A DNA stretch of 64,000 bases from Actinophytocola algeriensis. GTDB lineage: Bacteria > Actinomycetota > Actinomycetes > Mycobacteriales > Pseudonocardiaceae. Positions 1 through 64,000 of the stretch are shown one piece after another. A program made the position numbers and the translations under genes. The notes under the pieces were generated by a model. The model saw only the letters and a list, made by a program, of their open reading frames with translations, had not been told where the DNA came from and did not search any database. The number at the start of each line of letters is the position of its first letter. Position 1 is the stretch's first letter. The stretch spans positions 1 through 64,000 of the forward strand of contig NZ_JACHJQ010000010.1 of the NCBI RefSeq assembly GCF_014203735.1, read 5' to 3'.

Positions 1-1
1 T

Positions 2-73
2 ACCCGGTTCGACAAACTCGCCGTCCGCTACGAAGCCACCGTCCACATCGCCGCCATCAACGAATGGCTATGA
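2..73 (+). mobile_element. IS5-like transposase, C-terminal end (cut by window edge)
   Basis: The first 72 bases read in frame as the last 23 residues of an IS5-type DDE transposase, including RFDKLAVRYEATVHIAAIN followed by EWL and TGA. This ending is typical of IS5-family transposases from actinomycetes. The rest lies outside the window, so it cannot be decided whether the element is intact. No terminal inverted repeat could be defined just after the stop. Confidence 0.75.
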
Positions 74-489
74 CCGACTTCGATACAGGCCCTAGCGCTC
101 CCACCGTTCAACGGATTCAGCGAGCCATCACCCACATCAGCGAACCTGAACCCCATTTCTCTGGCACACTTGACCACACAACACAGACACCTGCTAACCT
201 GGGATTCATGGAAATCACCGGGAAAACCGGGAATCTCCTAGGAATCAGTGTTTCAGTCTCGGACACTCCTTCACCCCACGGAATTCTTCACTCCGTCGGC
301 GCGCCCACGTAAATCAGGTCCGGTTCTTTCACCAGCCTATCTGAAGTCGGGCATGGCGGAGCTTCACTAGGTGAAGCACCCCGATACGCGGTGTCATCAC
401 TCGTCGTCCAGTCCAAAGCCAACGCTGTCTGGCCTTGAGGACCTGACCCAGAAGTGATCCCCCTCGGAGCTTCTTGCCAGAGGTCCTGC
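74..489. other. No supportable gene
   Basis: This 416-base stretch follows the transposase end. Open frames here (one on + from about 64, one on - down to about 288) have no recognisable motif or ribosome-binding site and a mixed codon pattern. It is probably the non-coding flank of the insertion plus decayed sequence. Confidence 0.5.
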
Positions 490-1396
490 CCCTGATGTGT
501 GCATACGATCTGTAGCCGTCGATGACGGAGGACCTCTACCGGATCCGGCGCGGGTTCACTCGGGACCGGGCCAGCCCCGATGTCCTCGCTGCCGCCGAGC
601 AAGCCGGGCAGGACCTCGAGGAGGCGGTCTTCGCGCACGTACACGTTGCGTGGCGCGTCCGCCGAGCGAGGTGCTGCTGCGCTGTTGTACCCGTGTCGAC
701 AGCGGTACCCGGCTCGGCCGTGCACCCAGGCTGCTCGATCTCCATGTTCAGTGCAGCTCCCAGATCGCCTTCACCTTCGGGTCGGACTCGTTCTCCATGA
801 ACGAGTGGTACAGGTAGACCTCGTTGTACTCGTGCAGCACCAGCCGTTCCCACCAGGTCTCTCCCGGGTCGACGAGTGACTCGTAGTGGGTGACGTGCTC
901 CTCATCGATCATCGCGATCTCCTGGTAGAGCTGCCGCGCGATCGGTTCCATGTACTGCGGGCCGACGTTCATGTAGAAGTTCATGGTCTGCTGCTCGGCC
1001 GACATCACCGTCAACGCGTGCATCTTCGACAACGGCACCGCGCTGGTGCGGTCGTAGGGATCACGGACGTTGTCGTCCACCGCCACCTGCTCGTAGAAGA
1101 TGTTGGTCTCCAGCGGAGACGACTGACCCGGCAACAGCCAGTTCGCGGCCTTCTGCTGCTGCGCCTCGACGTAACGGACCTCCGCCAGCTTCCGGGTCAC
1201 GTCCTGATCCCGGCACACCCTGGCAAAGTTGTGGCTGAACATGATCGACTCAACCTCGATGCCGTTCATCGTGATGATCCGGCACAAGGTGTACGGGTCG
1301 CTGAGGTCCGGGTCGACGGGAAGCGTCCAGCTCCGGCCCACTCCGAATCTGCTGGTCGAGAGGAATGCCCTGCTGCTCAAGCGGATTGAAAGTCAT
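490..1396 (-). pseudogene. Ferritin-like domain protein, frameshifted remnant
   Basis: Reading leftward from ATG at 1396, the frame starts MTFNPLEQQGIPLDQQIRS and then loses register near 1318-1325. Homology resumes in the next frame with PVDPDLSDPYTL and CRIITMNGIEVESIMFSH, and runs through a helical E/H-rich segment (IAMIDEEHVTHYE) to a TGA at 748. In yet another frame the family-like text continues (LNMEIEQ), and then fragments run to about 490. Intact relatives begin with the same MTFNPL motif and carry a ferritin-like four-helix fold. At least two single-base shifts break this copy. If the first shift were a sequencing error, a start at 1380 (non-ATG) would still lack the native N terminus. 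The role in iron or oxidative stress is inferred from the fold only. Confidence 0.65.
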
Positions 1397-1546
1397 GGCC
1401 TTGTCCTCTGAGCGCTCGTGTGTACCCCGGCTCGAGCGGTCTACCCACCAACAGCCCGGATGACCGCCGCCGCCCCGCGTTGATGCAGCTGGCATCTCCG
1501 CAGCACGAGGGGTGATTCAGCCGGGTTCCGACGGGTACCTGCAGTC

Positions 1547-1750
1547 ATGGCCGACGTGAACTTCCTCCTCCGAATCCGCGACACCTACCGCCACATCGAC
1601 CGCAGCCTCGACGCGCGGGACCGGAGGGAATTCGTCCTCGCATGCCAAGAGCTGCGAGATCTGCTGACTCGCCTGCGGGAGGTCATTGACACCGTGTCGC
1701 TCTCCGACCTCGCGGCGGTGGAGCGGCACGCCTCCGCTATGGGTTCTTGA
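1547..1750 (+). CDS. Small conserved-type hypothetical protein (67 aa)
   Basis: A short protein with strong GC bias at third codon positions. It is predicted to be mostly helical and charged (RIRDTYRHIDRSLDARDRR), with no signal peptide or membrane segment. It lies between the ferritin-like pseudogene and the stress-protein gene on the opposite strand. I do not recognise a family with certainty. The start at ATG 1547 is chosen because the N terminus MADVNFLLRIRD opens a regular amphipathic helix. Function unknown. Confidence 0.5.
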   Translation: MADVNFLLRIRDTYRHIDRSLDARDRREFVLACQELRDLLTRLREVIDTVSLSDLAAVERHASAMGS

Positions 1751-1782
1751 CAGCGTGCCGACTGTTCGGCCTCGCGGCTTCC

Positions 1783-2295
1783 TTACTCGCCGACGTGACC
1801 AGGCAGGAGACGCTTGTGATCGGTCATTGCCTGGTAGCGGGCGGCCTGCGTGGCGTGGGTGGCGTCGACGTACACGTCGTAGCGTTCGGCCTCCAGTGAG
1901 GTGACGCTGGCGAAGTCCCGTTGGCCGCGGGTGGCCCAGTGCGCGAGGAAGCCGAACACGGCACCCCACACCGCGCCGGTCAGCAGTCCGATGACGAGCA
2001 GCCACAGCCAGGCCGGTCCGAGGGCGAAGAACCCGAGGAGCAGCCCGACCAGCAGCCCGAACCAAGCGCCGCTGGCCGCTCCGGCGAGTGCCGCCTTCAG
2101 ACGGGTCATCCGTCCGGTGACCTGCTCGACCATCCGCACCCCGTCGCCGATGATGCGCACGTGCTCCACGGGGAATCCGTCGTCGGACATCCTGTCCACG
2201 AGCCGTTGTGCGCTCGCGTAGTCGGGGAATGCCGCGATCAGTTGCTGGGCGACGCCGCCGGCGCGCATCCCCGGGGTCAATCCCTGTTCGGTCAT
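1783..2295 (-). CDS. General stress protein 17M-like membrane protein
   Basis: A 170-residue protein with the layout of the general-stress-protein-17M-like (YflT-type) family. Residues about 15-60 form an alpha/beta domain (LIAAFPDYASAQRLVDRM, then VRIIGDGV). Residues about 65-120 are a glycine-rich pair of membrane helices (glycine-zipper-like AALAGAASGAWFGLLVG). A C-terminal segment carries the SLEAERYDVYVDA strand. Members are usually induced by general stress and sit in the cytoplasmic membrane; their biochemical role is not known. It is divergent from the DUF2231 gene, and the shared intergenic region holds an inverted repeat and a sigma-B/F-like promoter. Confidence 0.8.
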   Translation of the reverse strand: MTEQGLTPGMRAGGVAQQLIAAFPDYASAQRLVDRMSDDGFPVEHVRIIGDGVRMVEQVTGRMTRLKAALAGAASGAWFGLLVGLLLGFFALGPAWLWLLVIGLLTGAVWGAVFGFLAHWATRGQRDFASVTSLEAERYDVYVDATHATQAARYQAMTDHKRLLPGHVGE

Positions 2296-2338
2296 CGTCG
2301 TCCTCCTTGAGCGGCTTTCGGCCCGGATAGCCGTTCCG

Positions 2339-2363
2339 TCACCCGATAACCGCCATCGGGTGA
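2339..2363. promoter_or_regulatory. Inverted repeat between divergent stress genes
   Basis: Perfect 9-base arms TCACCCGAT and ATCGGGTGA are separated by 7 bases. The repeat lies between the start of the leftward stress-protein gene and the rightward DUF2231 gene. The position suits an operator for a dimeric regulator; the regulator is not known. Confidence 0.4.
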
Positions 2364-2390
2364 TGTCCGAGCCGGGGCCTCGTTAACGGC

Positions 2391-2414
2391 GGTGAACCGG
2401 CCCAGATCGGGTAA
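2391..2414 (+). promoter_or_regulatory. Possible sigma-B/F-like promoter for the DUF2231 gene
   Basis: GGTG, a 14-base spacer and GGGTAA lie 8 bases before the start codon of the DUF2231 gene. The -10 element fits the GGGTA pattern of actinomycete stress sigma factors; the -35 is only a partial match to GTTT. The short distance to the start codon implies a very short leader. Confidence 0.35.
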
Positions 2415-2422
2415 CCGGCCGC

Positions 2423-3007
2423 ATGGACGTGCACAACCTGCTACGACGGTTCGAGGACCTGCGCCAGGTGGACGGCGTCGCCGCCACGATCGCCGGCGCC
2501 GTGCGCAAGGCGCTCCGGAAGACCGGTGCGAACGCCGCCCTCCGTGGCAAGTGGCTCGGGCACCCGTTGCACCCGCTGATGGTGACCGTGCCCATCGGGG
2601 CCTTCGTGGGCACCGCGGTACTCGACATGTCTCCCGGGAACCGGGACGCGGCGAGGAAACTGACCGGTCTCGGGCTTGCCGCGGTCGCGCCGACCGCGCT
2701 CCTCGGACTGGCCGACTACGTCGACCTCGACGAGCGGCAGCGCCGCGTCGGCATCGCCCACGCGACGTTGAACACCATGGCTGCGGCCCTGTTCACCGGC
2801 TCCTACCTCAGCCGCGCGCGGGGTGCCCACACCCGCGGCACGGTGCTGAGCGCGCTCGGCCTCACCGTGCTGAGTGCCGGCGGCGCACTGGGCGGGCACC
2901 TGTCCTACGCGCAGGGCGCCGGGGTGTTCCGGTGGCAGAAACCCGACCCCGTGCAGCAGAACCTGACGACACCACGACCGGCCGCCGCCGATCCGGTCAG
3001 GTCGTGA
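2423..3007 (+). CDS. DUF2231 domain membrane protein
   Basis: A 194-residue protein with the DUF2231 signature LGHPLHPLMVTVPIGAF at about residues 51-67, followed by four hydrophobic helices (about 57-75, 83-103, 115-130 and 140-160). The conserved histidines of the HPLHP motif are present; in the family they are suspected to bind haem or metal, but this is unproven. The first 45 residues are a soluble amphipathic lead-in. The gene points into the 3' end of the P450 gene, and the two stop codons overlap by a few bases. Confidence 0.8.
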   Translation: MDVHNLLRRFEDLRQVDGVAATIAGAVRKALRKTGANAALRGKWLGHPLHPLMVTVPIGAFVGTAVLDMSPGNRDAARKLTGLGLAAVAPTALLGLADYVDLDERQRRVGIAHATLNTMAAALFTGSYLSRARGAHTRGTVLSALGLTVLSAGGALGGHLSYAQGAGVFRWQKPDPVQQNLTTPRPAAADPVRS

Positions 3008-4220
3008 GGACGAACCCGCTCGCGGGGCGGGCGGGGATCCGGCGCAGCGCGATGGCCAGATCCTGGTCGGGCACCTCGTAGTCCAGGCGGGCCAGCCGCA
3101 CCGCGAGCGTCCGCAGCATCGCCACCACCGCGGGCTCACCCGGGCAGCGGTGGTTCGTGTACGGGTCGCCTGCGCCCTGCGGCACCAGCTCGAACGGCCC
3201 GATGTCGCGGCCGAGGAAGCGTTCGGGGCGGAACGTGTACGGGTCGCCCCACAGGTCCTCGTCGTGGTTGTGGCCCCACAGGTCGAGCAGCACCATCGCG
3301 TGCTTGGGGATCCGCTCGCCGCGCCAGTCGAGGTCGCGCACCGCACGCCCGCCGATGAACGGCGCGAACGGGTAGAACCGCCGGAGCTCGTGCGCGAACG
3401 CCTCGGCATAGGCGGGATCGCCGGAACGCAGCCGCTGCCGGTGCTGGGGCCACGTGTGCAGGGCGTGCCCGGCGTAGGCGACGAACCAGCAGGTCGCCAC
3501 TGCGGGGCGGATGATGTTGAGCAGTTCGACCGCCGCCAGCCGGGGCGTCAGCTCCGGCCCGTCGATCTCCCGGTGCCTGCTGACCGCGTCGAGCGCCGTG
3601 CCGCTCGTGGGGACGATCGCGCCCGCACGCACGCTGGTCACCAGCTGTCCGAGCCACGCCTCCCGCCTGCCCCGTGCGGCGCGGGCCCGCCAGTGCCGGG
3701 GTCCGGGCGTGGCGAAGCCGTCGACCATCGCCACGAGATCCGCCGCCACCCGTGGGACGTCCGCGTCGGGCAGGGGCACGCCCGCCCACCGGCACATGCC
3801 CCGGGTGATGATCCGCGCCGCCTCGTCGAACAGCACGACCGGCTCGCCGGGCCGCCACGAGGACACCGCGTCGTCCCACGCGGCAGCGGCGTGCCCGGCC
3901 ACCTCCTCGGCCGCCGGGGTCACGGTCTTGAGGAAGACGTCCTTGCGGCAGCGGTGCGCCTCGCCGTCGAGCGTGTGCACCGCATGCCTGCCGAACAGGG
4001 TGTTCTGCACCGGCCAGGGGATCGCGGTGTGCCGCCGCACGTGGTCCTGGTCGTAGAAGAACCGGGCCGCGTCCGGACCGCACAGCCCCACCGCACGCTG
4101 GCCCAGCACCCGGGTGTGCGCCACCCCGGACGCGGACCGCGCCCTGCGGGCGGGCAGCCAGGCGTAGCCCTCGAGCAACACGGACAACGAACTGTCGACA
4201 ACACCGCGCGGGCCTCTCAT
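2997..4220 (-). CDS. CYP152-type cytochrome P450 (fatty-acid peroxygenase)
   Basis: A 407-residue P450 that matches the CYP152 peroxygenase family (P450-BSbeta, P450-SPalpha) rather than ordinary monooxygenases. It has IIRPAVATCWFVAYAG, where the Arg-Pro pair replaces the usual acid-alcohol pair of helix I, GGRAVRDLDWRGERIPK, DLWGHNHDEDLWGDP, and a haem loop near PQGAGDPYTNHRCPGE with Cys as thiolate ligand. CYP152 enzymes use hydrogen peroxide to hydroxylate or decarboxylate fatty acids without redox partners. The ATG at 4220 is chosen because MRGPRGVVDSSLSVLLEGY aligns with the normal N terminus; the frame stays open upstream to 4349 but would collide with the DUF3040 gene. No strong Shine-Dalgarno was seen. 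Confidence 0.85.
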   Translation of the reverse strand: MRGPRGVVDSSLSVLLEGYAWLPARRARSASGVAHTRVLGQRAVGLCGPDAARFFYDQDHVRRHTAIPWPVQNTLFGRHAVHTLDGEAHRCRKDVFLKTVTPAAEEVAGHAAAAWDDAVSSWRPGEPVVLFDEAARIITRGMCRWAGVPLPDADVPRVAADLVAMVDGFATPGPRHWRARAARGRREAWLGQLVTSVRAGAIVPTSGTALDAVSRHREIDGPELTPRLAAVELLNIIRPAVATCWFVAYAGHALHTWPQHRQRLRSGDPAYAEAFAHELRRFYPFAPFIGGRAVRDLDWRGERIPKHAMVLLDLWGHNHDEDLWGDPYTFRPERFLGRDIGPFELVPQGAGDPYTNHRCPGEPAVVAMLRTLAVRLARLDYEVPDQDLAIALRRIPARPASGFVLTT

Positions 4221-4284
4221 CCGCACGGTGTGCCCGGCCTTGACATCGTCAAACACGGCCCCCAGCAGGCGAGGCCCCGACCCG

Positions 4285-4587
4285 TTACCGATGCTTTCCT
4301 CTGGTGCTGACGTGGCTGGTGAGGACTCCGACCGCGATGAGGACAGCACCGAGAACGAACAGCATGTTGCCGGTCAGGGCCCCGGCGGACAGCAGCACGA
4401 CCGCCAGCGCGGCGAGAACCGACCGGATCAGGCGCCCGTGGCGCACTCGGTCGGGACAGCGCGAACCGAACCACCGCGGGTCGGTGGCCGCGAGCCCGCG
4501 CAGGACCCTGCGAAACTCGCGCCGTTCCCCGGCCTCGAGCGTGGCCGCTTCGTGCTGGTGAACACGGTCGAACCGGTTTCGGGTCAT
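4285..4587 (-). CDS. DUF3040 family membrane protein
   Basis: A 100-residue protein with the DUF3040 plan: an N-terminal cytosolic helix (EAATLEAGERREFRRVLRGL), then two adjacent transmembrane helices (about residues 51-67 and 70-86), and a basic tail. The ATG at 4587 is preferred. A GTG at 4620 overlapping the stop of the ctaD remnant (GTGA) is an alternative that adds 11 residues, and would imply old translational coupling. Function unknown; such proteins often sit near stress genes in actinomycetes. Confidence 0.7.
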   Translation of the reverse strand: MTRNRFDRVHQHEAATLEAGERREFRRVLRGLAATDPRWFGSRCPDRVRHGRLIRSVLAALAVVLLSAGALTGNMLFVLGAVLIAVGVLTSHVSTRGKHR

Positions 4588-4616
4588 GTGCCGAGCCGTC
4601 TCTCCGGGTGGGAACG

Positions 4617-5020
4617 TCACTTGCCTCGCGGGTCGGTGTTGTCGTCCTGGTCGTCCGGTTGTGTCGCGGCGGCACCGACTTCGGACGGCGCGGGCAGGCG
4701 GCCGCCTTCTCCCTTGGGATGCCCTTGGGATTCCTCACGGAAGCGTTCGACCATGTCCGGGTAGTGGAGCTCGAACGCGGGCCGCTCGGAGCGGATCTTC
4801 GGCAGTTCGGTGAAGTTGTGACGCGGGGGCGGGCAGGAGGTCGCCCATTCGAGTGAGTTCCCGAAGCCCCACGGGTCGTCGACGTCCGCTCGTTCGCCGA
4901 AGCGGTAGCTGCGGAACACGTTCCACAGGAACGGCAGCACCGACGCGCCGAGGATGAACGAACCCACGGTCGAGACGGCGTGCAGGGTGGTGAACTGGTC
5001 GGTGGCCAGGTAGTCGGCGT
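4617..5020 (-). pseudogene. ctaD: Cytochrome c oxidase subunit I, C-terminal remnant
   Basis: From about 5020 leftward the frame reads [19 protein letters not shown], then a transmembrane helix ([17 protein letters not shown]), then the typical CtaD tail with [36 protein letters not shown] and a charged end. This is the last 130 or so residues of haem-copper oxidase subunit I. The catalytic core with haem and CuB ligands is missing. Upstream of 5020 the homology ends abruptly and meets the ctaG remnant on the other strand, so this copy cannot make a working oxidase. Confidence 0.8.
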
Positions 5021-5021
5021 C

Positions 5022-5357
5022 GCCGGCCACATGTTCACCTGGTCGATCGCCGGTCCCGACTCCGCGCCGCGCCGCCCCGGCATGCCTACCCGCGTCGTGG
5101 CGCTCGTATTGGCCGTCGCCGCTCATTCCGTGCTGGCCAAGGTCCTCTACGCACGTGCGCCCGAGGGACCTGACGGCGAGGCGGTCCGCGAGGCCGCCCA
5201 GCTGATGTACTACGGCGGGGACCTCGCGGAACTCGCACTCGCTGCCGCTCTCTTCGCCATCTGGTACCGGCGCCGGGCTCACGCGCCGTGGACGACGCGG
5301 TTGCGCGAACCAGTCAGCTCACGTACGGGCTCCGCGTGCGGTGGTACCACGGCGTAG
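5022..5357 (+). pseudogene. CtaG-type cytochrome oxidase assembly protein, C-terminal remnant
   Basis: The rightward frame reads [17 protein letters not shown], then a hydrophobic helix ([20 protein letters not shown]), then [20 protein letters not shown] and a basic tail ending at 5357. This is the C-terminal third of caa3_CtaG-type membrane proteins. All N-terminal helices are missing. It begins within a few bases of the point where the ctaD remnant stops, which fits a single deletion that removed the 5' halves of two divergent genes. Confidence 0.72.
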
Positions 5358-5771
5358 TGCGAGGCCAAGACCGACCATGCCGATGCCGAGGAGCAGGTGC
5401 AACCAGTTGTCGGCGGTGTTGAGCGGCACGAAGTTCGCCGCGCTGTCGTGGTCGATCACCAGGCCGTACAGCCACAGCACCAGGTACACCGCGCCGCCGC
5501 CGATCAGGAACGGGATCGCGCCGGACACCGTCCTCGCCATCGCGAAGCCGACGATGCCGAACAACAGGTGCACGATGTTGTGCAGGATCGACACATGGAA
5601 CACACCGAGCAGCATCGCCGTCGACTCGTGTCCCGCGAACGTCATCCCGTCGTAATCCGTCGTCACACCGGGCACAAAACCCGCGATGCCGACCAGCAGA
5701 AACACCGCGGCGACCACCATGGCCGCCGTCCGCGCCGGATGGGTGTTCGTCGAAGCACGTGAAGTGGTCAT
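5319..5771 (-). CDS. DUF4383 family membrane protein
   Basis: A 150-residue protein with four predicted membrane helices and the DUF4383 landmarks LLGVFHVSILHNIVHLLFG and NTADNWLHLLLG, where repeated N-x-x-H pairs sit at helix ends. A good ribosome-binding site (AAGGAG, 7 bases before ATG 5771) supports the start. The role is unknown; the family is common in actinomycete stress islands. Its 3' end overlaps the ctaG remnant on the opposite strand by 39 bases. Confidence 0.8.
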   Translation of the reverse strand: MTTSRASTNTHPARTAAMVVAAVFLLVGIAGFVPGVTTDYDGMTFAGHESTAMLLGVFHVSILHNIVHLLFGIVGFAMARTVSGAIPFLIGGGAVYLVLWLYGLVIDHDSAANFVPLNTADNWLHLLLGIGMVGLGLALRRGTTARGART

Positions 5772-5823
5772 GACGATCTCCTTTTGCGGGAACGAAGCTG
5801 TCGGCTACCCGCCCGGTGTCCGG

Positions 5824-6372
5824 CTATTCCCCGTTGCCGGCGGGCGTCGGCGCCATGGCCCGCGGCAGCGGTCCCACGTCCGCGTGACGACCGGGACGCA
5901 CCGCCGCGTGCCGCTGTCCCGGCCCAGGACCGCTCCGCGCCGCCAGCGCGTCAGCGACCACCCCGGTGACGACGGCGTACACCGCCTTGTGCACCAGATC
6001 CACCACCAGCTCCTGCCGGGGCCACGTCGGCGGCGGAGCACCCACCCCGGTGGCGTTCTCGAGGATCTGGTCGTTCGTCAGCCGCACGACGGCGAACTTC
6101 GCCGAGGACCACGGCCCGCGCAGGCCGGCGTGCGCCATCACCGACCGCAGCACGCCCAGCGCGATGCCCTGACCGAAGTGCATCACCCAGTTCACCGGCA
6201 CCGGCTGCCGCCTCGGCCGCTCCCGCATCCCGGCCAGTCGCTCCAGCACTCGCGCGGGAACGTGCGAGTCCGGGCGCCCGGTCAGGCGCTGCTCCAGCTT
6301 CTCCCCCGCCGTCATCACCAGCACCCCGGCTCCGCCGGCGACCAGGCCCTCCCACAACGCTCGCTTCATCAT
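5824..6372 (-). CDS. Hypothetical membrane-associated protein
   Basis: A 182-residue protein beginning MMKRALWEGLVAGGAGVLVM, a single likely membrane or re-entrant helix, followed by a soluble region with VNWVMHFGQGIALGVLRSVM and a second hydrophobic stretch near VVDLVHKAVYAVVTGVVAD. The C-terminal 30 residues are rich in G, P and R. I do not recognise a named family. Two adjacent ATGs (6372 and 6369) are possible starts. It lies between DUF4383 and DUF2267 genes on the same strand, so it probably belongs to the same stress-type group. Confidence 0.6.
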   Translation of the reverse strand: MMKRALWEGLVAGGAGVLVMTAGEKLEQRLTGRPDSHVPARVLERLAGMRERPRRQPVPVNWVMHFGQGIALGVLRSVMAHAGLRGPWSSAKFAVVRLTNDQILENATGVGAPPPTWPRQELVVDLVHKAVYAVVTGVVADALAARSGPGPGQRHAAVRPGRHADVGPLPRAMAPTPAGNGE

Positions 6373-6439
6373 GCTCGGCCGTGTACCCCTCACCCTGTGC
6401 TCTACCCACGCGGCCCTGACACACCCCGCGTCGTCCCGC

Positions 6440-6793
6440 TCACGTCAGGAGCGTCTCGCGGAGGTCGGACGGCAGGTCGAGGAGTCCCGGCTCCGCCTCG
6501 TCGATCGCCGCCAGGACCGAGCGGATCAGGTGCCGTGCGCGGTCCGGGGCCGTGTCCAGCTGTCCTGCCACGTCGCGGATGACATCGTCGCCGTCCGGGG
6601 ACTCCACCTCGCCGAGCGTGGTGGCCGCGTACCGCGCGGCGTCAGGGAACACCGTCGCGAGCCGCTCGCGGGCCTCGTTGAGCAGGTGCCGAGCGACTTC
6701 ACCGATCACCACCGAGATCGCCTCCCGAGCGGTACCGGCGTCCACATCGGCGCGCCGGCTCACGGCTGTCACGAGATCGCCGTGGTCGATCAT
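6440..6793 (-). CDS. DUF2267 domain protein
   Basis: A 117-residue soluble, acidic, helical protein. Two similar halves (residues about 1-60 and 61-117) have the DUF2267 pattern of paired helices, for example TAREAISVVIGEVARHL and RARHLIRSVLAAIDEAEPG. The start ATG (6793) overlaps the stop of the upstream cupin gene in an ATGA arrangement, so the two genes are almost certainly translated from one mRNA. The molecular role of DUF2267 proteins is unknown. Confidence 0.75.
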   Translation of the reverse strand: MIDHGDLVTAVSRRADVDAGTAREAISVVIGEVARHLLNEARERLATVFPDAARYAATTLGEVESPDGDDVIRDVAGQLDTAPDRARHLIRSVLAAIDEAEPGLLDLPSDLRETLLT

Positions 6794-7332
6794 GGCCGGT
6801 CCCCAGCAGTGGTCGGCGTGCCCTGCCGTCCGTGTGGCTTGAGCTGCTCGTCGGCCGGTGACGGGTGCCGGTGCAGCAAGCCGTCGTCGCACTCGGCGTA
6901 CTGCCCGGTGTCGGTCAGCGGCGGTGAATAGGCGTGCACGGTGCGGGTAGGACCCGCGCCGGGTTCCGGACGCATGCGGTGGATGAACGTGGGATCGAAC
7001 CGGAACGTCTTCCCCGCCGGTACCGCGGTGCCGACCGGGCGGTGCCCGAGCCGGAGATGCTCGTGGCGGATCGTGCCGCGAACCACGTACACGCCGCCAC
7101 TGGACCGGGCGTGGTCGTGGTAGCCGGTGTCGTGCTCGTCGGCCATCCACGAGATCGCCCACACTCCCAGGTGCTCGTTGGTGAACACGTCCACATAGGT
7201 GCGCTCCGCGGTGGTCTTCCGCAGCTCGTCCTCCCACAATGACGGGTCCTCACCCACCGCTCTGGCGATCTTCTCGAGCTCGTCGGGAGACAGCTCACGG
7301 TCCGGGGGCTCGAAAGGCAGCTGAGGGCTCAT
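6790..7332 (-). CDS. Cysteine dioxygenase-like cupin protein
   Basis: A 180-residue cupin. The metal-binding signature is visible as GYHDHARSSGGVYVVRG (about residues 75-91) with a later histidine in FDPTFIHRM. The preceding stretch (YVDVFTNEHLGVWAISWM) matches cysteine-dioxygenase-type thiol dioxygenases, which oxidise small thiols to sulfinates with Fe(II) and O2. The exact substrate cannot be read from the sequence. A GTTT-N14-GGGTAT promoter ends 10 bases before ATG 7332, giving a nearly leaderless mRNA. It is the first gene of an operon with the DUF2267 gene. Confidence 0.75.
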   Translation of the reverse strand: MSPQLPFEPPDRELSPDELEKIARAVGEDPSLWEDELRKTTAERTYVDVFTNEHLGVWAISWMADEHDTGYHDHARSSGGVYVVRGTIRHEHLRLGHRPVGTAVPAGKTFRFDPTFIHRMRPEPGAGPTRTVHAYSPPLTDTGQYAECDDGLLHRHPSPADEQLKPHGRQGTPTTAGDRP

Positions 7333-7342
7333 GCGAGCGCAG

Positions 7343-7366
7343 ATACCCCAGTTCCCGGGAGAAAAC
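7343..7366 (-). promoter_or_regulatory. Sigma-B/F-like promoter of the cupin-DUF2267 operon
   Basis: On the minus strand, GTTT (7366-7363), 14 bases and GGGTAT (7348-7343) match the stress sigma-factor consensus GTTT-N14-16-GGGTAT. It lies directly upstream of the cupin start codon. Confidence 0.55.
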
Positions 7367-7428
7367 CCCGGTTGTCCCGACACACTTTGTCTGGTTTGAA
7401 CGGGGTTCGTGGAGGTAGCCACACGGCC

Positions 7429-8091
7429 ATGAAGCTGCTGCGACCGCTCGGGGTATACCGCCCGCAAGGCGACACCTGGCTGCTCGCCGACGCACTGCGG
7501 AACGCGGGCATCCCGCCGGGCGGCGACGTCCTCGAGATCTGCTGCGGCACAGGAGCGCTGACGATCGTCGCGGCACGCACACGACCGAAGTCGATGACCG
7601 CGGTGGACGTCTGCCGCCGCGCGACCCTGGCCACGAGGTTCAACACCGCCATCCGCGGCCTTCGTGTGACGGTCGAGCACGCCGACGCGTTCGACCGGGT
7701 ATGGGGCAGGCAGTTCGACCTCGTGCTGGCGAACCCGCCCTACGTGCCCGGCGTGTCAGACCTGCCCACCCGAGGGCGGAGCCGGGCGTGGAACGCGGGT
7801 GCCGACGGCCGCGCGGTGCTCGATCGGCTGTGCGCACACGCGTTCGACCTCCTCGCGCCTGGCGGCAGCCTGCTCACCGTCCACTCCGCACTGTGCGGTA
7901 CGGACACCACGCTCAATCTGTTGCGCGAGACCGGCCTGAAGGCATCGGTGGTGGCCCGCGCCGAGGAACCCTTCGGCCCGGTCATGCGTCGCCGCGCCGA
8001 CCGGCTCCGCGACCTCGGCCTGATCGCACCCGGCCAGCACCACGAGGAACTGGTCGTCATCCGCGCGGACCGACTGCTCGACAACGACTGA
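7429..8091 (+). CDS. HemK2/MTQ2-like N5-glutamine methyltransferase family protein
   Basis: A 220-residue class I SAM-dependent methyltransferase. The SAM loop is LEICCGTGALTIVAA (about residues 33-47) and the catalytic amide-binding motif is LANPPYVPG (about 103-111), the NPPY signature of glutamine or adenine N-methyltransferases. Its size fits the short HemK2/MTQ2 branch, which lacks the N-terminal helical domain of PrmC. A GGAGGT site lies 12 bases before ATG 7429; an upstream start at 7372 is less likely. The substrate in actinomycetes is not established; it may modify a protein or act in secondary metabolism. Confidence 0.75.
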   Translation: MKLLRPLGVYRPQGDTWLLADALRNAGIPPGGDVLEICCGTGALTIVAARTRPKSMTAVDVCRRATLATRFNTAIRGLRVTVEHADAFDRVWGRQFDLVLANPPYVPGVSDLPTRGRSRAWNAGADGRAVLDRLCAHAFDLLAPGGSLLTVHSALCGTDTTLNLLRETGLKASVVARAEEPFGPVMRRRADRLRDLGLIAPGQHHEELVVIRADRLLDND

Positions 8092-8104
8092 TCCGCCGTT
8101 GTCT

Positions 8105-8792
8105 TCAATGTCGTCGCCGGGAACCGCGTTGGGAGCCTCGGTAGGCGGGACCTCGCAACCGGTTGATCCACCCGGTGGGGGCGAACCCGGGCAGGGCGTT
8201 GACGACGACGTCGAACGCCGGGTCCTCGTCACTCGCCCGGTCGATGCGGAGGCCGGCCACCGGGCGCCACGGACCGGTGAGGTCGGCGACCATCACCGTC
8301 AGCACGAACCGTCGAGCGTGAACCCTGCCGGCCAGGGAAGCTGTGTCCGCGGGGATGCCCGGGTGGGTGTCGGGCACCGCGGCCAGGTACCGGTTCCTTC
8401 CTCCTATCCCGGTATGGCGGCAGCGAGGTGAACGTCGCCCTCGCGAAATCCCGCCTCGGCATGAGCACGTGCCGCAGGAGCACGGCGCGCCCAGTGGTGG
8501 ACAGCGCGATGTCCAAGGGAGCCCCCGGCCCACCCGCGTCCTCCACCCGCCACGCGAGCCCAAGCACGTCCGGCCAGTCTCGCGGGGTCGAGGTGGCCTT
8601 GGACAGCCGCGCCACGGCCCGGTAGGTCCTCGGCTCGTCCAACAGCGGAACGCCGTACGACGTCGTCGGCGTGACCGTGAACGTCGCCTCGAACGCCGCA
8701 CCGGCTGGGTGCAGCAGCCGGCTCCGGCGGATGGCGGCACCCCAGCTCGCCACCGAGGCGATGCCGTTGCCCAGCGCGTCCAGTGCGGTCAT
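8105..8792 (-). pseudogene. Catalase-like domain protein, single frameshift
   Basis: The frame from ATG 8792 gives a catalase-fold-like small protein: GAAFEATFTVTPTTSYGVPL, RTYRAVARLSKATSTPRDWP, then DIALSTTGRAVLLRHVLMPR and LPPYR. Register is lost at about 8400-8412; the remaining protein (RYLAAVPDTHPGIPADT to the end at 8105) is in the neighbouring frame. One inserted or missing base in a purine-rich run explains this. Related short proteins are annotated as catalase-like or phosphodiesterase and lack proven activity. A sigma-B/F-like promoter precedes it. It could be a true pseudogene or an assembly indel. Confidence 0.65.
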
Positions 8793-8801
8793 GGCGAGTG
8801 G

Positions 8802-8824
8802 CTACCCGTGGGGCCACTGGAAAC
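8802..8824 (-). promoter_or_regulatory. Sigma-B/F-like promoter upstream of the catalase-like pseudogene
   Basis: GTTT (8824-8821), 13 bases and GGGTAG (8807-8802) lie on the minus strand, 10 bases before the start codon at 8792. Confidence 0.4.
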
Positions 8825-8858
8825 CCGCGGTCGGCCAGAAACCCGAGAACGAGGGCCG

Positions 8859-9800
8859 TCACTCGACCAACGGTCTCAGGTCAGTGGGTGTGAGGTCGGT
8901 GCGGAAGCGGTGGATGCGCGGACGCAGTCTCGCGGTGAACGTCATCACCGTCGCCTCAGCCTCCGCCTCGACGACGAGCGTCGGGTGCACGGGCACGTAC
9001 TCGCTGCCCTCCTGCCCCAGCACCGTGGTCGGCAACCGCCGACGAGGCTCACCCGTCGGCGTGACGTAACGCGCCGCCTCGTCACGGAACATGGGCGGCA
9101 ACGGCAGGGACAACCCGATCGGCAACAGCACGCCCTCGGCGTCGGGGCGGGCGAGCAGCAGCGCCTCCGGGCGGGTGAGAGGCCCGGCAACGCCGACGAC
9201 CACGGCGTCGACCACGACTCTCTGCCGGACCTTCACCCAGTCACCGGTCCGGCCTGCCCGGTACCGGCTGTCGAACTTCTTCGCGACCACGCCCTCGATG
9301 CCGACCTCCGCCGACTCAGATCTCATCCACAGCTCCGTCGCGGCACGGTCCTGGATGGACGGTGTGAGCTGCAGTGGTGGCCTGGCCTCGGCGAACACCT
9401 TCTCGAGCCGGGCCCGCCGCACGGGGAGAGGCGTGCCGCGCACGTCGTCGTCTCCGACGGCGAGCAGGTCGAACGCGATGAAGTACACCTCCACACCCGC
9501 CGCGGCCCGGGCACGCGGCATCACAGCCAGTGACCCGAAGTCCAGCCGCCCCTCCCGCAGGGCGACCAGCTCCCCGTCCACCACCACATCACCCAGCGCA
9601 CGCGCGGCCGCCACGATCTCCGGGAACCGCGCCGCCAGGTCGTTGTTCCGGCGCGACTGCACCACCCCCAGCGCGGCGAACACCACTGCCCGCCACCCGT
9701 CGAACTTCGGCTCGTACACCCAGCCAGGCCCCGGCCCGGGAACCTCTCGGGCATCCCGGGCCAACACCAGCCCGACCGGCGGAACCAGCACACCCACCAC
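8859..9800 (-). CDS. ATP-dependent DNA ligase
   Basis: A 313-residue ATP-dependent DNA ligase. Motif I, with the lysine that becomes AMP-linked, is VYEPKFDGWRAVV (about residues 28-40); motif III-like VDGELVAL, then FIAFDLLAVG, and motif IV/V-like EGVVAKKFDSRYRAG and DWVKVRQR are in order. The last 100 residues form the OB-fold. The size fits the small LigC-like branch used in repair, not replication. It starts at GTG (9800), 9 bases after the stop of the preceding 60-residue gene, so they form an operon. Confidence 0.85.
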   Translation of the reverse strand: MVGVLVPPVGLVLARDAREVPGPGPGWVYEPKFDGWRAVVFAALGVVQSRRNNDLAARFPEIVAAARALGDVVVDGELVALREGRLDFGSLAVMPRARAAAGVEVYFIAFDLLAVGDDDVRGTPLPVRRARLEKVFAEARPPLQLTPSIQDRAATELWMRSESAEVGIEGVVAKKFDSRYRAGRTGDWVKVRQRVVVDAVVVGVAGPLTRPEALLLARPDAEGVLLPIGLSLPLPPMFRDEAARYVTPTGEPRRRLPTTVLGQEGSEYVPVHPTLVVEAEAEATVMTFTARLRPRIHRFRTDLTPTDLRPLVE

Positions 9801-9809
9801 GCACCGGCC

Positions 9810-9992
9810 CTACCGCGCCGCGTCCGGGGCGGTGCACTCGATCCGCAACGCCCAGAAACCATCGTCGCGCGGCACCCACTCGCCGACCCGGATGGGATGC
9901 CCCTCGTCGTCCTCGACCTCGACGAAACGAGGCGCCTCATGCAACGGAGGACCGTCGAAGACGATATTGATCACGTTCGGCTGCCAGGTCAT
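9810..9992 (-). CDS. Small hypothetical protein upstream of DNA ligase (60 aa)
   Basis: A 60-residue acidic protein (PHEAPRFVEVEDDEGH pattern, IRVGEWVPRDDGFWALRI). Similar short proteins often precede LigC-like ligases in actinomycetes; their function is unknown. The ATG at 9992 is chosen because the residues before it (up to 10097) look non-coding and contain a palindrome. It is co-transcribed with the ligase. Confidence 0.6.
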   Translation of the reverse strand: MTWQPNVINIVFDGPPLHEAPRFVEVEDDEGHPIRVGEWVPRDDGFWALRIECTAPDAAR

Positions 9993-10007
9993 CGTCGACC
10001 ACCTGCT

Positions 10008-10028
10008 CACTGTCTCAATCAGACAGTG
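10008..10028. promoter_or_regulatory. 21-base palindrome upstream of the ligase operon
   Basis: Perfect 8-base arms CACTGTCT and AGACAGTG flank a 5-base centre, ending 15 bases before the start codon of the 60-residue gene. It is placed like an operator that would block transcription or translation start. The regulator is not known. Confidence 0.45.
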
Positions 10029-10469
10029 TGCGACCGGACGACGTACCCCGCACGACCGCCATCGTCTCGACCACTCCAACGGACCGGCTGAGCACACAGC
10101 GTGTCGCTATGAGCGCCAACGCGGCCGGGCTAGCTCCACGCGCCCAGATACTGCCAGCAGGCCCGCAGCGGTGTAGCGGTCCACATCGGAGCTTCCTGCA
10201 TCCGGTCAGGACACATCAGACGCCACCATCTCCTGCCGGCTACTCGTCGCACTTCGCGCACATGGCTGCAGCGCTCGCCGAGTACGTCGACGCTACGGGA
10301 GGCAGTCGGAGTACCTGCGGATGCAGCTGGCCGACGCCCGGGTGCTTCCCCTCTCAGAGCACTCTGACCGTGGTTGTCCCATGCCGTCGGCGGTTCGCAT
10401 GCCCCGGACTTTCGCATCGCGTGTGCTGAGGTCGTGTAGCTGGGAGGCCGACGGGTACACCCCGGGCGC
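10029..10469. other. No supportable gene; probably decayed sequence
   Basis: About 440 bases with no convincing frame on either strand. A short + frame (AHMAAALAEYVDAT, then a shift to YLRMQLADARVLPLSEHSDR) looks protein-like but is broken and unrecognised. No tRNA-like or repeat structure was seen. Confidence 0.45.
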
Positions 10470-10980
10470 ATGCCACTCGAGGAGACTGCGGGCGACTCGG
10501 CGTCGTTCATCGGCACGGCGACGACGTTGATCCGGTTGGGCGGGTTCACGCTGCTGACGGACCCGAACTTCCTGCACCGGGGGCAGTGGTCGTACTTCGG
10601 GTAGGGACTGTTCTCCCGCAGGCGCACGGCGGGTCCGCTGAACCTGCTGCTGCCGGACCTGATGGGGTCCGAGCTGGGAGTACCGGGCGAGCCGGGACGC
10701 TACACCCCTGCAGATCTACATCTCCGGCGCACCGTCTACCACCAGGACCTCGCCAGGATCGGCGAGCGCTTCCCAGACCTCGACCTCGCCCTGCTGCACC
10801 TGGGCGGCACTCGCGTGCTCGGCGTGCTGCTGTCGATGGACCACAAGCAGGGTGCCGACCTGTTCGAACTGCTCCACCCCGCCCGCGCGGTGCCCATGGG
10901 GCGACGTCGGGTGGCGCGTTCATGCCGTGGACCTGCCGGGTGAACAGGTCTCTTTCAGCCGCGAGAACTCCGGGTCATGA
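10470..10980 (+). pseudogene. Metallo-beta-lactamase-fold hydrolase, degraded
   Basis: The + strand reads SASFIGTATTLIRLGGF, TLLTDPNFLHRGQ up to a TAG at 10602, as in the first strands of MBL-fold hydrolases (UlaG-like). Text resumes after the stop (GLFSRRRT, LLLPDL), then jumps to the C-terminal part (YHQDLARIGERFPDLDLALL, HLGGTRVLGVLLSMD), and after another shift ends GWRVHAVDLPGEQVSFS with TGA at 10978-10980. The central block with the HxHxDH zinc ligands is deleted, so no activity can remain. Confidence 0.7.
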
Positions 10981-11313
10981 CACCGCGACCGCGGCCTGCC
11001 AGTACCGGTGGAACGCTTCCCGCCTCGACGTGCCTGCAGGACCGTCGCGCCTGTCACCGGTCGGTTCGTCGGGATCGCGGCCGGCCATGCCGCACAAGGC
11101 GAGGAAGACCGTGACGGCCATGTCCCAGGTGAGGGGAACAGCGAGGCCCACCAGCATCCGGCGGACGGTCTCCTTGCTCACCGTTCCCGGCAGACCGGGA
11201 TGAGCATCTATCCATTCCTCGATCGCCGTCAACGGCGGGCGACCGGCCTGCTCATAACAGGAGAACAAGGCGCTGACCAACCTCCGGCGTGGACCTTCCG
11301 GCAGGTCAGGCAT
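10975..11313 (-). CDS. Putative regulatory protein with KETVRRML-type N-terminal domain
   Basis: A 112-residue protein. Residues 1-75 match a small helical domain found at the N terminus of many Pseudonocardiaceae regulators and NACHT/WD-repeat proteins (a pattern such as LPGTVSKETVRRMLVG, then a hydrophobic helix WDMAVTVFLALCGMAG). Here it stands alone with a short tail, so it may be a DNA- or partner-binding adaptor, or a truncated larger regulator. ATG 11313 is chosen at MPDLPEGPRRRL. Its 3' end overlaps the MBL pseudogene by 6 bases. Confidence 0.55.
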   Translation of the reverse strand: MPDLPEGPRRRLVSALFSCYEQAGRPPLTAIEEWIDAHPGLPGTVSKETVRRMLVGLAVPLTWDMAVTVFLALCGMAGRDPDEPTGDRRDGPAGTSRREAFHRYWQAAVAVS

Positions 11314-11459
11314 GGAAATTGACGCCACGACCGACCTCCCGACGATCTTGAATCTGTTCGGCCATACCCGTGATTCGAGTACCTCTTGCTTCCCGGCGGT
11401 ACACGCGCCGCCCGGGGAGCGTTTCCGCGGCGGGCGCACCAGCAAGACAGGGCGACACC

Positions 11460-11484
11460 GTTTGCGGTGACCGGCAGCGGGTAG
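11460..11484 (+). promoter_or_regulatory. Sigma-B/F-like promoter
   Basis: GTTT (11460-11463), 15 bases and GGGTAG (11479-11484) lie 32 bases before the GTG start at 11517. Confidence 0.5.
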
Positions 11485-11516
11485 CCGCTGACTTCGACGG
11501 GGCCGAGGAGGGATCT

Positions 11517-11885
11517 GTGAACACCGACCACGAACCCACGACGAGGGACACCGCGGGCGGCGACCGTCCGGCACTGGCGGACTACGACCAGTTGCCGCTC
11601 GGCGACCTGCGGCATCGCATCCGTGCACTCGACGAGGAAGCGTTGTCCGGGCTCATCGACCACGAGCGCGAGCACGGCGACCGCACTCCGGTGCTCGAGG
11701 TGCTGCGGTCCCGCATGGCCGAACTCGAGAACGGCGCCGAGCCGTCGCCCGGCGACCCGAACCGGTCCCCGGGAGTGGACCACACCGCCGGGGACTCCCC
11801 CGTGCAGCCCGGCACGGCCGCGGAACCGAACACCCCGCTGCGCAACGGTCTCGCCGAGCAGACCCCGGCCCGCGGACGCCCGTAG
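11517..11885 (+). CDS. Small acidic protein with YDxLPLGDLRHRIR motif
   Basis: A 122-residue, strongly acidic protein. Residues about 20-70 carry the helical motif ADYDQLPLGDLRHRIRAL and ALSGLIDHEREHGDRTPV seen in short actinomycete proteins of unknown function (DUF8129-like). The C-terminal half is rich in P, G, D and T and probably disordered. GTG 11517 is preferred because GAGGAGG lies 4 bases upstream. A stress-type promoter precedes it, which suggests induction under stress. Confidence 0.65.
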   Translation: MNTDHEPTTRDTAGGDRPALADYDQLPLGDLRHRIRALDEEALSGLIDHEREHGDRTPVLEVLRSRMAELENGAEPSPGDPNRSPGVDHTAGDSPVQPGTAAEPNTPLRNGLAEQTPARGRP

Positions 11886-12099
11886 CACGTCCGGCCCCCG
11901 GCGCGGCCCGCGGGCGCTGTCCTGCCCGGGCGGGGCCGCTGGGCGGTGCCCGTCGCGTGGCTGCCCGCGTCGGGCACCGCCCATTCCGCGTTTGCCCCGG
12001 AGGTATGCGAGGTACCGCCGTGACGTCACAGTCGGCGTCCACCACCGGGCGATGTAGCGACAGGAACACGAGTTTGGCTCCGCACCGCCAGGCAGCAAA

Positions 12100-12550
12100 G
12101 GGTTGGTGGTCCGGCCATGGCGTCAGCGACGCACCGGGCGCCGTACAGGCCTACTCCTTCGGAACCCGCCGTGTCCACCGCGCGGACGTCCGGCTGACAG
12201 CCATGCGGGCGCTGCTCGAGCGGTGGCCCGACGACGTCGATGCGGCGCCCCGGTCGGCCACTGGGCCGTCGAGGGCCGTCACGACCGCCGGGTCATCGGC
12301 GGCGCGAGCCTGCTCCCTCTGCCGCCGGGCAATGTCGGTCTGGAGATCGCGTGGCAGCCCAACCTCGCCGTCGACGTCGACCATGACGGGCACGTGGCCG
12401 AGGTCGTCTCCACCGCCCCCTCGAGATCGGGCTCGGGGCGGGCACGCTCGACCTGCCGTCGGCCACGACCATGGTTACGGCATGGCACGTCCAGCAAGAC
12501 TGCCCTGATCGCCGTCAACGCTACGCCGAAGCCAGGACGTCCATCGGGCA
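12100..12550 (+). pseudogene. GNAT N-acetyltransferase remnant
   Basis: Fragments in three frames follow the order of a RimJ-type acetyltransferase: VVRPWRQ, then MRALLERWPDDVDA, then GHWAVEGRHDRRVIGGASLL and LPPGNVGLEIAWQPN. The acetyl-CoA loop and C terminus are not recognisable. Multiple shifts make this a clear relic. Confidence 0.5.
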
Positions 12551-12560
12551 CCGGCCTCGG

Positions 12561-13017
12561 TCAGTGGGGAGCGCGACGAATCCGCCCGCCCGGGCCGCGC
12601 GTAGCTCGCGAGCCGCGTCGCCAGACCGCCGTCCCCACCGCCATCCACGCCGCAGACCGGCGGCACGACGGGCGCAGGCTGGCCGAAACTCCGGTGCCGG
12701 TCAAAAGGTCGCGGACCCACGCGGCGACCACCGCGGGAGCGGGCAGCACGTCCCGGCCGAGATAGGCCACCACCAGCAGGTCCTCACCGCTGTGGGTCTC
12801 GATGGCGGCCGACCAACCGTGTCTCTCCTCCCACAGGAGCGCCACATCCCGGTCGGGAAAGCGGCGCAACCGTCTATCCAGGGCGATGTAGGCGGGAGAC
12901 CACGTCGTCGGCCTGCACGTACCAGCACTCCCCAGTCAACCCGAGGGCCTCGTTCACCAGCCGGACGTACCGCCGCAGTGCACGCAGCACAGTGTCGTCG
13001 TCGAAGTACAGGTCCAT
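12561..13017 (-). pseudogene. DUF6292 family protein, one-base frameshift
   Basis: From ATG 13017 the frame reads MDLYFDDDTVLRALRRYVRL, ALGLTGECWYVQADDVVS and then shifts. Removing one G from the GGG run at 12894-12896 restores AYIALDRRLRRFPDRDVALL and WEERHGWSAAIETH, EDLLVVAYLGRDVLPAP. The restored protein is a standard DUF6292 domain. The family, frequent in Pseudonocardiaceae, has no known function. A homopolymer indel leaves open a sequencing error. Confidence 0.65.
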
Positions 13018-13155
13018 CACGTCATCGCCGTCCTTACGCCGGGTGCATGACAGCGCCGACTGCTTGACGCACAGCCGCAATACCCCCGAACGGGTGAACC
13101 CCAACGCCGACAATGATCTGTTCCGATCAGTGGCCTGCGGCCCTCCCACTCGTTG

Positions 13156-13209
13156 TCAGGTCAGTGGTTGGCCGCCGGTCAGGCCGAGCACCTCGCCGGT
13201 GACGATGAC
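13156..13209 (-). pseudogene. Short-chain dehydrogenase C-terminal tail
   Basis: The minus strand reads VIVTGEVLGLTGGQPLT and a stop. This is the usual C-terminal strand of SDR reductases (TGxVxxxxGG). Only about 17 residues survive. Confidence 0.5.
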
Positions 13210-13214
13210 CTACC

Positions 13215-13355
13215 GTGCTCGTGGTCGCCGACCCCAACCACGACGTCCTGGTCGTGCATCCGCTCACCGCGCTGGACACAATGATCACCACCTACCACGC
13301 CTCCCTCACCACGGTCGGCAACAGCAACGGCAGCCGAGCAGGTGACGAGCGATGA
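13215..13355 (+). CDS. Possible small protein coupled to the integrase remnant
   Basis: A 46-residue frame (VLVVADPNHDVLVVHPLTAL, then DTMITTYHASLTTVG) with a good codon pattern ends in an ATGA overlap with the integrase remnant. It may be a complete small regulator or the 3' end of a larger gene. No ribosome-binding site was seen. Function unknown. Confidence 0.4.
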   Translation: MLVVADPNHDVLVVHPLTALDTMITTYHASLTTVGNSNGSRAGDER

Positions 13356-13826
13356 CCACGAACCTGTCCGACACGAACAACGCGGCCAGCGTCGCGACGG
13401 AACGCGAACTGGTCACGGCCGCGCGGATGATGCTGCAACGAGATCAAGCAGTTCGCCGAGGAGATCAAAGCCAACGCCGTCCAGCGCCGCAACTCACGCG
13501 GCGGGCGCGGCACCGCCGAGAACTTCATCGCAGCCCTGCGCTGCATCTACCGGCACGCCGAGGACGACGAGCTGATCAAGCCCGACGAGAACCCGGCCCG
13601 CCGGACCGCCAAGCTCCGACGGCAGGGCTCGGTCCGGCACGCCCTGTCCGACACCCAGATGAGTGAAATCAACTTCTACGCCGGCACCACCGGCGACGAC
13701 CCGGAACTCGACACGCTCCTGGTGCGGCGGCACACCGAGTCGGCCTGCCGCACCGGCGGCACCCTGGCCCTGCGCCCCCGCGACCTGAACAAGGACCAGT
13801 GCCTCATCTACCTCCGAGAGAATTGA
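13352..13826 (+). pseudogene. Tyrosine recombinase (integrase), internally deleted and truncated
   Basis: The start MTTNLSDTNNAASVATEREL, VTAARMMLQR is followed, after a shift at about 13440, by EIKQFAEEIKANAVQRRNSR, FIAALRCIYRHAEDD, ARRTAKLRRQGSVRHALSDT and HTESACRTGGTLALRPRDL. The last holds the first catalytic arginine of a tyrosine recombinase. The frame ends at LIYLREN, so the His/Arg/Tyr part of the active site is gone, and about 50 residues of the core-binding domain are missing at the shift. This is a relic of an integrated element. Confidence 0.7.
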
Positions 13827-13935
13827 CGGCTCTGGCGCACTTTGTGGGATGCGGTGGATCCCCGGCGAGCACGGGTTTTGCGGCTTTGCCACGAACTGAG
13901 GTCCTCGCAATGCCGCCAAAGTCTGGGCAGTCCCG
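13827..13935. other. Junction sequence after integrase truncation
   Basis: These 109 bases between the broken integrase and the esterase gene hold no gene. Because the integrase is cut cleanly here, this may be the edge of a past insertion; no paired inverted repeat was found in the window. Confidence 0.3.
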
Positions 13936-15249
13936 TCAGACGCGGCGGTGGGTGAAGCGCTGGTTGGGGTTGCCGCTGTAGGTGTACTGGGAGATGCGGG
14001 CGCCGTCGGCGGTCGAGTACTCCCAGACGTCCAGGGCCAGGCCGGTCGCCCGGTTGACGAGGCTGACCACGTCACCACCGTGGTCGACCACGCGCCAGTG
14101 CTGAACGGTGGCGCCGGTGTCGGCCTGTTGGACGATGTCCGCTCCGTTCGCGGTGCCCGTCGACTCGAGGAACAGGCCACTGTGCCGGGCCTTCACGCGG
14201 ACGTGGCCGTCGCCGGTGTCGACGAACTCGAACTGCTGGTTGGGGCCGCTGTTGGTGGTCCGCTGGACGAGCAGTGCGCCGGCGGTCGTGGAGGCCGCGT
14301 TGATCTCGGCGGCCTTGCCGCTGTGCTGAGCCACCAGGGTGTAGGGACCCGGGCCGCCGGGCGAGCTGCCCAGCTGGGCTTCCCACCTGGTGTTGGACCC
14401 GGCCGCGGCGGCCGGAAGGCGGTCCCGTGCCGCGGTGTCGCCGTACATGGTCCAGCGGGCCCACTCGACGACGGTGTTCGGGAAACGGTTGTCGCTCCAG
14501 AAGCTGGTGTGGCTGCCGCCGACGAAGGTGAGGAACGCCTTCGGCCAGGCCATCTCCGTGTACGCCTGCCGGGCCGAGGAGTACTGCGTGGTCGAGTCCC
14601 GGTCGCCGTGGACGAACAGGACCTTGGCGGAGACCGAGGCGGCGGGGTTGCCCATGTCCACACAGGACTGCGGGTTGGCGGAGACGATCCGGCTGTCGGG
14701 CCAGGACGTCAGCAGGCCGTGCGTGACCATGCCGCCCAGGGAATGGCCCGCGACGCCGACACCGACGCCGGTGTCGATGTGCCCGGCCAGCGGACCGCTC
14801 GCGTTGAGCGCGAGGGTGTTGGTGAGGATCTGCGAGACGTCCTTGGACGTGTTGCCGTTGTTGACATCGGTGAAGTTGTGGTTGAAGTGCGGGGCGGGGA
14901 CGATGAACCCCGCCGCGGCCAGGGCCCGGATGATGAACAGCGAGTTCTGCGGGCTGCTTCCGAAGCCGTGGGTGAAGTTGTGGACGGGGAAGACGCCGCC
15001 TGCGACCGGGGCGCTCGTCACCGGGTTGCCGCCGGGGGTGCCGGTGGCCGGGTAGTAGACGTAGGTGGTGCACGGGCGGTTGCCGCGGGTCCAGTCATAC
15101 CGGCGCACGCCGACCGCGAACGGCGTGGTCGGCGCCGTGTCCAGCGGTCCGACGGCGGCCGGCGCCGGTCCTGCGCCGAGCAGGGACAGGCCCACGCCCG
15201 CCGCTCCGGCCGCGCTCACACTGAGGAATGTCCGCCGTTGCATGGTCAT
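13936..15249 (-). CDS. Secreted alpha/beta hydrolase with C-terminal RICIN lectin domain
   Basis: A 437-residue protein with a Tat-type signal ([20 protein letters not shown]). Residues about 45-290 are an alpha/beta hydrolase of the PET-hydrolase/chlorophyllase-like type: oxyanion region NFTHGFGSS, nucleophile elbow GHSLGG (Ser170), acid in HGDRDSTT, and histidine in GGSHTSFW. Residues about 300-437 are a beta-trefoil RICIN domain with QxW-like repeats (FEFVDTGDGHVRVKARHSG, VQHWRVVDHGG, LDVWEYSTADGARISQY). It is probably an esterase that removes acyl groups from a plant polysaccharide. It is the last gene of the pectin-lyase operon, 33 bases after the GH53 gene, with AGGAG before ATG 15249. 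Confidence 0.8.
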   Translation of the reverse strand: MTMQRRTFLSVSAAGAAGVGLSLLGAGPAPAAVGPLDTAPTTPFAVGVRRYDWTRGNRPCTTYVYYPATGTPGGNPVTSAPVAGGVFPVHNFTHGFGSSPQNSLFIIRALAAAGFIVPAPHFNHNFTDVNNGNTSKDVSQILTNTLALNASGPLAGHIDTGVGVGVAGHSLGGMVTHGLLTSWPDSRIVSANPQSCVDMGNPAASVSAKVLFVHGDRDSTTQYSSARQAYTEMAWPKAFLTFVGGSHTSFWSDNRFPNTVVEWARWTMYGDTAARDRLPAAAAGSNTRWEAQLGSSPGGPGPYTLVAQHSGKAAEINAASTTAGALLVQRTTNSGPNQQFEFVDTGDGHVRVKARHSGLFLESTGTANGADIVQQADTGATVQHWRVVDHGGDVVSLVNRATGLALDVWEYSTADGARISQYTYSGNPNQRFTHRRV

Positions 15250-15282
15250 GGATGACTCCTTGGGTGCAAGGGATACGCGTTG

Positions 15283-17184
15283 TCAGGGAACGACGTCGAT
15301 GACCGCCGTGACCGGTCCTCTGCCGGTCATGCCGGTCACTGTCACCACGCCCGGCTTGTCGGTCGCGCCAGGTGGCAACGGCTGCCAGCGGACGGGGACA
15401 CTGGTGATCCTGTTGGTGGCGGTGGTGAGCAGGTGGACGGAGGAGGGCAGCTTCGGGGCCGCGCCCACCGCGGTGGCGGTGTAGACGGTGTCCTGGAGGA
15501 TGTGCTTGGCGTGGCTGGCGTTGAAGACGTCGATGGATGCGTGCGGCTCCCACGTGTTCACCAGTCCGGGCACGGCACGGAACATCGGCTGCCAGCCGGC
15601 CGGCTCCCACACCAGCACAGCTGACGCTTGGTTGTTGACCACGTCGTTGGCGGCCTGGAACACCCGCTGAATGGCGTCCGCCTGCCCCTGAACCGTTCGC
15701 GGGAAGGGCGAGTTGGGCATCGGCGAGCCATCGCCGCCCGAGGCGGGGTAGGAGGTTTCGGCGATGTCGATCTCGTACTCGGGATAGTTGGTGGTGATGG
15801 TGTTCAGGTTGTGATCCAGTGCCTCGGGCGTACCGTGCCACTCCGGGTAGTACGAGATGGCCAGCACGTCAGGGTTCTGCCCCTTTGCCTTCACCCGGGT
15901 GAGAAACTGGTGCCAGAACTCCATGGTCGTGGCGAGCCGGTCCTTGTCGACGATCACGTGGATCTCGACCTTGGAGGTCGGTGACGCGTCGCGGACGGCC
16001 TTGATCCCGGCAGCGGCCAGGGTGGTGAACCGGTCCCACGACTTGTCGTAGAGCTGCTGTTCGGCCGGGTCGGTCGACCCCCAGTACCGCCACAGCAGGC
16101 CACCGCCGGGCTTCGACTGGTAGACCTCGGCCTGGTCGACGAAGTACGACGGATTCGTCGTGCCGATGAGGGCCGCCTCGCTGCCGTACAGGAAACCGTT
16201 GATGATCTCGTTGCCGACGGCCACCTTCTCCGGCGTGGTGCCCTGCCGGATCAACCGGTCCAGGTAGTCGGCGGTGTAGTCGTACACGGCCTTGGTCAGG
16301 TCCGCGAACTCCAGTTCGGCCCAGGCGCGTGGTTTCGGTTGCTTGCTCGGATCAGCCCACGAGTCCGCGTAGTGGAAGTCGATGCCCAGGCCCATCCCCC
16401 GCTGTTTGATCCACTGCGCGGAGGTCAGTGAGCGCTCCGGACCCTGGCGCGGTATCGGCGTCGGTTGACCGGTGCTCTCGTCACGCGGCTCGTTGAACAC
16501 CCGCAGCCGGGCGTACTCGATCCCACGATCCTTGGCCACGTCGAGCAGGTGTGGCCCGGCGCCCCGGTCCTCGGCCAGCGGGTGGACCCAGTACTGCTGG
16601 TCCTGGACATCGTCCACCCAGGACAGATCGGCGCCGAGGACGAGGTCGTCGCGGAGGTAGTTGAAGACCTGGAGTTCGCTGACACCAGCCCGGGCACTGC
16701 CCGGCACACCGGTGAACATCAGCCGGACGAAGCGCGTCCCCGGCCGCGTGAACAGGTGCACCTCCCCTCGCGACGCGGCTCGGTTGCGGGACCTGTCGGC
16801 GATGGTCGTCCACCGGCGACCGTCGGATGACGCCTCGACGACGTACCGGTAGGCCACGCCGCGGTCCGGGAACATCACCGTGACCTTGCCCAGGTTGTCG
16901 TAGGTGCCACCGAGGTCGACGGTGAGCCACTGCCGGGCGCCGGCACGATCGGGGTGCCAGGACGTCGCCGGGTCGCCGTCGATGGCGAGTCCGGCGCTCG
17001 ACGAGCTGCTGCCGGCCGTCGCCGAGGCCCAGTCCTTGGCGGCGATGTTGCTTTCGATCGGCTTGATGTCCGCGGTGCCGAAGATCGCACCGGCCGGCGC
17101 GGGCACGATGAGCAAGGTCGTGGACACCATGGCTGCCACCGTCGTCACGCCCGCGACGACGCGGGTCAGACGCTTGCCGCTCAT
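15283..17184 (-). CDS. GH53 arabinogalactan endo-beta-1,4-galactanase
   Basis: A 633-residue secreted enzyme. A signal peptide is followed by an F5/8-type C (CBM32-like) galactose-binding domain (about 35-185, SAGLAIDGDPATSWHP, WLTVDLGGTYDNLGKVTV), then a GH53 barrel (about 195-540) with ADLSWVDDVQDQ, YARLRVFNEPRDES, GLGIDFHYADSWADP, acid/base VAVGNEIINGF (Glu326) and nucleophile IDIAETSYPA (Glu476). A C-terminal Ig-like strand domain (about 550-633) ends the protein. GH53 enzymes cut the beta-1,4-galactan side chains of rhamnogalacturonan I outside the cell. GGGAGGAG precedes ATG 17184, which overlaps the stop of the upstream GH43 gene (ATGA). Confidence 0.9.
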   Translation of the reverse strand: MSGKRLTRVVAGVTTVAAMVSTTLLIVPAPAGAIFGTADIKPIESNIAAKDWASATAGSSSSSAGLAIDGDPATSWHPDRAGARQWLTVDLGGTYDNLGKVTVMFPDRGVAYRYVVEASSDGRRWTTIADRSRNRAASRGEVHLFTRPGTRFVRLMFTGVPGSARAGVSELQVFNYLRDDLVLGADLSWVDDVQDQQYWVHPLAEDRGAGPHLLDVAKDRGIEYARLRVFNEPRDESTGQPTPIPRQGPERSLTSAQWIKQRGMGLGIDFHYADSWADPSKQPKPRAWAELEFADLTKAVYDYTADYLDRLIRQGTTPEKVAVGNEIINGFLYGSEAALIGTTNPSYFVDQAEVYQSKPGGGLLWRYWGSTDPAEQQLYDKSWDRFTTLAAAGIKAVRDASPTSKVEIHVIVDKDRLATTMEFWHQFLTRVKAKGQNPDVLAISYYPEWHGTPEALDHNLNTITTNYPEYEIDIAETSYPASGGDGSPMPNSPFPRTVQGQADAIQRVFQAANDVVNNQASAVLVWEPAGWQPMFRAVPGLVNTWEPHASIDVFNASHAKHILQDTVYTATAVGAAPKLPSSVHLLTTATNRITSVPVRWQPLPPGATDKPGVVTVTGMTGRGPVTAVIDVVP

Positions 17185-19352
17185 GCGCTCCTCCCGGCGA
17201 TGTGGTCGAGGTAGTCGACGTTGGGCAGGCCGGCTGCCGTGGTCGGCTCCAACCGGATGGTGTTGCCGCCGGTGTTCAGCGGGACGGTCACGGTTTTGGT
17301 CGACCACGTGGTCCACGCACCGGTGGACTCGAACGACACCGTCGCTACCGTGGCCCCGTTGACGATCAGGTTCGCGGGCCGTGCGCTCGTGGTGCCGTTG
17401 GCGAACCGGACCCCCAGCGTCGCCGTGCCCGTTGCCGTCGGGGTGACGGTGAACTGGGCGTAGGCGCCCACGGCGTTGGTGCCGTTGCAGAACCCACTGC
17501 CGGAGAAACCGGCCTGGTTCGAGTCGATCGTGCCCTGGCACACCGCCGGCGCGGTCTCCGCCTCGTAACGCTCCCCCGCCGGCGGTTCGCCGCCGTCGGA
17601 GGTCTTGACGAGTGAGAGCTGGTCGACGACGACGCCGCCCGAACCCGACGCCCGCACGGCGACGGTGGCGGCCCCGCTGGGTAGCTCGATGCCGGTGAGC
17701 TCGCGCTTGGCCCAGCCACTCGACGACGGGATGCTGAGAGTGCGTTGGGTGCCGTTCGCGCCGGTGATCACGACCTGCCCGGCACTGCCCCGAGCATGCA
17801 GGGCCATGGTGTAGGTACCCGCGGGCACCGACGGGATCCGCTGCTCGACGCCGCCGCTGTTGCTCACCTGGAGGGCGAAGCGAGACCCGTTCACACCACC
17901 GTTGACGTTGGTCACCGAACCGCCGAGGTTCCGCCATCCCCGAACACTGGAGACGATGACGCGGTCGGCCTGGATGTCGGGGTTGAGGATGTAGTTGTTC
18001 GCAGGCCCGACGCGCCACTCACCGGTCGTGACGTTGAACTGCCACTGGCTCACCGAGTGGAACTGCGGCCGCGCGCCGGTCCTCGTGATCGGCACCCACT
18101 GGTTGTAGCCGATACCGTTCCAGGCGAAGTCGGCCCAGCGGTCGCCGGCGTAGATCACCGTGTTCTGCTTGGTGCCGTTGACCGTCACGAAGAACCCGGT
18201 CTGGGTCACGTGGCTGTAGTCCATCTCGGTACCGGGAAGGACGAACTCAGCCGAGTAGGAACCCTGGACATTGCCGCTGGTCGACTCGTTGACGTAGTTG
18301 ACCGAGGTGTTCCAGCCGTGCAGGTCCGACGCCGCGTGATAGTACTTGCCGTCGAGCTTGAACATGGCGTTGCCCTCGCGGCCGTCGCCGCGGCGGATCT
18401 CCACGCCTGGCTCGATCCGCAGCGAGTCGGACTCCCGGAACTTGGCCACGAAGCCGCGAGAACGTCCTTCGCGGTTGGAGAAGATCAGGTAGTCCTTGCC
18501 GTCGTCGGTGAAGACCGTCTGGTCCCCGGTGCCGGTCGTCGGCGAGTTGGTGATCTGGGTCTGGAAGTAGCCGTAGTCGAAGGTGTCGGTCGGCGAGTCG
18601 CCCTGCAGCAGCAGAACGCCGTGCCCGCCTCCTACATAGGCCTGCACCGCGAGCACGTACTTGCCGGTGTTCTCGTTGTACGAGACCCCAAGCCGCCCAA
18701 CCCAACCTGCCTGACCGAGGGTGGCGCCGTTCTGGATCACGGTCGACCGCGTCGCGACGCGGTTCTCGAACTTCCAGTTCACGAGGTCCTTGGACGAGTA
18801 CACGGGGATCGAGACGAAGGAGACCTGGTTGTCGTACTTCTGTGTCGGGTTGGCCCGATAGCTCTCGGCGCCGACGTAGTGCACGCCGTACCAGTAGTAC
18901 GTGTCGCCGAACTTGAAGACCCCGCCGCCCTGCGAATAGATGGGGTTGCCGCTGGTGTCGTTCCAGAAGGTGTTGTTCGTGATGGTCTGGAACGTGCCCT
19001 CGTCAGCGGCCTCCAGCTCGGCGGCGGCGGTCATCAGCACCGTCTTCGCCGCGGCGACCTGCGACGTGGTGGCCGACGTGTCATCGGCGACACCGGCCGC
19101 GGTGGTCAACGCCTTGGCAAATGGTCTCCAGGAGTCAGCCGTGTACTTCGCCGGATGACGGGTCTGGTAGTCGGACACCAGGAACCCGAGGCCGCGATCG
19201 ACCACCGGTTCAGCTGCGGCCCCCTGGTCTCGGAGCTGCGTCGGCTCCGCCGCGGTGGTACTCGCCGAGAGCGGGACCGCCAACGCCACGGACAACACCG
19301 CGGCGGCGGCCAACGTCCAGTACTTCGAAGCGACACGCGATGTTCGCCTCAT
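17181..19352 (-). CDS. GH43 exo-beta-1,3-galactanase-like enzyme with CBM35
   Basis: A 723-residue secreted protein. After a Sec signal comes a helical FIVAR-like spacer (about 45-120), then a GH43 five-bladed propeller (about 125-430) that begins NPIYSQGGGVFKFGDTYYWY and contains VSIPVYSSKDLVNWKFENR, FTDDGKDYLIFSNREGRSRG and REGNAMFKLDGKYYHAASD. This resembles GH43 subfamily 24, exo-beta-1,3-galactanases that act on arabinogalactan cores. A beta-sandwich (about 450-575) and a CBM35 (about 590-720, YEAETAPAVCQGTIDSNQ) follow. The N-terminal Glu region of the propeller is degenerate, as in that subfamily. GGAAGG precedes ATG 19352; the PL9 stop lies 4 bases upstream. Confidence 0.82.
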   Translation of the reverse strand: MRRTSRVASKYWTLAAAAVLSVALAVPLSASTTAAEPTQLRDQGAAAEPVVDRGLGFLVSDYQTRHPAKYTADSWRPFAKALTTAAGVADDTSATTSQVAAAKTVLMTAAAELEAADEGTFQTITNNTFWNDTSGNPIYSQGGGVFKFGDTYYWYGVHYVGAESYRANPTQKYDNQVSFVSIPVYSSKDLVNWKFENRVATRSTVIQNGATLGQAGWVGRLGVSYNENTGKYVLAVQAYVGGGHGVLLLQGDSPTDTFDYGYFQTQITNSPTTGTGDQTVFTDDGKDYLIFSNREGRSRGFVAKFRESDSLRIEPGVEIRRGDGREGNAMFKLDGKYYHAASDLHGWNTSVNYVNESTSGNVQGSYSAEFVLPGTEMDYSHVTQTGFFVTVNGTKQNTVIYAGDRWADFAWNGIGYNQWVPITRTGARPQFHSVSQWQFNVTTGEWRVGPANNYILNPDIQADRVIVSSVRGWRNLGGSVTNVNGGVNGSRFALQVSNSGGVEQRIPSVPAGTYTMALHARGSAGQVVITGANGTQRTLSIPSSSGWAKRELTGIELPSGAATVAVRASGSGGVVVDQLSLVKTSDGGEPPAGERYEAETAPAVCQGTIDSNQAGFSGSGFCNGTNAVGAYAQFTVTPTATGTATLGVRFANGTTSARPANLIVNGATVATVSFESTGAWTTWSTKTVTVPLNTGGNTIRLEPTTAAGLPNVDYLDHIAGRSA

Positions 19353-19356
19353 GATG

Positions 19357-20703
19357 TCACCTTCCATCGTTCTCGAAGGCACCGAGATCCGGCGCACTCC
19401 CGCTGAAGGGCAGTCCCACACCGGTGCCCCTGTCGATCAGGGCACTGTTCGCCGCGAGACGGAGATGGGGCAGCACGGGCAGGCTCCCGTCGGTCTGACG
19501 GGGCGCGTCCCAACCGGACGTCGACACACTCTGGAACTGGGCGTCCGACAGGGGGACGCCGAGGTTCCAGGAGTTGTACGCGGCGTTCGTGCCGGACAGG
19601 TACGACGTCGGCGTTCCGGTGTAGGCGAGGTTGTTGCGCAGGTTGCCCCGGCCCACGGCGGCGCCACTCGAGTCGACGCCCCGCATGTTGAAGTTGGGGT
19701 GGTTTCCGTAGCCGGTGTTGTTGAAGAAGTCATTGGCCACCGGGTGGTGGTTGGCGTAGAAGCCGGCCGCCTTGTTGAGGAACGCCACCGAGAAGCGGAC
19801 GGTGTGCTTCACCGCGCCCGCGTCGTAGTCGCCGCCGTAGCCGCCCGCCTTGAAGCCTGCTCCGTTGCCCGACGGCGTCGTCGTCCCCGGCACGTACCCG
19901 TTGCGCCAGGCCCACGAGTGCTCGATGGTCACGGGCGAATAGGTGGAGATGAGGTCGAACCCGTCATCGGCGTTCCACCACGCGCGGCAACCCCGGAACA
20001 CGTTCGCCGCGCGGCCTGCTGGTGTGTAGTGCGATCCGAACCCGTCGGCGTTCTCGCCGGGTCCGTCACTGCTGCGCAGGTCGTAGTTGTCATGCGAGTC
20101 CGAGTTGAGGACGAGGTTGCCGCTCCCGCCGTTGATGAACAGGCCGGTTCCCATGTGGTGGTGGGTGTTGATCTGCTCGAAAATGTTGTTGCTGCCGGAG
20201 ACCCAGATTCCCCAGGACTCGGCGTTCAGGTTGTTGTTCTGTGGTACGCCGGTGACGTCCAGTCCTTTGAGGTGGATCCAGCTGCCCGTGACGTTGAAGC
20301 CCTTGATACGGCAGTTGTCCGTCATTCGCGAGAAGTCGAAGACCGGCTTATCGCCCGGATGGGCCCAGTACCGGATCGGGTTGCCTGAGCTGCCGCTCTT
20401 GTTCAGGGTGATCGCGTCGACTCTGGCGGTCCGGCTGGCGCAGGCGCTGTTCGCGCGGGTGTAGGCGTACGTGCCGCCCCGGAAATACACGGTGTCACCC
20501 GCCGTGGCGGCGGCTTGCGCGCGGGCGATCGACGCCCACGGAGCGGCCTGCGTACCCGCCGCGCCGTCATTCCCGTTCGGGGCGACGTAATAGACGTTAC
20601 CGGCCGCGGCGCTCGCGGATGCCGGACTGCCGACCATCGCGATGGTGCACGCCGTGACCACCGAGAGCAGGAGAGCACGGGGGACGAACTTCGCGGTTCT
20701 CAC
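19357..20703 (-). CDS. PL9 family pectate lyase
   Basis: A 448-residue secreted right-handed parallel beta-helix protein. After the signal peptide it begins GNVYYVAPNGNDGAAGTQAA and APWASIARAQAAATAGDTVY, the standard PL9 entry, then GNPIRYWAHPGDKPVFDFS, GFNVTGSWIHLKGLDVTGV, NDGFDLISTYSPVTIEHSW-type rungs, and DYDAGAVKHTVRFSVAFLNK, which covers the region of the catalytic lysine and calcium acids. PL9 enzymes cleave polygalacturonate or the galacturonate-rhamnose backbone by beta-elimination. The start is GTG 20703 (MRTAKFVPRALLLSV), with GGGAGATG upstream. It is the second gene of the lyase operon. Confidence 0.85.
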   Translation of the reverse strand: MRTAKFVPRALLLSVVTACTIAMVGSPASASAAAGNVYYVAPNGNDGAAGTQAAPWASIARAQAAATAGDTVYFRGGTYAYTRANSACASRTARVDAITLNKSGSSGNPIRYWAHPGDKPVFDFSRMTDNCRIKGFNVTGSWIHLKGLDVTGVPQNNNLNAESWGIWVSGSNNIFEQINTHHHMGTGLFINGGSGNLVLNSDSHDNYDLRSSDGPGENADGFGSHYTPAGRAANVFRGCRAWWNADDGFDLISTYSPVTIEHSWAWRNGYVPGTTTPSGNGAGFKAGGYGGDYDAGAVKHTVRFSVAFLNKAAGFYANHHPVANDFFNNTGYGNHPNFNMRGVDSSGAAVGRGNLRNNLAYTGTPTSYLSGTNAAYNSWNLGVPLSDAQFQSVSTSGWDAPRQTDGSLPVLPHLRLAANSALIDRGTGVGLPFSGSAPDLGAFENDGR

Positions 20704-20720
20704 AGCGTCATCTCCCGATG

Positions 20721-22595
20721 TCAGGGGTTGAGGAAGCTCGCGTGCGGTGGCTGGTTGTAGGCGGTGTTCTGCCAGGCCACGGCCACCCGGTACTGCCGGT
20801 CCTGCATCAGCGACGGACGGCTGATGCCGGTCGAGTCGGTGGTGGAGTAGATCCGCAGCGCCCGGTTGTCGGTGGTGCGCCAGATGACTTCCTCGCGCCA
20901 GTCGCCGAGGATGTCGGCCTGCAGCGCCGGGGTGGACTTGGTGCCGTTGTTGGACACCACGCCGGAGCCGGTGAGCAGGCGGGTGTCGCCGCCGGTGCCG
21001 TACTTGGAGATCTGGGTGCCGTCGAGCAGTTCGCGCTGGGCGTCGCCGTCCCACCAGATCACGAAGTTCGTCGAGCCCGGCTTGCGGCTGGCCACCTGGT
21101 TTCCGTTGGTGCCGCTGCGCAGCCCGCCGACGCACGACGACCAGGCCTCCGCACCCGCGCTGCCGGACCAGATGTCCGCGGCGACAGCGCGGCCGTTGTC
21201 GTCGCCGCAGGACGGTGCGCTCCAGAGGATCTGCCCGGTACGCGCGTCACCCATCCAGTGCGCCGGCTCGTTGGTCCACTCCGACGGTTTGAACACCTCG
21301 AGGCCGGGGCGGGACGGGATGAAGTCGCTGACGTGGTAGGCGTCGCCGTGGTGGGTGTTGTTCTGCCACAGCCCGTTGCCGTTGTCGTCGATGGCCATCG
21401 AGCCGTACATGATCTCGTCGCGGCCGTCCCCGTCCACATCCGCCACCGACAGCTGGTGGTTGCCTTTGCCCGTCCACTGGCTGCCCGCGTTGTTCGAGTC
21501 GAACGTCCAGCGGCGGGTCAGCTGCCCGTCGCGGAAGTCCCACGCGGAGACCACCGAGCGCGTGTAGTAGCCGCGGGCCATGATGATGCTCGGCCGTGAG
21601 CCGTCCACATAGGCCGTTCCGGCGAGGAAGCGGTCCACCCGGTTGCCGTAGTTGTCGCCCCAGCTCGCGACGTTGCCGCGTGGCGGGACGTAGCTCTCGG
21701 TGTCCAGGACCGCGCCGTCGGTGCCGCGGAACACCGACAGGAACTCCGGTCCGGCCAGGATGTAGCCAGAGGAGTTGCGGTGGTCGGCGCTCGCGCTGCC
21801 GATCATCTGACCGGTGCCGGAGCGGGTGCCGTCGGCGGTCTTCACCGCGACCTCGGCGCGGCCGTCGCCGTCGTAGTCGAACACCTGGAACTGCGTGTAG
21901 TGCGCGCCTGCCCGGATGTTGCGGCCGAGGTCGACCCGCCACAGCCGGGTGCCGTCCAGACGGTACGCGTCGAGGTAGACGTTGCCGGTGTAGCCGGACT
22001 GCGCGTTGTCCTTGGCGTTGGTCGGGTCCCACTTCAGCACGACCTCGTACTGGCCGTCACCATCCAGGTCGCCCACACTCGCGTCGTTCGCGACGTAGGT
22101 GTAGTTCTCCCCGGACGGAGTGGTGCCGCCGGGCGGGATCTGGATCGGCACGTCCCGGGTGCTGGCCGTGATGCCGACGTCACCGGGAACGCCGTCCAGC
22201 GTCAGTGAGTCCCCGGCGGCGAACGTCGACGGCTGCTCGACCCCGTCGACCACGGCTCGCACGGTGTACTTGGCATTCGCGGGAGCACCGAGGTCCACAT
22301 AGGAGGTCGGGCCACCGACCGGCGTCCGCGTCGCCCTGGTGCCGTCGCGGTACACGTTGAACGTGACACCGGCCGGGTCGCCGGCCAGCAGCCGCCAGCT
22401 GACCCGATTGCCGTTCGCGGTGTGCACGCTGATCACGCCGCGGTTCAGGTTGTCGGTCTGCGGCTGGATCGCCTGCGGCACAGTGCCCGCGGTCGCGGAT
22501 TCCGCCGCGCCGACCGCCATGCCCGGCGTCAACCCGACCGCCACGACGCCCGCCGCGGCAACGGCCAGCCGTCGGCTGATGGCGAACGAACGCAT
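20721..22595 (-). CDS. PL11 rhamnogalacturonan lyase
   Basis: A 624-residue secreted lyase, first gene of the operon. After the signal come an Ig-like N-terminal domain (about 40-140, RGVISVHTANGNRVSWRLL) and an eight-bladed propeller with calcium-binding DxDGDG loops (VGDLDGDGQYEVVLKWDPT, VFDYDGDGRAEVAVKTADG, VADVDGDGRDEIMYGSMAI), HHGDAYHVSDFIPSRPGLEV and LGDWREEVIWRTTD near the end. These are the marks of PL11 (YesW/YesX). It cuts the alternating rhamnose-galacturonate backbone of rhamnogalacturonan I. AGGAG precedes ATG 22595. Two CTGTG palindromes and a CebR-like box lie 220-390 bases upstream. Confidence 0.92.
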   Translation of the reverse strand: MRSFAISRRLAVAAAGVVAVGLTPGMAVGAAESATAGTVPQAIQPQTDNLNRGVISVHTANGNRVSWRLLAGDPAGVTFNVYRDGTRATRTPVGGPTSYVDLGAPANAKYTVRAVVDGVEQPSTFAAGDSLTLDGVPGDVGITASTRDVPIQIPPGGTTPSGENYTYVANDASVGDLDGDGQYEVVLKWDPTNAKDNAQSGYTGNVYLDAYRLDGTRLWRVDLGRNIRAGAHYTQFQVFDYDGDGRAEVAVKTADGTRSGTGQMIGSASADHRNSSGYILAGPEFLSVFRGTDGAVLDTESYVPPRGNVASWGDNYGNRVDRFLAGTAYVDGSRPSIIMARGYYTRSVVSAWDFRDGQLTRRWTFDSNNAGSQWTGKGNHQLSVADVDGDGRDEIMYGSMAIDDNGNGLWQNNTHHGDAYHVSDFIPSRPGLEVFKPSEWTNEPAHWMGDARTGQILWSAPSCGDDNGRAVAADIWSGSAGAEAWSSCVGGLRSGTNGNQVASRKPGSTNFVIWWDGDAQRELLDGTQISKYGTGGDTRLLTGSGVVSNNGTKSTPALQADILGDWREEVIWRTTDNRALRIYSTTDSTGISRPSLMQDRQYRVAVAWQNTAYNQPPHASFLNP

Positions 22596-22816
22596 GGGAG
22601 TACTCCTATCTGCAGGGGTTTTCGTCACTTCTGTCCAGAAGGGACGGTTCGGCGCGGGTAGCCGACGAGTGACGGGTACAGCCGGGGGAGGCGGTGGGCC
22701 GGGTGATTCAACCCAGTGCTGTGCTTTGGCGGCCAGCGCGATCAGCGCGGGCAGGTTCGTACGCGGTCATTCGATCTCCCTTGATCGACTGAGCAGGGCA
22801 TGTGCGGTGATGGATG

Positions 22817-22832
22817 CTGTGAACGTGCACAG
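22817..22832. promoter_or_regulatory. Operator A1 (CTGTGAACGTGCACAG)
   Basis: A 16-base near-palindrome with the central CG typical of LacI-family operators. It is identical to the site at 22904 and to the reverse complement of the site at 24126. Confidence 0.75.
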
Positions 22833-22903
22833 CCACAACGCACGATCCATTCTTGATGGAACCGCATGTCTTTGATCGTTTCAAGAGGGCGCGGCAATGA
22901 AAC

Positions 22904-22919
22904 CTGTGAACGTGCACAG
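22904..22919. promoter_or_regulatory. Operator A2 (CTGTGAACGTGCACAG)
   Basis: Second identical copy, 87 bases from A1 (about eight helical turns). The spacing suits cooperative or looped binding by the adjacent LacI-type repressor. Confidence 0.75.
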
Positions 22920-22970
22920 AAACTTTCGGGACTTGACCACCCTGCTCCGAGCTGCCATAGTCAATCGAGC

Positions 22971-22984
22971 TGGGAGCGCTCCCA
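22971..22984. promoter_or_regulatory. CebR-type operator (TGGGAGCGCTCCCA)
   Basis: A perfect 14-base palindrome identical to the known operator of CebR, the cello-oligosaccharide-sensing LacI-family repressor of streptomycetes. No cebR gene lies in the window, so the regulator would act from elsewhere in the genome. Confidence 0.65.
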
Positions 22985-23050
22985 ATAGCGCACTCGCTCT
23001 CTGGGTCGTGGGCACGGATCCCCACGGAGTGGCTTCCGGTTCCCGCGTGG

Positions 23051-24097
23051 TCAGGCCGACTCGCGCACGACGAGCTTGGTCGGCAGGATCACCGTGGCGG
23101 GCCCTTCGCCGTTGATCTGGGCCAGCAGTTGGCGCACCATCATTTTGCTGATGCGGTCCCATGGTTGCTGGATCGTGGTCAGCGGGGGACGCGTCGACGG
23201 CGCGACCGGTGAGTCGTCGAAACCGCCGACGGCGATGTCCTCAGGGACGCGCAGGCCCGCCCGCTGGATCGCCGTCAGGGCGCCGTCGGCCATGAGGTCC
23301 GACGCGACGAAGACCGCGTCGAGGTCCGGGGCACGGGCGAGCAGGTGGTACATGCATGACTCGCCGCTCGCCCTGCTGTAGTCGCCTGTCGCCACGAGTC
23401 GCTTGTCGTGGGCGATGCCGTGCTCGGCGAGCGTCTCGCGGTAGCCGGCCAGCCGCTCCAGGCCACCGGGGGTGTCCTGGGGGCCTGCGATGGTCGCGAT
23501 ACGCGTGCGACCGGACTCGAGGAGGTGGCGCACCATGTTCTTGGCACCCTCCCGGTCGTCGGCCGCCACGTAGGACAACGCACCGCGCTGGCCGAGCGGC
23601 TTGCCGCAGCACACGAACGGCAGATCGGCCGCCAGGAAGTGGTCGATCATCGGGTTGCCGCGGTGCGAGGAGAACAGCAGCACGCCGTCGACGTGGTGCG
23701 CCGAGAGGTAGGGGGTGATGCGCCGGCGTTCGGCCTCGGAGCCCGCGGTGACCAGGATGAGCGGGATGTCCAGCTCGGCCAGGGCCGCGGTGCAGCCGCG
23801 TAGCAGAGTGGTGAAGTTGGGGTCGGAGAAGAACCGGTCCTGCGTTTCCGAGAGCAGGAACGCCACCGAGCCCGCTCGCTGGGTCACCAGGCTGCGCGCA
23901 GCCCGGTTCACCACGTAGCCCAGCTTGCGGATCGCGGCGTTGACCGCCTCCCGGGCGGCCGGGCTGACGTTGTCCCCGCCCTGCAGGACGCGTGAGACGG
24001 TGCCACGGGAGACCCCCGCGTGCGCGGCGACGTCGTGGATGGTCGGCGGGCGCTTGCTCCGTGCTCGCGCACGCCGCTGTGGCGCGGTGTCCGTCAT
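23051..24097 (-). CDS. LacI-family repressor 1 (galactan/pectin control)
   Basis: A 348-residue LacI/GalR regulator. The HTH is TIHDVAAHAGVSRGTVSRVL (about 19-38) with the hinge helix NRAARSLVTQRAGSVAFLL. The periplasmic-binding-like sensor domain (about 75-345) includes HHVDGVLLFSSHRGNPMIDH and DAVFVASDLMADGALTAI, and ends VILPTKLVVRESA. It lies between the pectin-lyase operon and the GH42 gene. A CTGTGCACGTTCACAG site lies 29 bases before its own start, which implies autorepression. The likely inducer is a galacto- or galacturono-oligosaccharide, inferred from neighbours only. Confidence 0.9.
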   Translation of the reverse strand: MTDTAPQRRARARSKRPPTIHDVAAHAGVSRGTVSRVLQGGDNVSPAAREAVNAAIRKLGYVVNRAARSLVTQRAGSVAFLLSETQDRFFSDPNFTTLLRGCTAALAELDIPLILVTAGSEAERRRITPYLSAHHVDGVLLFSSHRGNPMIDHFLAADLPFVCCGKPLGQRGALSYVAADDREGAKNMVRHLLESGRTRIATIAGPQDTPGGLERLAGYRETLAEHGIAHDKRLVATGDYSRASGESCMYHLLARAPDLDAVFVASDLMADGALTAIQRAGLRVPEDIAVGGFDDSPVAPSTRPPLTTIQQPWDRISKMMVRQLLAQINGEGPATVILPTKLVVRESA

Positions 24098-24125
24098 CGG
24101 TCCTCATCTACTGCGACTGCCCGGG

Positions 24126-24141
24126 CTGTGCACGTTCACAG
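24126..24141. promoter_or_regulatory. Operator A3 (CTGTGCACGTTCACAG)
   Basis: Exact reverse complement of operators A1 and A2. It lies between the divergent lacI-type gene and the GH42 gene. Confidence 0.75.
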
Positions 24142-24211
24142 TAGATACGCACGGTCGACGCTTCAACAGCCGCTATGTACGGTGATTCAGGGGCTACTGG
24201 CGGATGTTCGT

Positions 24212-24227
24212 CTGTGCACGGTCACAG
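24212..24227. promoter_or_regulatory. Operator A4 (CTGTGCACGGTCACAG)
   Basis: One base differs from A3. It ends 16 bases before the GH42 start codon, where bound repressor would block expression. It is 86 bases from A3, almost the same spacing as A1-A2. Confidence 0.7.
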
Positions 24228-24243
24228 ATGTGAGGGAGCGCGG

Positions 24244-26253
24244 ATGGAGCGGCACTGGCCGGTCGGGTTGGACGCCCTGGCCTATGGCGGTGACTACACC
24301 CCCGAGCAGTGGCCGAAACCGGTGTGGCAGGAGGACGTGCGCCTCATGCGCGAGGCCGGGGTGACGATGGTCAGCGTCGGGATCTTCACCTGGGCACTGC
24401 TGGAGCCCGAGCCAGGCCAGTACGACTTCGGCTGGCTGGACCAACTGCTGGACCTGCTGCACGACAACGGGATCCGCGTCGACCTCGGCACCCCGACGGT
24501 CGTGCCACCCGCGTGGTTCTACGAACGGCACCCCGAGGCGTTACCGGTGACCCGCGAGGGCATGCGCCATGCATTCGGTGGCCGGGGTGCCATCTGCCAC
24601 AGCTCCCCCGCCTACCAGCGCGCGGCCGTGTCGATCATCGAGCAGCTGGCCCGCCGCTACGGCAGGCATCCCGCCGTGGCGCTGTGGCACGTCCACAACG
24701 AGTACGGCGCGCCGGTGAGCGCGTGTTACTGCGAGACCTCCGCCGTCGCGTTCCGCGGCTGGCTGGCCGGCCGCTACACGACGGTCAAGGAGCTCAACGA
24801 GGCGTGGGGCACCACGTTCTGGGGCCAGACCTACAACTCCTGGGAGCAGGTGCATCCCCCGCGTCTCGTCCCCCCGGTGGGCAATCCGACCCAGCAGCTG
24901 GACTGGGCCCGGTTCACCAGCGACGAACTGCTGGAGAACTTCAAGCGGGAACGGGACGTGCTGCATGCCCACTCCCCCGGCATCCCGGTGACCACGAACT
25001 TCCACGCCGCGCTGTCCCAGTGCGAGTCGCTGGACTACTGGGCCTGGGCACGGGAGGTCGACCTCGTCACCAACGACCACTACCTGGTCGCCGAAGCCGA
25101 CCGCAACCATGTCAACCTCGCGATGGCCGCCGACATCACCCGCTCGCTGGCAGGTGGGCGGCCATGGCTGCTGCTGGAACACTCCACCAGCGCGGTGAAC
25201 TGGCAGCCCCGCAACATCGCCAAGCGGCCTGGGGAGATGGCCCGCAACAGCCTGGCGCACGTGGCACGCGGTTCGGACGGCGCCATGTTCTTCCAGTGGC
25301 GCGCGTCCCGCTTCGGTGCCGAGAAGTTCCACTCGGCGATGCTCCCGCACGCCGGCGCGGAGAGCCGGATCTGGCGGGAGGTCGTGCGGCTCGGTCAGGA
25401 TCTCGGCGCGCTCGCGCCGATCCGCGGCAGCCGTGTGGTAGCGGACGTCGCGATGCTGTGGGACTGGCAGTCCTGGTGGGCGCAGCGGCTGGAGTGGCGG
25501 CCGAGTGCCGATCTCGACGCCCGCGAACGAGCCGACACGTGGTACGCCGCCGCGTACGACCGGCACCTCACGGTCGACTTCGCCCACCCGGAGGCCGACC
25601 TGTGCGACTACCCGCTGGTCGTCGTCCCGGCCCTGTACGCGATGACGGACGTCGCCGGGGCCAACCTCCGCCGCTACGTCGAGGACGGTGGCGTTCTGGT
25701 CGTGTCGTGTTTCTCCGGCATCGTCGACGAGCGCGACGTCATCCATCCGGGCGCCCACCCCGGCGCGCTGCGCGACGTGCTGGGCCTGACGGTGGAGGAG
25801 TTCACCCCACTGCGCGCAGGCGAGCGGGTCCGGCTGGACAACGAGATGACCGGCGACGTGTGGTCCGAGGTCGTCACACTCGGCGGCGCCGAACCGGTTT
25901 GGTCCTATCTGGACGGTCCGGCTGCCGGACTGCCCGCGGTCACCCGCCATGTGGAAGGGCGTGGCACTGCCTGGTACGTCTCCACCCGCCTGGCGGCGGA
26001 CGGCCTCGACGCCGTGCTGCACGCTGCGAGCGCGGACGCCTCGCTCGCACCGCGCGACCTGCCCCGTGACGTCGAGGTGGTCGAACGCACCGGCTCGGAG
26101 GGGCGATACCTGTTCGCCATCAACCACACCGGTGAGGAGGTCACGATCCCCGTCGCCGAGCCGGGTGCGGAACTCGTGACCGGAGCCGACGTCACCGGCC
26201 ATCTCCATGTGCCCGCCGGCGAAGTCCGTGTCGTCGTCACACCGACGCGGTGA
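24244..26253 (+). CDS. GH42 beta-galactosidase
   Basis: A 669-residue GH42 enzyme without a signal peptide, so probably cytoplasmic. The barrel begins LAYGGDYTPEQWPKPVWQED; acid/base Glu153 lies in WHVHNEYGAPVSACYCE and nucleophile Glu312 in LLEHSTSAVNWQ. The cysteines in ACYCE fit the metal cluster seen in some GH42 proteins. The trimerisation domain (about 400-600) and small C-terminal beta domain follow. It would hydrolyse galacto-oligosaccharides imported after extracellular galactanase action. GAGGGAG precedes ATG 24244. Control by repressor 1 is indicated by operators A3 and A4. Confidence 0.92.
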   Translation: MERHWPVGLDALAYGGDYTPEQWPKPVWQEDVRLMREAGVTMVSVGIFTWALLEPEPGQYDFGWLDQLLDLLHDNGIRVDLGTPTVVPPAWFYERHPEALPVTREGMRHAFGGRGAICHSSPAYQRAAVSIIEQLARRYGRHPAVALWHVHNEYGAPVSACYCETSAVAFRGWLAGRYTTVKELNEAWGTTFWGQTYNSWEQVHPPRLVPPVGNPTQQLDWARFTSDELLENFKRERDVLHAHSPGIPVTTNFHAALSQCESLDYWAWAREVDLVTNDHYLVAEADRNHVNLAMAADITRSLAGGRPWLLLEHSTSAVNWQPRNIAKRPGEMARNSLAHVARGSDGAMFFQWRASRFGAEKFHSAMLPHAGAESRIWREVVRLGQDLGALAPIRGSRVVADVAMLWDWQSWWAQRLEWRPSADLDARERADTWYAAAYDRHLTVDFAHPEADLCDYPLVVVPALYAMTDVAGANLRRYVEDGGVLVVSCFSGIVDERDVIHPGAHPGALRDVLGLTVEEFTPLRAGERVRLDNEMTGDVWSEVVTLGGAEPVWSYLDGPAAGLPAVTRHVEGRGTAWYVSTRLAADGLDAVLHAASADASLAPRDLPRDVEVVERTGSEGRYLFAINHTGEEVTIPVAEPGAELVTGADVTGHLHVPAGEVRVVVTPTR

Positions 26254-26277
26254 CAGCAGTCTCCGCCGCGCTGCAGG

Positions 26278-27621
26278 TCAACCCTGGTTCACGGAGAAGC
26301 CCTGCTGGTTTCCGTATTCCACGAGGGTGTCCTGCCAGGCGCGGAGTCCGGCGTCGAGGTCGGTGTTGTTCACGTACGCCTGGCCCGCGGTGTCGTAGAA
26401 GATGGTTTCGGCGTAGAGCTGGTAGGGCAGGTACTCCCAGCCGCTCGACACCTGGGTCGCGGCGGTGGTCAGCACCTCGTTGATCTTCTGCCCGCCGAAG
26501 TACGGCGAGGAGAAGTCCCGGAACTCGCTCGACTCGAGGTCCGCCGTGGTGGCCGGGAAGCCGCCGCTCTCCAGGAAGACGTCGAGACTGGCCTGGTCGT
26601 TGTTGAGCCAGCGGACGAACGCCGCCGCCAGGTCCGGGTTGTCGCTCTGCTTGAGCACGGACTGGGTGCTGCCACCGTGCTCGGCGGTGACCGGCTCGCC
26701 GCCGTCGTAGGTCGGGAGTGGGGCCACGGCCCACTTGCCGGAGGCGGCCTGTACCGACTCCATCAGGATGCCCGGCATCCACGCGCCTGCCGTCACGGTG
26801 GCGATGGTCCCGTCACCGAGCGCCCGGTACCACTCGTCGGTCCACCCGGTGATGTTGGTGACCAGCTTGCCCTCGACGAGCTTGTTCCAGACCGCGGTCC
26901 ACTTCTTCGTGCCCTCGTCCTGCAGGTTGACGGTGACGTCGCGGTCGCCCTCCGTCTTGAACGGGCGGCCGCCTGCCTGCCAGATCAGGCTGGTGGTGAA
27001 ACCGGGGTCCCCGGCGTCGGAGGCGATGTACTTCGTCGGGTCGGCGGCATGCAGCTTCTGCGCCGCGGCCACGTAGTCGTCCCAGGTCTTCGGCACCGCG
27101 ATGCCGTACTGGGTGAAGACCTCCTTGTTGTAGAACAGCGCCATGGGACCGGAGTCCTGGGGCAGGCCGTAGATGCCGTCGCCGACGTGCACCGACTCCC
27201 ACGTGGACGCGGTGTAGTCGTCCTCGAGGTTCTCGAAACCGTAGCCGGTCAGATCGACCAGCGACTCCTGCAGCGCGAACTGGGGCAGCGCCCGGTACTC
27301 GATCTGCGTCACGTCCGGGCCGCCACGTCCGGCCTTGATCGCGTTCTGCAGCGCCGTGTAGTGGTCCTCGCCGGTCCCGACGTTCACGAACTCGACGTTG
27401 ACGTTCGGGTACTCCTTCTCGAACGCGGCCGACTGTTCCTTGCCGGAGGGCGTCCAGCTCCAGTAGGTGATCGTGCCGCCCTTGTCCAGTGCCGCGTCCA
27501 GCGCCTCGGGGGACGCGTTGCCGCCGGAGGAGGAGTCGTCACCGGACGAACATCCGGCGAGCAGTACGGCGAGCGAGGTCGCCAGCGCCCAGATCACCTT
27601 GCGACGTGGGGTTCGGGTCAT
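26278..27621 (-). CDS. ABC transporter sugar-binding lipoprotein
   Basis: A 447-residue family 1 extracellular solute-binding protein. The lipobox is LLAGC (Cys24). It starts GGTITYWSWTPSGKEQSAAF and has PDVTQIEYRALPQFALQ, YGLPQDSGPMALFYNKEVFT and WEYLPYQLYAETIFYDTAGQ, typical of CUT1 oligosaccharide-binding proteins. Third gene of the transporter operon, 26 bases after the second permease, with GAAGGGA before ATG 27621. No ATPase is encoded here; such operons usually borrow a shared MsiK-type ATPase. The substrate is inferred to be arabino- or galacto-oligosaccharides. Confidence 0.9.
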   Translation of the reverse strand: MTRTPRRKVIWALATSLAVLLAGCSSGDDSSSGGNASPEALDAALDKGGTITYWSWTPSGKEQSAAFEKEYPNVNVEFVNVGTGEDHYTALQNAIKAGRGGPDVTQIEYRALPQFALQESLVDLTGYGFENLEDDYTASTWESVHVGDGIYGLPQDSGPMALFYNKEVFTQYGIAVPKTWDDYVAAAQKLHAADPTKYIASDAGDPGFTTSLIWQAGGRPFKTEGDRDVTVNLQDEGTKKWTAVWNKLVEGKLVTNITGWTDEWYRALGDGTIATVTAGAWMPGILMESVQAASGKWAVAPLPTYDGGEPVTAEHGGSTQSVLKQSDNPDLAAAFVRWLNNDQASLDVFLESGGFPATTADLESSEFRDFSSPYFGGQKINEVLTTAATQVSSGWEYLPYQLYAETIFYDTAGQAYVNNTDLDAGLRAWQDTLVEYGNQQGFSVNQG

Positions 27622-27647
27622 GAGATGTCCCTTCGGTGGGCGGGTAC

Positions 27648-28520
27648 CTACTGCTTGACGCTGCCCGCGCTCAGGCCGGACTGCCAGAACCGTTGCAGGA
27701 GCAGGAAGGCGGCCACGAGCGGGATGATCGTGAGCAGTGATCCGGTGATCACGAGGTGGTAGATCGGCTCCGCGCCGGCGCCCCGGCCCTGGCCACTCCA
27801 CTGGTTCAGCCCCACGGTCAGCGGATACCAGCGCGGCTCGTTGATCATGATCAACGGCAGGAAGTAGTTGTTCCAGGTGGACACCACGGCGAACAACGCG
27901 ACGGTCACGATGCCGGGCACGAGAAGACGCAGCGCCACGGAGAAGAAGATCCGGATCTCGCCGGCGCCGTCGATCCGCGCCGACTCGATCAGCTCGTCGG
28001 GTACCGCGTCCGCCGCATAGACCCAGATCAGGTAGAGGCCGAACGGGCTCACCAGCGACGGGGTGATCACCGCCCACGGGGTGTTGGTCAGGCCCATCGC
28101 GCTGAACATCAGGAACGTCGGCACGGCGAGCGCGGTGCCGGGAATCGCGATCGCGCCGAGGATGACCGCGAACACCGCACGCCGCCCCGCGAACCGGTAC
28201 TTGGCGAGCCCGTAGCCCGCCGCGGTGGCCAGCAGAGTCGCCCCGCCGGCGCCGGCCACCACGTACAGCAGCGTGTTGCCCAGCCACCGCAGGAAGATGC
28301 CGTCGTCGTAGGTGAACGTCTCGGCGATGTTGGCGAACAGCGCGAACGACCCGCCGAACCACAGGCCAGGCGAGTCGAACAGGGCCGCCTGGGACTTGGT
28401 CGCGTTGATCACCAGCCAGACCAGCGGCACCAACGTGTAGACGAGGTACAGGGAGGCGACGGCGGTCAGCACCTTCGACTTGCCCGCCATCAGGCCCCCG
28501 TGCGCGGCTTTCCGTGCCAT
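27648..28520 (-). CDS. ABC sugar transporter permease (MalG-like)
   Basis: A 290-residue inner-membrane permease with six predicted helices and the EAA loop ELIESARIDGAGEIRIFFSV (about 180-200) that docks the ATPase. N-terminal LVPLVWLVINATKSQ and the short C terminus are typical of MalG-like CUT1 permeases. The ATG at 28520 shares one base with the stop of the upstream permease (TGATG), giving tight translational coupling. Confidence 0.9.
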   Translation of the reverse strand: MARKAAHGGLMAGKSKVLTAVASLYLVYTLVPLVWLVINATKSQAALFDSPGLWFGGSFALFANIAETFTYDDGIFLRWLGNTLLYVVAGAGGATLLATAAGYGLAKYRFAGRRAVFAVILGAIAIPGTALAVPTFLMFSAMGLTNTPWAVITPSLVSPFGLYLIWVYAADAVPDELIESARIDGAGEIRIFFSVALRLLVPGIVTVALFAVVSTWNNYFLPLIMINEPRWYPLTVGLNQWSGQGRGAGAEPIYHLVITGSLLTIIPLVAAFLLLQRFWQSGLSAGSVKQ

Positions 28521-29419
28521 CACGTGCCCTTCCGCGCGCCGCGCAGCTGCACCACGTAGGCGATGACCGCGGTGATCACACCCATCACGATCGCGACGGT
28601 GGCCGCGTAGTTGTACTGCTGACCGCCGAAGGACAGGTAGAAGGCGTACATGTTCGGCGTGTAGTCGGTCGTGAGCACGTTGGGTATCAGTCCGCGCAGG
28701 ATGTTCGGCTCGTTGAACAGCTGGAAGCTGCCGATGATCGAGAAGATGGTCGCGATCACGATGGCGCCGCGCAGGGCGGGCAGCTTGATGCTGAAGATCG
28801 TCCGGAACGGTCCGGCGCCGTCGAGGGCGGCGGCCTCGTACAGCTCACCGGAGATGACCCGCAGCCCCGAGTAGAAAATGATCATGTTGTAGCCGACGAA
28901 CTCCCAGGTGACGATGTTGCCGATCGAGGCGAGCGCCCAGTCCAGCGACAGGGGCCGGATCTCGGAGCCGAACAGGTCGTTGAGGTCGGCGGCGAGACCG
29001 AAGTTGGTGCCGTACATGTAGCCCCACATGAGGGTGGCGACCACCGCGGGCACCGCGTACGGCAGGAAGATCACGATCCGGAAGAAGCCCGCCGCGTGCA
29101 GCCGGGCGCTGTCGATGGCCAACGCCGCGACCAACGCGAGCACCAGCATGATCGGCACCTGGACCGCGAGGAAGATCATCACTCGCAGGAAACCGCTCCA
29201 GAACCGGGTGTCGGAGAAGAGCAGCACGTAGTTGTCGAGCCCGACGAAGGCCGTGCCGCCGAAGAAAGCCTGATCCTGGAACAGGCTCAGCTGGACGGCG
29301 TAACCGATGGGCGCGAGGAACGTCAACGCGAACACGATCGCGAAGGGCGCGACGAAGATCCAGCCACGCTGGTCGAGTCGCCGCCGCGAATCGCGTGGGC
29401 GGCCGGTCGTCGACGCCAT
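28520..29419 (-). CDS. ABC sugar transporter permease (MalF-like)
   Basis: A 299-residue permease with six predicted helices. It shows LDQRGWIFVAPFAIVFALTF at the N terminus, FVGLDNYVLLFSDTRFW and an EAA loop ELYEAAALDGAGPFRTIFSI (about 195-215). First gene of the transporter operon. ATG 29419 has GGGGA upstream, and two TGTTnACG palindromes lie 21-66 bases before it, shared with the divergent repressor gene. Confidence 0.9.
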   Translation of the reverse strand: MASTTGRPRDSRRRLDQRGWIFVAPFAIVFALTFLAPIGYAVQLSLFQDQAFFGGTAFVGLDNYVLLFSDTRFWSGFLRVMIFLAVQVPIMLVLALVAALAIDSARLHAAGFFRIVIFLPYAVPAVVATLMWGYMYGTNFGLAADLNDLFGSEIRPLSLDWALASIGNIVTWEFVGYNMIIFYSGLRVISGELYEAAALDGAGPFRTIFSIKLPALRGAIVIATIFSIIGSFQLFNEPNILRGLIPNVLTTDYTPNMYAFYLSFGGQQYNYAATVAIVMGVITAVIAYVVQLRGARKGT

Positions 29420-29439
29420 CGTCGTTCCCCGCAGGTCAA

Positions 29440-29453
29440 TGTTTACGCTAACA
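29440..29453. promoter_or_regulatory. Operator B1 (TGTTTACGCTAACA)
   Basis: A 14-base imperfect palindrome (reverse complement TGTTAGCGTAAACA) with the central CG of LacI-type operators, 21 bases before the transporter start codon. Confidence 0.7.
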
Positions 29454-29471
29454 TTTCGCCGGAAGGTACCG

Positions 29472-29485
29472 TGTTGACGTCAACA
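29472..29485. promoter_or_regulatory. Operator B2 (TGTTGACGTCAACA)
   Basis: A perfect 14-base palindrome, 32 bases from B1 (about three helical turns) and 21 bases before the second LacI-type gene. It can control both divergent units. Confidence 0.75.
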
Positions 29486-29506
29486 TGTCCAGGTCGAGGG
29501 GTACCG

Positions 29507-30535
29507 ATGGAGCAGGACGCACGGCCATCGGCCGTCCGGCAGCGGGGTCCGTCGATGGCAGACGTGGCACGCGAAGCCGGCGTGTCCGGCCAGACGGTGT
29601 CCCGGGTGGTCAACGGTCGGCTGAACGTCGATCAGGCGACACGTCAGCGGGTGCTGGACGCGATGCGTACCGTCGGCTACCGGCCGAACAGCGCGGCCCG
29701 TGCGCTGCGGTACGGACAGTTCCGCAGCATCGGCGTGATCATGGGCGTGGTGTCGACCTTCGGCAACAGCCGCACGCTCGACGCCATCACGTCGGCCGCG
29801 GTGGCGAAGGGCTACTCGATCACGCTGATGCCGGTGACCCGCCCGACGCCGGGCGAGGTCATGGGGGCGTTCAGCAGGCTCGACGAGCAGGCGGTCGACG
29901 GCGTCGTGATCCTGATCGAGGAGCACGAGCTCGACCAGAGCGAGGTCGAGGTGCCCGACGGCCTGCCCGTGGTCGTCATCTCCAACCCCCGCTCCGGTTA
30001 CCCGATGGTGGACACCGACCAGGCGCAGGGCGCGGAACTGGCAACGACGCACCTGCTCGAGCTGGGGCACCGCACGGTGTGGCACCTGTCCGGGCCACCT
30101 CATTCCTACGCGGCCGAACGGCGCGAGCAGTCCTGGCGGGCGACGTTGCGCCGGCACGACAGGCAGGCGCCGCCGGTCGTCGTCGGCGACTGGTCGGCCG
30201 AGTCCGGCTACGTCCAAGGCATGAAGCTGTGCGCCGATGCCGCCGTGACGGCCGTCTTCGCGGCCAACGACCAGATGGCACTCGGCCTGCTGCGCGCGCT
30301 GCACGAACTCGCCCGGCTCGTTCCCGCCGAAGTCAGCGTCGTGGGATTCGACGACATGGCTGAAGCAGCGCACTTCTGGCCACCACTGACCACGGTCCGC
30401 CAGTCGTTCGCGGAGGTCGGACGCCGCGCCGTGGACGCCCTCCTCGCGGAGATCGAGTCGGGCGAACGCCACGTCGTCTCGGTCAAGCTGCCGACAACCC
30501 TCGTCCACCGGTCGAGCACGGCGCCACCGCCATGA
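29507..30535 (+). CDS. LacI-family repressor 2 (transporter/arabinan control)
   Basis: A 342-residue LacI/GalR regulator. The HTH is SMADVAREAGVSGQTVSRVV (about 16-35), hinge NSAARALRYGQFRSIGVIM, and the sensor domain includes GVVILIEEHELDQSE, TAVFAANDQMALGLLRAL and VVGFDDMAEAAHFWPPLTTV. It is divergent from the ABC transporter, with B1 and B2 in between. Related TGTTAGCGATAACA sites upstream of the arabinan-enzyme genes suggest a regulon that also covers these. Confidence 0.9.
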   Translation: MEQDARPSAVRQRGPSMADVAREAGVSGQTVSRVVNGRLNVDQATRQRVLDAMRTVGYRPNSAARALRYGQFRSIGVIMGVVSTFGNSRTLDAITSAAVAKGYSITLMPVTRPTPGEVMGAFSRLDEQAVDGVVILIEEHELDQSEVEVPDGLPVVVISNPRSGYPMVDTDQAQGAELATTHLLELGHRTVWHLSGPPHSYAAERREQSWRATLRRHDRQAPPVVVGDWSAESGYVQGMKLCADAAVTAVFAANDQMALGLLRALHELARLVPAEVSVVGFDDMAEAAHFWPPLTTVRQSFAEVGRRAVDALLAEIESGERHVVSVKLPTTLVHRSSTAPPP

Positions 30536-30613
30536 TGAACCAGGCGCATGCCCAGCACACCGTGACGCCGCCACGGTGACCGCCCGCTCAATGACGAGAC
30601 GAAGGGCAGAAAC

Positions 30614-31935
30614 ATGGACTCACAATCGCGTCTCCCGTCCCGCCGCGCCGTACTCGGCGGACTCGCCTCGATGGCCGGGACTGTCTACTTTGGATCAACA
30701 AGGACCGCCGATCAGGCCGTGGCCGAGTCTGTGACCGGAACATCGCTCGCGGTCCCACCGTCGTTCACCCTGGCGCCAAGCGGTGCCTGGTGCTGGTTCG
30801 GCGACCCGCGTGCCGTGCACAACCGTGGACTCCACCGTCGTACGTTCGTCGGCTACATCACCTCGGTCGGGGATATTCGTGTCACCCAGTACGACCACGA
30901 CACGGGCCAGACGGTCACCTCGACCCTGATGACCCGCTTCCAGGTCGACGACCACAACAACCCGTCGATCCTCATCCGGCACGACGGACGCGTGGTGGTG
31001 TTCTGGTCCGGCCATCTAGGACCGACGATGTACTACCGCAGGTCGGTGGCGGTCGAGGACATCAGCGCGGGATGGGAGTCGGTCAAGTCGTTGCCCACCA
31101 ACACCCCGGGCAACAGCGGCTACACCTACTCGAACCCGGTAGAGCTTTCCTCGGAGCAGAACCGGCTGTACCTGTTCTGGCGCGGCGGCAACTTCAATCC
31201 CAGCTGGTCGACCACCAACGGCAGCGACGTCTGGACGACCGCGCGCACGCTCGTCACCGTTCCCGGGCAGCGGCCGTACCTGAAGGTGGCGTCCAACGAC
31301 GTCGACACCATCCACTTCGCGTTCACCGACGGCCACCCACGCAACGTCCAGACGAGCATCTACCACATGTACTACCGGGCCGGATCTCTCTACCGGTCGG
31401 ACGGCACGCGGATCGGCCCGGTCACCACGGCCGTTACCCCCGCGCAGGCCACCGGATCTACAACGGCAACACGGGCACCGGCAAGGCATGGGTACACGAC
31501 ATCGCCCTCGACAGCAGCGGGCGACCGGTCATCACCTTCGCCAGGTTCCCGACCGACACCGACCACCGCTACCACTACAGCCGGTGGACCGGCAGCGCCT
31601 GGCAGACGAGCGAGCTGACGCCCGCGGGTGACTCGATCGCGGAACTTCCCGGGGAACCCAACTACTCCGGGGGCATCGCTCTCGACCACACGAACCCGTC
31701 GGTGGTCGTCCTGTCGCGGCAGATCGGCAGCGTCAACGAGATCGAGCGGTGGACAACGGCGAACGGTGGCGCGAGTTGGAGCGCGGAGGCCATCACCACC
31801 AACTCGGTCGACACACAGGTGCGCCCGTTCATCCCCTACGGCTTGAGTTCCCGGGACCCGCTCGGCGTGCTGTGGATGGCGGGCCGGTACCCGAGCTACA
31901 CCACCTACCAGACCCGCATCCAGGCCACGAGGTAA
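30614..31935 (+). pseudogene. Secreted BNR-repeat (BNR_4-like) protein, one frameshift
   Basis: It begins with a Tat-like signal (SRRAVLGGLASMAGTVYFG), followed by GAWCWFGDPRAVHNRG, RRTFVGYITSVGDIRVTQYD, DDHNNPSILIRHDGRVVVFW and TSIYHMYYRAG, as in BNR_4 propellers found among polysaccharide lyases and glycosidases. Near 31440-31462 the frame slips by one base; the C-terminal half (IYNGNTGTGKAWVHDIALD, LPGEPNYSGGIALDHTNPSV) continues in the next frame to TAA at 31935. Both halves keep good codon usage, so the break is recent or an assembly error. Confidence 0.75.
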
Positions 31936-32115
31936 CTAGGCGATCCGGTGCACGGTCAGGTTGAGGTTCGTGCCGCTGCCGCTCAGGGCGTACATCGAGT
32001 ACCAGTCGTAACCGATGTCACCGGGCTTGCCGCCGTCCCGACCAGGCGGCGGCGGGCAAGCGACGGATCCATCACCGCGACGTCGGGTCCCATCAGGATC
32101 GACTGCTCACCTCAC
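31936..32115 (-). pseudogene. Unidentified protein remnant
   Basis: The minus strand ends with GGKPGDIGYDWYSMYALSGS, then GTNLNLTVHRIA and TAG. A second piece in another frame (SILMGPDVAVMDPSLARRR) lies upstream. It looks like the 3' part of a secreted carbohydrate-active protein, but I cannot name the family. Confidence 0.4.
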
Positions 32116-32128
32116 GTCCCGAGTGTTA

Positions 32129-32142
32129 TGTGAGCGATAACA
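32129..32142. promoter_or_regulatory. Operator B3 (TGTGAGCGATAACA)
   Basis: One base differs from B4. The wider context TGTTATGTGAGCGATAACA extends the dyad. Confidence 0.6.
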
Positions 32143-32248
32143 TCTTCGTACATTGTATATCGTTCCACCTTTTGCCGGCAGCACGCATTTTGCCTGCTAG
32201 TCCCCATAAACTAGCGTGACGATGAGGATGTGGACAATGTCCAAAGCC

Positions 32249-32262
32249 TGTTAGCGATAACA
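32249..32262. promoter_or_regulatory. Operator B4 (TGTTAGCGATAACA)
   Basis: A near-perfect palindrome with central CG. It matches the reverse complement of B1 (TGTTAGCGTAAACA) at 13 of 14 positions, so the same repressor probably binds both. Confidence 0.7.
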
Positions 32263-32449
32263 GTAGAGCCTTGAGCCAGCCGGATACGGGCGTTATCGTT
32301 CGAAGAGCGCGCACAGACGTGACCGGGCGCATTGATGATCGTCGTTCGTTCGTTGCGGCAGTCGTCGCCACGCGTCCCGGCGCGTGTCGTGCGTTGTCCG
32401 CTGTCCTGTCCCGCACCTCTCCCTCACCGTCGAGGAAATTGAGGACCCC

Positions 32450-33409
32450 ATGGCTGGATTCACCAGAAGCTTGTTGACCCTGTTGACCGTGGCGGTGGCC
32501 GTGGTCGCGACCGCGGCGCCCGCCACCGCGTACCCCGCCCCAGGCCGGGTGACAGGCGCCATCGGCGTCCACGACCCGAGCGCCGTCAAACGTCCCGACG
32601 GCAGCTACCTCATCGCGCACACCGGCAACAACATCACCCTGAAGACCTCGAGTGACCGCGTCGCCTTCCGCGAGGCGGGCGCGGTCTTCCCCGGCGGCGC
32701 GCCGTGGACGACCACCTACACCGGCGGCAGCCGGAACCTGTGGGCCCCGGACATCTCCTACCACAACGGCCAGTACCACCTGTACTACTCGGCATCGACG
32801 TTCGGGTCGAACCGGTCGGCGATCTTCCTGGCCACCAGCCCAAGCGGCAACTCCGGCACCTGGACCAACCAGGGCCTGGTCGTGGAGTCGCGCACGCAGG
32901 ACAACTTCAACGCCATCGACCCCGACCTCGTGGTGGACGACCAGGGCCGCTGGTGGCTGAGTTTCGGCTCCTTCTGGTCCGGCATCAAGATGATCTCCCT
33001 CAACCCCGCCACCGGCAAGCGCGCCGACGGCACGCTGCTGTCCATCGCCGGCCGGGGCGGCGGCGCCATCGAGGCCCCGAACATCGTCAAGCGCGGCGCC
33101 TACTACTACCTGTACGTCTCCTTCGACCGGTGCTGCCAGGGCGCGCAGAGCACCTACCGCGTCATGGTCGGCCGCTCCACCAGCGTCACCGGGCCCTACG
33201 TCGACCGCAACGGCAGGCAAATGACCGCGGGCGGCGGCACGGAGATCCTCGCGGGACAGGGCAGCGTGCACGGTCCCGGTCACCAGGACGTCCTGGCCGA
33301 CAACGACAGCGACGTGCTGGTCTACCACTACTACGCGGACAACAACGCGTCACTGCTCGGCATCAACCTCCTCGCGATGGACTCGGCGGGCTGGCCGTAC
33401 CTGCACTGA
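32450..33409 (+). CDS. GH43 endo-1,5-alpha-L-arabinanase
   Basis: A 319-residue secreted GH43 propeller. Catalytic base Asp in GVHDPSAVKRPDGSY, pKa-modulating Asp in AIDPDLVVDDQGRWWLSFG, acid Glu in GGGAIEAPNIVKRGAYYYLY, and the calcium/centre histidine region GPGHQDVLADN are all visible. WAPDISYHNGQYHLYYSAST is typical of endo-arabinanases. It would cut the alpha-1,5-arabinan side chains of pectin outside the cell. GAGGA lies upstream of ATG 32450. Operators B3 and B4 precede it. It forms an operon with the next GH43 gene, 32 bases away. Confidence 0.9.
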   Translation: MAGFTRSLLTLLTVAVAVVATAAPATAYPAPGRVTGAIGVHDPSAVKRPDGSYLIAHTGNNITLKTSSDRVAFREAGAVFPGGAPWTTTYTGGSRNLWAPDISYHNGQYHLYYSASTFGSNRSAIFLATSPSGNSGTWTNQGLVVESRTQDNFNAIDPDLVVDDQGRWWLSFGSFWSGIKMISLNPATGKRADGTLLSIAGRGGGAIEAPNIVKRGAYYYLYVSFDRCCQGAQSTYRVMVGRSTSVTGPYVDRNGRQMTAGGGTEILAGQGSVHGPGHQDVLADNDSDVLVYHYYADNNASLLGINLLAMDSAGWPYLH

Positions 33410-33441
33410 CCACATCCCGCACCACCAGGAGGACAACCGTG

Positions 33442-34932
33442 ATGCGCACATCCCAGTTCTTCCGTCGTCGCAGGCGTGGCGTGCTGACCGCTCTCGCGAC
33501 CGTCTCCCTCGTGGCTGGGGTGACGTCCGCGCTGGCGCCGGCGGCTTCCGCGGCGGTGGTGGACCCCGCCGCTTCCTACGTCCTGGTCAACCGCAACAGC
33601 GGCAAGGCTCTGGACCTGCACAACCTGGCCACGAACGACGGCGCGCCGATCGTGCAGTACACCCGCAACGACGGGGCGTGGCAGCAGTGGCAGTTCGTGG
33701 ACTCCGGCGGTGGCTACTACCGCCTGAAATCCCGGCACAGCGGCAAGGTCCTGGAGTTCACCTCCACCGCCGACGCCGCCGACCTCGTCCAGAACACCGA
33801 CGCCGACCGCGCGAGCCAGCAGTTCCGCCTCCTCGACTCGGCGGGCGGCTACGTGCGGCTGGTCAACCGGGCGAGCAACAAGGCCGCCGACGTGTGGGAG
33901 TGGTCGACCGCCGACGGCGCCCGGGTGGTGCAGTGGGCCGACCTCGACGGCGCGAACCAGCAGTGGCAGCTGGTCAAGGTCGGCGCGAGTGCGCCGAGCC
34001 AGTTCAGCAACCCGATCAAGCGCAACGGCCCGGATCCGTGGATGCAATACCACAACGGGTACTACTACCTGGCGACGACGACGTGGAATTCCACGATCAC
34101 CATGCGCCGGTCTCGCACTTTGGCAGGGTTGTCCTCCGCGGCCGACCAGGTGGTGTTCAACCTGTCCGGGCGTCCCAACGGCTGCTGCAACATGTGGGCC
34201 CCGGAGTTCCACCTGCTCAACGGCCGCTGGTACCTGTACTACGTCGCCGGGCAGAACGTGCCCGACTTCAACCCCACCCAGCGCCTGCACGTGCTGGAGA
34301 GCTCAGGCACCGACCCGATGGGCCCGTACACGTTCAAGGCCGACCTGGGCAACACCTGGGAGCTGGATCCCAGCATCCTCCAGCACAACGGGAAGCTCTA
34401 CCTGCTGGGCAGCGCGTCGGACGGGACGCAGAGCCTGACCATCACCCCGATGTCGAACCCGTACACGCTCAGCGGGGCACGGCGGACCATCTCACAGCCG
34501 ACGCTGGCCTGGGAACGGCAGACCCACCCGGTCAACGAGGGCGCCGAGCCGTTGTACCGCAACGGCAGGGTGATGCTCGTGTACTCCGCGAGCGCCTGCT
34601 GGGGTCCGGACTACAAGCTGGGCCTGCTGACACTGACCGGCTCCGACCCGCTCAACCGGTCGCACTGGACCAAGTCGCCGAACCCGGTCTTCCAGCGCAA
34701 CGATGCCAACAGCGTCTTCGCGCCCGGCCACAACGGGTTCTTCAAGTCGCCGGACGGCACCGAGGACTGGATCGTCTACCACGCCAACGACTCCGCCTCC
34801 GGCGGCTGCGACATGAACCGCTCGACGCGGGCGCAGAAGTTCACCTGGAACGCCGACGGGACACCGAACTTCGGCACCCCGGTCCGACTGGGCACGACAC
34901 TGGCCGCCCCGTCAGGTGAACCCGCGAGCTGA
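33442..34932 (+). CDS. GH43 exo-alpha-1,5-L-arabinofuranosidase with N-terminal RICIN domain
   Basis: A 496-residue secreted protein. A long arginine-rich signal (about 1-38) is followed by a RICIN beta-trefoil (about 42-185; [37 protein letters not shown]) and a GH43 propeller (about 195-490) with [58 protein letters not shown] and [20 protein letters not shown]. This matches the GH43 subfamily 26 exo-arabinofuranosidases. It would release arabinose or short products from debranched arabinan. AGGAGG lies 9 bases before ATG 33442 (GTG 33439 is an alternative). Confidence 0.88.
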
Positions 34933-34974
34933 TCGGTGTCCCCTCCGGCTGACGGGCGGCCACGTCGAGCGGTG

Positions 34975-35175
34975 TTCCGGGGTCCTGATCAGCTCGGGCG
35001 GAACCTTGCCGCTGCCGCGGCCGCTGGTGTGGCGCTGCAGGTTCGTGTAGATCGCGCCGGGCATCAGCGCGTTCGCCGTGATGCCGTCACGAGCCCAGCG
35101 GCGCGTCGCTTCGACGGCGAAGAGCACGTTGGCGGTCTTGGACTGGCCGTAGGTGTCCAGCGGAATCCGTGTGGT
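34975..35175 (-). pseudogene. Short-chain dehydrogenase fragment
   Basis: The minus strand reads [20 protein letters not shown], then [27 protein letters not shown] and [10 protein letters not shown]. It contains the YxxxK active-site pair of SDR enzymes and the PG loop. The Rossmann N terminus is absent and the C terminus runs into unrelated sequence. Confidence 0.65.
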
Positions 35176-35197
35176 CGCGCGCCTCCGACATCGGTGG

Positions 35198-35839
35198 TCA
35201 GGCGGCGCAGGTGTCGCGGTCCGGGTGCAGTGCCGGGCCGACGAACGGGAGCGCCGTGAACGTGATGTCACCACCGGTGGGCGTCACCACGCCGTCGGCC
35301 ACGGAGTAGTAGACCTGCGAGCCAGACCAGGTCCCGGCGTCGTCCTCCGACGCGTTCATGACAACGACGCTGCGCACGTCGTCCTCCTCGACACATCCGT
35401 AGCCGTACGTACTCGTGTCGTCGGCACCGTCGTAGAGCCGGAACTGGTGGCCGTTCGGGGTGCTGAGCGAGCGCAGCCTGCCGTCGGCGTATTCCCAGAC
35501 TCCGAACACGTGGGTGTCCGAGCTGAACCTCTCCCGCACGGCCAGTTCCTCCCGGCCGTCGTTGTTCAGGTCCACGATCCGCGGCGGGCGGACGATGCCC
35601 TCCGCGTCGGCAGGCACCTCGGCCCGCAGTTCCTCACCGGCCACCTCCACCAGGAGCTTCTGGGCGTCGGTCCCGGCGGCGCGCACGGTCACCAGTTCGT
35701 CGGTGCCGTCGCCGTCGAGGTCGGCGTGGGTGGTGACGTCCCCGGCCGGGGTGGCGGACGCGGCCGGTACTGAGACCAACGCGAGCGCGGCGGCCGTCAT
35801 GAGGCCGGTGCTGAGGATCGCAGTTGTCCGGGTGTTCAT
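35198..35839 (-). CDS. Secreted FG-GAP/VCBS-like repeat protein
   Basis: A 213-residue protein with a Sec signal ([20 protein letters not shown]). The mature part has calcium-loop repeats of the FG-GAP type ([39 protein letters not shown]) and two cysteines (GYGCVEE and DTCAA) that may pair outside the cell. GAGGAGGGG lies upstream of ATG 35839. Function unknown; it is probably an extracellular structural or binding protein. Confidence 0.7.
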
Positions 35840-36074
35840 GTGGTTCCCCTCCTCGGTCATCCTGTCGCACATCCACAGGTGATGTCTCACAGGGGAAGAC
35901 GTCTCCGGCCTGCTGATGTGGGTCCGAGATGGGATCGGTCACGAGAAAGCAACGTCAGGTGCTCTCACACGTCATCACATAAGGTCAACCACCGGCGCCG
36001 AGGCGCTGTCAGGGGAGGTCACCGCACAGCTCGCCGAAGCCAGGCGCCACGAACGGTGGCCCCTGGACGAGGGG
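35840..36074. other. No supportable gene
   Basis: This 235-base gap upstream of the FG-GAP gene probably holds its promoter. No clear -10/-35 pair or repeat was identified. Confidence 0.4.
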
Positions 36075-36300
36075 ATGCCGGTCACGCGAGATCCGGCTCG
36101 AGCACCAGCGGCAGGCCGAGGGCGCTGAACAGGCTGCGGTCCTCGAGGACGTCGATGCGCTCGAACCCCGACTTCGTGACGGTGAGGACGTCGATGGAGT
36201 ATCCCCCGGTACACCCCATCGGCACCTGCGGTAGACGCCGAAGCCCGGCTTGCCGTTCACCGACATCGGCACCATCCGGCACTCGCCTATCGCGGGGCAG
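36075..36300 (-). pseudogene. Sigma-factor SnoaL-domain remnant
   Basis: Fragments in two frames (VPMSVNGKPGFGVYRR; then GYSIDVLTVTKSGFERIDVL, EDRSLFSALGLPLVLEPD) match the C-terminal SnoaL-like domain fused to ECF41/SigJ-type RNA polymerase sigma factors. The sigma regions are absent. Confidence 0.5.
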
Positions 36301-36309
36301 GTCGGTTGG

Positions 36310-36453
36310 TCAGTCCCGGAACGACCCATCCTCGCGGTAGCGATGGCGACGTAGAGTGTGACCGCACTGCGGGCAGTTGCGCATGAACAGCTTGGGAAGC
36401 CACACCCACCAGACCAGCAACAGGCCGCGTAGACCCCTGAAGACCTTCGACAT
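36310..36453 (-). CDS. 47-residue membrane protein with a CxxC motif
   Basis: A very short frame reads MSKVFRGLRGLLLVWWVWLP, then KLFMRNCPQCGHTLRRHRYR and EDGSFRD. An amphipathic, Trp-rich membrane helix is followed by CPQCGH, half of a zinc-ribbon, and a basic tail. Similar very short proteins occur widely in actinomycetes and are often missed in annotation. No clear Shine-Dalgarno was seen. Dimerisation around zinc at the membrane surface is a guess. Function unknown. Confidence 0.6.
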   Translation of the reverse strand: MSKVFRGLRGLLLVWWVWLPKLFMRNCPQCGHTLRRHRYREDGSFRD

Positions 36454-36829
36454 GGTGCATGTCCGGCAGTCCCGACACCCCACTGCGTCTCCCCCTCACC
36501 CTCCGCTCCTCCTGCCGTCGAACATAGCCGATCACCAGGTAGCCGGTTCCGCTGCGGAACACCCTGCCGAGCCGATGAGGCCTGGGAGACCCGCTGCGAC
36601 CGTGCGGCACGGCTTGCTGGACGGCCAACTGGTAGGAAGCTGCGGACGTCACCATGGCCACGGTTGTCGGAACGATCGTCGTGCTGGTGCTGACGGTCGG
36701 GGCTACTCGCACTGCAGATGCTGTCACCAACGACCGGCGCGCCACGTGAATGCTGGTGAACCGGTGGTTCTACGCAGCGGCCGTGGCCGTCGTCGTTGCC
36801 GGTGTCGTTCTGCCGGTCCGGCGTTCGGC
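36454..36829. other. No confident gene
   Basis: Two short rightward frames with single hydrophobic helices occur (36655-36750, MATVVGTIVVLVLTVGATRT; and from 36750, MLVNRWFYAAAVAVVVAGVV). The second runs into the antisense strand of the SRPBCC gene. Neither has a ribosome-binding site, so I do not call them. Confidence 0.4.
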
Positions 36830-37354
36830 TCAGTGCTCGGCGATGTCCTTGACACCGTGCACGGTCGCGAGCATGTTCCGGCGCAGGTTCGCCAGCCTGT
36901 CGGCGACGATGTGGCGTTCCCCGGCCGGGTCGGCAGCGATCACGCGGGTCAACAGCGACGGTCCCGGACCGACCCGGGCCAGGTACCGCAGCCTGGCCCG
37001 TTCCCCGAGCACCGGCTCCAGTTCGTACCGCCAGGCCGCCGCCGGCCTTTCCAGGTCGATCCGGTCGACGGCGTTGACCACGTAGCCGAACCGGCGCTCC
37101 GGCACGTAGTCCACGACTGTGCAGACGGTCTGCCACGAGCCCGCGACGGAATTGACGTTCGTGCCGAGAAACCGTGCCCCCAGGGACGGGCCGGTCACGC
37201 CGTCGAGCCACGCGGCGCCTCGGAACTCCGAGCTGAACCGCGCGGGCAGCTCGATGTCCGCGATCAGCGGCCACACCACCGGTGTGGCCGCGTCGACGAT
37301 CACCTCCACCTCGACCGTCGGGCAGTCGGCGTACCTCGGTCCCGTACTGTCCAT
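36830..37354 (-). CDS. SRPBCC (polyketide-cyclase-like) family protein
   Basis: A 174-residue START/SRPBCC-fold protein: VEVEVIVDAATPVVWPLIAD forms the first strand and helix, AAWLDGVTGPSLGARFLGTN and VVDYVPERRFGYVVNAVDR the central sheet, and a long C-terminal helix (about 140-170) closes the pocket. Such proteins bind or transform small hydrophobic ligands. No link to the PKS can be shown; the gene is 5 kb from it and lies among debris. Confidence 0.75.
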   Translation of the reverse strand: MDSTGPRYADCPTVEVEVIVDAATPVVWPLIADIELPARFSSEFRGAAWLDGVTGPSLGARFLGTNVNSVAGSWQTVCTVVDYVPERRFGYVVNAVDRIDLERPAAAWRYELEPVLGERARLRYLARVGPGPSLLTRVIAADPAGERHIVADRLANLRRNMLATVHGVKDIAEH

Positions 37355-37389
37355 GCGTGCACCCCTTGCCCCAGTAGTTTCGTTTCTGA

Positions 37390-37700
37390 CAATCCTCGAC
37401 CATGCCGATGTCGTGGCGCTTGAGCTGAAGACGACCTTCGACAAGTTCCGCAAATACGTACAACTGCGGAACCTCGTTGACCAGCGAAACCACGCCGCCA
37501 GCACCTCATGTGTCGCGCCGTGCCGCAGATGCACCAACGTGGCCACCTCGGTTGACGAACACCAGCTTGTACTCGCGCCCGCCCCCACAGCACGTCGCCG
37601 CCGCCGTCCGGCCCGGCGAGCGTCCTGCTGCGCCTGCCACACCGGCCCGACCTCGGCCACCAACCCGGTCACCCGACGATCGACAACACCCAGCACGACC
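37390..37700 (-). mobile_element. IS5-like transposase N-terminal remnant
   Basis: Reading leftward, pieces in three frames give VTGLVAEVGPVWQAQQDARR, RRRRRAVGAGA, YKLVFVNRG, then ATLVHLRHGATHEVLAAWF. This is the N-terminal helix-turn-helix region of an IS5-like (DDE_4) transposase. The catalytic domain is absent and several shifts are present. Confidence 0.6.
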
Positions 37701-37756
37701 CACACCAGGATCATCTATCCACAAGATCAACGACCACCGCCGGGCTGGCCGGTGCC

Positions 37757-37927
37757 ATGGCCGCGAACCGGCAGCCAACGCAGCCGCACCTGTCCGACCG
37801 GGAACAAGAGGTCCTCACGCTGTGGTTCCAGTGCGGCTCACGCCCCGCACGGTGGGCACTTGCCTTGACCGGATCAGAGGAAGTACAGCGACGTCGGCGG
37901 GCCGGCATCGACGTCGCCGGCCTCTGA
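37757..37927 (+). pseudogene. LuxR-type HTH regulator fragment
   Basis: A 56-codon frame reads HLSDREQEVLTLWFQCGSRP and ends GIDVAGL. The first part matches the start of LuxR/GerE-type DNA-binding domains (LSxREQEVL); the recognition helix is replaced by unrelated residues. It is probably a collapsed C terminus of a larger regulator. Confidence 0.45.
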
Positions 37928-38606
37928 GCCCCTACTCCGGCGACTCCGCCAGGAGAGCCGGTGGCCGTCCGGTTGGATTTGCTGGAGTGGGACGAGCACG
38001 TGCCGTCACTGTCTGCTCCCGGACGGTGTGGACGGCGACGACCTCCGCGAGATCATCGGCCGCAGTGCCCGGTCGGCGGCGCCGTGGTTCCCCGGCGTCG
38101 ATCCAGGGGTGATGGTCGTAGTCCTCAGCGGCGGGTAGATGTCCTCACCTTCGCGCGACCAATCGCCAATCCAGCACAATCGACTCATGGCAGAAGACTC
38201 GCTCGCGAATCGCGCACACCACCGCAGCGTGGAACCGTACGCATTCCCACCGAAGTGGTGACCTGCCGCTCGACGATCTCCCCGTCCGGTACACCTCCAG
38301 CTCGGCGCCTGCGCGCTCGGTCACCCGCCGCAACTCGGTCAGGGCGTTCTCCGGAACAATGGCGTACCAGTAAACTCCGAATCCTTGGCGACATGCCAGC
38401 GGTTGTGCACAGGATCATCGTCGCGGGTGACCCGGCGCCCGACCGGACCGCCGACCTCATCGGAACGTGGACGACACCACAGGCACCCATGCCGGCGCCA
38501 CCCGTACCGTGCTCGTCGTCGTACATACCGTCACGGCGACCGAACCGCCTCGAGATGTCCTGTGCATTTCGACTCCGACCGGCGCGTCCAGCTCGTCTTC
38601 ACCTTT
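37928..38606. other. Decayed region with traces of small genes
   Basis: No intact gene was found in these 680 bases. On the minus strand (about 38190-38345) LRRVTERAGAELEVYRTG and, in another frame, MRTVPRCGGVRDSRASLLP resemble a broken HicA-like toxin. On the + strand (about 38490-38605) VLVVVHTVTATE and RRVQLVFTFLAG resemble part of a glycerophosphotransferase-like hypothetical protein. Both readings are weak. Confidence 0.35.
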
Positions 38607-38648
38607 CTCGCCGGGTGGTCATCGCTGCCGCGGTGACCACCCGGCGAG
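38607..38648 (-). terminator. Strong hairpin terminator
   Basis: A perfect 15-base inverted repeat (arms 38607-38621 and 38634-38648, CTCGCCGGGTGGTCA type) with a 12-base loop begins 12 bases after the stop of the secreted two-repeat protein gene. There is no U-tract, as is usual in high-GC actinomycetes. Confidence 0.7.
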
Positions 38649-38660
38649 AGGGCGATCAGA

Positions 38661-39137
38661 TCACCGCCCAGGGAGATTGTGTCCCACTTCGGGAAGGTCA
38701 TACCAGTGCCTGGGTTGAACCTTGGCCCAGTCGAACGCGTACTGGTTGAACACGGTCGGGTTCGGGATCCACCGCTTGGTGCGGCCGACCAGGTATGTTC
38801 TGTACGTATCGTATTCCTGGGCGAGGTATGCGTTCTCGACCAACGGTTCTCCTACGGGGATGTTGGTACCGCCGACCCGAAGTCCGCCATAACCAGCCCA
38901 CAGCCTGAAGTAGACGTCGGGGCTGGGGACATGGTGCCGCAAACCGTCGATCACCACATAAATCGCCTTCGATCCGGCCGGCTGATACCTGTATCCGTTA
39001 CAGGCGTGGCAGGGAGTCTGAACTGCCGCGGAGTGCCCGGTTCGAACTGTCTCGACCGCCGATGCGGGAACTTGGTGAACTCCGATCAGGAACACCGCCG
39101 AAAGGATGACGGGAAGGAGCCGGAGGACTTTCTTCAT
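38661..39137 (-). CDS. Secreted protein with two IPNPxxF-like repeats
   Basis: A 158-residue protein with a Sec signal (about 1-27, VLRLLPVILSAVFLIGVHQV). The mature part has a CHAC motif and two similar repeats: SKAIYVVIDGLRHHVPSPDV with YFRLWAGYGGLRVGG (about 55-95), and YRTYLVGRTKRWIPNPTVFN with QYAFDWAKVQPRHW (about 113-147). Each has a beta hairpin, an H/WxPxPxxF turn and an aromatic helix. This module recurs in secreted actinomycete proteins and may bind polymers or the cell wall, but no function is established. Confidence 0.65.
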   Translation of the reverse strand: MKKVLRLLPVILSAVFLIGVHQVPASAVETVRTGHSAAVQTPCHACNGYRYQPAGSKAIYVVIDGLRHHVPSPDVYFRLWAGYGGLRVGGTNIPVGEPLVENAYLAQEYDTYRTYLVGRTKRWIPNPTVFNQYAFDWAKVQPRHWYDLPEVGHNLPGR

Positions 39138-39285
39138 ACACAGTCACCTCGTTGTTCGGATCATTGTGGGGCCATGATGCGGGGCCGATCGTGTGAACCG
39201 CTTGCAGAGTTTCTGCATGCGCCCTGCTCGAGCTGCTATACCTGGGTCAGGGGAGGAACACCTGGGGGTGGTCGTTGTGGGGGCG
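39138..39285. other. Divergent promoter region
   Basis: A 148-base gap between the secreted protein gene and the SARP regulator gene. No SARP-type heptamer repeats were recognised. Confidence 0.4.
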
Positions 39286-42144
39286 ATGCTCCGTCTGCTG
39301 GGGGAAGTGGATGCGGAGGTCGACGGAAAGCCGGTGGACCTGGGCGCGCCAAGACAGCGGTGTGTTCTGGCGGCGCTGGCGGTCGACGCCGGGCAGACGA
39401 TGTCCGTGGAGCGGTTGGTCGAGCGGGTCTGGGGGACAGAGACGGCACCGCGGGCCCGTGCGACGCTCCACAGCTACGTTTCCCGGCTGCGGCGGGCGCT
39501 GGCGGGCGTGGGCGGAGTGGCGATCGTGCGCCGATCCGGCGGTTACGTCCTGGTGGTCGACGCGACCGAGGCGGTGGTCGATCTGCACCGGTTCCGCGAA
39601 CTGTGTGCCCGCGCCCGCCGTGATGACGCGGCGGCGTCGCGGTCGTTGACCGACGCCCTGGCGTTGTGGCGAGGCGAGGCGCTGACCGGTGTGGCGGGAG
39701 AGTGGGTGCGGACCGAGCGTGACCGGTTGGGGCAGGAGCGGCGGGCAGCCGAGCACGATCTGGTCGACGCCCGGTTGCGCGCCGGAGATGGTGGGGAGGT
39801 GGTGGCCGAGCTGTCCGCGCGGGCCACGCGGAACCCCCTGGACGAGCGGGTCGCATGCCAGTACCTGTTGGCTCTGCACCGGGCAGGGCGCACCGGCGAC
39901 GCCTTGGAGCACTACCAACGGGTCCGCTTACGCCTGGTCGAGGAGTTGGGCGCAGACCCCGGTGCCGCCCTGCAGGAGCTGTACCAGCAGATCCTCGCCG
40001 CCGACCCGCACCTCATCGCCGCGCCCGCGAGCGCGACACACAAGACCCCGGCGTCCGAACCGGTGGTACCTCGCCAGCTGCCCGCGGCGCCCTCGTCGTT
40101 CGTCGGTCGCCGTGACGAACTGCGACGTCTCGACTCCCTGCTGGAAGGCACCGGCACGGTTGCCGTCGCCGCCATCGCCGGCACAGGCGGAGTGGGCAAG
40201 ACAAGCTTGGCGCTGCAGTGGGCTCATCGGCACGCGGGCCGCTTCCCCGACGGACACCTGTTCGTCGACCTACGCGGCTTCACCAGCGCCGGGGAGCCGA
40301 TGCCCGCGGAGGAGGCAGTGCGCGGGTTCCTCGACGCTCTCGGCGTCGAGGACGCCCGCGTCCCCGTCGACCCGCATGCCCGCTCAGCCCTGTTCCGCAC
40401 TCTCGTCGCGGGCAGACGGATGCTGCTGGTGCTGGACAACGCCGTCGGCACCGACCAGGTGGTCCCGCTTCTACCCGGTACTGGTCAGTGCGCCGTGGTC
40501 GTCACCAGCCGCAACCGGCTACCGGGCTTGATCACTCGCCAAGCCGCCCACCACCTGCCGCTGGACGTGCTCGACGACACCGAGGCCCGCGCCCTGCTCG
40601 CGGATCGACTCGGAACCGCCCGCGTCGACGCCGAACAGACCGCGGTCGACCACCTGATCGCCTGGTGCGGCGGGATCCCGCTGGCGCTGACCATCGTGAC
40701 CACCCAAGCCCACACCCGGCCCCACCTCTCGCTGACCGCGCTGGCCGGTGAACTACGCGACGAGGCCACCCGCATCGACCTGCTCGACAGCGAGGACCCC
40801 TCAGCCAGCCTGCCGACCGTCCTGTCCTGGTCATTGCGCACGCTCACCGCTCAGCAGCGCGACGCGTTCGCCCTCCTGAGCATCGCTCCCGGCCCCGACA
40901 TCGGAGCGGCCGCCGCCGCCAACCTCCTCGGCACCTCCCAGACATCGACCACACGGATCCTGCGCGCTCTGGAAGAGGCATCCCTGCTCCGCGGCCACGG
41001 AGTCGGCCGCTGGCGGATGCACGACCTGGTCCGTGCTTACGCCATGACCCTCGACCTGGACGACGAGGTGGGAAAAGGAGCTCTGCGGCGGGTGCTCGAC
41101 TTCTACACCCACACCGCTCACACCGGCGAGCAGCTCCTGGCGCCGCACCGTGCTCCCCACCGGCTCGACTCGCCGGTTCCCGTTGTTCGCCTACCCCCGC
41201 CAGCCGATGCGACGAGGGCACTGGCTTGGTTCGACACCGAACGGGTCAACCTGATCGCCGCCCAGCACACCGCCGTCATACACCACTGGCATTCCGCCGT
41301 CGGAAATCTGGCCTGGAGTCTGCACACCTACCTGGGCAGGCGGGGCCACATCCACGACGCGATCACCGTGTGGCAGGCCGCCGCTGACGCCCTCGCCCAG
41401 CTGCCCGACCCCGCCACCGTCACCCGCGCTCACCGGAACCTCGGCTACGCCCACGCCGAGCTCGGCCGCCACGAGAACGCCATAGACCATATGCATCAGG
41501 CCCTCGCCCTCGCCGAATACCACCGCGACCGCATTCAGGAAGCCCACATCCACCACGCGCTGGGGTGGGTCTGGGGGCGCCAGAGGGACAACCGACAGGC
41601 CTTTGACCACGCCCGCCGTGCGCTGAACCTCTACCGCGATCTCGACCAGCCGGTACCGGAAGCCGAAGCGCTCAACGCGATGGGCTGGTACGCCGCCCGC
41701 CTGGGTCAGCATGACACCGCTCGCGACCACTGCCAGGCCGCTCTGGTCCTGCACCGGCATCATCGCAACCTCAACGGCGAGGCGAACACCTTGGACAGCC
41801 TCGGTTACATCGACCACCACAACGGCCACCACGATCAAGCGCTCGACCACTACCGGCACGCCCTCGCCCTGCACCGCGCGCTCGGCAACACCTATCAAGT
41901 CGCCCACACCCTCGACCGGCTCGGTCGCGCCCTCGCCGCCCTCTGCCACCACGAACAGGCGCGTACCGCGTGGCTGGAGGCGCTGGCACTGTACCGAGAA
42001 CAGCGGCGCGAACCCGGCACCGCACGGATACAGAGACATCTCGACAACCTTGCCAAGCACCACCGTGCCGACGACCCGGCCGCCCGGTGCCACCGAAATC
42101 GCCAAAGCAGGTCCAGCCACGCAGACAGAAAACTGTCCCGGTAA
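39286..42144 (+). CDS. AfsR-like SARP/NB-ARC/TPR transcriptional regulator
   Basis: A 952-residue regulator. Residues 1-95 are an OmpR-type winged-helix domain (VDLGAPRQRCVLAALAVDAG, YVSRLRRALAG, RRSGGYVLVVD); 96-245 the bacterial transcriptional activation domain (ALALWRGEALTG, YLLALHRAGRTGDALEHYQ); 265-560 an NB-ARC ATPase with Walker A GTGGVGKTS (about 299) and Walker B RMLLVLDNA; 600-930 TPR repeats (RNLGYAHAELGRHENAIDHM, DSLGYIDHHNGHHDQALDHY). Such proteins activate antibiotic clusters, so it probably controls the adjacent PKS genes. ATG 39286 gives the usual SARP N terminus; GTG 39268, better placed behind GGGGAGG, is an alternative. Confidence 0.88.
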   Translation: MLRLLGEVDAEVDGKPVDLGAPRQRCVLAALAVDAGQTMSVERLVERVWGTETAPRARATLHSYVSRLRRALAGVGGVAIVRRSGGYVLVVDATEAVVDLHRFRELCARARRDDAAASRSLTDALALWRGEALTGVAGEWVRTERDRLGQERRAAEHDLVDARLRAGDGGEVVAELSARATRNPLDERVACQYLLALHRAGRTGDALEHYQRVRLRLVEELGADPGAALQELYQQILAADPHLIAAPASATHKTPASEPVVPRQLPAAPSSFVGRRDELRRLDSLLEGTGTVAVAAIAGTGGVGKTSLALQWAHRHAGRFPDGHLFVDLRGFTSAGEPMPAEEAVRGFLDALGVEDARVPVDPHARSALFRTLVAGRRMLLVLDNAVGTDQVVPLLPGTGQCAVVVTSRNRLPGLITRQAAHHLPLDVLDDTEARALLADRLGTARVDAEQTAVDHLIAWCGGIPLALTIVTTQAHTRPHLSLTALAGELRDEATRIDLLDSEDPSASLPTVLSWSLRTLTAQQRDAFALLSIAPGPDIGAAAAANLLGTSQTSTTRILRALEEASLLRGHGVGRWRMHDLVRAYAMTLDLDDEVGKGALRRVLDFYTHTAHTGEQLLAPHRAPHRLDSPVPVVRLPPPADATRALAWFDTERVNLIAAQHTAVIHHWHSAVGNLAWSLHTYLGRRGHIHDAITVWQAAADALAQLPDPATVTRAHRNLGYAHAELGRHENAIDHMHQALALAEYHRDRIQEAHIHHALGWVWGRQRDNRQAFDHARRALNLYRDLDQPVPEAEALNAMGWYAARLGQHDTARDHCQAALVLHRHHRNLNGEANTLDSLGYIDHHNGHHDQALDHYRHALALHRALGNTYQVAHTLDRLGRALAALCHHEQARTAWLEALALYREQRREPGTARIQRHLDNLAKHHRADDPAARCHRNRQSRSSHADRKLSR

Positions 42145-42189
42145 CGGCCACAACCGCGGCATGCCGGTCCTCCGCAGCTGTTCACGCTC
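42145..42189. other. Short intergenic gap
   Basis: A 45-base gap between the regulator stop and the VOC remnant, with no recognisable signal. Confidence 0.3.
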
Positions 42190-42513
42190 GAGCGTGATAC
42201 GTCGCCAGCGCGGTGCGGAGCCCGAACTGGATCTGCCCCTGAACGAAGAAGGTGCCCTGTCACCCACATCAGCGACCCGAACCCAACGTCGCCCAGCGAG
42301 TCGATCATCGCCTCCCTGCCAACCGTCAGCGAGCCGGTGGCCGACCCAGGAGCGGCCCCAGCAGATGCACCTCGACATGGTTGTCGACGACCTCGATGGC
42401 CGCTGAGGCGGCGGTGATCGAACTCGGGGCGACCAAACATCCGGACCAGCCCGGTACGTCCTACCGGGTTCCTGAACCCGGCAGGGCATCCGTTCTGTCT
42501 TTGTCTGAACTGA
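42190..42513 (+). pseudogene. VOC/glyoxalase-family remnant
   Basis: Three frames hold consecutive pieces: QMHLDMVVDDLD, then AEAAVIELGATKHPDQPGTS, then FLNPAGHPFCLCLN and TGA. This is the C-terminal half of a vicinal-oxygen-chelate (Glyoxalase_6-like) protein. Two shifts within 150 bases make it non-functional. Confidence 0.6.
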
Positions 42514-42539
42514 TCCGTTCGTGCGGCGCTCCTCGTACG

Positions 42540-57953
<15,414 letters not shown>

Positions 57954-57975
57954 GTGGCAGTTCCCCATGCTGTGC

Positions 57976-60900
57976 TCAGTCGAGGCCAAGTTCCTCGTCG
58001 ATCAGCGCGAACAGCCCGTCGTCGTCCTCCGGGGCCTCCGCGCCGCCTTCGAGAGTCCACAGGACCGCGGACAGACGTTTGACCAGTTTTGTTCTGGTAT
58101 CCGTGCTCAGGTCACCCGCCGACACGAGTGCCTCCAGCCGGGCCAGCCCGGTGAGGGCAGGGTCCTCGGTGGCGGTGCCTGCCAGCGTGCGCAGGTGTGC
58201 GGCCAGGTCGTCGGGGGTGGCGTGGTCGAAGATCAGCGTGGTGGGCAGCGTCAGCCCGGTGCCCTCGGTGAGCAGGTTGCGGAGCTCGACCCCGTTGAGG
58301 GAGGTCATGCCGAGGTCGAGGAACCCGCGGTGCCGGTCGATCGCGGCGGGCGAGTCGTGGCCGAGCACGGTCGCCGCCGCGCCGGTCACCAGGTCCAGCA
58401 GCACGGCGTGCTGTCCGTCGGCGTCGCGCCCGGCGAGCCGGTCCGCCAGTCCCCCGATGTGGCCGTTCAGCGCGGCGGGGGCGATGGGACGGACCAGGTC
58501 GCGGAGGACGGCGGGGACGGTGTTGCGGGCGATGGCACGCAGGTCCAGTGGTGCGGCGACCACGAGTGGACCCGCCACCTCGGCGGCCGCGTCCAGGAGG
58601 TCGAGGCCCTGTTTCGGTTCGATGGGCACGATGCCCGCGCGGCGGAGCCGGGTCCGCTCGGTGTCGGGCAGGTCGCCCATGCCCGGGGTCCACAGGCCCC
58701 ACGCGATCGACGTCGCCCGCTGCCCTCGGGCCCGCCTGCGGGCGGCGAGTGCGTCGAGGTAGGTGCTCGCGGCGGCGTAGTTGGCCTGTCCCGGGGCGCC
58801 GACGATGCCGGCGAACCCGGAGAACAGGACGAACGCGTCGAGGTCGAGGTCCGAGGTCAGCCCGTCGAGGTGGGCGGCGCTGTCCGCCTTGGCGCGCAGC
58901 ACGTTGTCGACCTGGTCGGCGGTGAGGCCGGTGAGGAGCGCGTCGTCGAGGACCCCGGCCAGGTGCAGGATGCCGCGGACCGGGTGCTCGGCGAGGACTT
59001 CGGCGAGGGCGTCGCGGTCGGCCGCGTCGCAGGCGACGGTCGTGACCGTCGCGCCCAGTGCGGTCAGGTCCTCGGTCAGGGCTGCCGCGCCGGGGGCGTC
59101 CGGGCCGCGCCTGCTCAGGAGCAGGAGGTCCCGGACGCCGTGCCGTTCGACCAGGTGCCTCGCGACCACGCCGCCGAGGGCGCCCGTGCCGCCGGTGATC
59201 AGCACGGTGCCGGTGGTCGGCCACCGCCAGGCCGGTTCGGCGGGTTCGGGACGGGTGAGGCGGGGCACGAGCACGGTGCCGCCGCGGATCGCGAGCTGGG
59301 GTTCGCCGGTGCCCACGGCGGCGGAGATCGTGTCGTCGGGGGTGTCGGTGTCGGTGTCGACCAGGACGAACCGGCCGGGGTACTCGGCTTGCGCGGACCG
59401 CACCAGACCCCACACGGCGGCGTCGGCGATCCCGTCGACGCGGTCGTCGTCGGTGGCGGCGACGGCGTCGCGGGTGACCACGGCGAGGGTGTCGTGCGGG
59501 GTGTCGTCGAGCCAGGTCCGCAGGTGTGCCAACACCTGGTGGATGGAGCCGGGGGCGCGCAGGATCCGCACGTCGGCGGTCGGCGCGGCGGTCGGCGCGG
59601 GTGTCCAGTGGAGGCCGAACAGGGCGTCCTCGTGGGTTTCCCGCTGCTCGCCGGGGACCACGGACGCGATGTCGACGACGGGGGCGTCGGACAGGTCGGT
59701 GGCGGAGACCGACAGGGTGCCGTCCGGGTTGTCGGTGACCCGCACGCGCAGACCGGTCGCGCCGGTCGTGTGGACGGTGACCCCGGACCAGGCCGCCGCG
59801 GTGCCGGTGGCGGCCTGGAGCAGGGCCGGGTGCAGGACGTAGCGGGAGGCGTCGGCACGATCGGACGCGGGGAGGACGACCTCGGTGAACTCCTCGTCGC
59901 GCCGGTCGACCGTTTCGGTGGCGGCGCCGAGGGTGCCGGTGGCGACGCGGAACCAGTCGCCGTGGCGGCGGGCGTGCACCGTGACCTCGTGGCCGCTGAC
60001 GACGACCTGCACCTGGTGGCCCGTCAGGGCGCCGGGGTGCTCGACGGTCAGGTCCGCGATCGCCGGGTGGCCCACCTCGGCGCCCGCGTGCAGCACCAGT
60101 TCCAGGAGCCTGGCGGACGGGAACTCGCCGTCGGGCAGGCGGCCCGTGAACACCACGTCCCCGGATCCGGCCAGCTCGATTCCGTTCCCCAGCACCGGGT
60201 GCACGCCTCCGGTGTGCCCGGCGCGCGCCGGGGCGAGCCAGAACCTCGTGCGCTGGAACGGGTACGTTGGCAGGTCCACAGTGGACGCGCCGGTACCGGT
60301 GAACAGCTCCGCCCACGTGACCGGCACACCGGCGCAGTGCAGGCGGGCGAGTGCGGTCACCACGGCCTCCTCGTCGCCGACTTCGCGGCGCAGCAACGGC
60401 ACCGCGACCGCGTCCGGGGCGAGGTCGGCGATCAGTCCGGTGAGGACGGCGTCTGGCGCCAGCTCCAGGAACGTGGTCCCGGTGGTGGCGGTAACCGCGT
60501 CCGCGAACCGGACCGTGCTCGTCACGTGGTCCACCCAGTAGCCAGGTGAACCCCAGTCGGCGTCGCTGGTGGCGGTGGGGATCACCGGGATGGTCGGCGC
60601 GTGCCAGGCGAGATCGGCCAGTTCGGCGCGGAACTCGTCGAGGATCGGCGCCATCAGCGGTGAGTGGAACGCGTGGCTCGTGCGCAGCCGCTTCGCGCGG
60701 TCGAACTTCCCGGCGATCGCGGCGACCGCGTCCTCGGCACCCGCGATGACCACGGACCGGGGCCCGTTGACCGCGGCGATCGACACGTCCTCGCCCAGCA
60801 GCGGCGCCACGTCCGCCTCCGCGCCCGGCAGCGCCACCATCGCACCGCCCGCCGGGAGGGCCTGCATGAGCCGGGCCCGTGCGGAGACGAGGCGGCACGC

Positions 60901-63900
60901 GTCGGTGAGCGACAGCGTCCCGGCGACGTGCGCGGCGGCGATCTCGCCGATCGAGTGGCCGACCAGCACGTCCGGGCGCAGCCCGAACGACTCGGCCATC
61001 CGGAACAGCGCGACCTCGAACGCGAACAGCGCGGGCTGCGCGACCCCGGTCCGGTCGAGCACGTCCTGGTCGTCGGTGTCCGGAACACCCAGCAGCGCCG
61101 TGATCTCCGACCACACGGCCGCGAAGACCGGGAAGCGGGCGGCCAGTTCGCGGCCCATCCCGGCGCGTTGCGTGCCCTGACCGCCGAACACCACCGCCAG
61201 GTCCCCGCCACGACCACTGCCACGGGCGAGCACCCGCCCGTCCGGTGTCACCACCGCGCGGTGGTCCATGGTCGTGCGACCGGTGGCGAGGCTGAACCCG
61301 ACGTCGAGCGGGTCCGCGCCGAGTCCGGTGAGCCGCGCGAGCTGTGCGTCCAGCGCCGCTTCGGTCCTGGCGGACACGGCCCACGGCACGATCGCCGGGA
61401 CCACGGTCGGCTCCTCGCGGTCCGCGGGGGTCTCGTCGGCCTGTTCCAGAATGACGTGCGCGTTGGTGCCGCTGATGCCGAACGACGACACCGCCCCGCG
61501 GCGCGGCCGGTCCACCGACGGCCAGTCCGCCGCCTCGGTGCACAGGTCGACAGCACCCGCGGACCAGTCGACGTGGGACGACGGGGTTTCCGCGTGCAGT
61601 GTCCTGGGCAGCACGCCGTGCTGGAGCGCCAGCACCATCTTGATCACACCCGCGGCGCCGGCGGCGGCCTGGGTGTGGCCGATGTTGGACTTCACCGACC
61701 CCAGCAGCACCGGCCGCTCCCGGTCCTGCCCGTAGGTGGCGAGGACGGCCTGCGCCTCGATCGGGTCGCCGAGCGCGGTACCGGTGCCGTGCGCCTCCAC
61801 CGCGTCCACATCGGACGGCGTGAGGCGCGCGTTGGCGAGCGCCTGACGGATGACCCGCTGCTGCGACGGCCCGTTCGGGGCGGTGAGGCCGTTGGACGCG
61901 CCGTCGGAGTTCACCGCGGACCCGCGCACGACCACCAGCACGGGGTGCCCGTTGCGGCGCGCGTCCGACAGGCGTTCGACGAGCACCACACCCGCGCCCT
62001 CGGCGAGGCCCATGCCGTCCGCGCTGTCCGAGAACGCCTTGCAACGGCCGTCGGCGGCGAGCGCGCGCTGGCGGCTGAACGCCACGAACGCGTCCGGGCC
62101 CGGCATCACGGTCACGCCACCGGCGAGCGCGAGGTCGGACTCCCCGCTGCGCACCGACTGGCACGCCATGTGCAGCGCCACCAGCGACGACGAGCACGCC
62201 GTGTCGAGCGTGACGGTCGGGCCCTCCAGGCCGAACAGGTACGCGAGCCGCCCGGACAGGACGCTCGCGATCGTGCTGGTGACGAGATAGCCCTCGTCGC
62301 CGGACGCCGGGCGTGCGCCGTAGTCCTGGTAACTGGCGCCGATGAACGCGCCGGTGCGGCTGCCGCGCAGCGTGGCCGGGTCGAGCCCGGCGCGTTCGAA
62401 CACCTCCCACGTCGTCTCGAGCAGCACCCGCTGCTGCGGGTCCATCGCGAGCGCCTCACGCGGCGGGATGCCGAAGAACGCGGCGTCGAAGTCGGCCGCA
62501 CCGGCCAGGAACCCACCGGAGTCCACGTAGGACGTACCGGGGTGGTCGGGGTCCGGGTGGTAGAGCCCGGGGACGTCCCAGCCGCGGTCCGTTGGCAGCG
62601 CGGAGATCGCGTCGCCGCCCTCGGTGAGCAGCCGCCACAGGTCCTCGGGGTCGCGGACACCGCCCGGGTAGCGGCAGCTCATCGCGACGATCGCGACCGG
62701 TTCGTCGGCCGCGACCGCGCCGGTCGCCGCGGTGGCTCCTGGTGTGGCGCCGAAGGCGGTGGCCTGGAGGAAGTCCGCGAGCGCGGTGACGGTCGGGTGG
62801 TCGAACACCATGGTGGCGGGCAGGGCGAGCCCGGTGATCCTGGCGAGCCGGTTGCGCAGGTCGACGGCGGTGAGCGAGTCGAACCCGAACTCGCGGAACG
62901 CGCGGGAGTCGGTGATCGCGCCGGCGGTGTCGTGGCCCAGCACGGCGGCGGCCTGCGTGCGGACCAGTTCGCGGAGGGTGCGGCCGGGGTCCTGCGCGGT
63001 CCGCAGGCGGGCGGTGAACTCGCCGTCGGTGGACACCTCGACACGGCGGAGTGCCTTGACCTCGGGCACCTCGTCGAACAGGCGCGTGGGCCGGACGGAC
63101 GTGAACACCGGGTGGTAGCGGTCCCAGTCGATGTGCGCGACGGTCAGCAGCGTCTCGTCGTCGTCGAGGACGCGGTGCAGCGCGGCGAGCGCGGGTTCGG
63201 GGTCCATCAGCACGAGGCCGCTGCGTTCGATCCGCTCGACCGGCAGCCGGTCCAGGCCGTCGCGCCAGGTGCCCCACGACACGGAGGTGGCACGCAGGCC
63301 GCGGTCGCGGCGGTCGCGGGCGAGTGCTTCGAGGTAGGCGTTGCCCGCGCAGTAGGCGGCGTGCTCACCGCTCCCCCACACGCCGGTGGTGGAGGAGAAC
63401 AGGACGAACGAGTCGAGCGTGTCGGTGTCGAGCAGCGCGTCGAGGTGACGGGCGCCGTCGACCTTGGCGGCCACGACGTCGGCGAACTCGGCGGCGGTCG
63501 TGTCGGCGAGCATCGCCAGGCGCACGAACACCGCGACGTGCAGGACGTTCCGCAGCTCGTGGCCGTCGGCGGCGAGCCGGTCGAGCAGACCCGACAGGGC
63601 GGCGCGGTCGGCGATGTCACACGCTTCGACCGTGACGCGGGCCCCCAGCTCGGTCAGTTCGGCGACGAGGTCGTCGGCGCCGGGGGCGGTCATGCCGCTG
63701 CGGCTGACCAGCACGAGGTGTTCGGCGCCTCGGCGGGCGAGGTCGCGGGCGACGAACGCACCCAGCACGCCGGTGCCGCCCGTGATGAGCGTGGTGCCGC
63801 GCGGTGTCCAGTCGCGACGGTGGGTGCCGCCGGTGGCGCGAACGACGCGGCGGGCGAACACGCCGGTGGCGCGGATCGCCAGCTGGTCCTCGCCGTCCGC

Positions 63901-64000
63901 GTCGGCGAGGAGCCCGGCGAGGCGGCGGGCGGCGCGGTCGTCGAGGGTCGCGGGCAGGTCGACCAGCCCGCCCCAGCGGTACGGGTGTTCGAGCGCGGCC
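57976..64000 (-). CDS. Type I modular polyketide synthase, C-terminal part (5' end outside window)
   Basis: The last 2,007 residues of a PKS whose N terminus lies beyond 64000. Order: KR-ACP of one module, then a full KS-AT-DH-KR-ACP module, then a C-terminal docking domain (about 58130-57979, ending [12 protein letters not shown]). The KS has TACSSS, EAHGTGT and NIGHTQAA; the AT has GHSIGE and HAFH (malonyl). The DH lacks both catalytic residues. KR 2 has LDD and Tyr, but its final Asn is Ser. The frame is open to the window edge, so an internal start such as GTG 63861 is not real. The docking tail should pair with the N-terminal coiled coil of the next PKS. Confidence 0.93.
58240..62706 (-). 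other. PKS module with inactive DH: KS-AT(malonyl)-DH(dead)-KR-ACP
   Basis: KS about 62706-61440 (Cys near 62200), AT about 61200-60230 (HAFH near 60672), DH-like about 60204-59650, KR about 59215-58480 (LDD; NYAAAST near 58770), ACP about 58430-58240 with GMTSLNGV near 58303 in place of GFDSL. In the DH the segment [20 protein letters not shown] lacks the roughly 14 residues that hold HPWLADHxxxGxxxxP in the sister modules, and HPALLD is HPALLQ. The module should leave a hydroxyl group. Confidence 0.8.
62720..63999 (-). other. KR (A-type)-ACP of the edge-cut module
   Basis: The KR cofactor site [12 protein letters not shown] (near 63785) is followed by [16 protein letters not shown] in place of LDD, and [20 protein letters not shown] with the Trp marking A-type ketoreductases, which give L-hydroxyl groups. 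Catalytic Tyr and Asn (YCAGN) and Lys (AKVDGARHL) are present. The ACP has [10 protein letters not shown] near 62880. Confidence 0.75.

Follow-up and report, generated by a model that had tools for sequence, protein, structure and literature searches.

Genes and palindromes of the R1 locus

The window, by which we mean the whole stretch of 64,000 nucleotides that was analysed, comes from a soil actinomycete and contains a gene for a LacI-family repressor (R1) and, on the opposite strand, a GH42 β-galactosidase gene. Beyond R1, the minus strand carries a PL11 rhamnogalacturonan lyase gene, after which Pel9A-like, GH43, GH53 and ricin-lectin genes follow in this order (Table 1). Pfam agrees with the names LacI, GH42 and PL11 that the original prediction had given to the three central genes. 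Judged by their family functions, the enzymes of the locus together should be able to attack rhamnogalacturonan I and its galactan/arabinan side chains.

Table 1. Features of the R1 locus, with positions counted from the first letter of the window.
Feature	Position	Strand	Basis or remark
Ricin-lectin protein, weak Chlorophyllase/esterase match	13936..15249	-	Pfam
GH53 endo-galactanase frame	15286..17067 (start not fixed)	-	Pfam
GH43 with CBM, frame	17181..19421 (start not fixed)	-	Pfam
Pel9A-like pectate lyase frame	19357..20817 (start not fixed)	-	Pfam
PL11 rhamnogalacturonan lyase frame	20721..22628 (likely start 22595)	-	Pfam
Leader ORF of 20 codons with strong Shine-Dalgarno site	22708..22770	-	Probable scar of lost GH53 gene
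Operator O-down of PL11 operon	22817..22832	-	Putative centre ~+26; site match, comparison across loci
Putative PL11-operon promoter, TTGAAA-N17-TTCCAT	22856..22884	-	Between the two operators; boxes conserved in type-B loci
Operator O-up of PL11 operon	22904..22919	-	Putative centre ~-62; site match, comparison across loci
Exact CebR consensus box TGGGAGCGCTCCCA	22971..22984		Pattern match; consensus as given in PMC5332605
R1, LacI-family repressor, 348 aa	23051..24097	-	Pfam; best PDB relative 5ysz
Operator before R1	24126..24141		Overlaps putative -10 of R1 promoter
Putative R1 promoter, TTGAAG-N17-TACTGT	24138..24166	-	Boxes at constant place across loci
Operator before GH42	24212..24227		Site match
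GH42 β-galactosidase	24244..26253 (likely start)	+	Pfam

R1 has the domains of the LacI family, namely PF00356 (LacI HTH, 5.6e-16) and PF13377 (periplasmic-binding-like, 2.4e-36), and a CG-centred palindrome that is conserved among orthologs lies near its own gene. Its nearest solved structure is 5ysz (E 2.8e-91, 309 bits), which is labelled as a LacI-family regulator in the database and which we take to be the CelR-cellobiose structure. Two paralogs encoded in the same genome, C2:526224 and C4:814075, match 5ysz at 327 and 274 bits. When R1 was aligned to LacI, its residue 346 of 348 fell on residue 327 of 360, and some 33 further LacI residues were unmatched. R1 thus stops at the end of the LacI core, indicating that it lacks the C-terminal tetramerisation helix. 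A comparison of recognition helices revealed no clear code, as the helix is nearly constant while the operators differ.

Four palindromes had been predicted around R1, and a pattern match returned them with the same coordinates and identities. Read on the plus strand of the 64-kb window, CTGTGnACGnnCACAG is exact at all four sites. The two sites on the PL11 side have identical letters, the site before R1 is their exact reverse complement, and the site before GH42 (CTGTGCACGGTCACAG) is one base off from the one before R1. The spacings, claimed to be nearly equal, were measured as 87 on the PL11 side and 86 on the R1/GH42 side. Between the palindrome and the gene lie 28 bases up to the R1 start codon and 16 bases up to the likely GH42 start. 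The best match to the palindrome in the rest of the window has two mismatches. Scanning the window with a PWM gave scores of at least 10 at these four sites only, and column-shuffled PWMs gave a mean of 0.06 hits of score at least 13 (50 shuffles).

Scatter of the 16-mer over the genome had been named as one of the observations that would speak against a regulon. Instead, CTGTGnnCGnnCACAG has five exact copies in its own 9.73-Mb genome, of which four are those in the window. The fifth, C4:310961, was rejected as a regulon member because it sits in the coding frame of galT (a gene named from its translation). With up to one mismatch, CTGTGnnCGnnCACAG occurs at 43 places (the five exact ones included) versus 30 for the reversed pattern, and the tighter 14-mer TGTGMACGTKCACA with up to two mismatches at 113 versus 50 for the control. 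The one-mismatch count is close to that of its control; as the 14-mer count exceeds that of the control, weaker sites elsewhere in the genome are possible. Chance does not account for the cluster of palindromes, and it is at this locus that the genome has its strong sites.

Among the matches listed, four other places lie within one mismatch of the 14-mer. C4:643478, C10:292770 and C11:2659 are inside long reading frames and were discarded as sites. C2:1073877 (G000; L080 1377), an R1-like site located 6 bases 5' of a mechanically called ORF for a secreted ricin-lectin protein, is a weak candidate site. A further exact TGTGnACGTnCACA at C4:846500 was dropped, as its PWM score is below 9.

Outside the R1 locus, three observations were made in the window. 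ABC transporter genes occupy positions 26278-29419 between GH42 and a second LacI gene (R2), and their upstream region has an R2-type palindrome and no R1 site. Palindromes resembling CTGTTAGCGATAACAG are found at 29439-29454, 32128-32143 and 32248-32263, beside R2 and before a GH43 gene; four matches (three places) with up to three mismatches compare with 0.32 expected, and these palindromes likely belong to a second LacI regulon. Finally, positions 61690-61758 (plus strand) match the Rfam ASpks antisense RNA (60.1 bits) and face a minus-strand reading frame of great length, presumably a modular polyketide synthase.

R1 orthologs and their operator pairs

Of 390 searched genomes from the family, 31, the own genome among them, have an R1 match with an E-value no higher than 1e-110. 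Orthologs occur in two Lentzea species and in 'Nocardia' sp. NRRL S-836 (L016-L018); the family of Lentzea is Pseudonocardiaceae. We read the loci with surroundings of up to 19.5 kb and grouped them by R1 identity: 17 at ~81% or more (81% group, window included), 14 at 62-65%, and two at 58-59%. In L123 the R1 gene is divided between two frames, in L124 it is truncated where the contig stops, and the label BNR8691 in the locus annotation stands for GH53.

GH42 and the R1 unit are arranged divergently in 8/17 loci of the 81% group and in 14/14 of the 62-65% group, 22/31 in total. In 6/17 and 14/14 loci, respectively (20/31), genes for a solute-binding protein and a pair of permeases lie ahead of R1. 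This R1-linked transporter is absent from the window's genome, where its nearest homologs are 36% and 31% identical. Its presence in just six of the 17 close loci would fit repeated loss as well as repeated gain. A second unit after R1, equipped with its own operator pair, is found in the 81% group only, and begins with PL11, GH53 or an esterase-lectin gene. Altogether, the genes that follow operator pairs are GH42, transporter-R1 operons, GH53, PL11, GH43 and esterase-lectins; by predicted function, this set is a galactan/rhamnogalacturonan regulon.

The leader ORF before PL11 shares its Shine-Dalgarno site, start and first codons with the GH53 gene of L113 (Pfam). The same start region is common to GH53 look-alikes in L119, L124 and L160 and to a GH53 fragment in L116, and short remnants like the leader ORF exist in several other loci. 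Because its start region is shared with GH53 genes, the leader ORF is probably the remnant of a lost first gene, GH53. We rejected a regulatory peptide, since the peptide is conserved over the first codons only and the same start codon opens GH53 elsewhere.

Pairs that lie in the divergent region or precede R1 were named type A, those that precede the second unit type B. The 22 type-A pairs are spaced by 86-88 bp and the 16 type-B pairs by 86-90 bp. The PWM detected a pair at 86-90 bp in 16/17 loci of the 81% group, 14/14 of the 62-65% group and 0/2 at 58-59%, that is, in 30/31 loci at ~62% identity or more. As the PWM had been trained on 27 pairs from R1 loci that were later counted with it, these numbers are circular for those loci; an untrained pattern found pairs in 16/17 and 13/14 loci (29/31). 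The second R1 copy of G276 (L121, 81% group) has no site, L125 (G409) has one strong site only by the untrained pattern, and the distant orthologs L139 and L140 (58-59%) each carry just a single site of the variant form C[TC]GTGAGCGCTCACAG.

For counts free of this circularity, exact patterns were searched in 18 of the 31 R1 genomes (own included) and in 18 hand-picked genomes without R1, whose best match is weaker than E 1e-110 and several of which have paralogs at E 1e-71 to 1e-88. GTGnACGTnCAC occurs twice with centres 82-92 bp apart in 17/18 R1 genomes, G409 being the exception, and in 0/18 genomes without R1. The reversed pattern gave pairs in 0/36 genomes. Fisher's test yields p 4e-9 for the co-occurrence if the genomes are independent, which they are not. 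The gap range was set after the spacing had been seen, and flanking ranges were scanned too: no exact pair with centres 52-82 or 92-122 bp apart was found in the 18 R1 genomes. The 28 exact pairs have spacings of 86 (5), 87 (6), 88 (9), 89 (4) and 90 bp (4). Single exact 14-mers are present in all 18 R1 genomes (1-12 each) and also in 10/18 genomes without R1 (1-4 each), indicating that single sites are unspecific and pairs specific.

Pairs are not confined to the R1 locus. Of 20 stretches around exact 14-mers outside it, 11 hold 12 pairs at 86-89 bp, and these adjoin or precede GH53 (4), esterase-lectin (4), PL11 (2) and GH43 genes (1) or a mixed cluster (1), as identified by tblastn. The others comprise one pair at 66 bp, three at 156 bp and five stretches with single sites only, the latter not beside galactan/pectin-type genes as far as seen; seven further single-site stretches were scanned and hold no pair. 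The distal spacing values leave out the pairs at 66 and 156 bp, the values of 225 and 314 given by a third weak site in L165, and the L119 pair at 18181 (86 bp), which was aligned and is also left out of the type-B statistics (16 loci). In L169 (3604/3760), L172 (3723/3879) and L175 (3848/4004), R1-like sites at a distance of 156 bp lie 5' of a different LacI-type gene (30% identity to R1).

Taken together, the window, genome, shuffled-PWM, control-locus and co-occurrence counts rule out a chance origin of the four sites. The absence of paired sites from all 18 sampled genomes without R1 supports the predicted regulon, and the claim that the repressor controls both units as well as itself gains comparative support, as paired sites accompany R1 orthologs before the same gene classes.

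It could be argued that another LacI paralog, R2 or a CebR-type protein, binds these sites in place of R1. Members of the LacI family bind similar CG-centred palindromes, and five more R1-like matches in the genome reach E 1e-60 or better. However, the sites accompany R1: in the loci of 24 other LacI paralogs (96 kb) there are zero sites of score at least 14.5 and one of at least 12. In addition, C4:814075 and C2:526224 have CebR boxes upstream, and R2 adjoins a different palindrome. We consider binding by a paralog very improbable. Since 5ysz is nearest to R1, yet CebR boxes lie beside the paralogs, R1 appears to be a CebR/CelR relative with a different operator and different targets.

Putative promoters within the pairs and the CebR box

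All 16 type-B loci contain TTGAAA-like and TTCTAT-like boxes 23 bases apart (TTGAAA-N17-TTCTAT; TTCCAT in the window), and the first base of the box lies 33-36 bases from the O-up start in each of them. If the usual -35 numbering holds, the type-B operators are centred near -62 and +26. The type-A box that points to R1 or to the transporter (TTGAA, TTGAC or TTGCC) starts 61-63 bases from the O-up start in 22/22 cases, which would centre the downstream operator near -2, over the -10 (TACTGTG). In the 62-65% group, 13/13 pairs have another TTGAC box that is directed toward GH42 and keeps a constant offset. No TTGAC box toward GH42 was found at the corresponding place in the 81% group, window included, and the window's GH42 promoter was therefore not identified.

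Relative to the operator pair, the promoter is shifted by ~27 bp between types A and B, and the pair distance is kept. A constant distance combined with a moving promoter suggests a constraint on the pair itself, for example cooperation or a short loop. The spacing could, on the other hand, be inherited promoter geometry, with each operator blocking its own start site and R1 dimers not interacting. We regard this as a real possibility, at somewhat less than even odds. The back-to-back TTGAC boxes between the operators, which keep constant offsets in 13/13 type-A pairs of the 62-65% group, are consistent with it, as is an R1 without tetramerisation tail. Moreover, a type-B-like promoter cassette is common to most distal pairs, and shared descent of such a cassette could keep the distance. 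Homology between type-A and type-B inter-operator sequences was considered and set aside: z was 3.0 (reverse complement 4.2) in the 81% group and -3.3 in the 62-65% group versus shuffles, values that stem from related sequences and are not decisive, so that a weak A-to-B similarity may exist. Against inherited geometry stand the single recognised promoter of type B, which is shifted at the same spacing, the lack of exact pairs in both flanking distance ranges, and the location of the type-B O-up upstream of -35, a position from which O-up alone would not be expected to block.

The CebR box of the window, located 51 bases from the upstream PL11 operator, is identical to the CebR consensus published in PMC5332605. 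L110, a locus from genome G187 of another genus, has a CebR box at the corresponding position, 64-65 bp when measured from start to start. Exact boxes are thus present in 2/16 type-B intervals; the other 14 intervals are just 17-57 bases long and have no box. Among the remaining scanned loci, an exact box occurs in L116 only, further downstream. The exact CebR 14-mer has 15 copies in the window's own genome. C4:814075 has an exact TGGGAGCGCTCCCA 99 bp upstream, and C2:526224 has a box with one mismatch ~120 bp upstream in addition to three exact copies located within 8 kb. The secreted proteins around C2:526224 are, going by the ORF list, presumably cellulases and an AA10-type protein.

Before the CebR box, the plus strand carries a promoter-like TTGACC-N17-CATAGT at 22933-22961 (one found versus 0.1 expected in a 1.7-kb stretch), and a similar element can be read by eye in L110. 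This element would be antisense to R1 and point into it. The box suggests combined sensing of cellulose and pectin, with a CebR-type repressor probably adding a second, cellulose-linked control on the PL11 side in the window's genome. One may go further and propose that a dimeric, tail-less R1 works only as a fixed-distance pair (86-90 bp, ~8 turns) in a small DNA loop, inside which the promoter can take different positions, and that the CebR-controlled antisense element (own genome and one other genus) lets cellulose breakdown products tune R1. We give this combined scheme little chance; if true, a CebR-tuned R1 would link cellulose and pectin use.

Proposed regulation and comparison with known systems

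The full best explanation, to which we assign a probability of roughly 0.88, is that R1 is a dedicated LacI-family repressor of galactan/rhamnogalacturonan-I use. We read it as an autoregulated, GanR-like galactan repressor. Without inducer, R1 dimers would occupy both palindromes at every target. The operator over the -10 of the R1 promoter would act by occlusion. The GH42 operator would act from immediately in front of the gene, overlying the second back-to-back promoter in the more remote relatives, and two operators would flank the one promoter of the PL11 operon at ~-62 and +26. Paired dimers may cooperate across the fixed 86-90 bp, possibly via a short loop; the fixed spacing favours looping, and the missing tetramerisation tail argues against the classical LacI route. 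An imported β-galacto-oligosaccharide, probably galactobiose made by GH53, would release R1, and GH42 would then cleave this inducing sugar.

Galacto-oligosaccharides as inducer fit the gene content, namely GH53 galactanase, ABC transporter and GH42. It seems rather unlikely that fragments of rhamnogalacturonan or arabinan are the effector and define the role of R1 instead. PL11, Pel9A-like and GH43 genes share one unit in the window, as would be expected for such fragments, but several type-B units begin with GH53, and the wide linkage of R1 to GH42 (22/31) and to the transporter (20/31) also points to galacto-oligosaccharides.

By comparative standards, the regulon predicted for R1 is real and of a known kind. 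The original prediction was correct in its essentials; the CebR box, the promoter positions, the missing transporter and the leader scar are additions to it. As a switch, it is ordinary and well supported; its spacing is unusually strict. An open-access full-text literature search yielded no paper that we recognised as describing this regulon, and the open-access papers containing the letters of the 12-mer were, judged by title, on unrelated subjects. Our analysis provides a testable galactan/RG-I regulon for Pseudonocardiaceae, and the 28 exact operator pairs in 17 genomes, strictly spaced but with a movable promoter, are natural material for finding out if DNA looping by dimeric repressors of the LacI family takes place in actinomycetes. 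Testing would be most worthwhile for the strict spacing and the CebR box.

A precedent for looping by dimers is E. coli GalR, a repressor without tetramer tail that loops DNA together with HU, and whose two operators flank the gal promoter at ~-60 and +54. The R1 pairs differ in their spacing of 86-90 bp, from which any R1 loop is deduced.

In its role, R1 appears comparable to Bacillus GanR; in sequence, it is nearest to the CebR/CelR branch. GanR of Bacillus subtilis is likewise a LacI-family repressor beside ABC transporter, galactanase and β-galactosidase genes, has paired inverted repeats of the promoter region as its sites of action, is relieved by β-1,4-galactobiose and, according to a section heading of the same paper, represses ganR too (PMC5472308). 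The R1 regulon has the same galactanase, transporter and β-galactosidase genes, with the R1-linked transporter missing in the window itself. Unlike those of GanR, the R1 sites are separated by 86-90 bp and are found in front of PL11 and GH43 genes as well, and the nearest solved relative of R1 belongs to the CebR/CelR branch (GanR itself was not in the alignment). With CebR/CelR of actinomycetes, R1 shares the nearest structure, the domain order and a CG-centred palindrome. In contrast to the CebR box TGGGAGCGCTCCCA (PMC5332605), however, R1 loci carry pairs of TGTGnACGTnCACA, and the predicted targets of R1 are pectin genes rather than cellulases.
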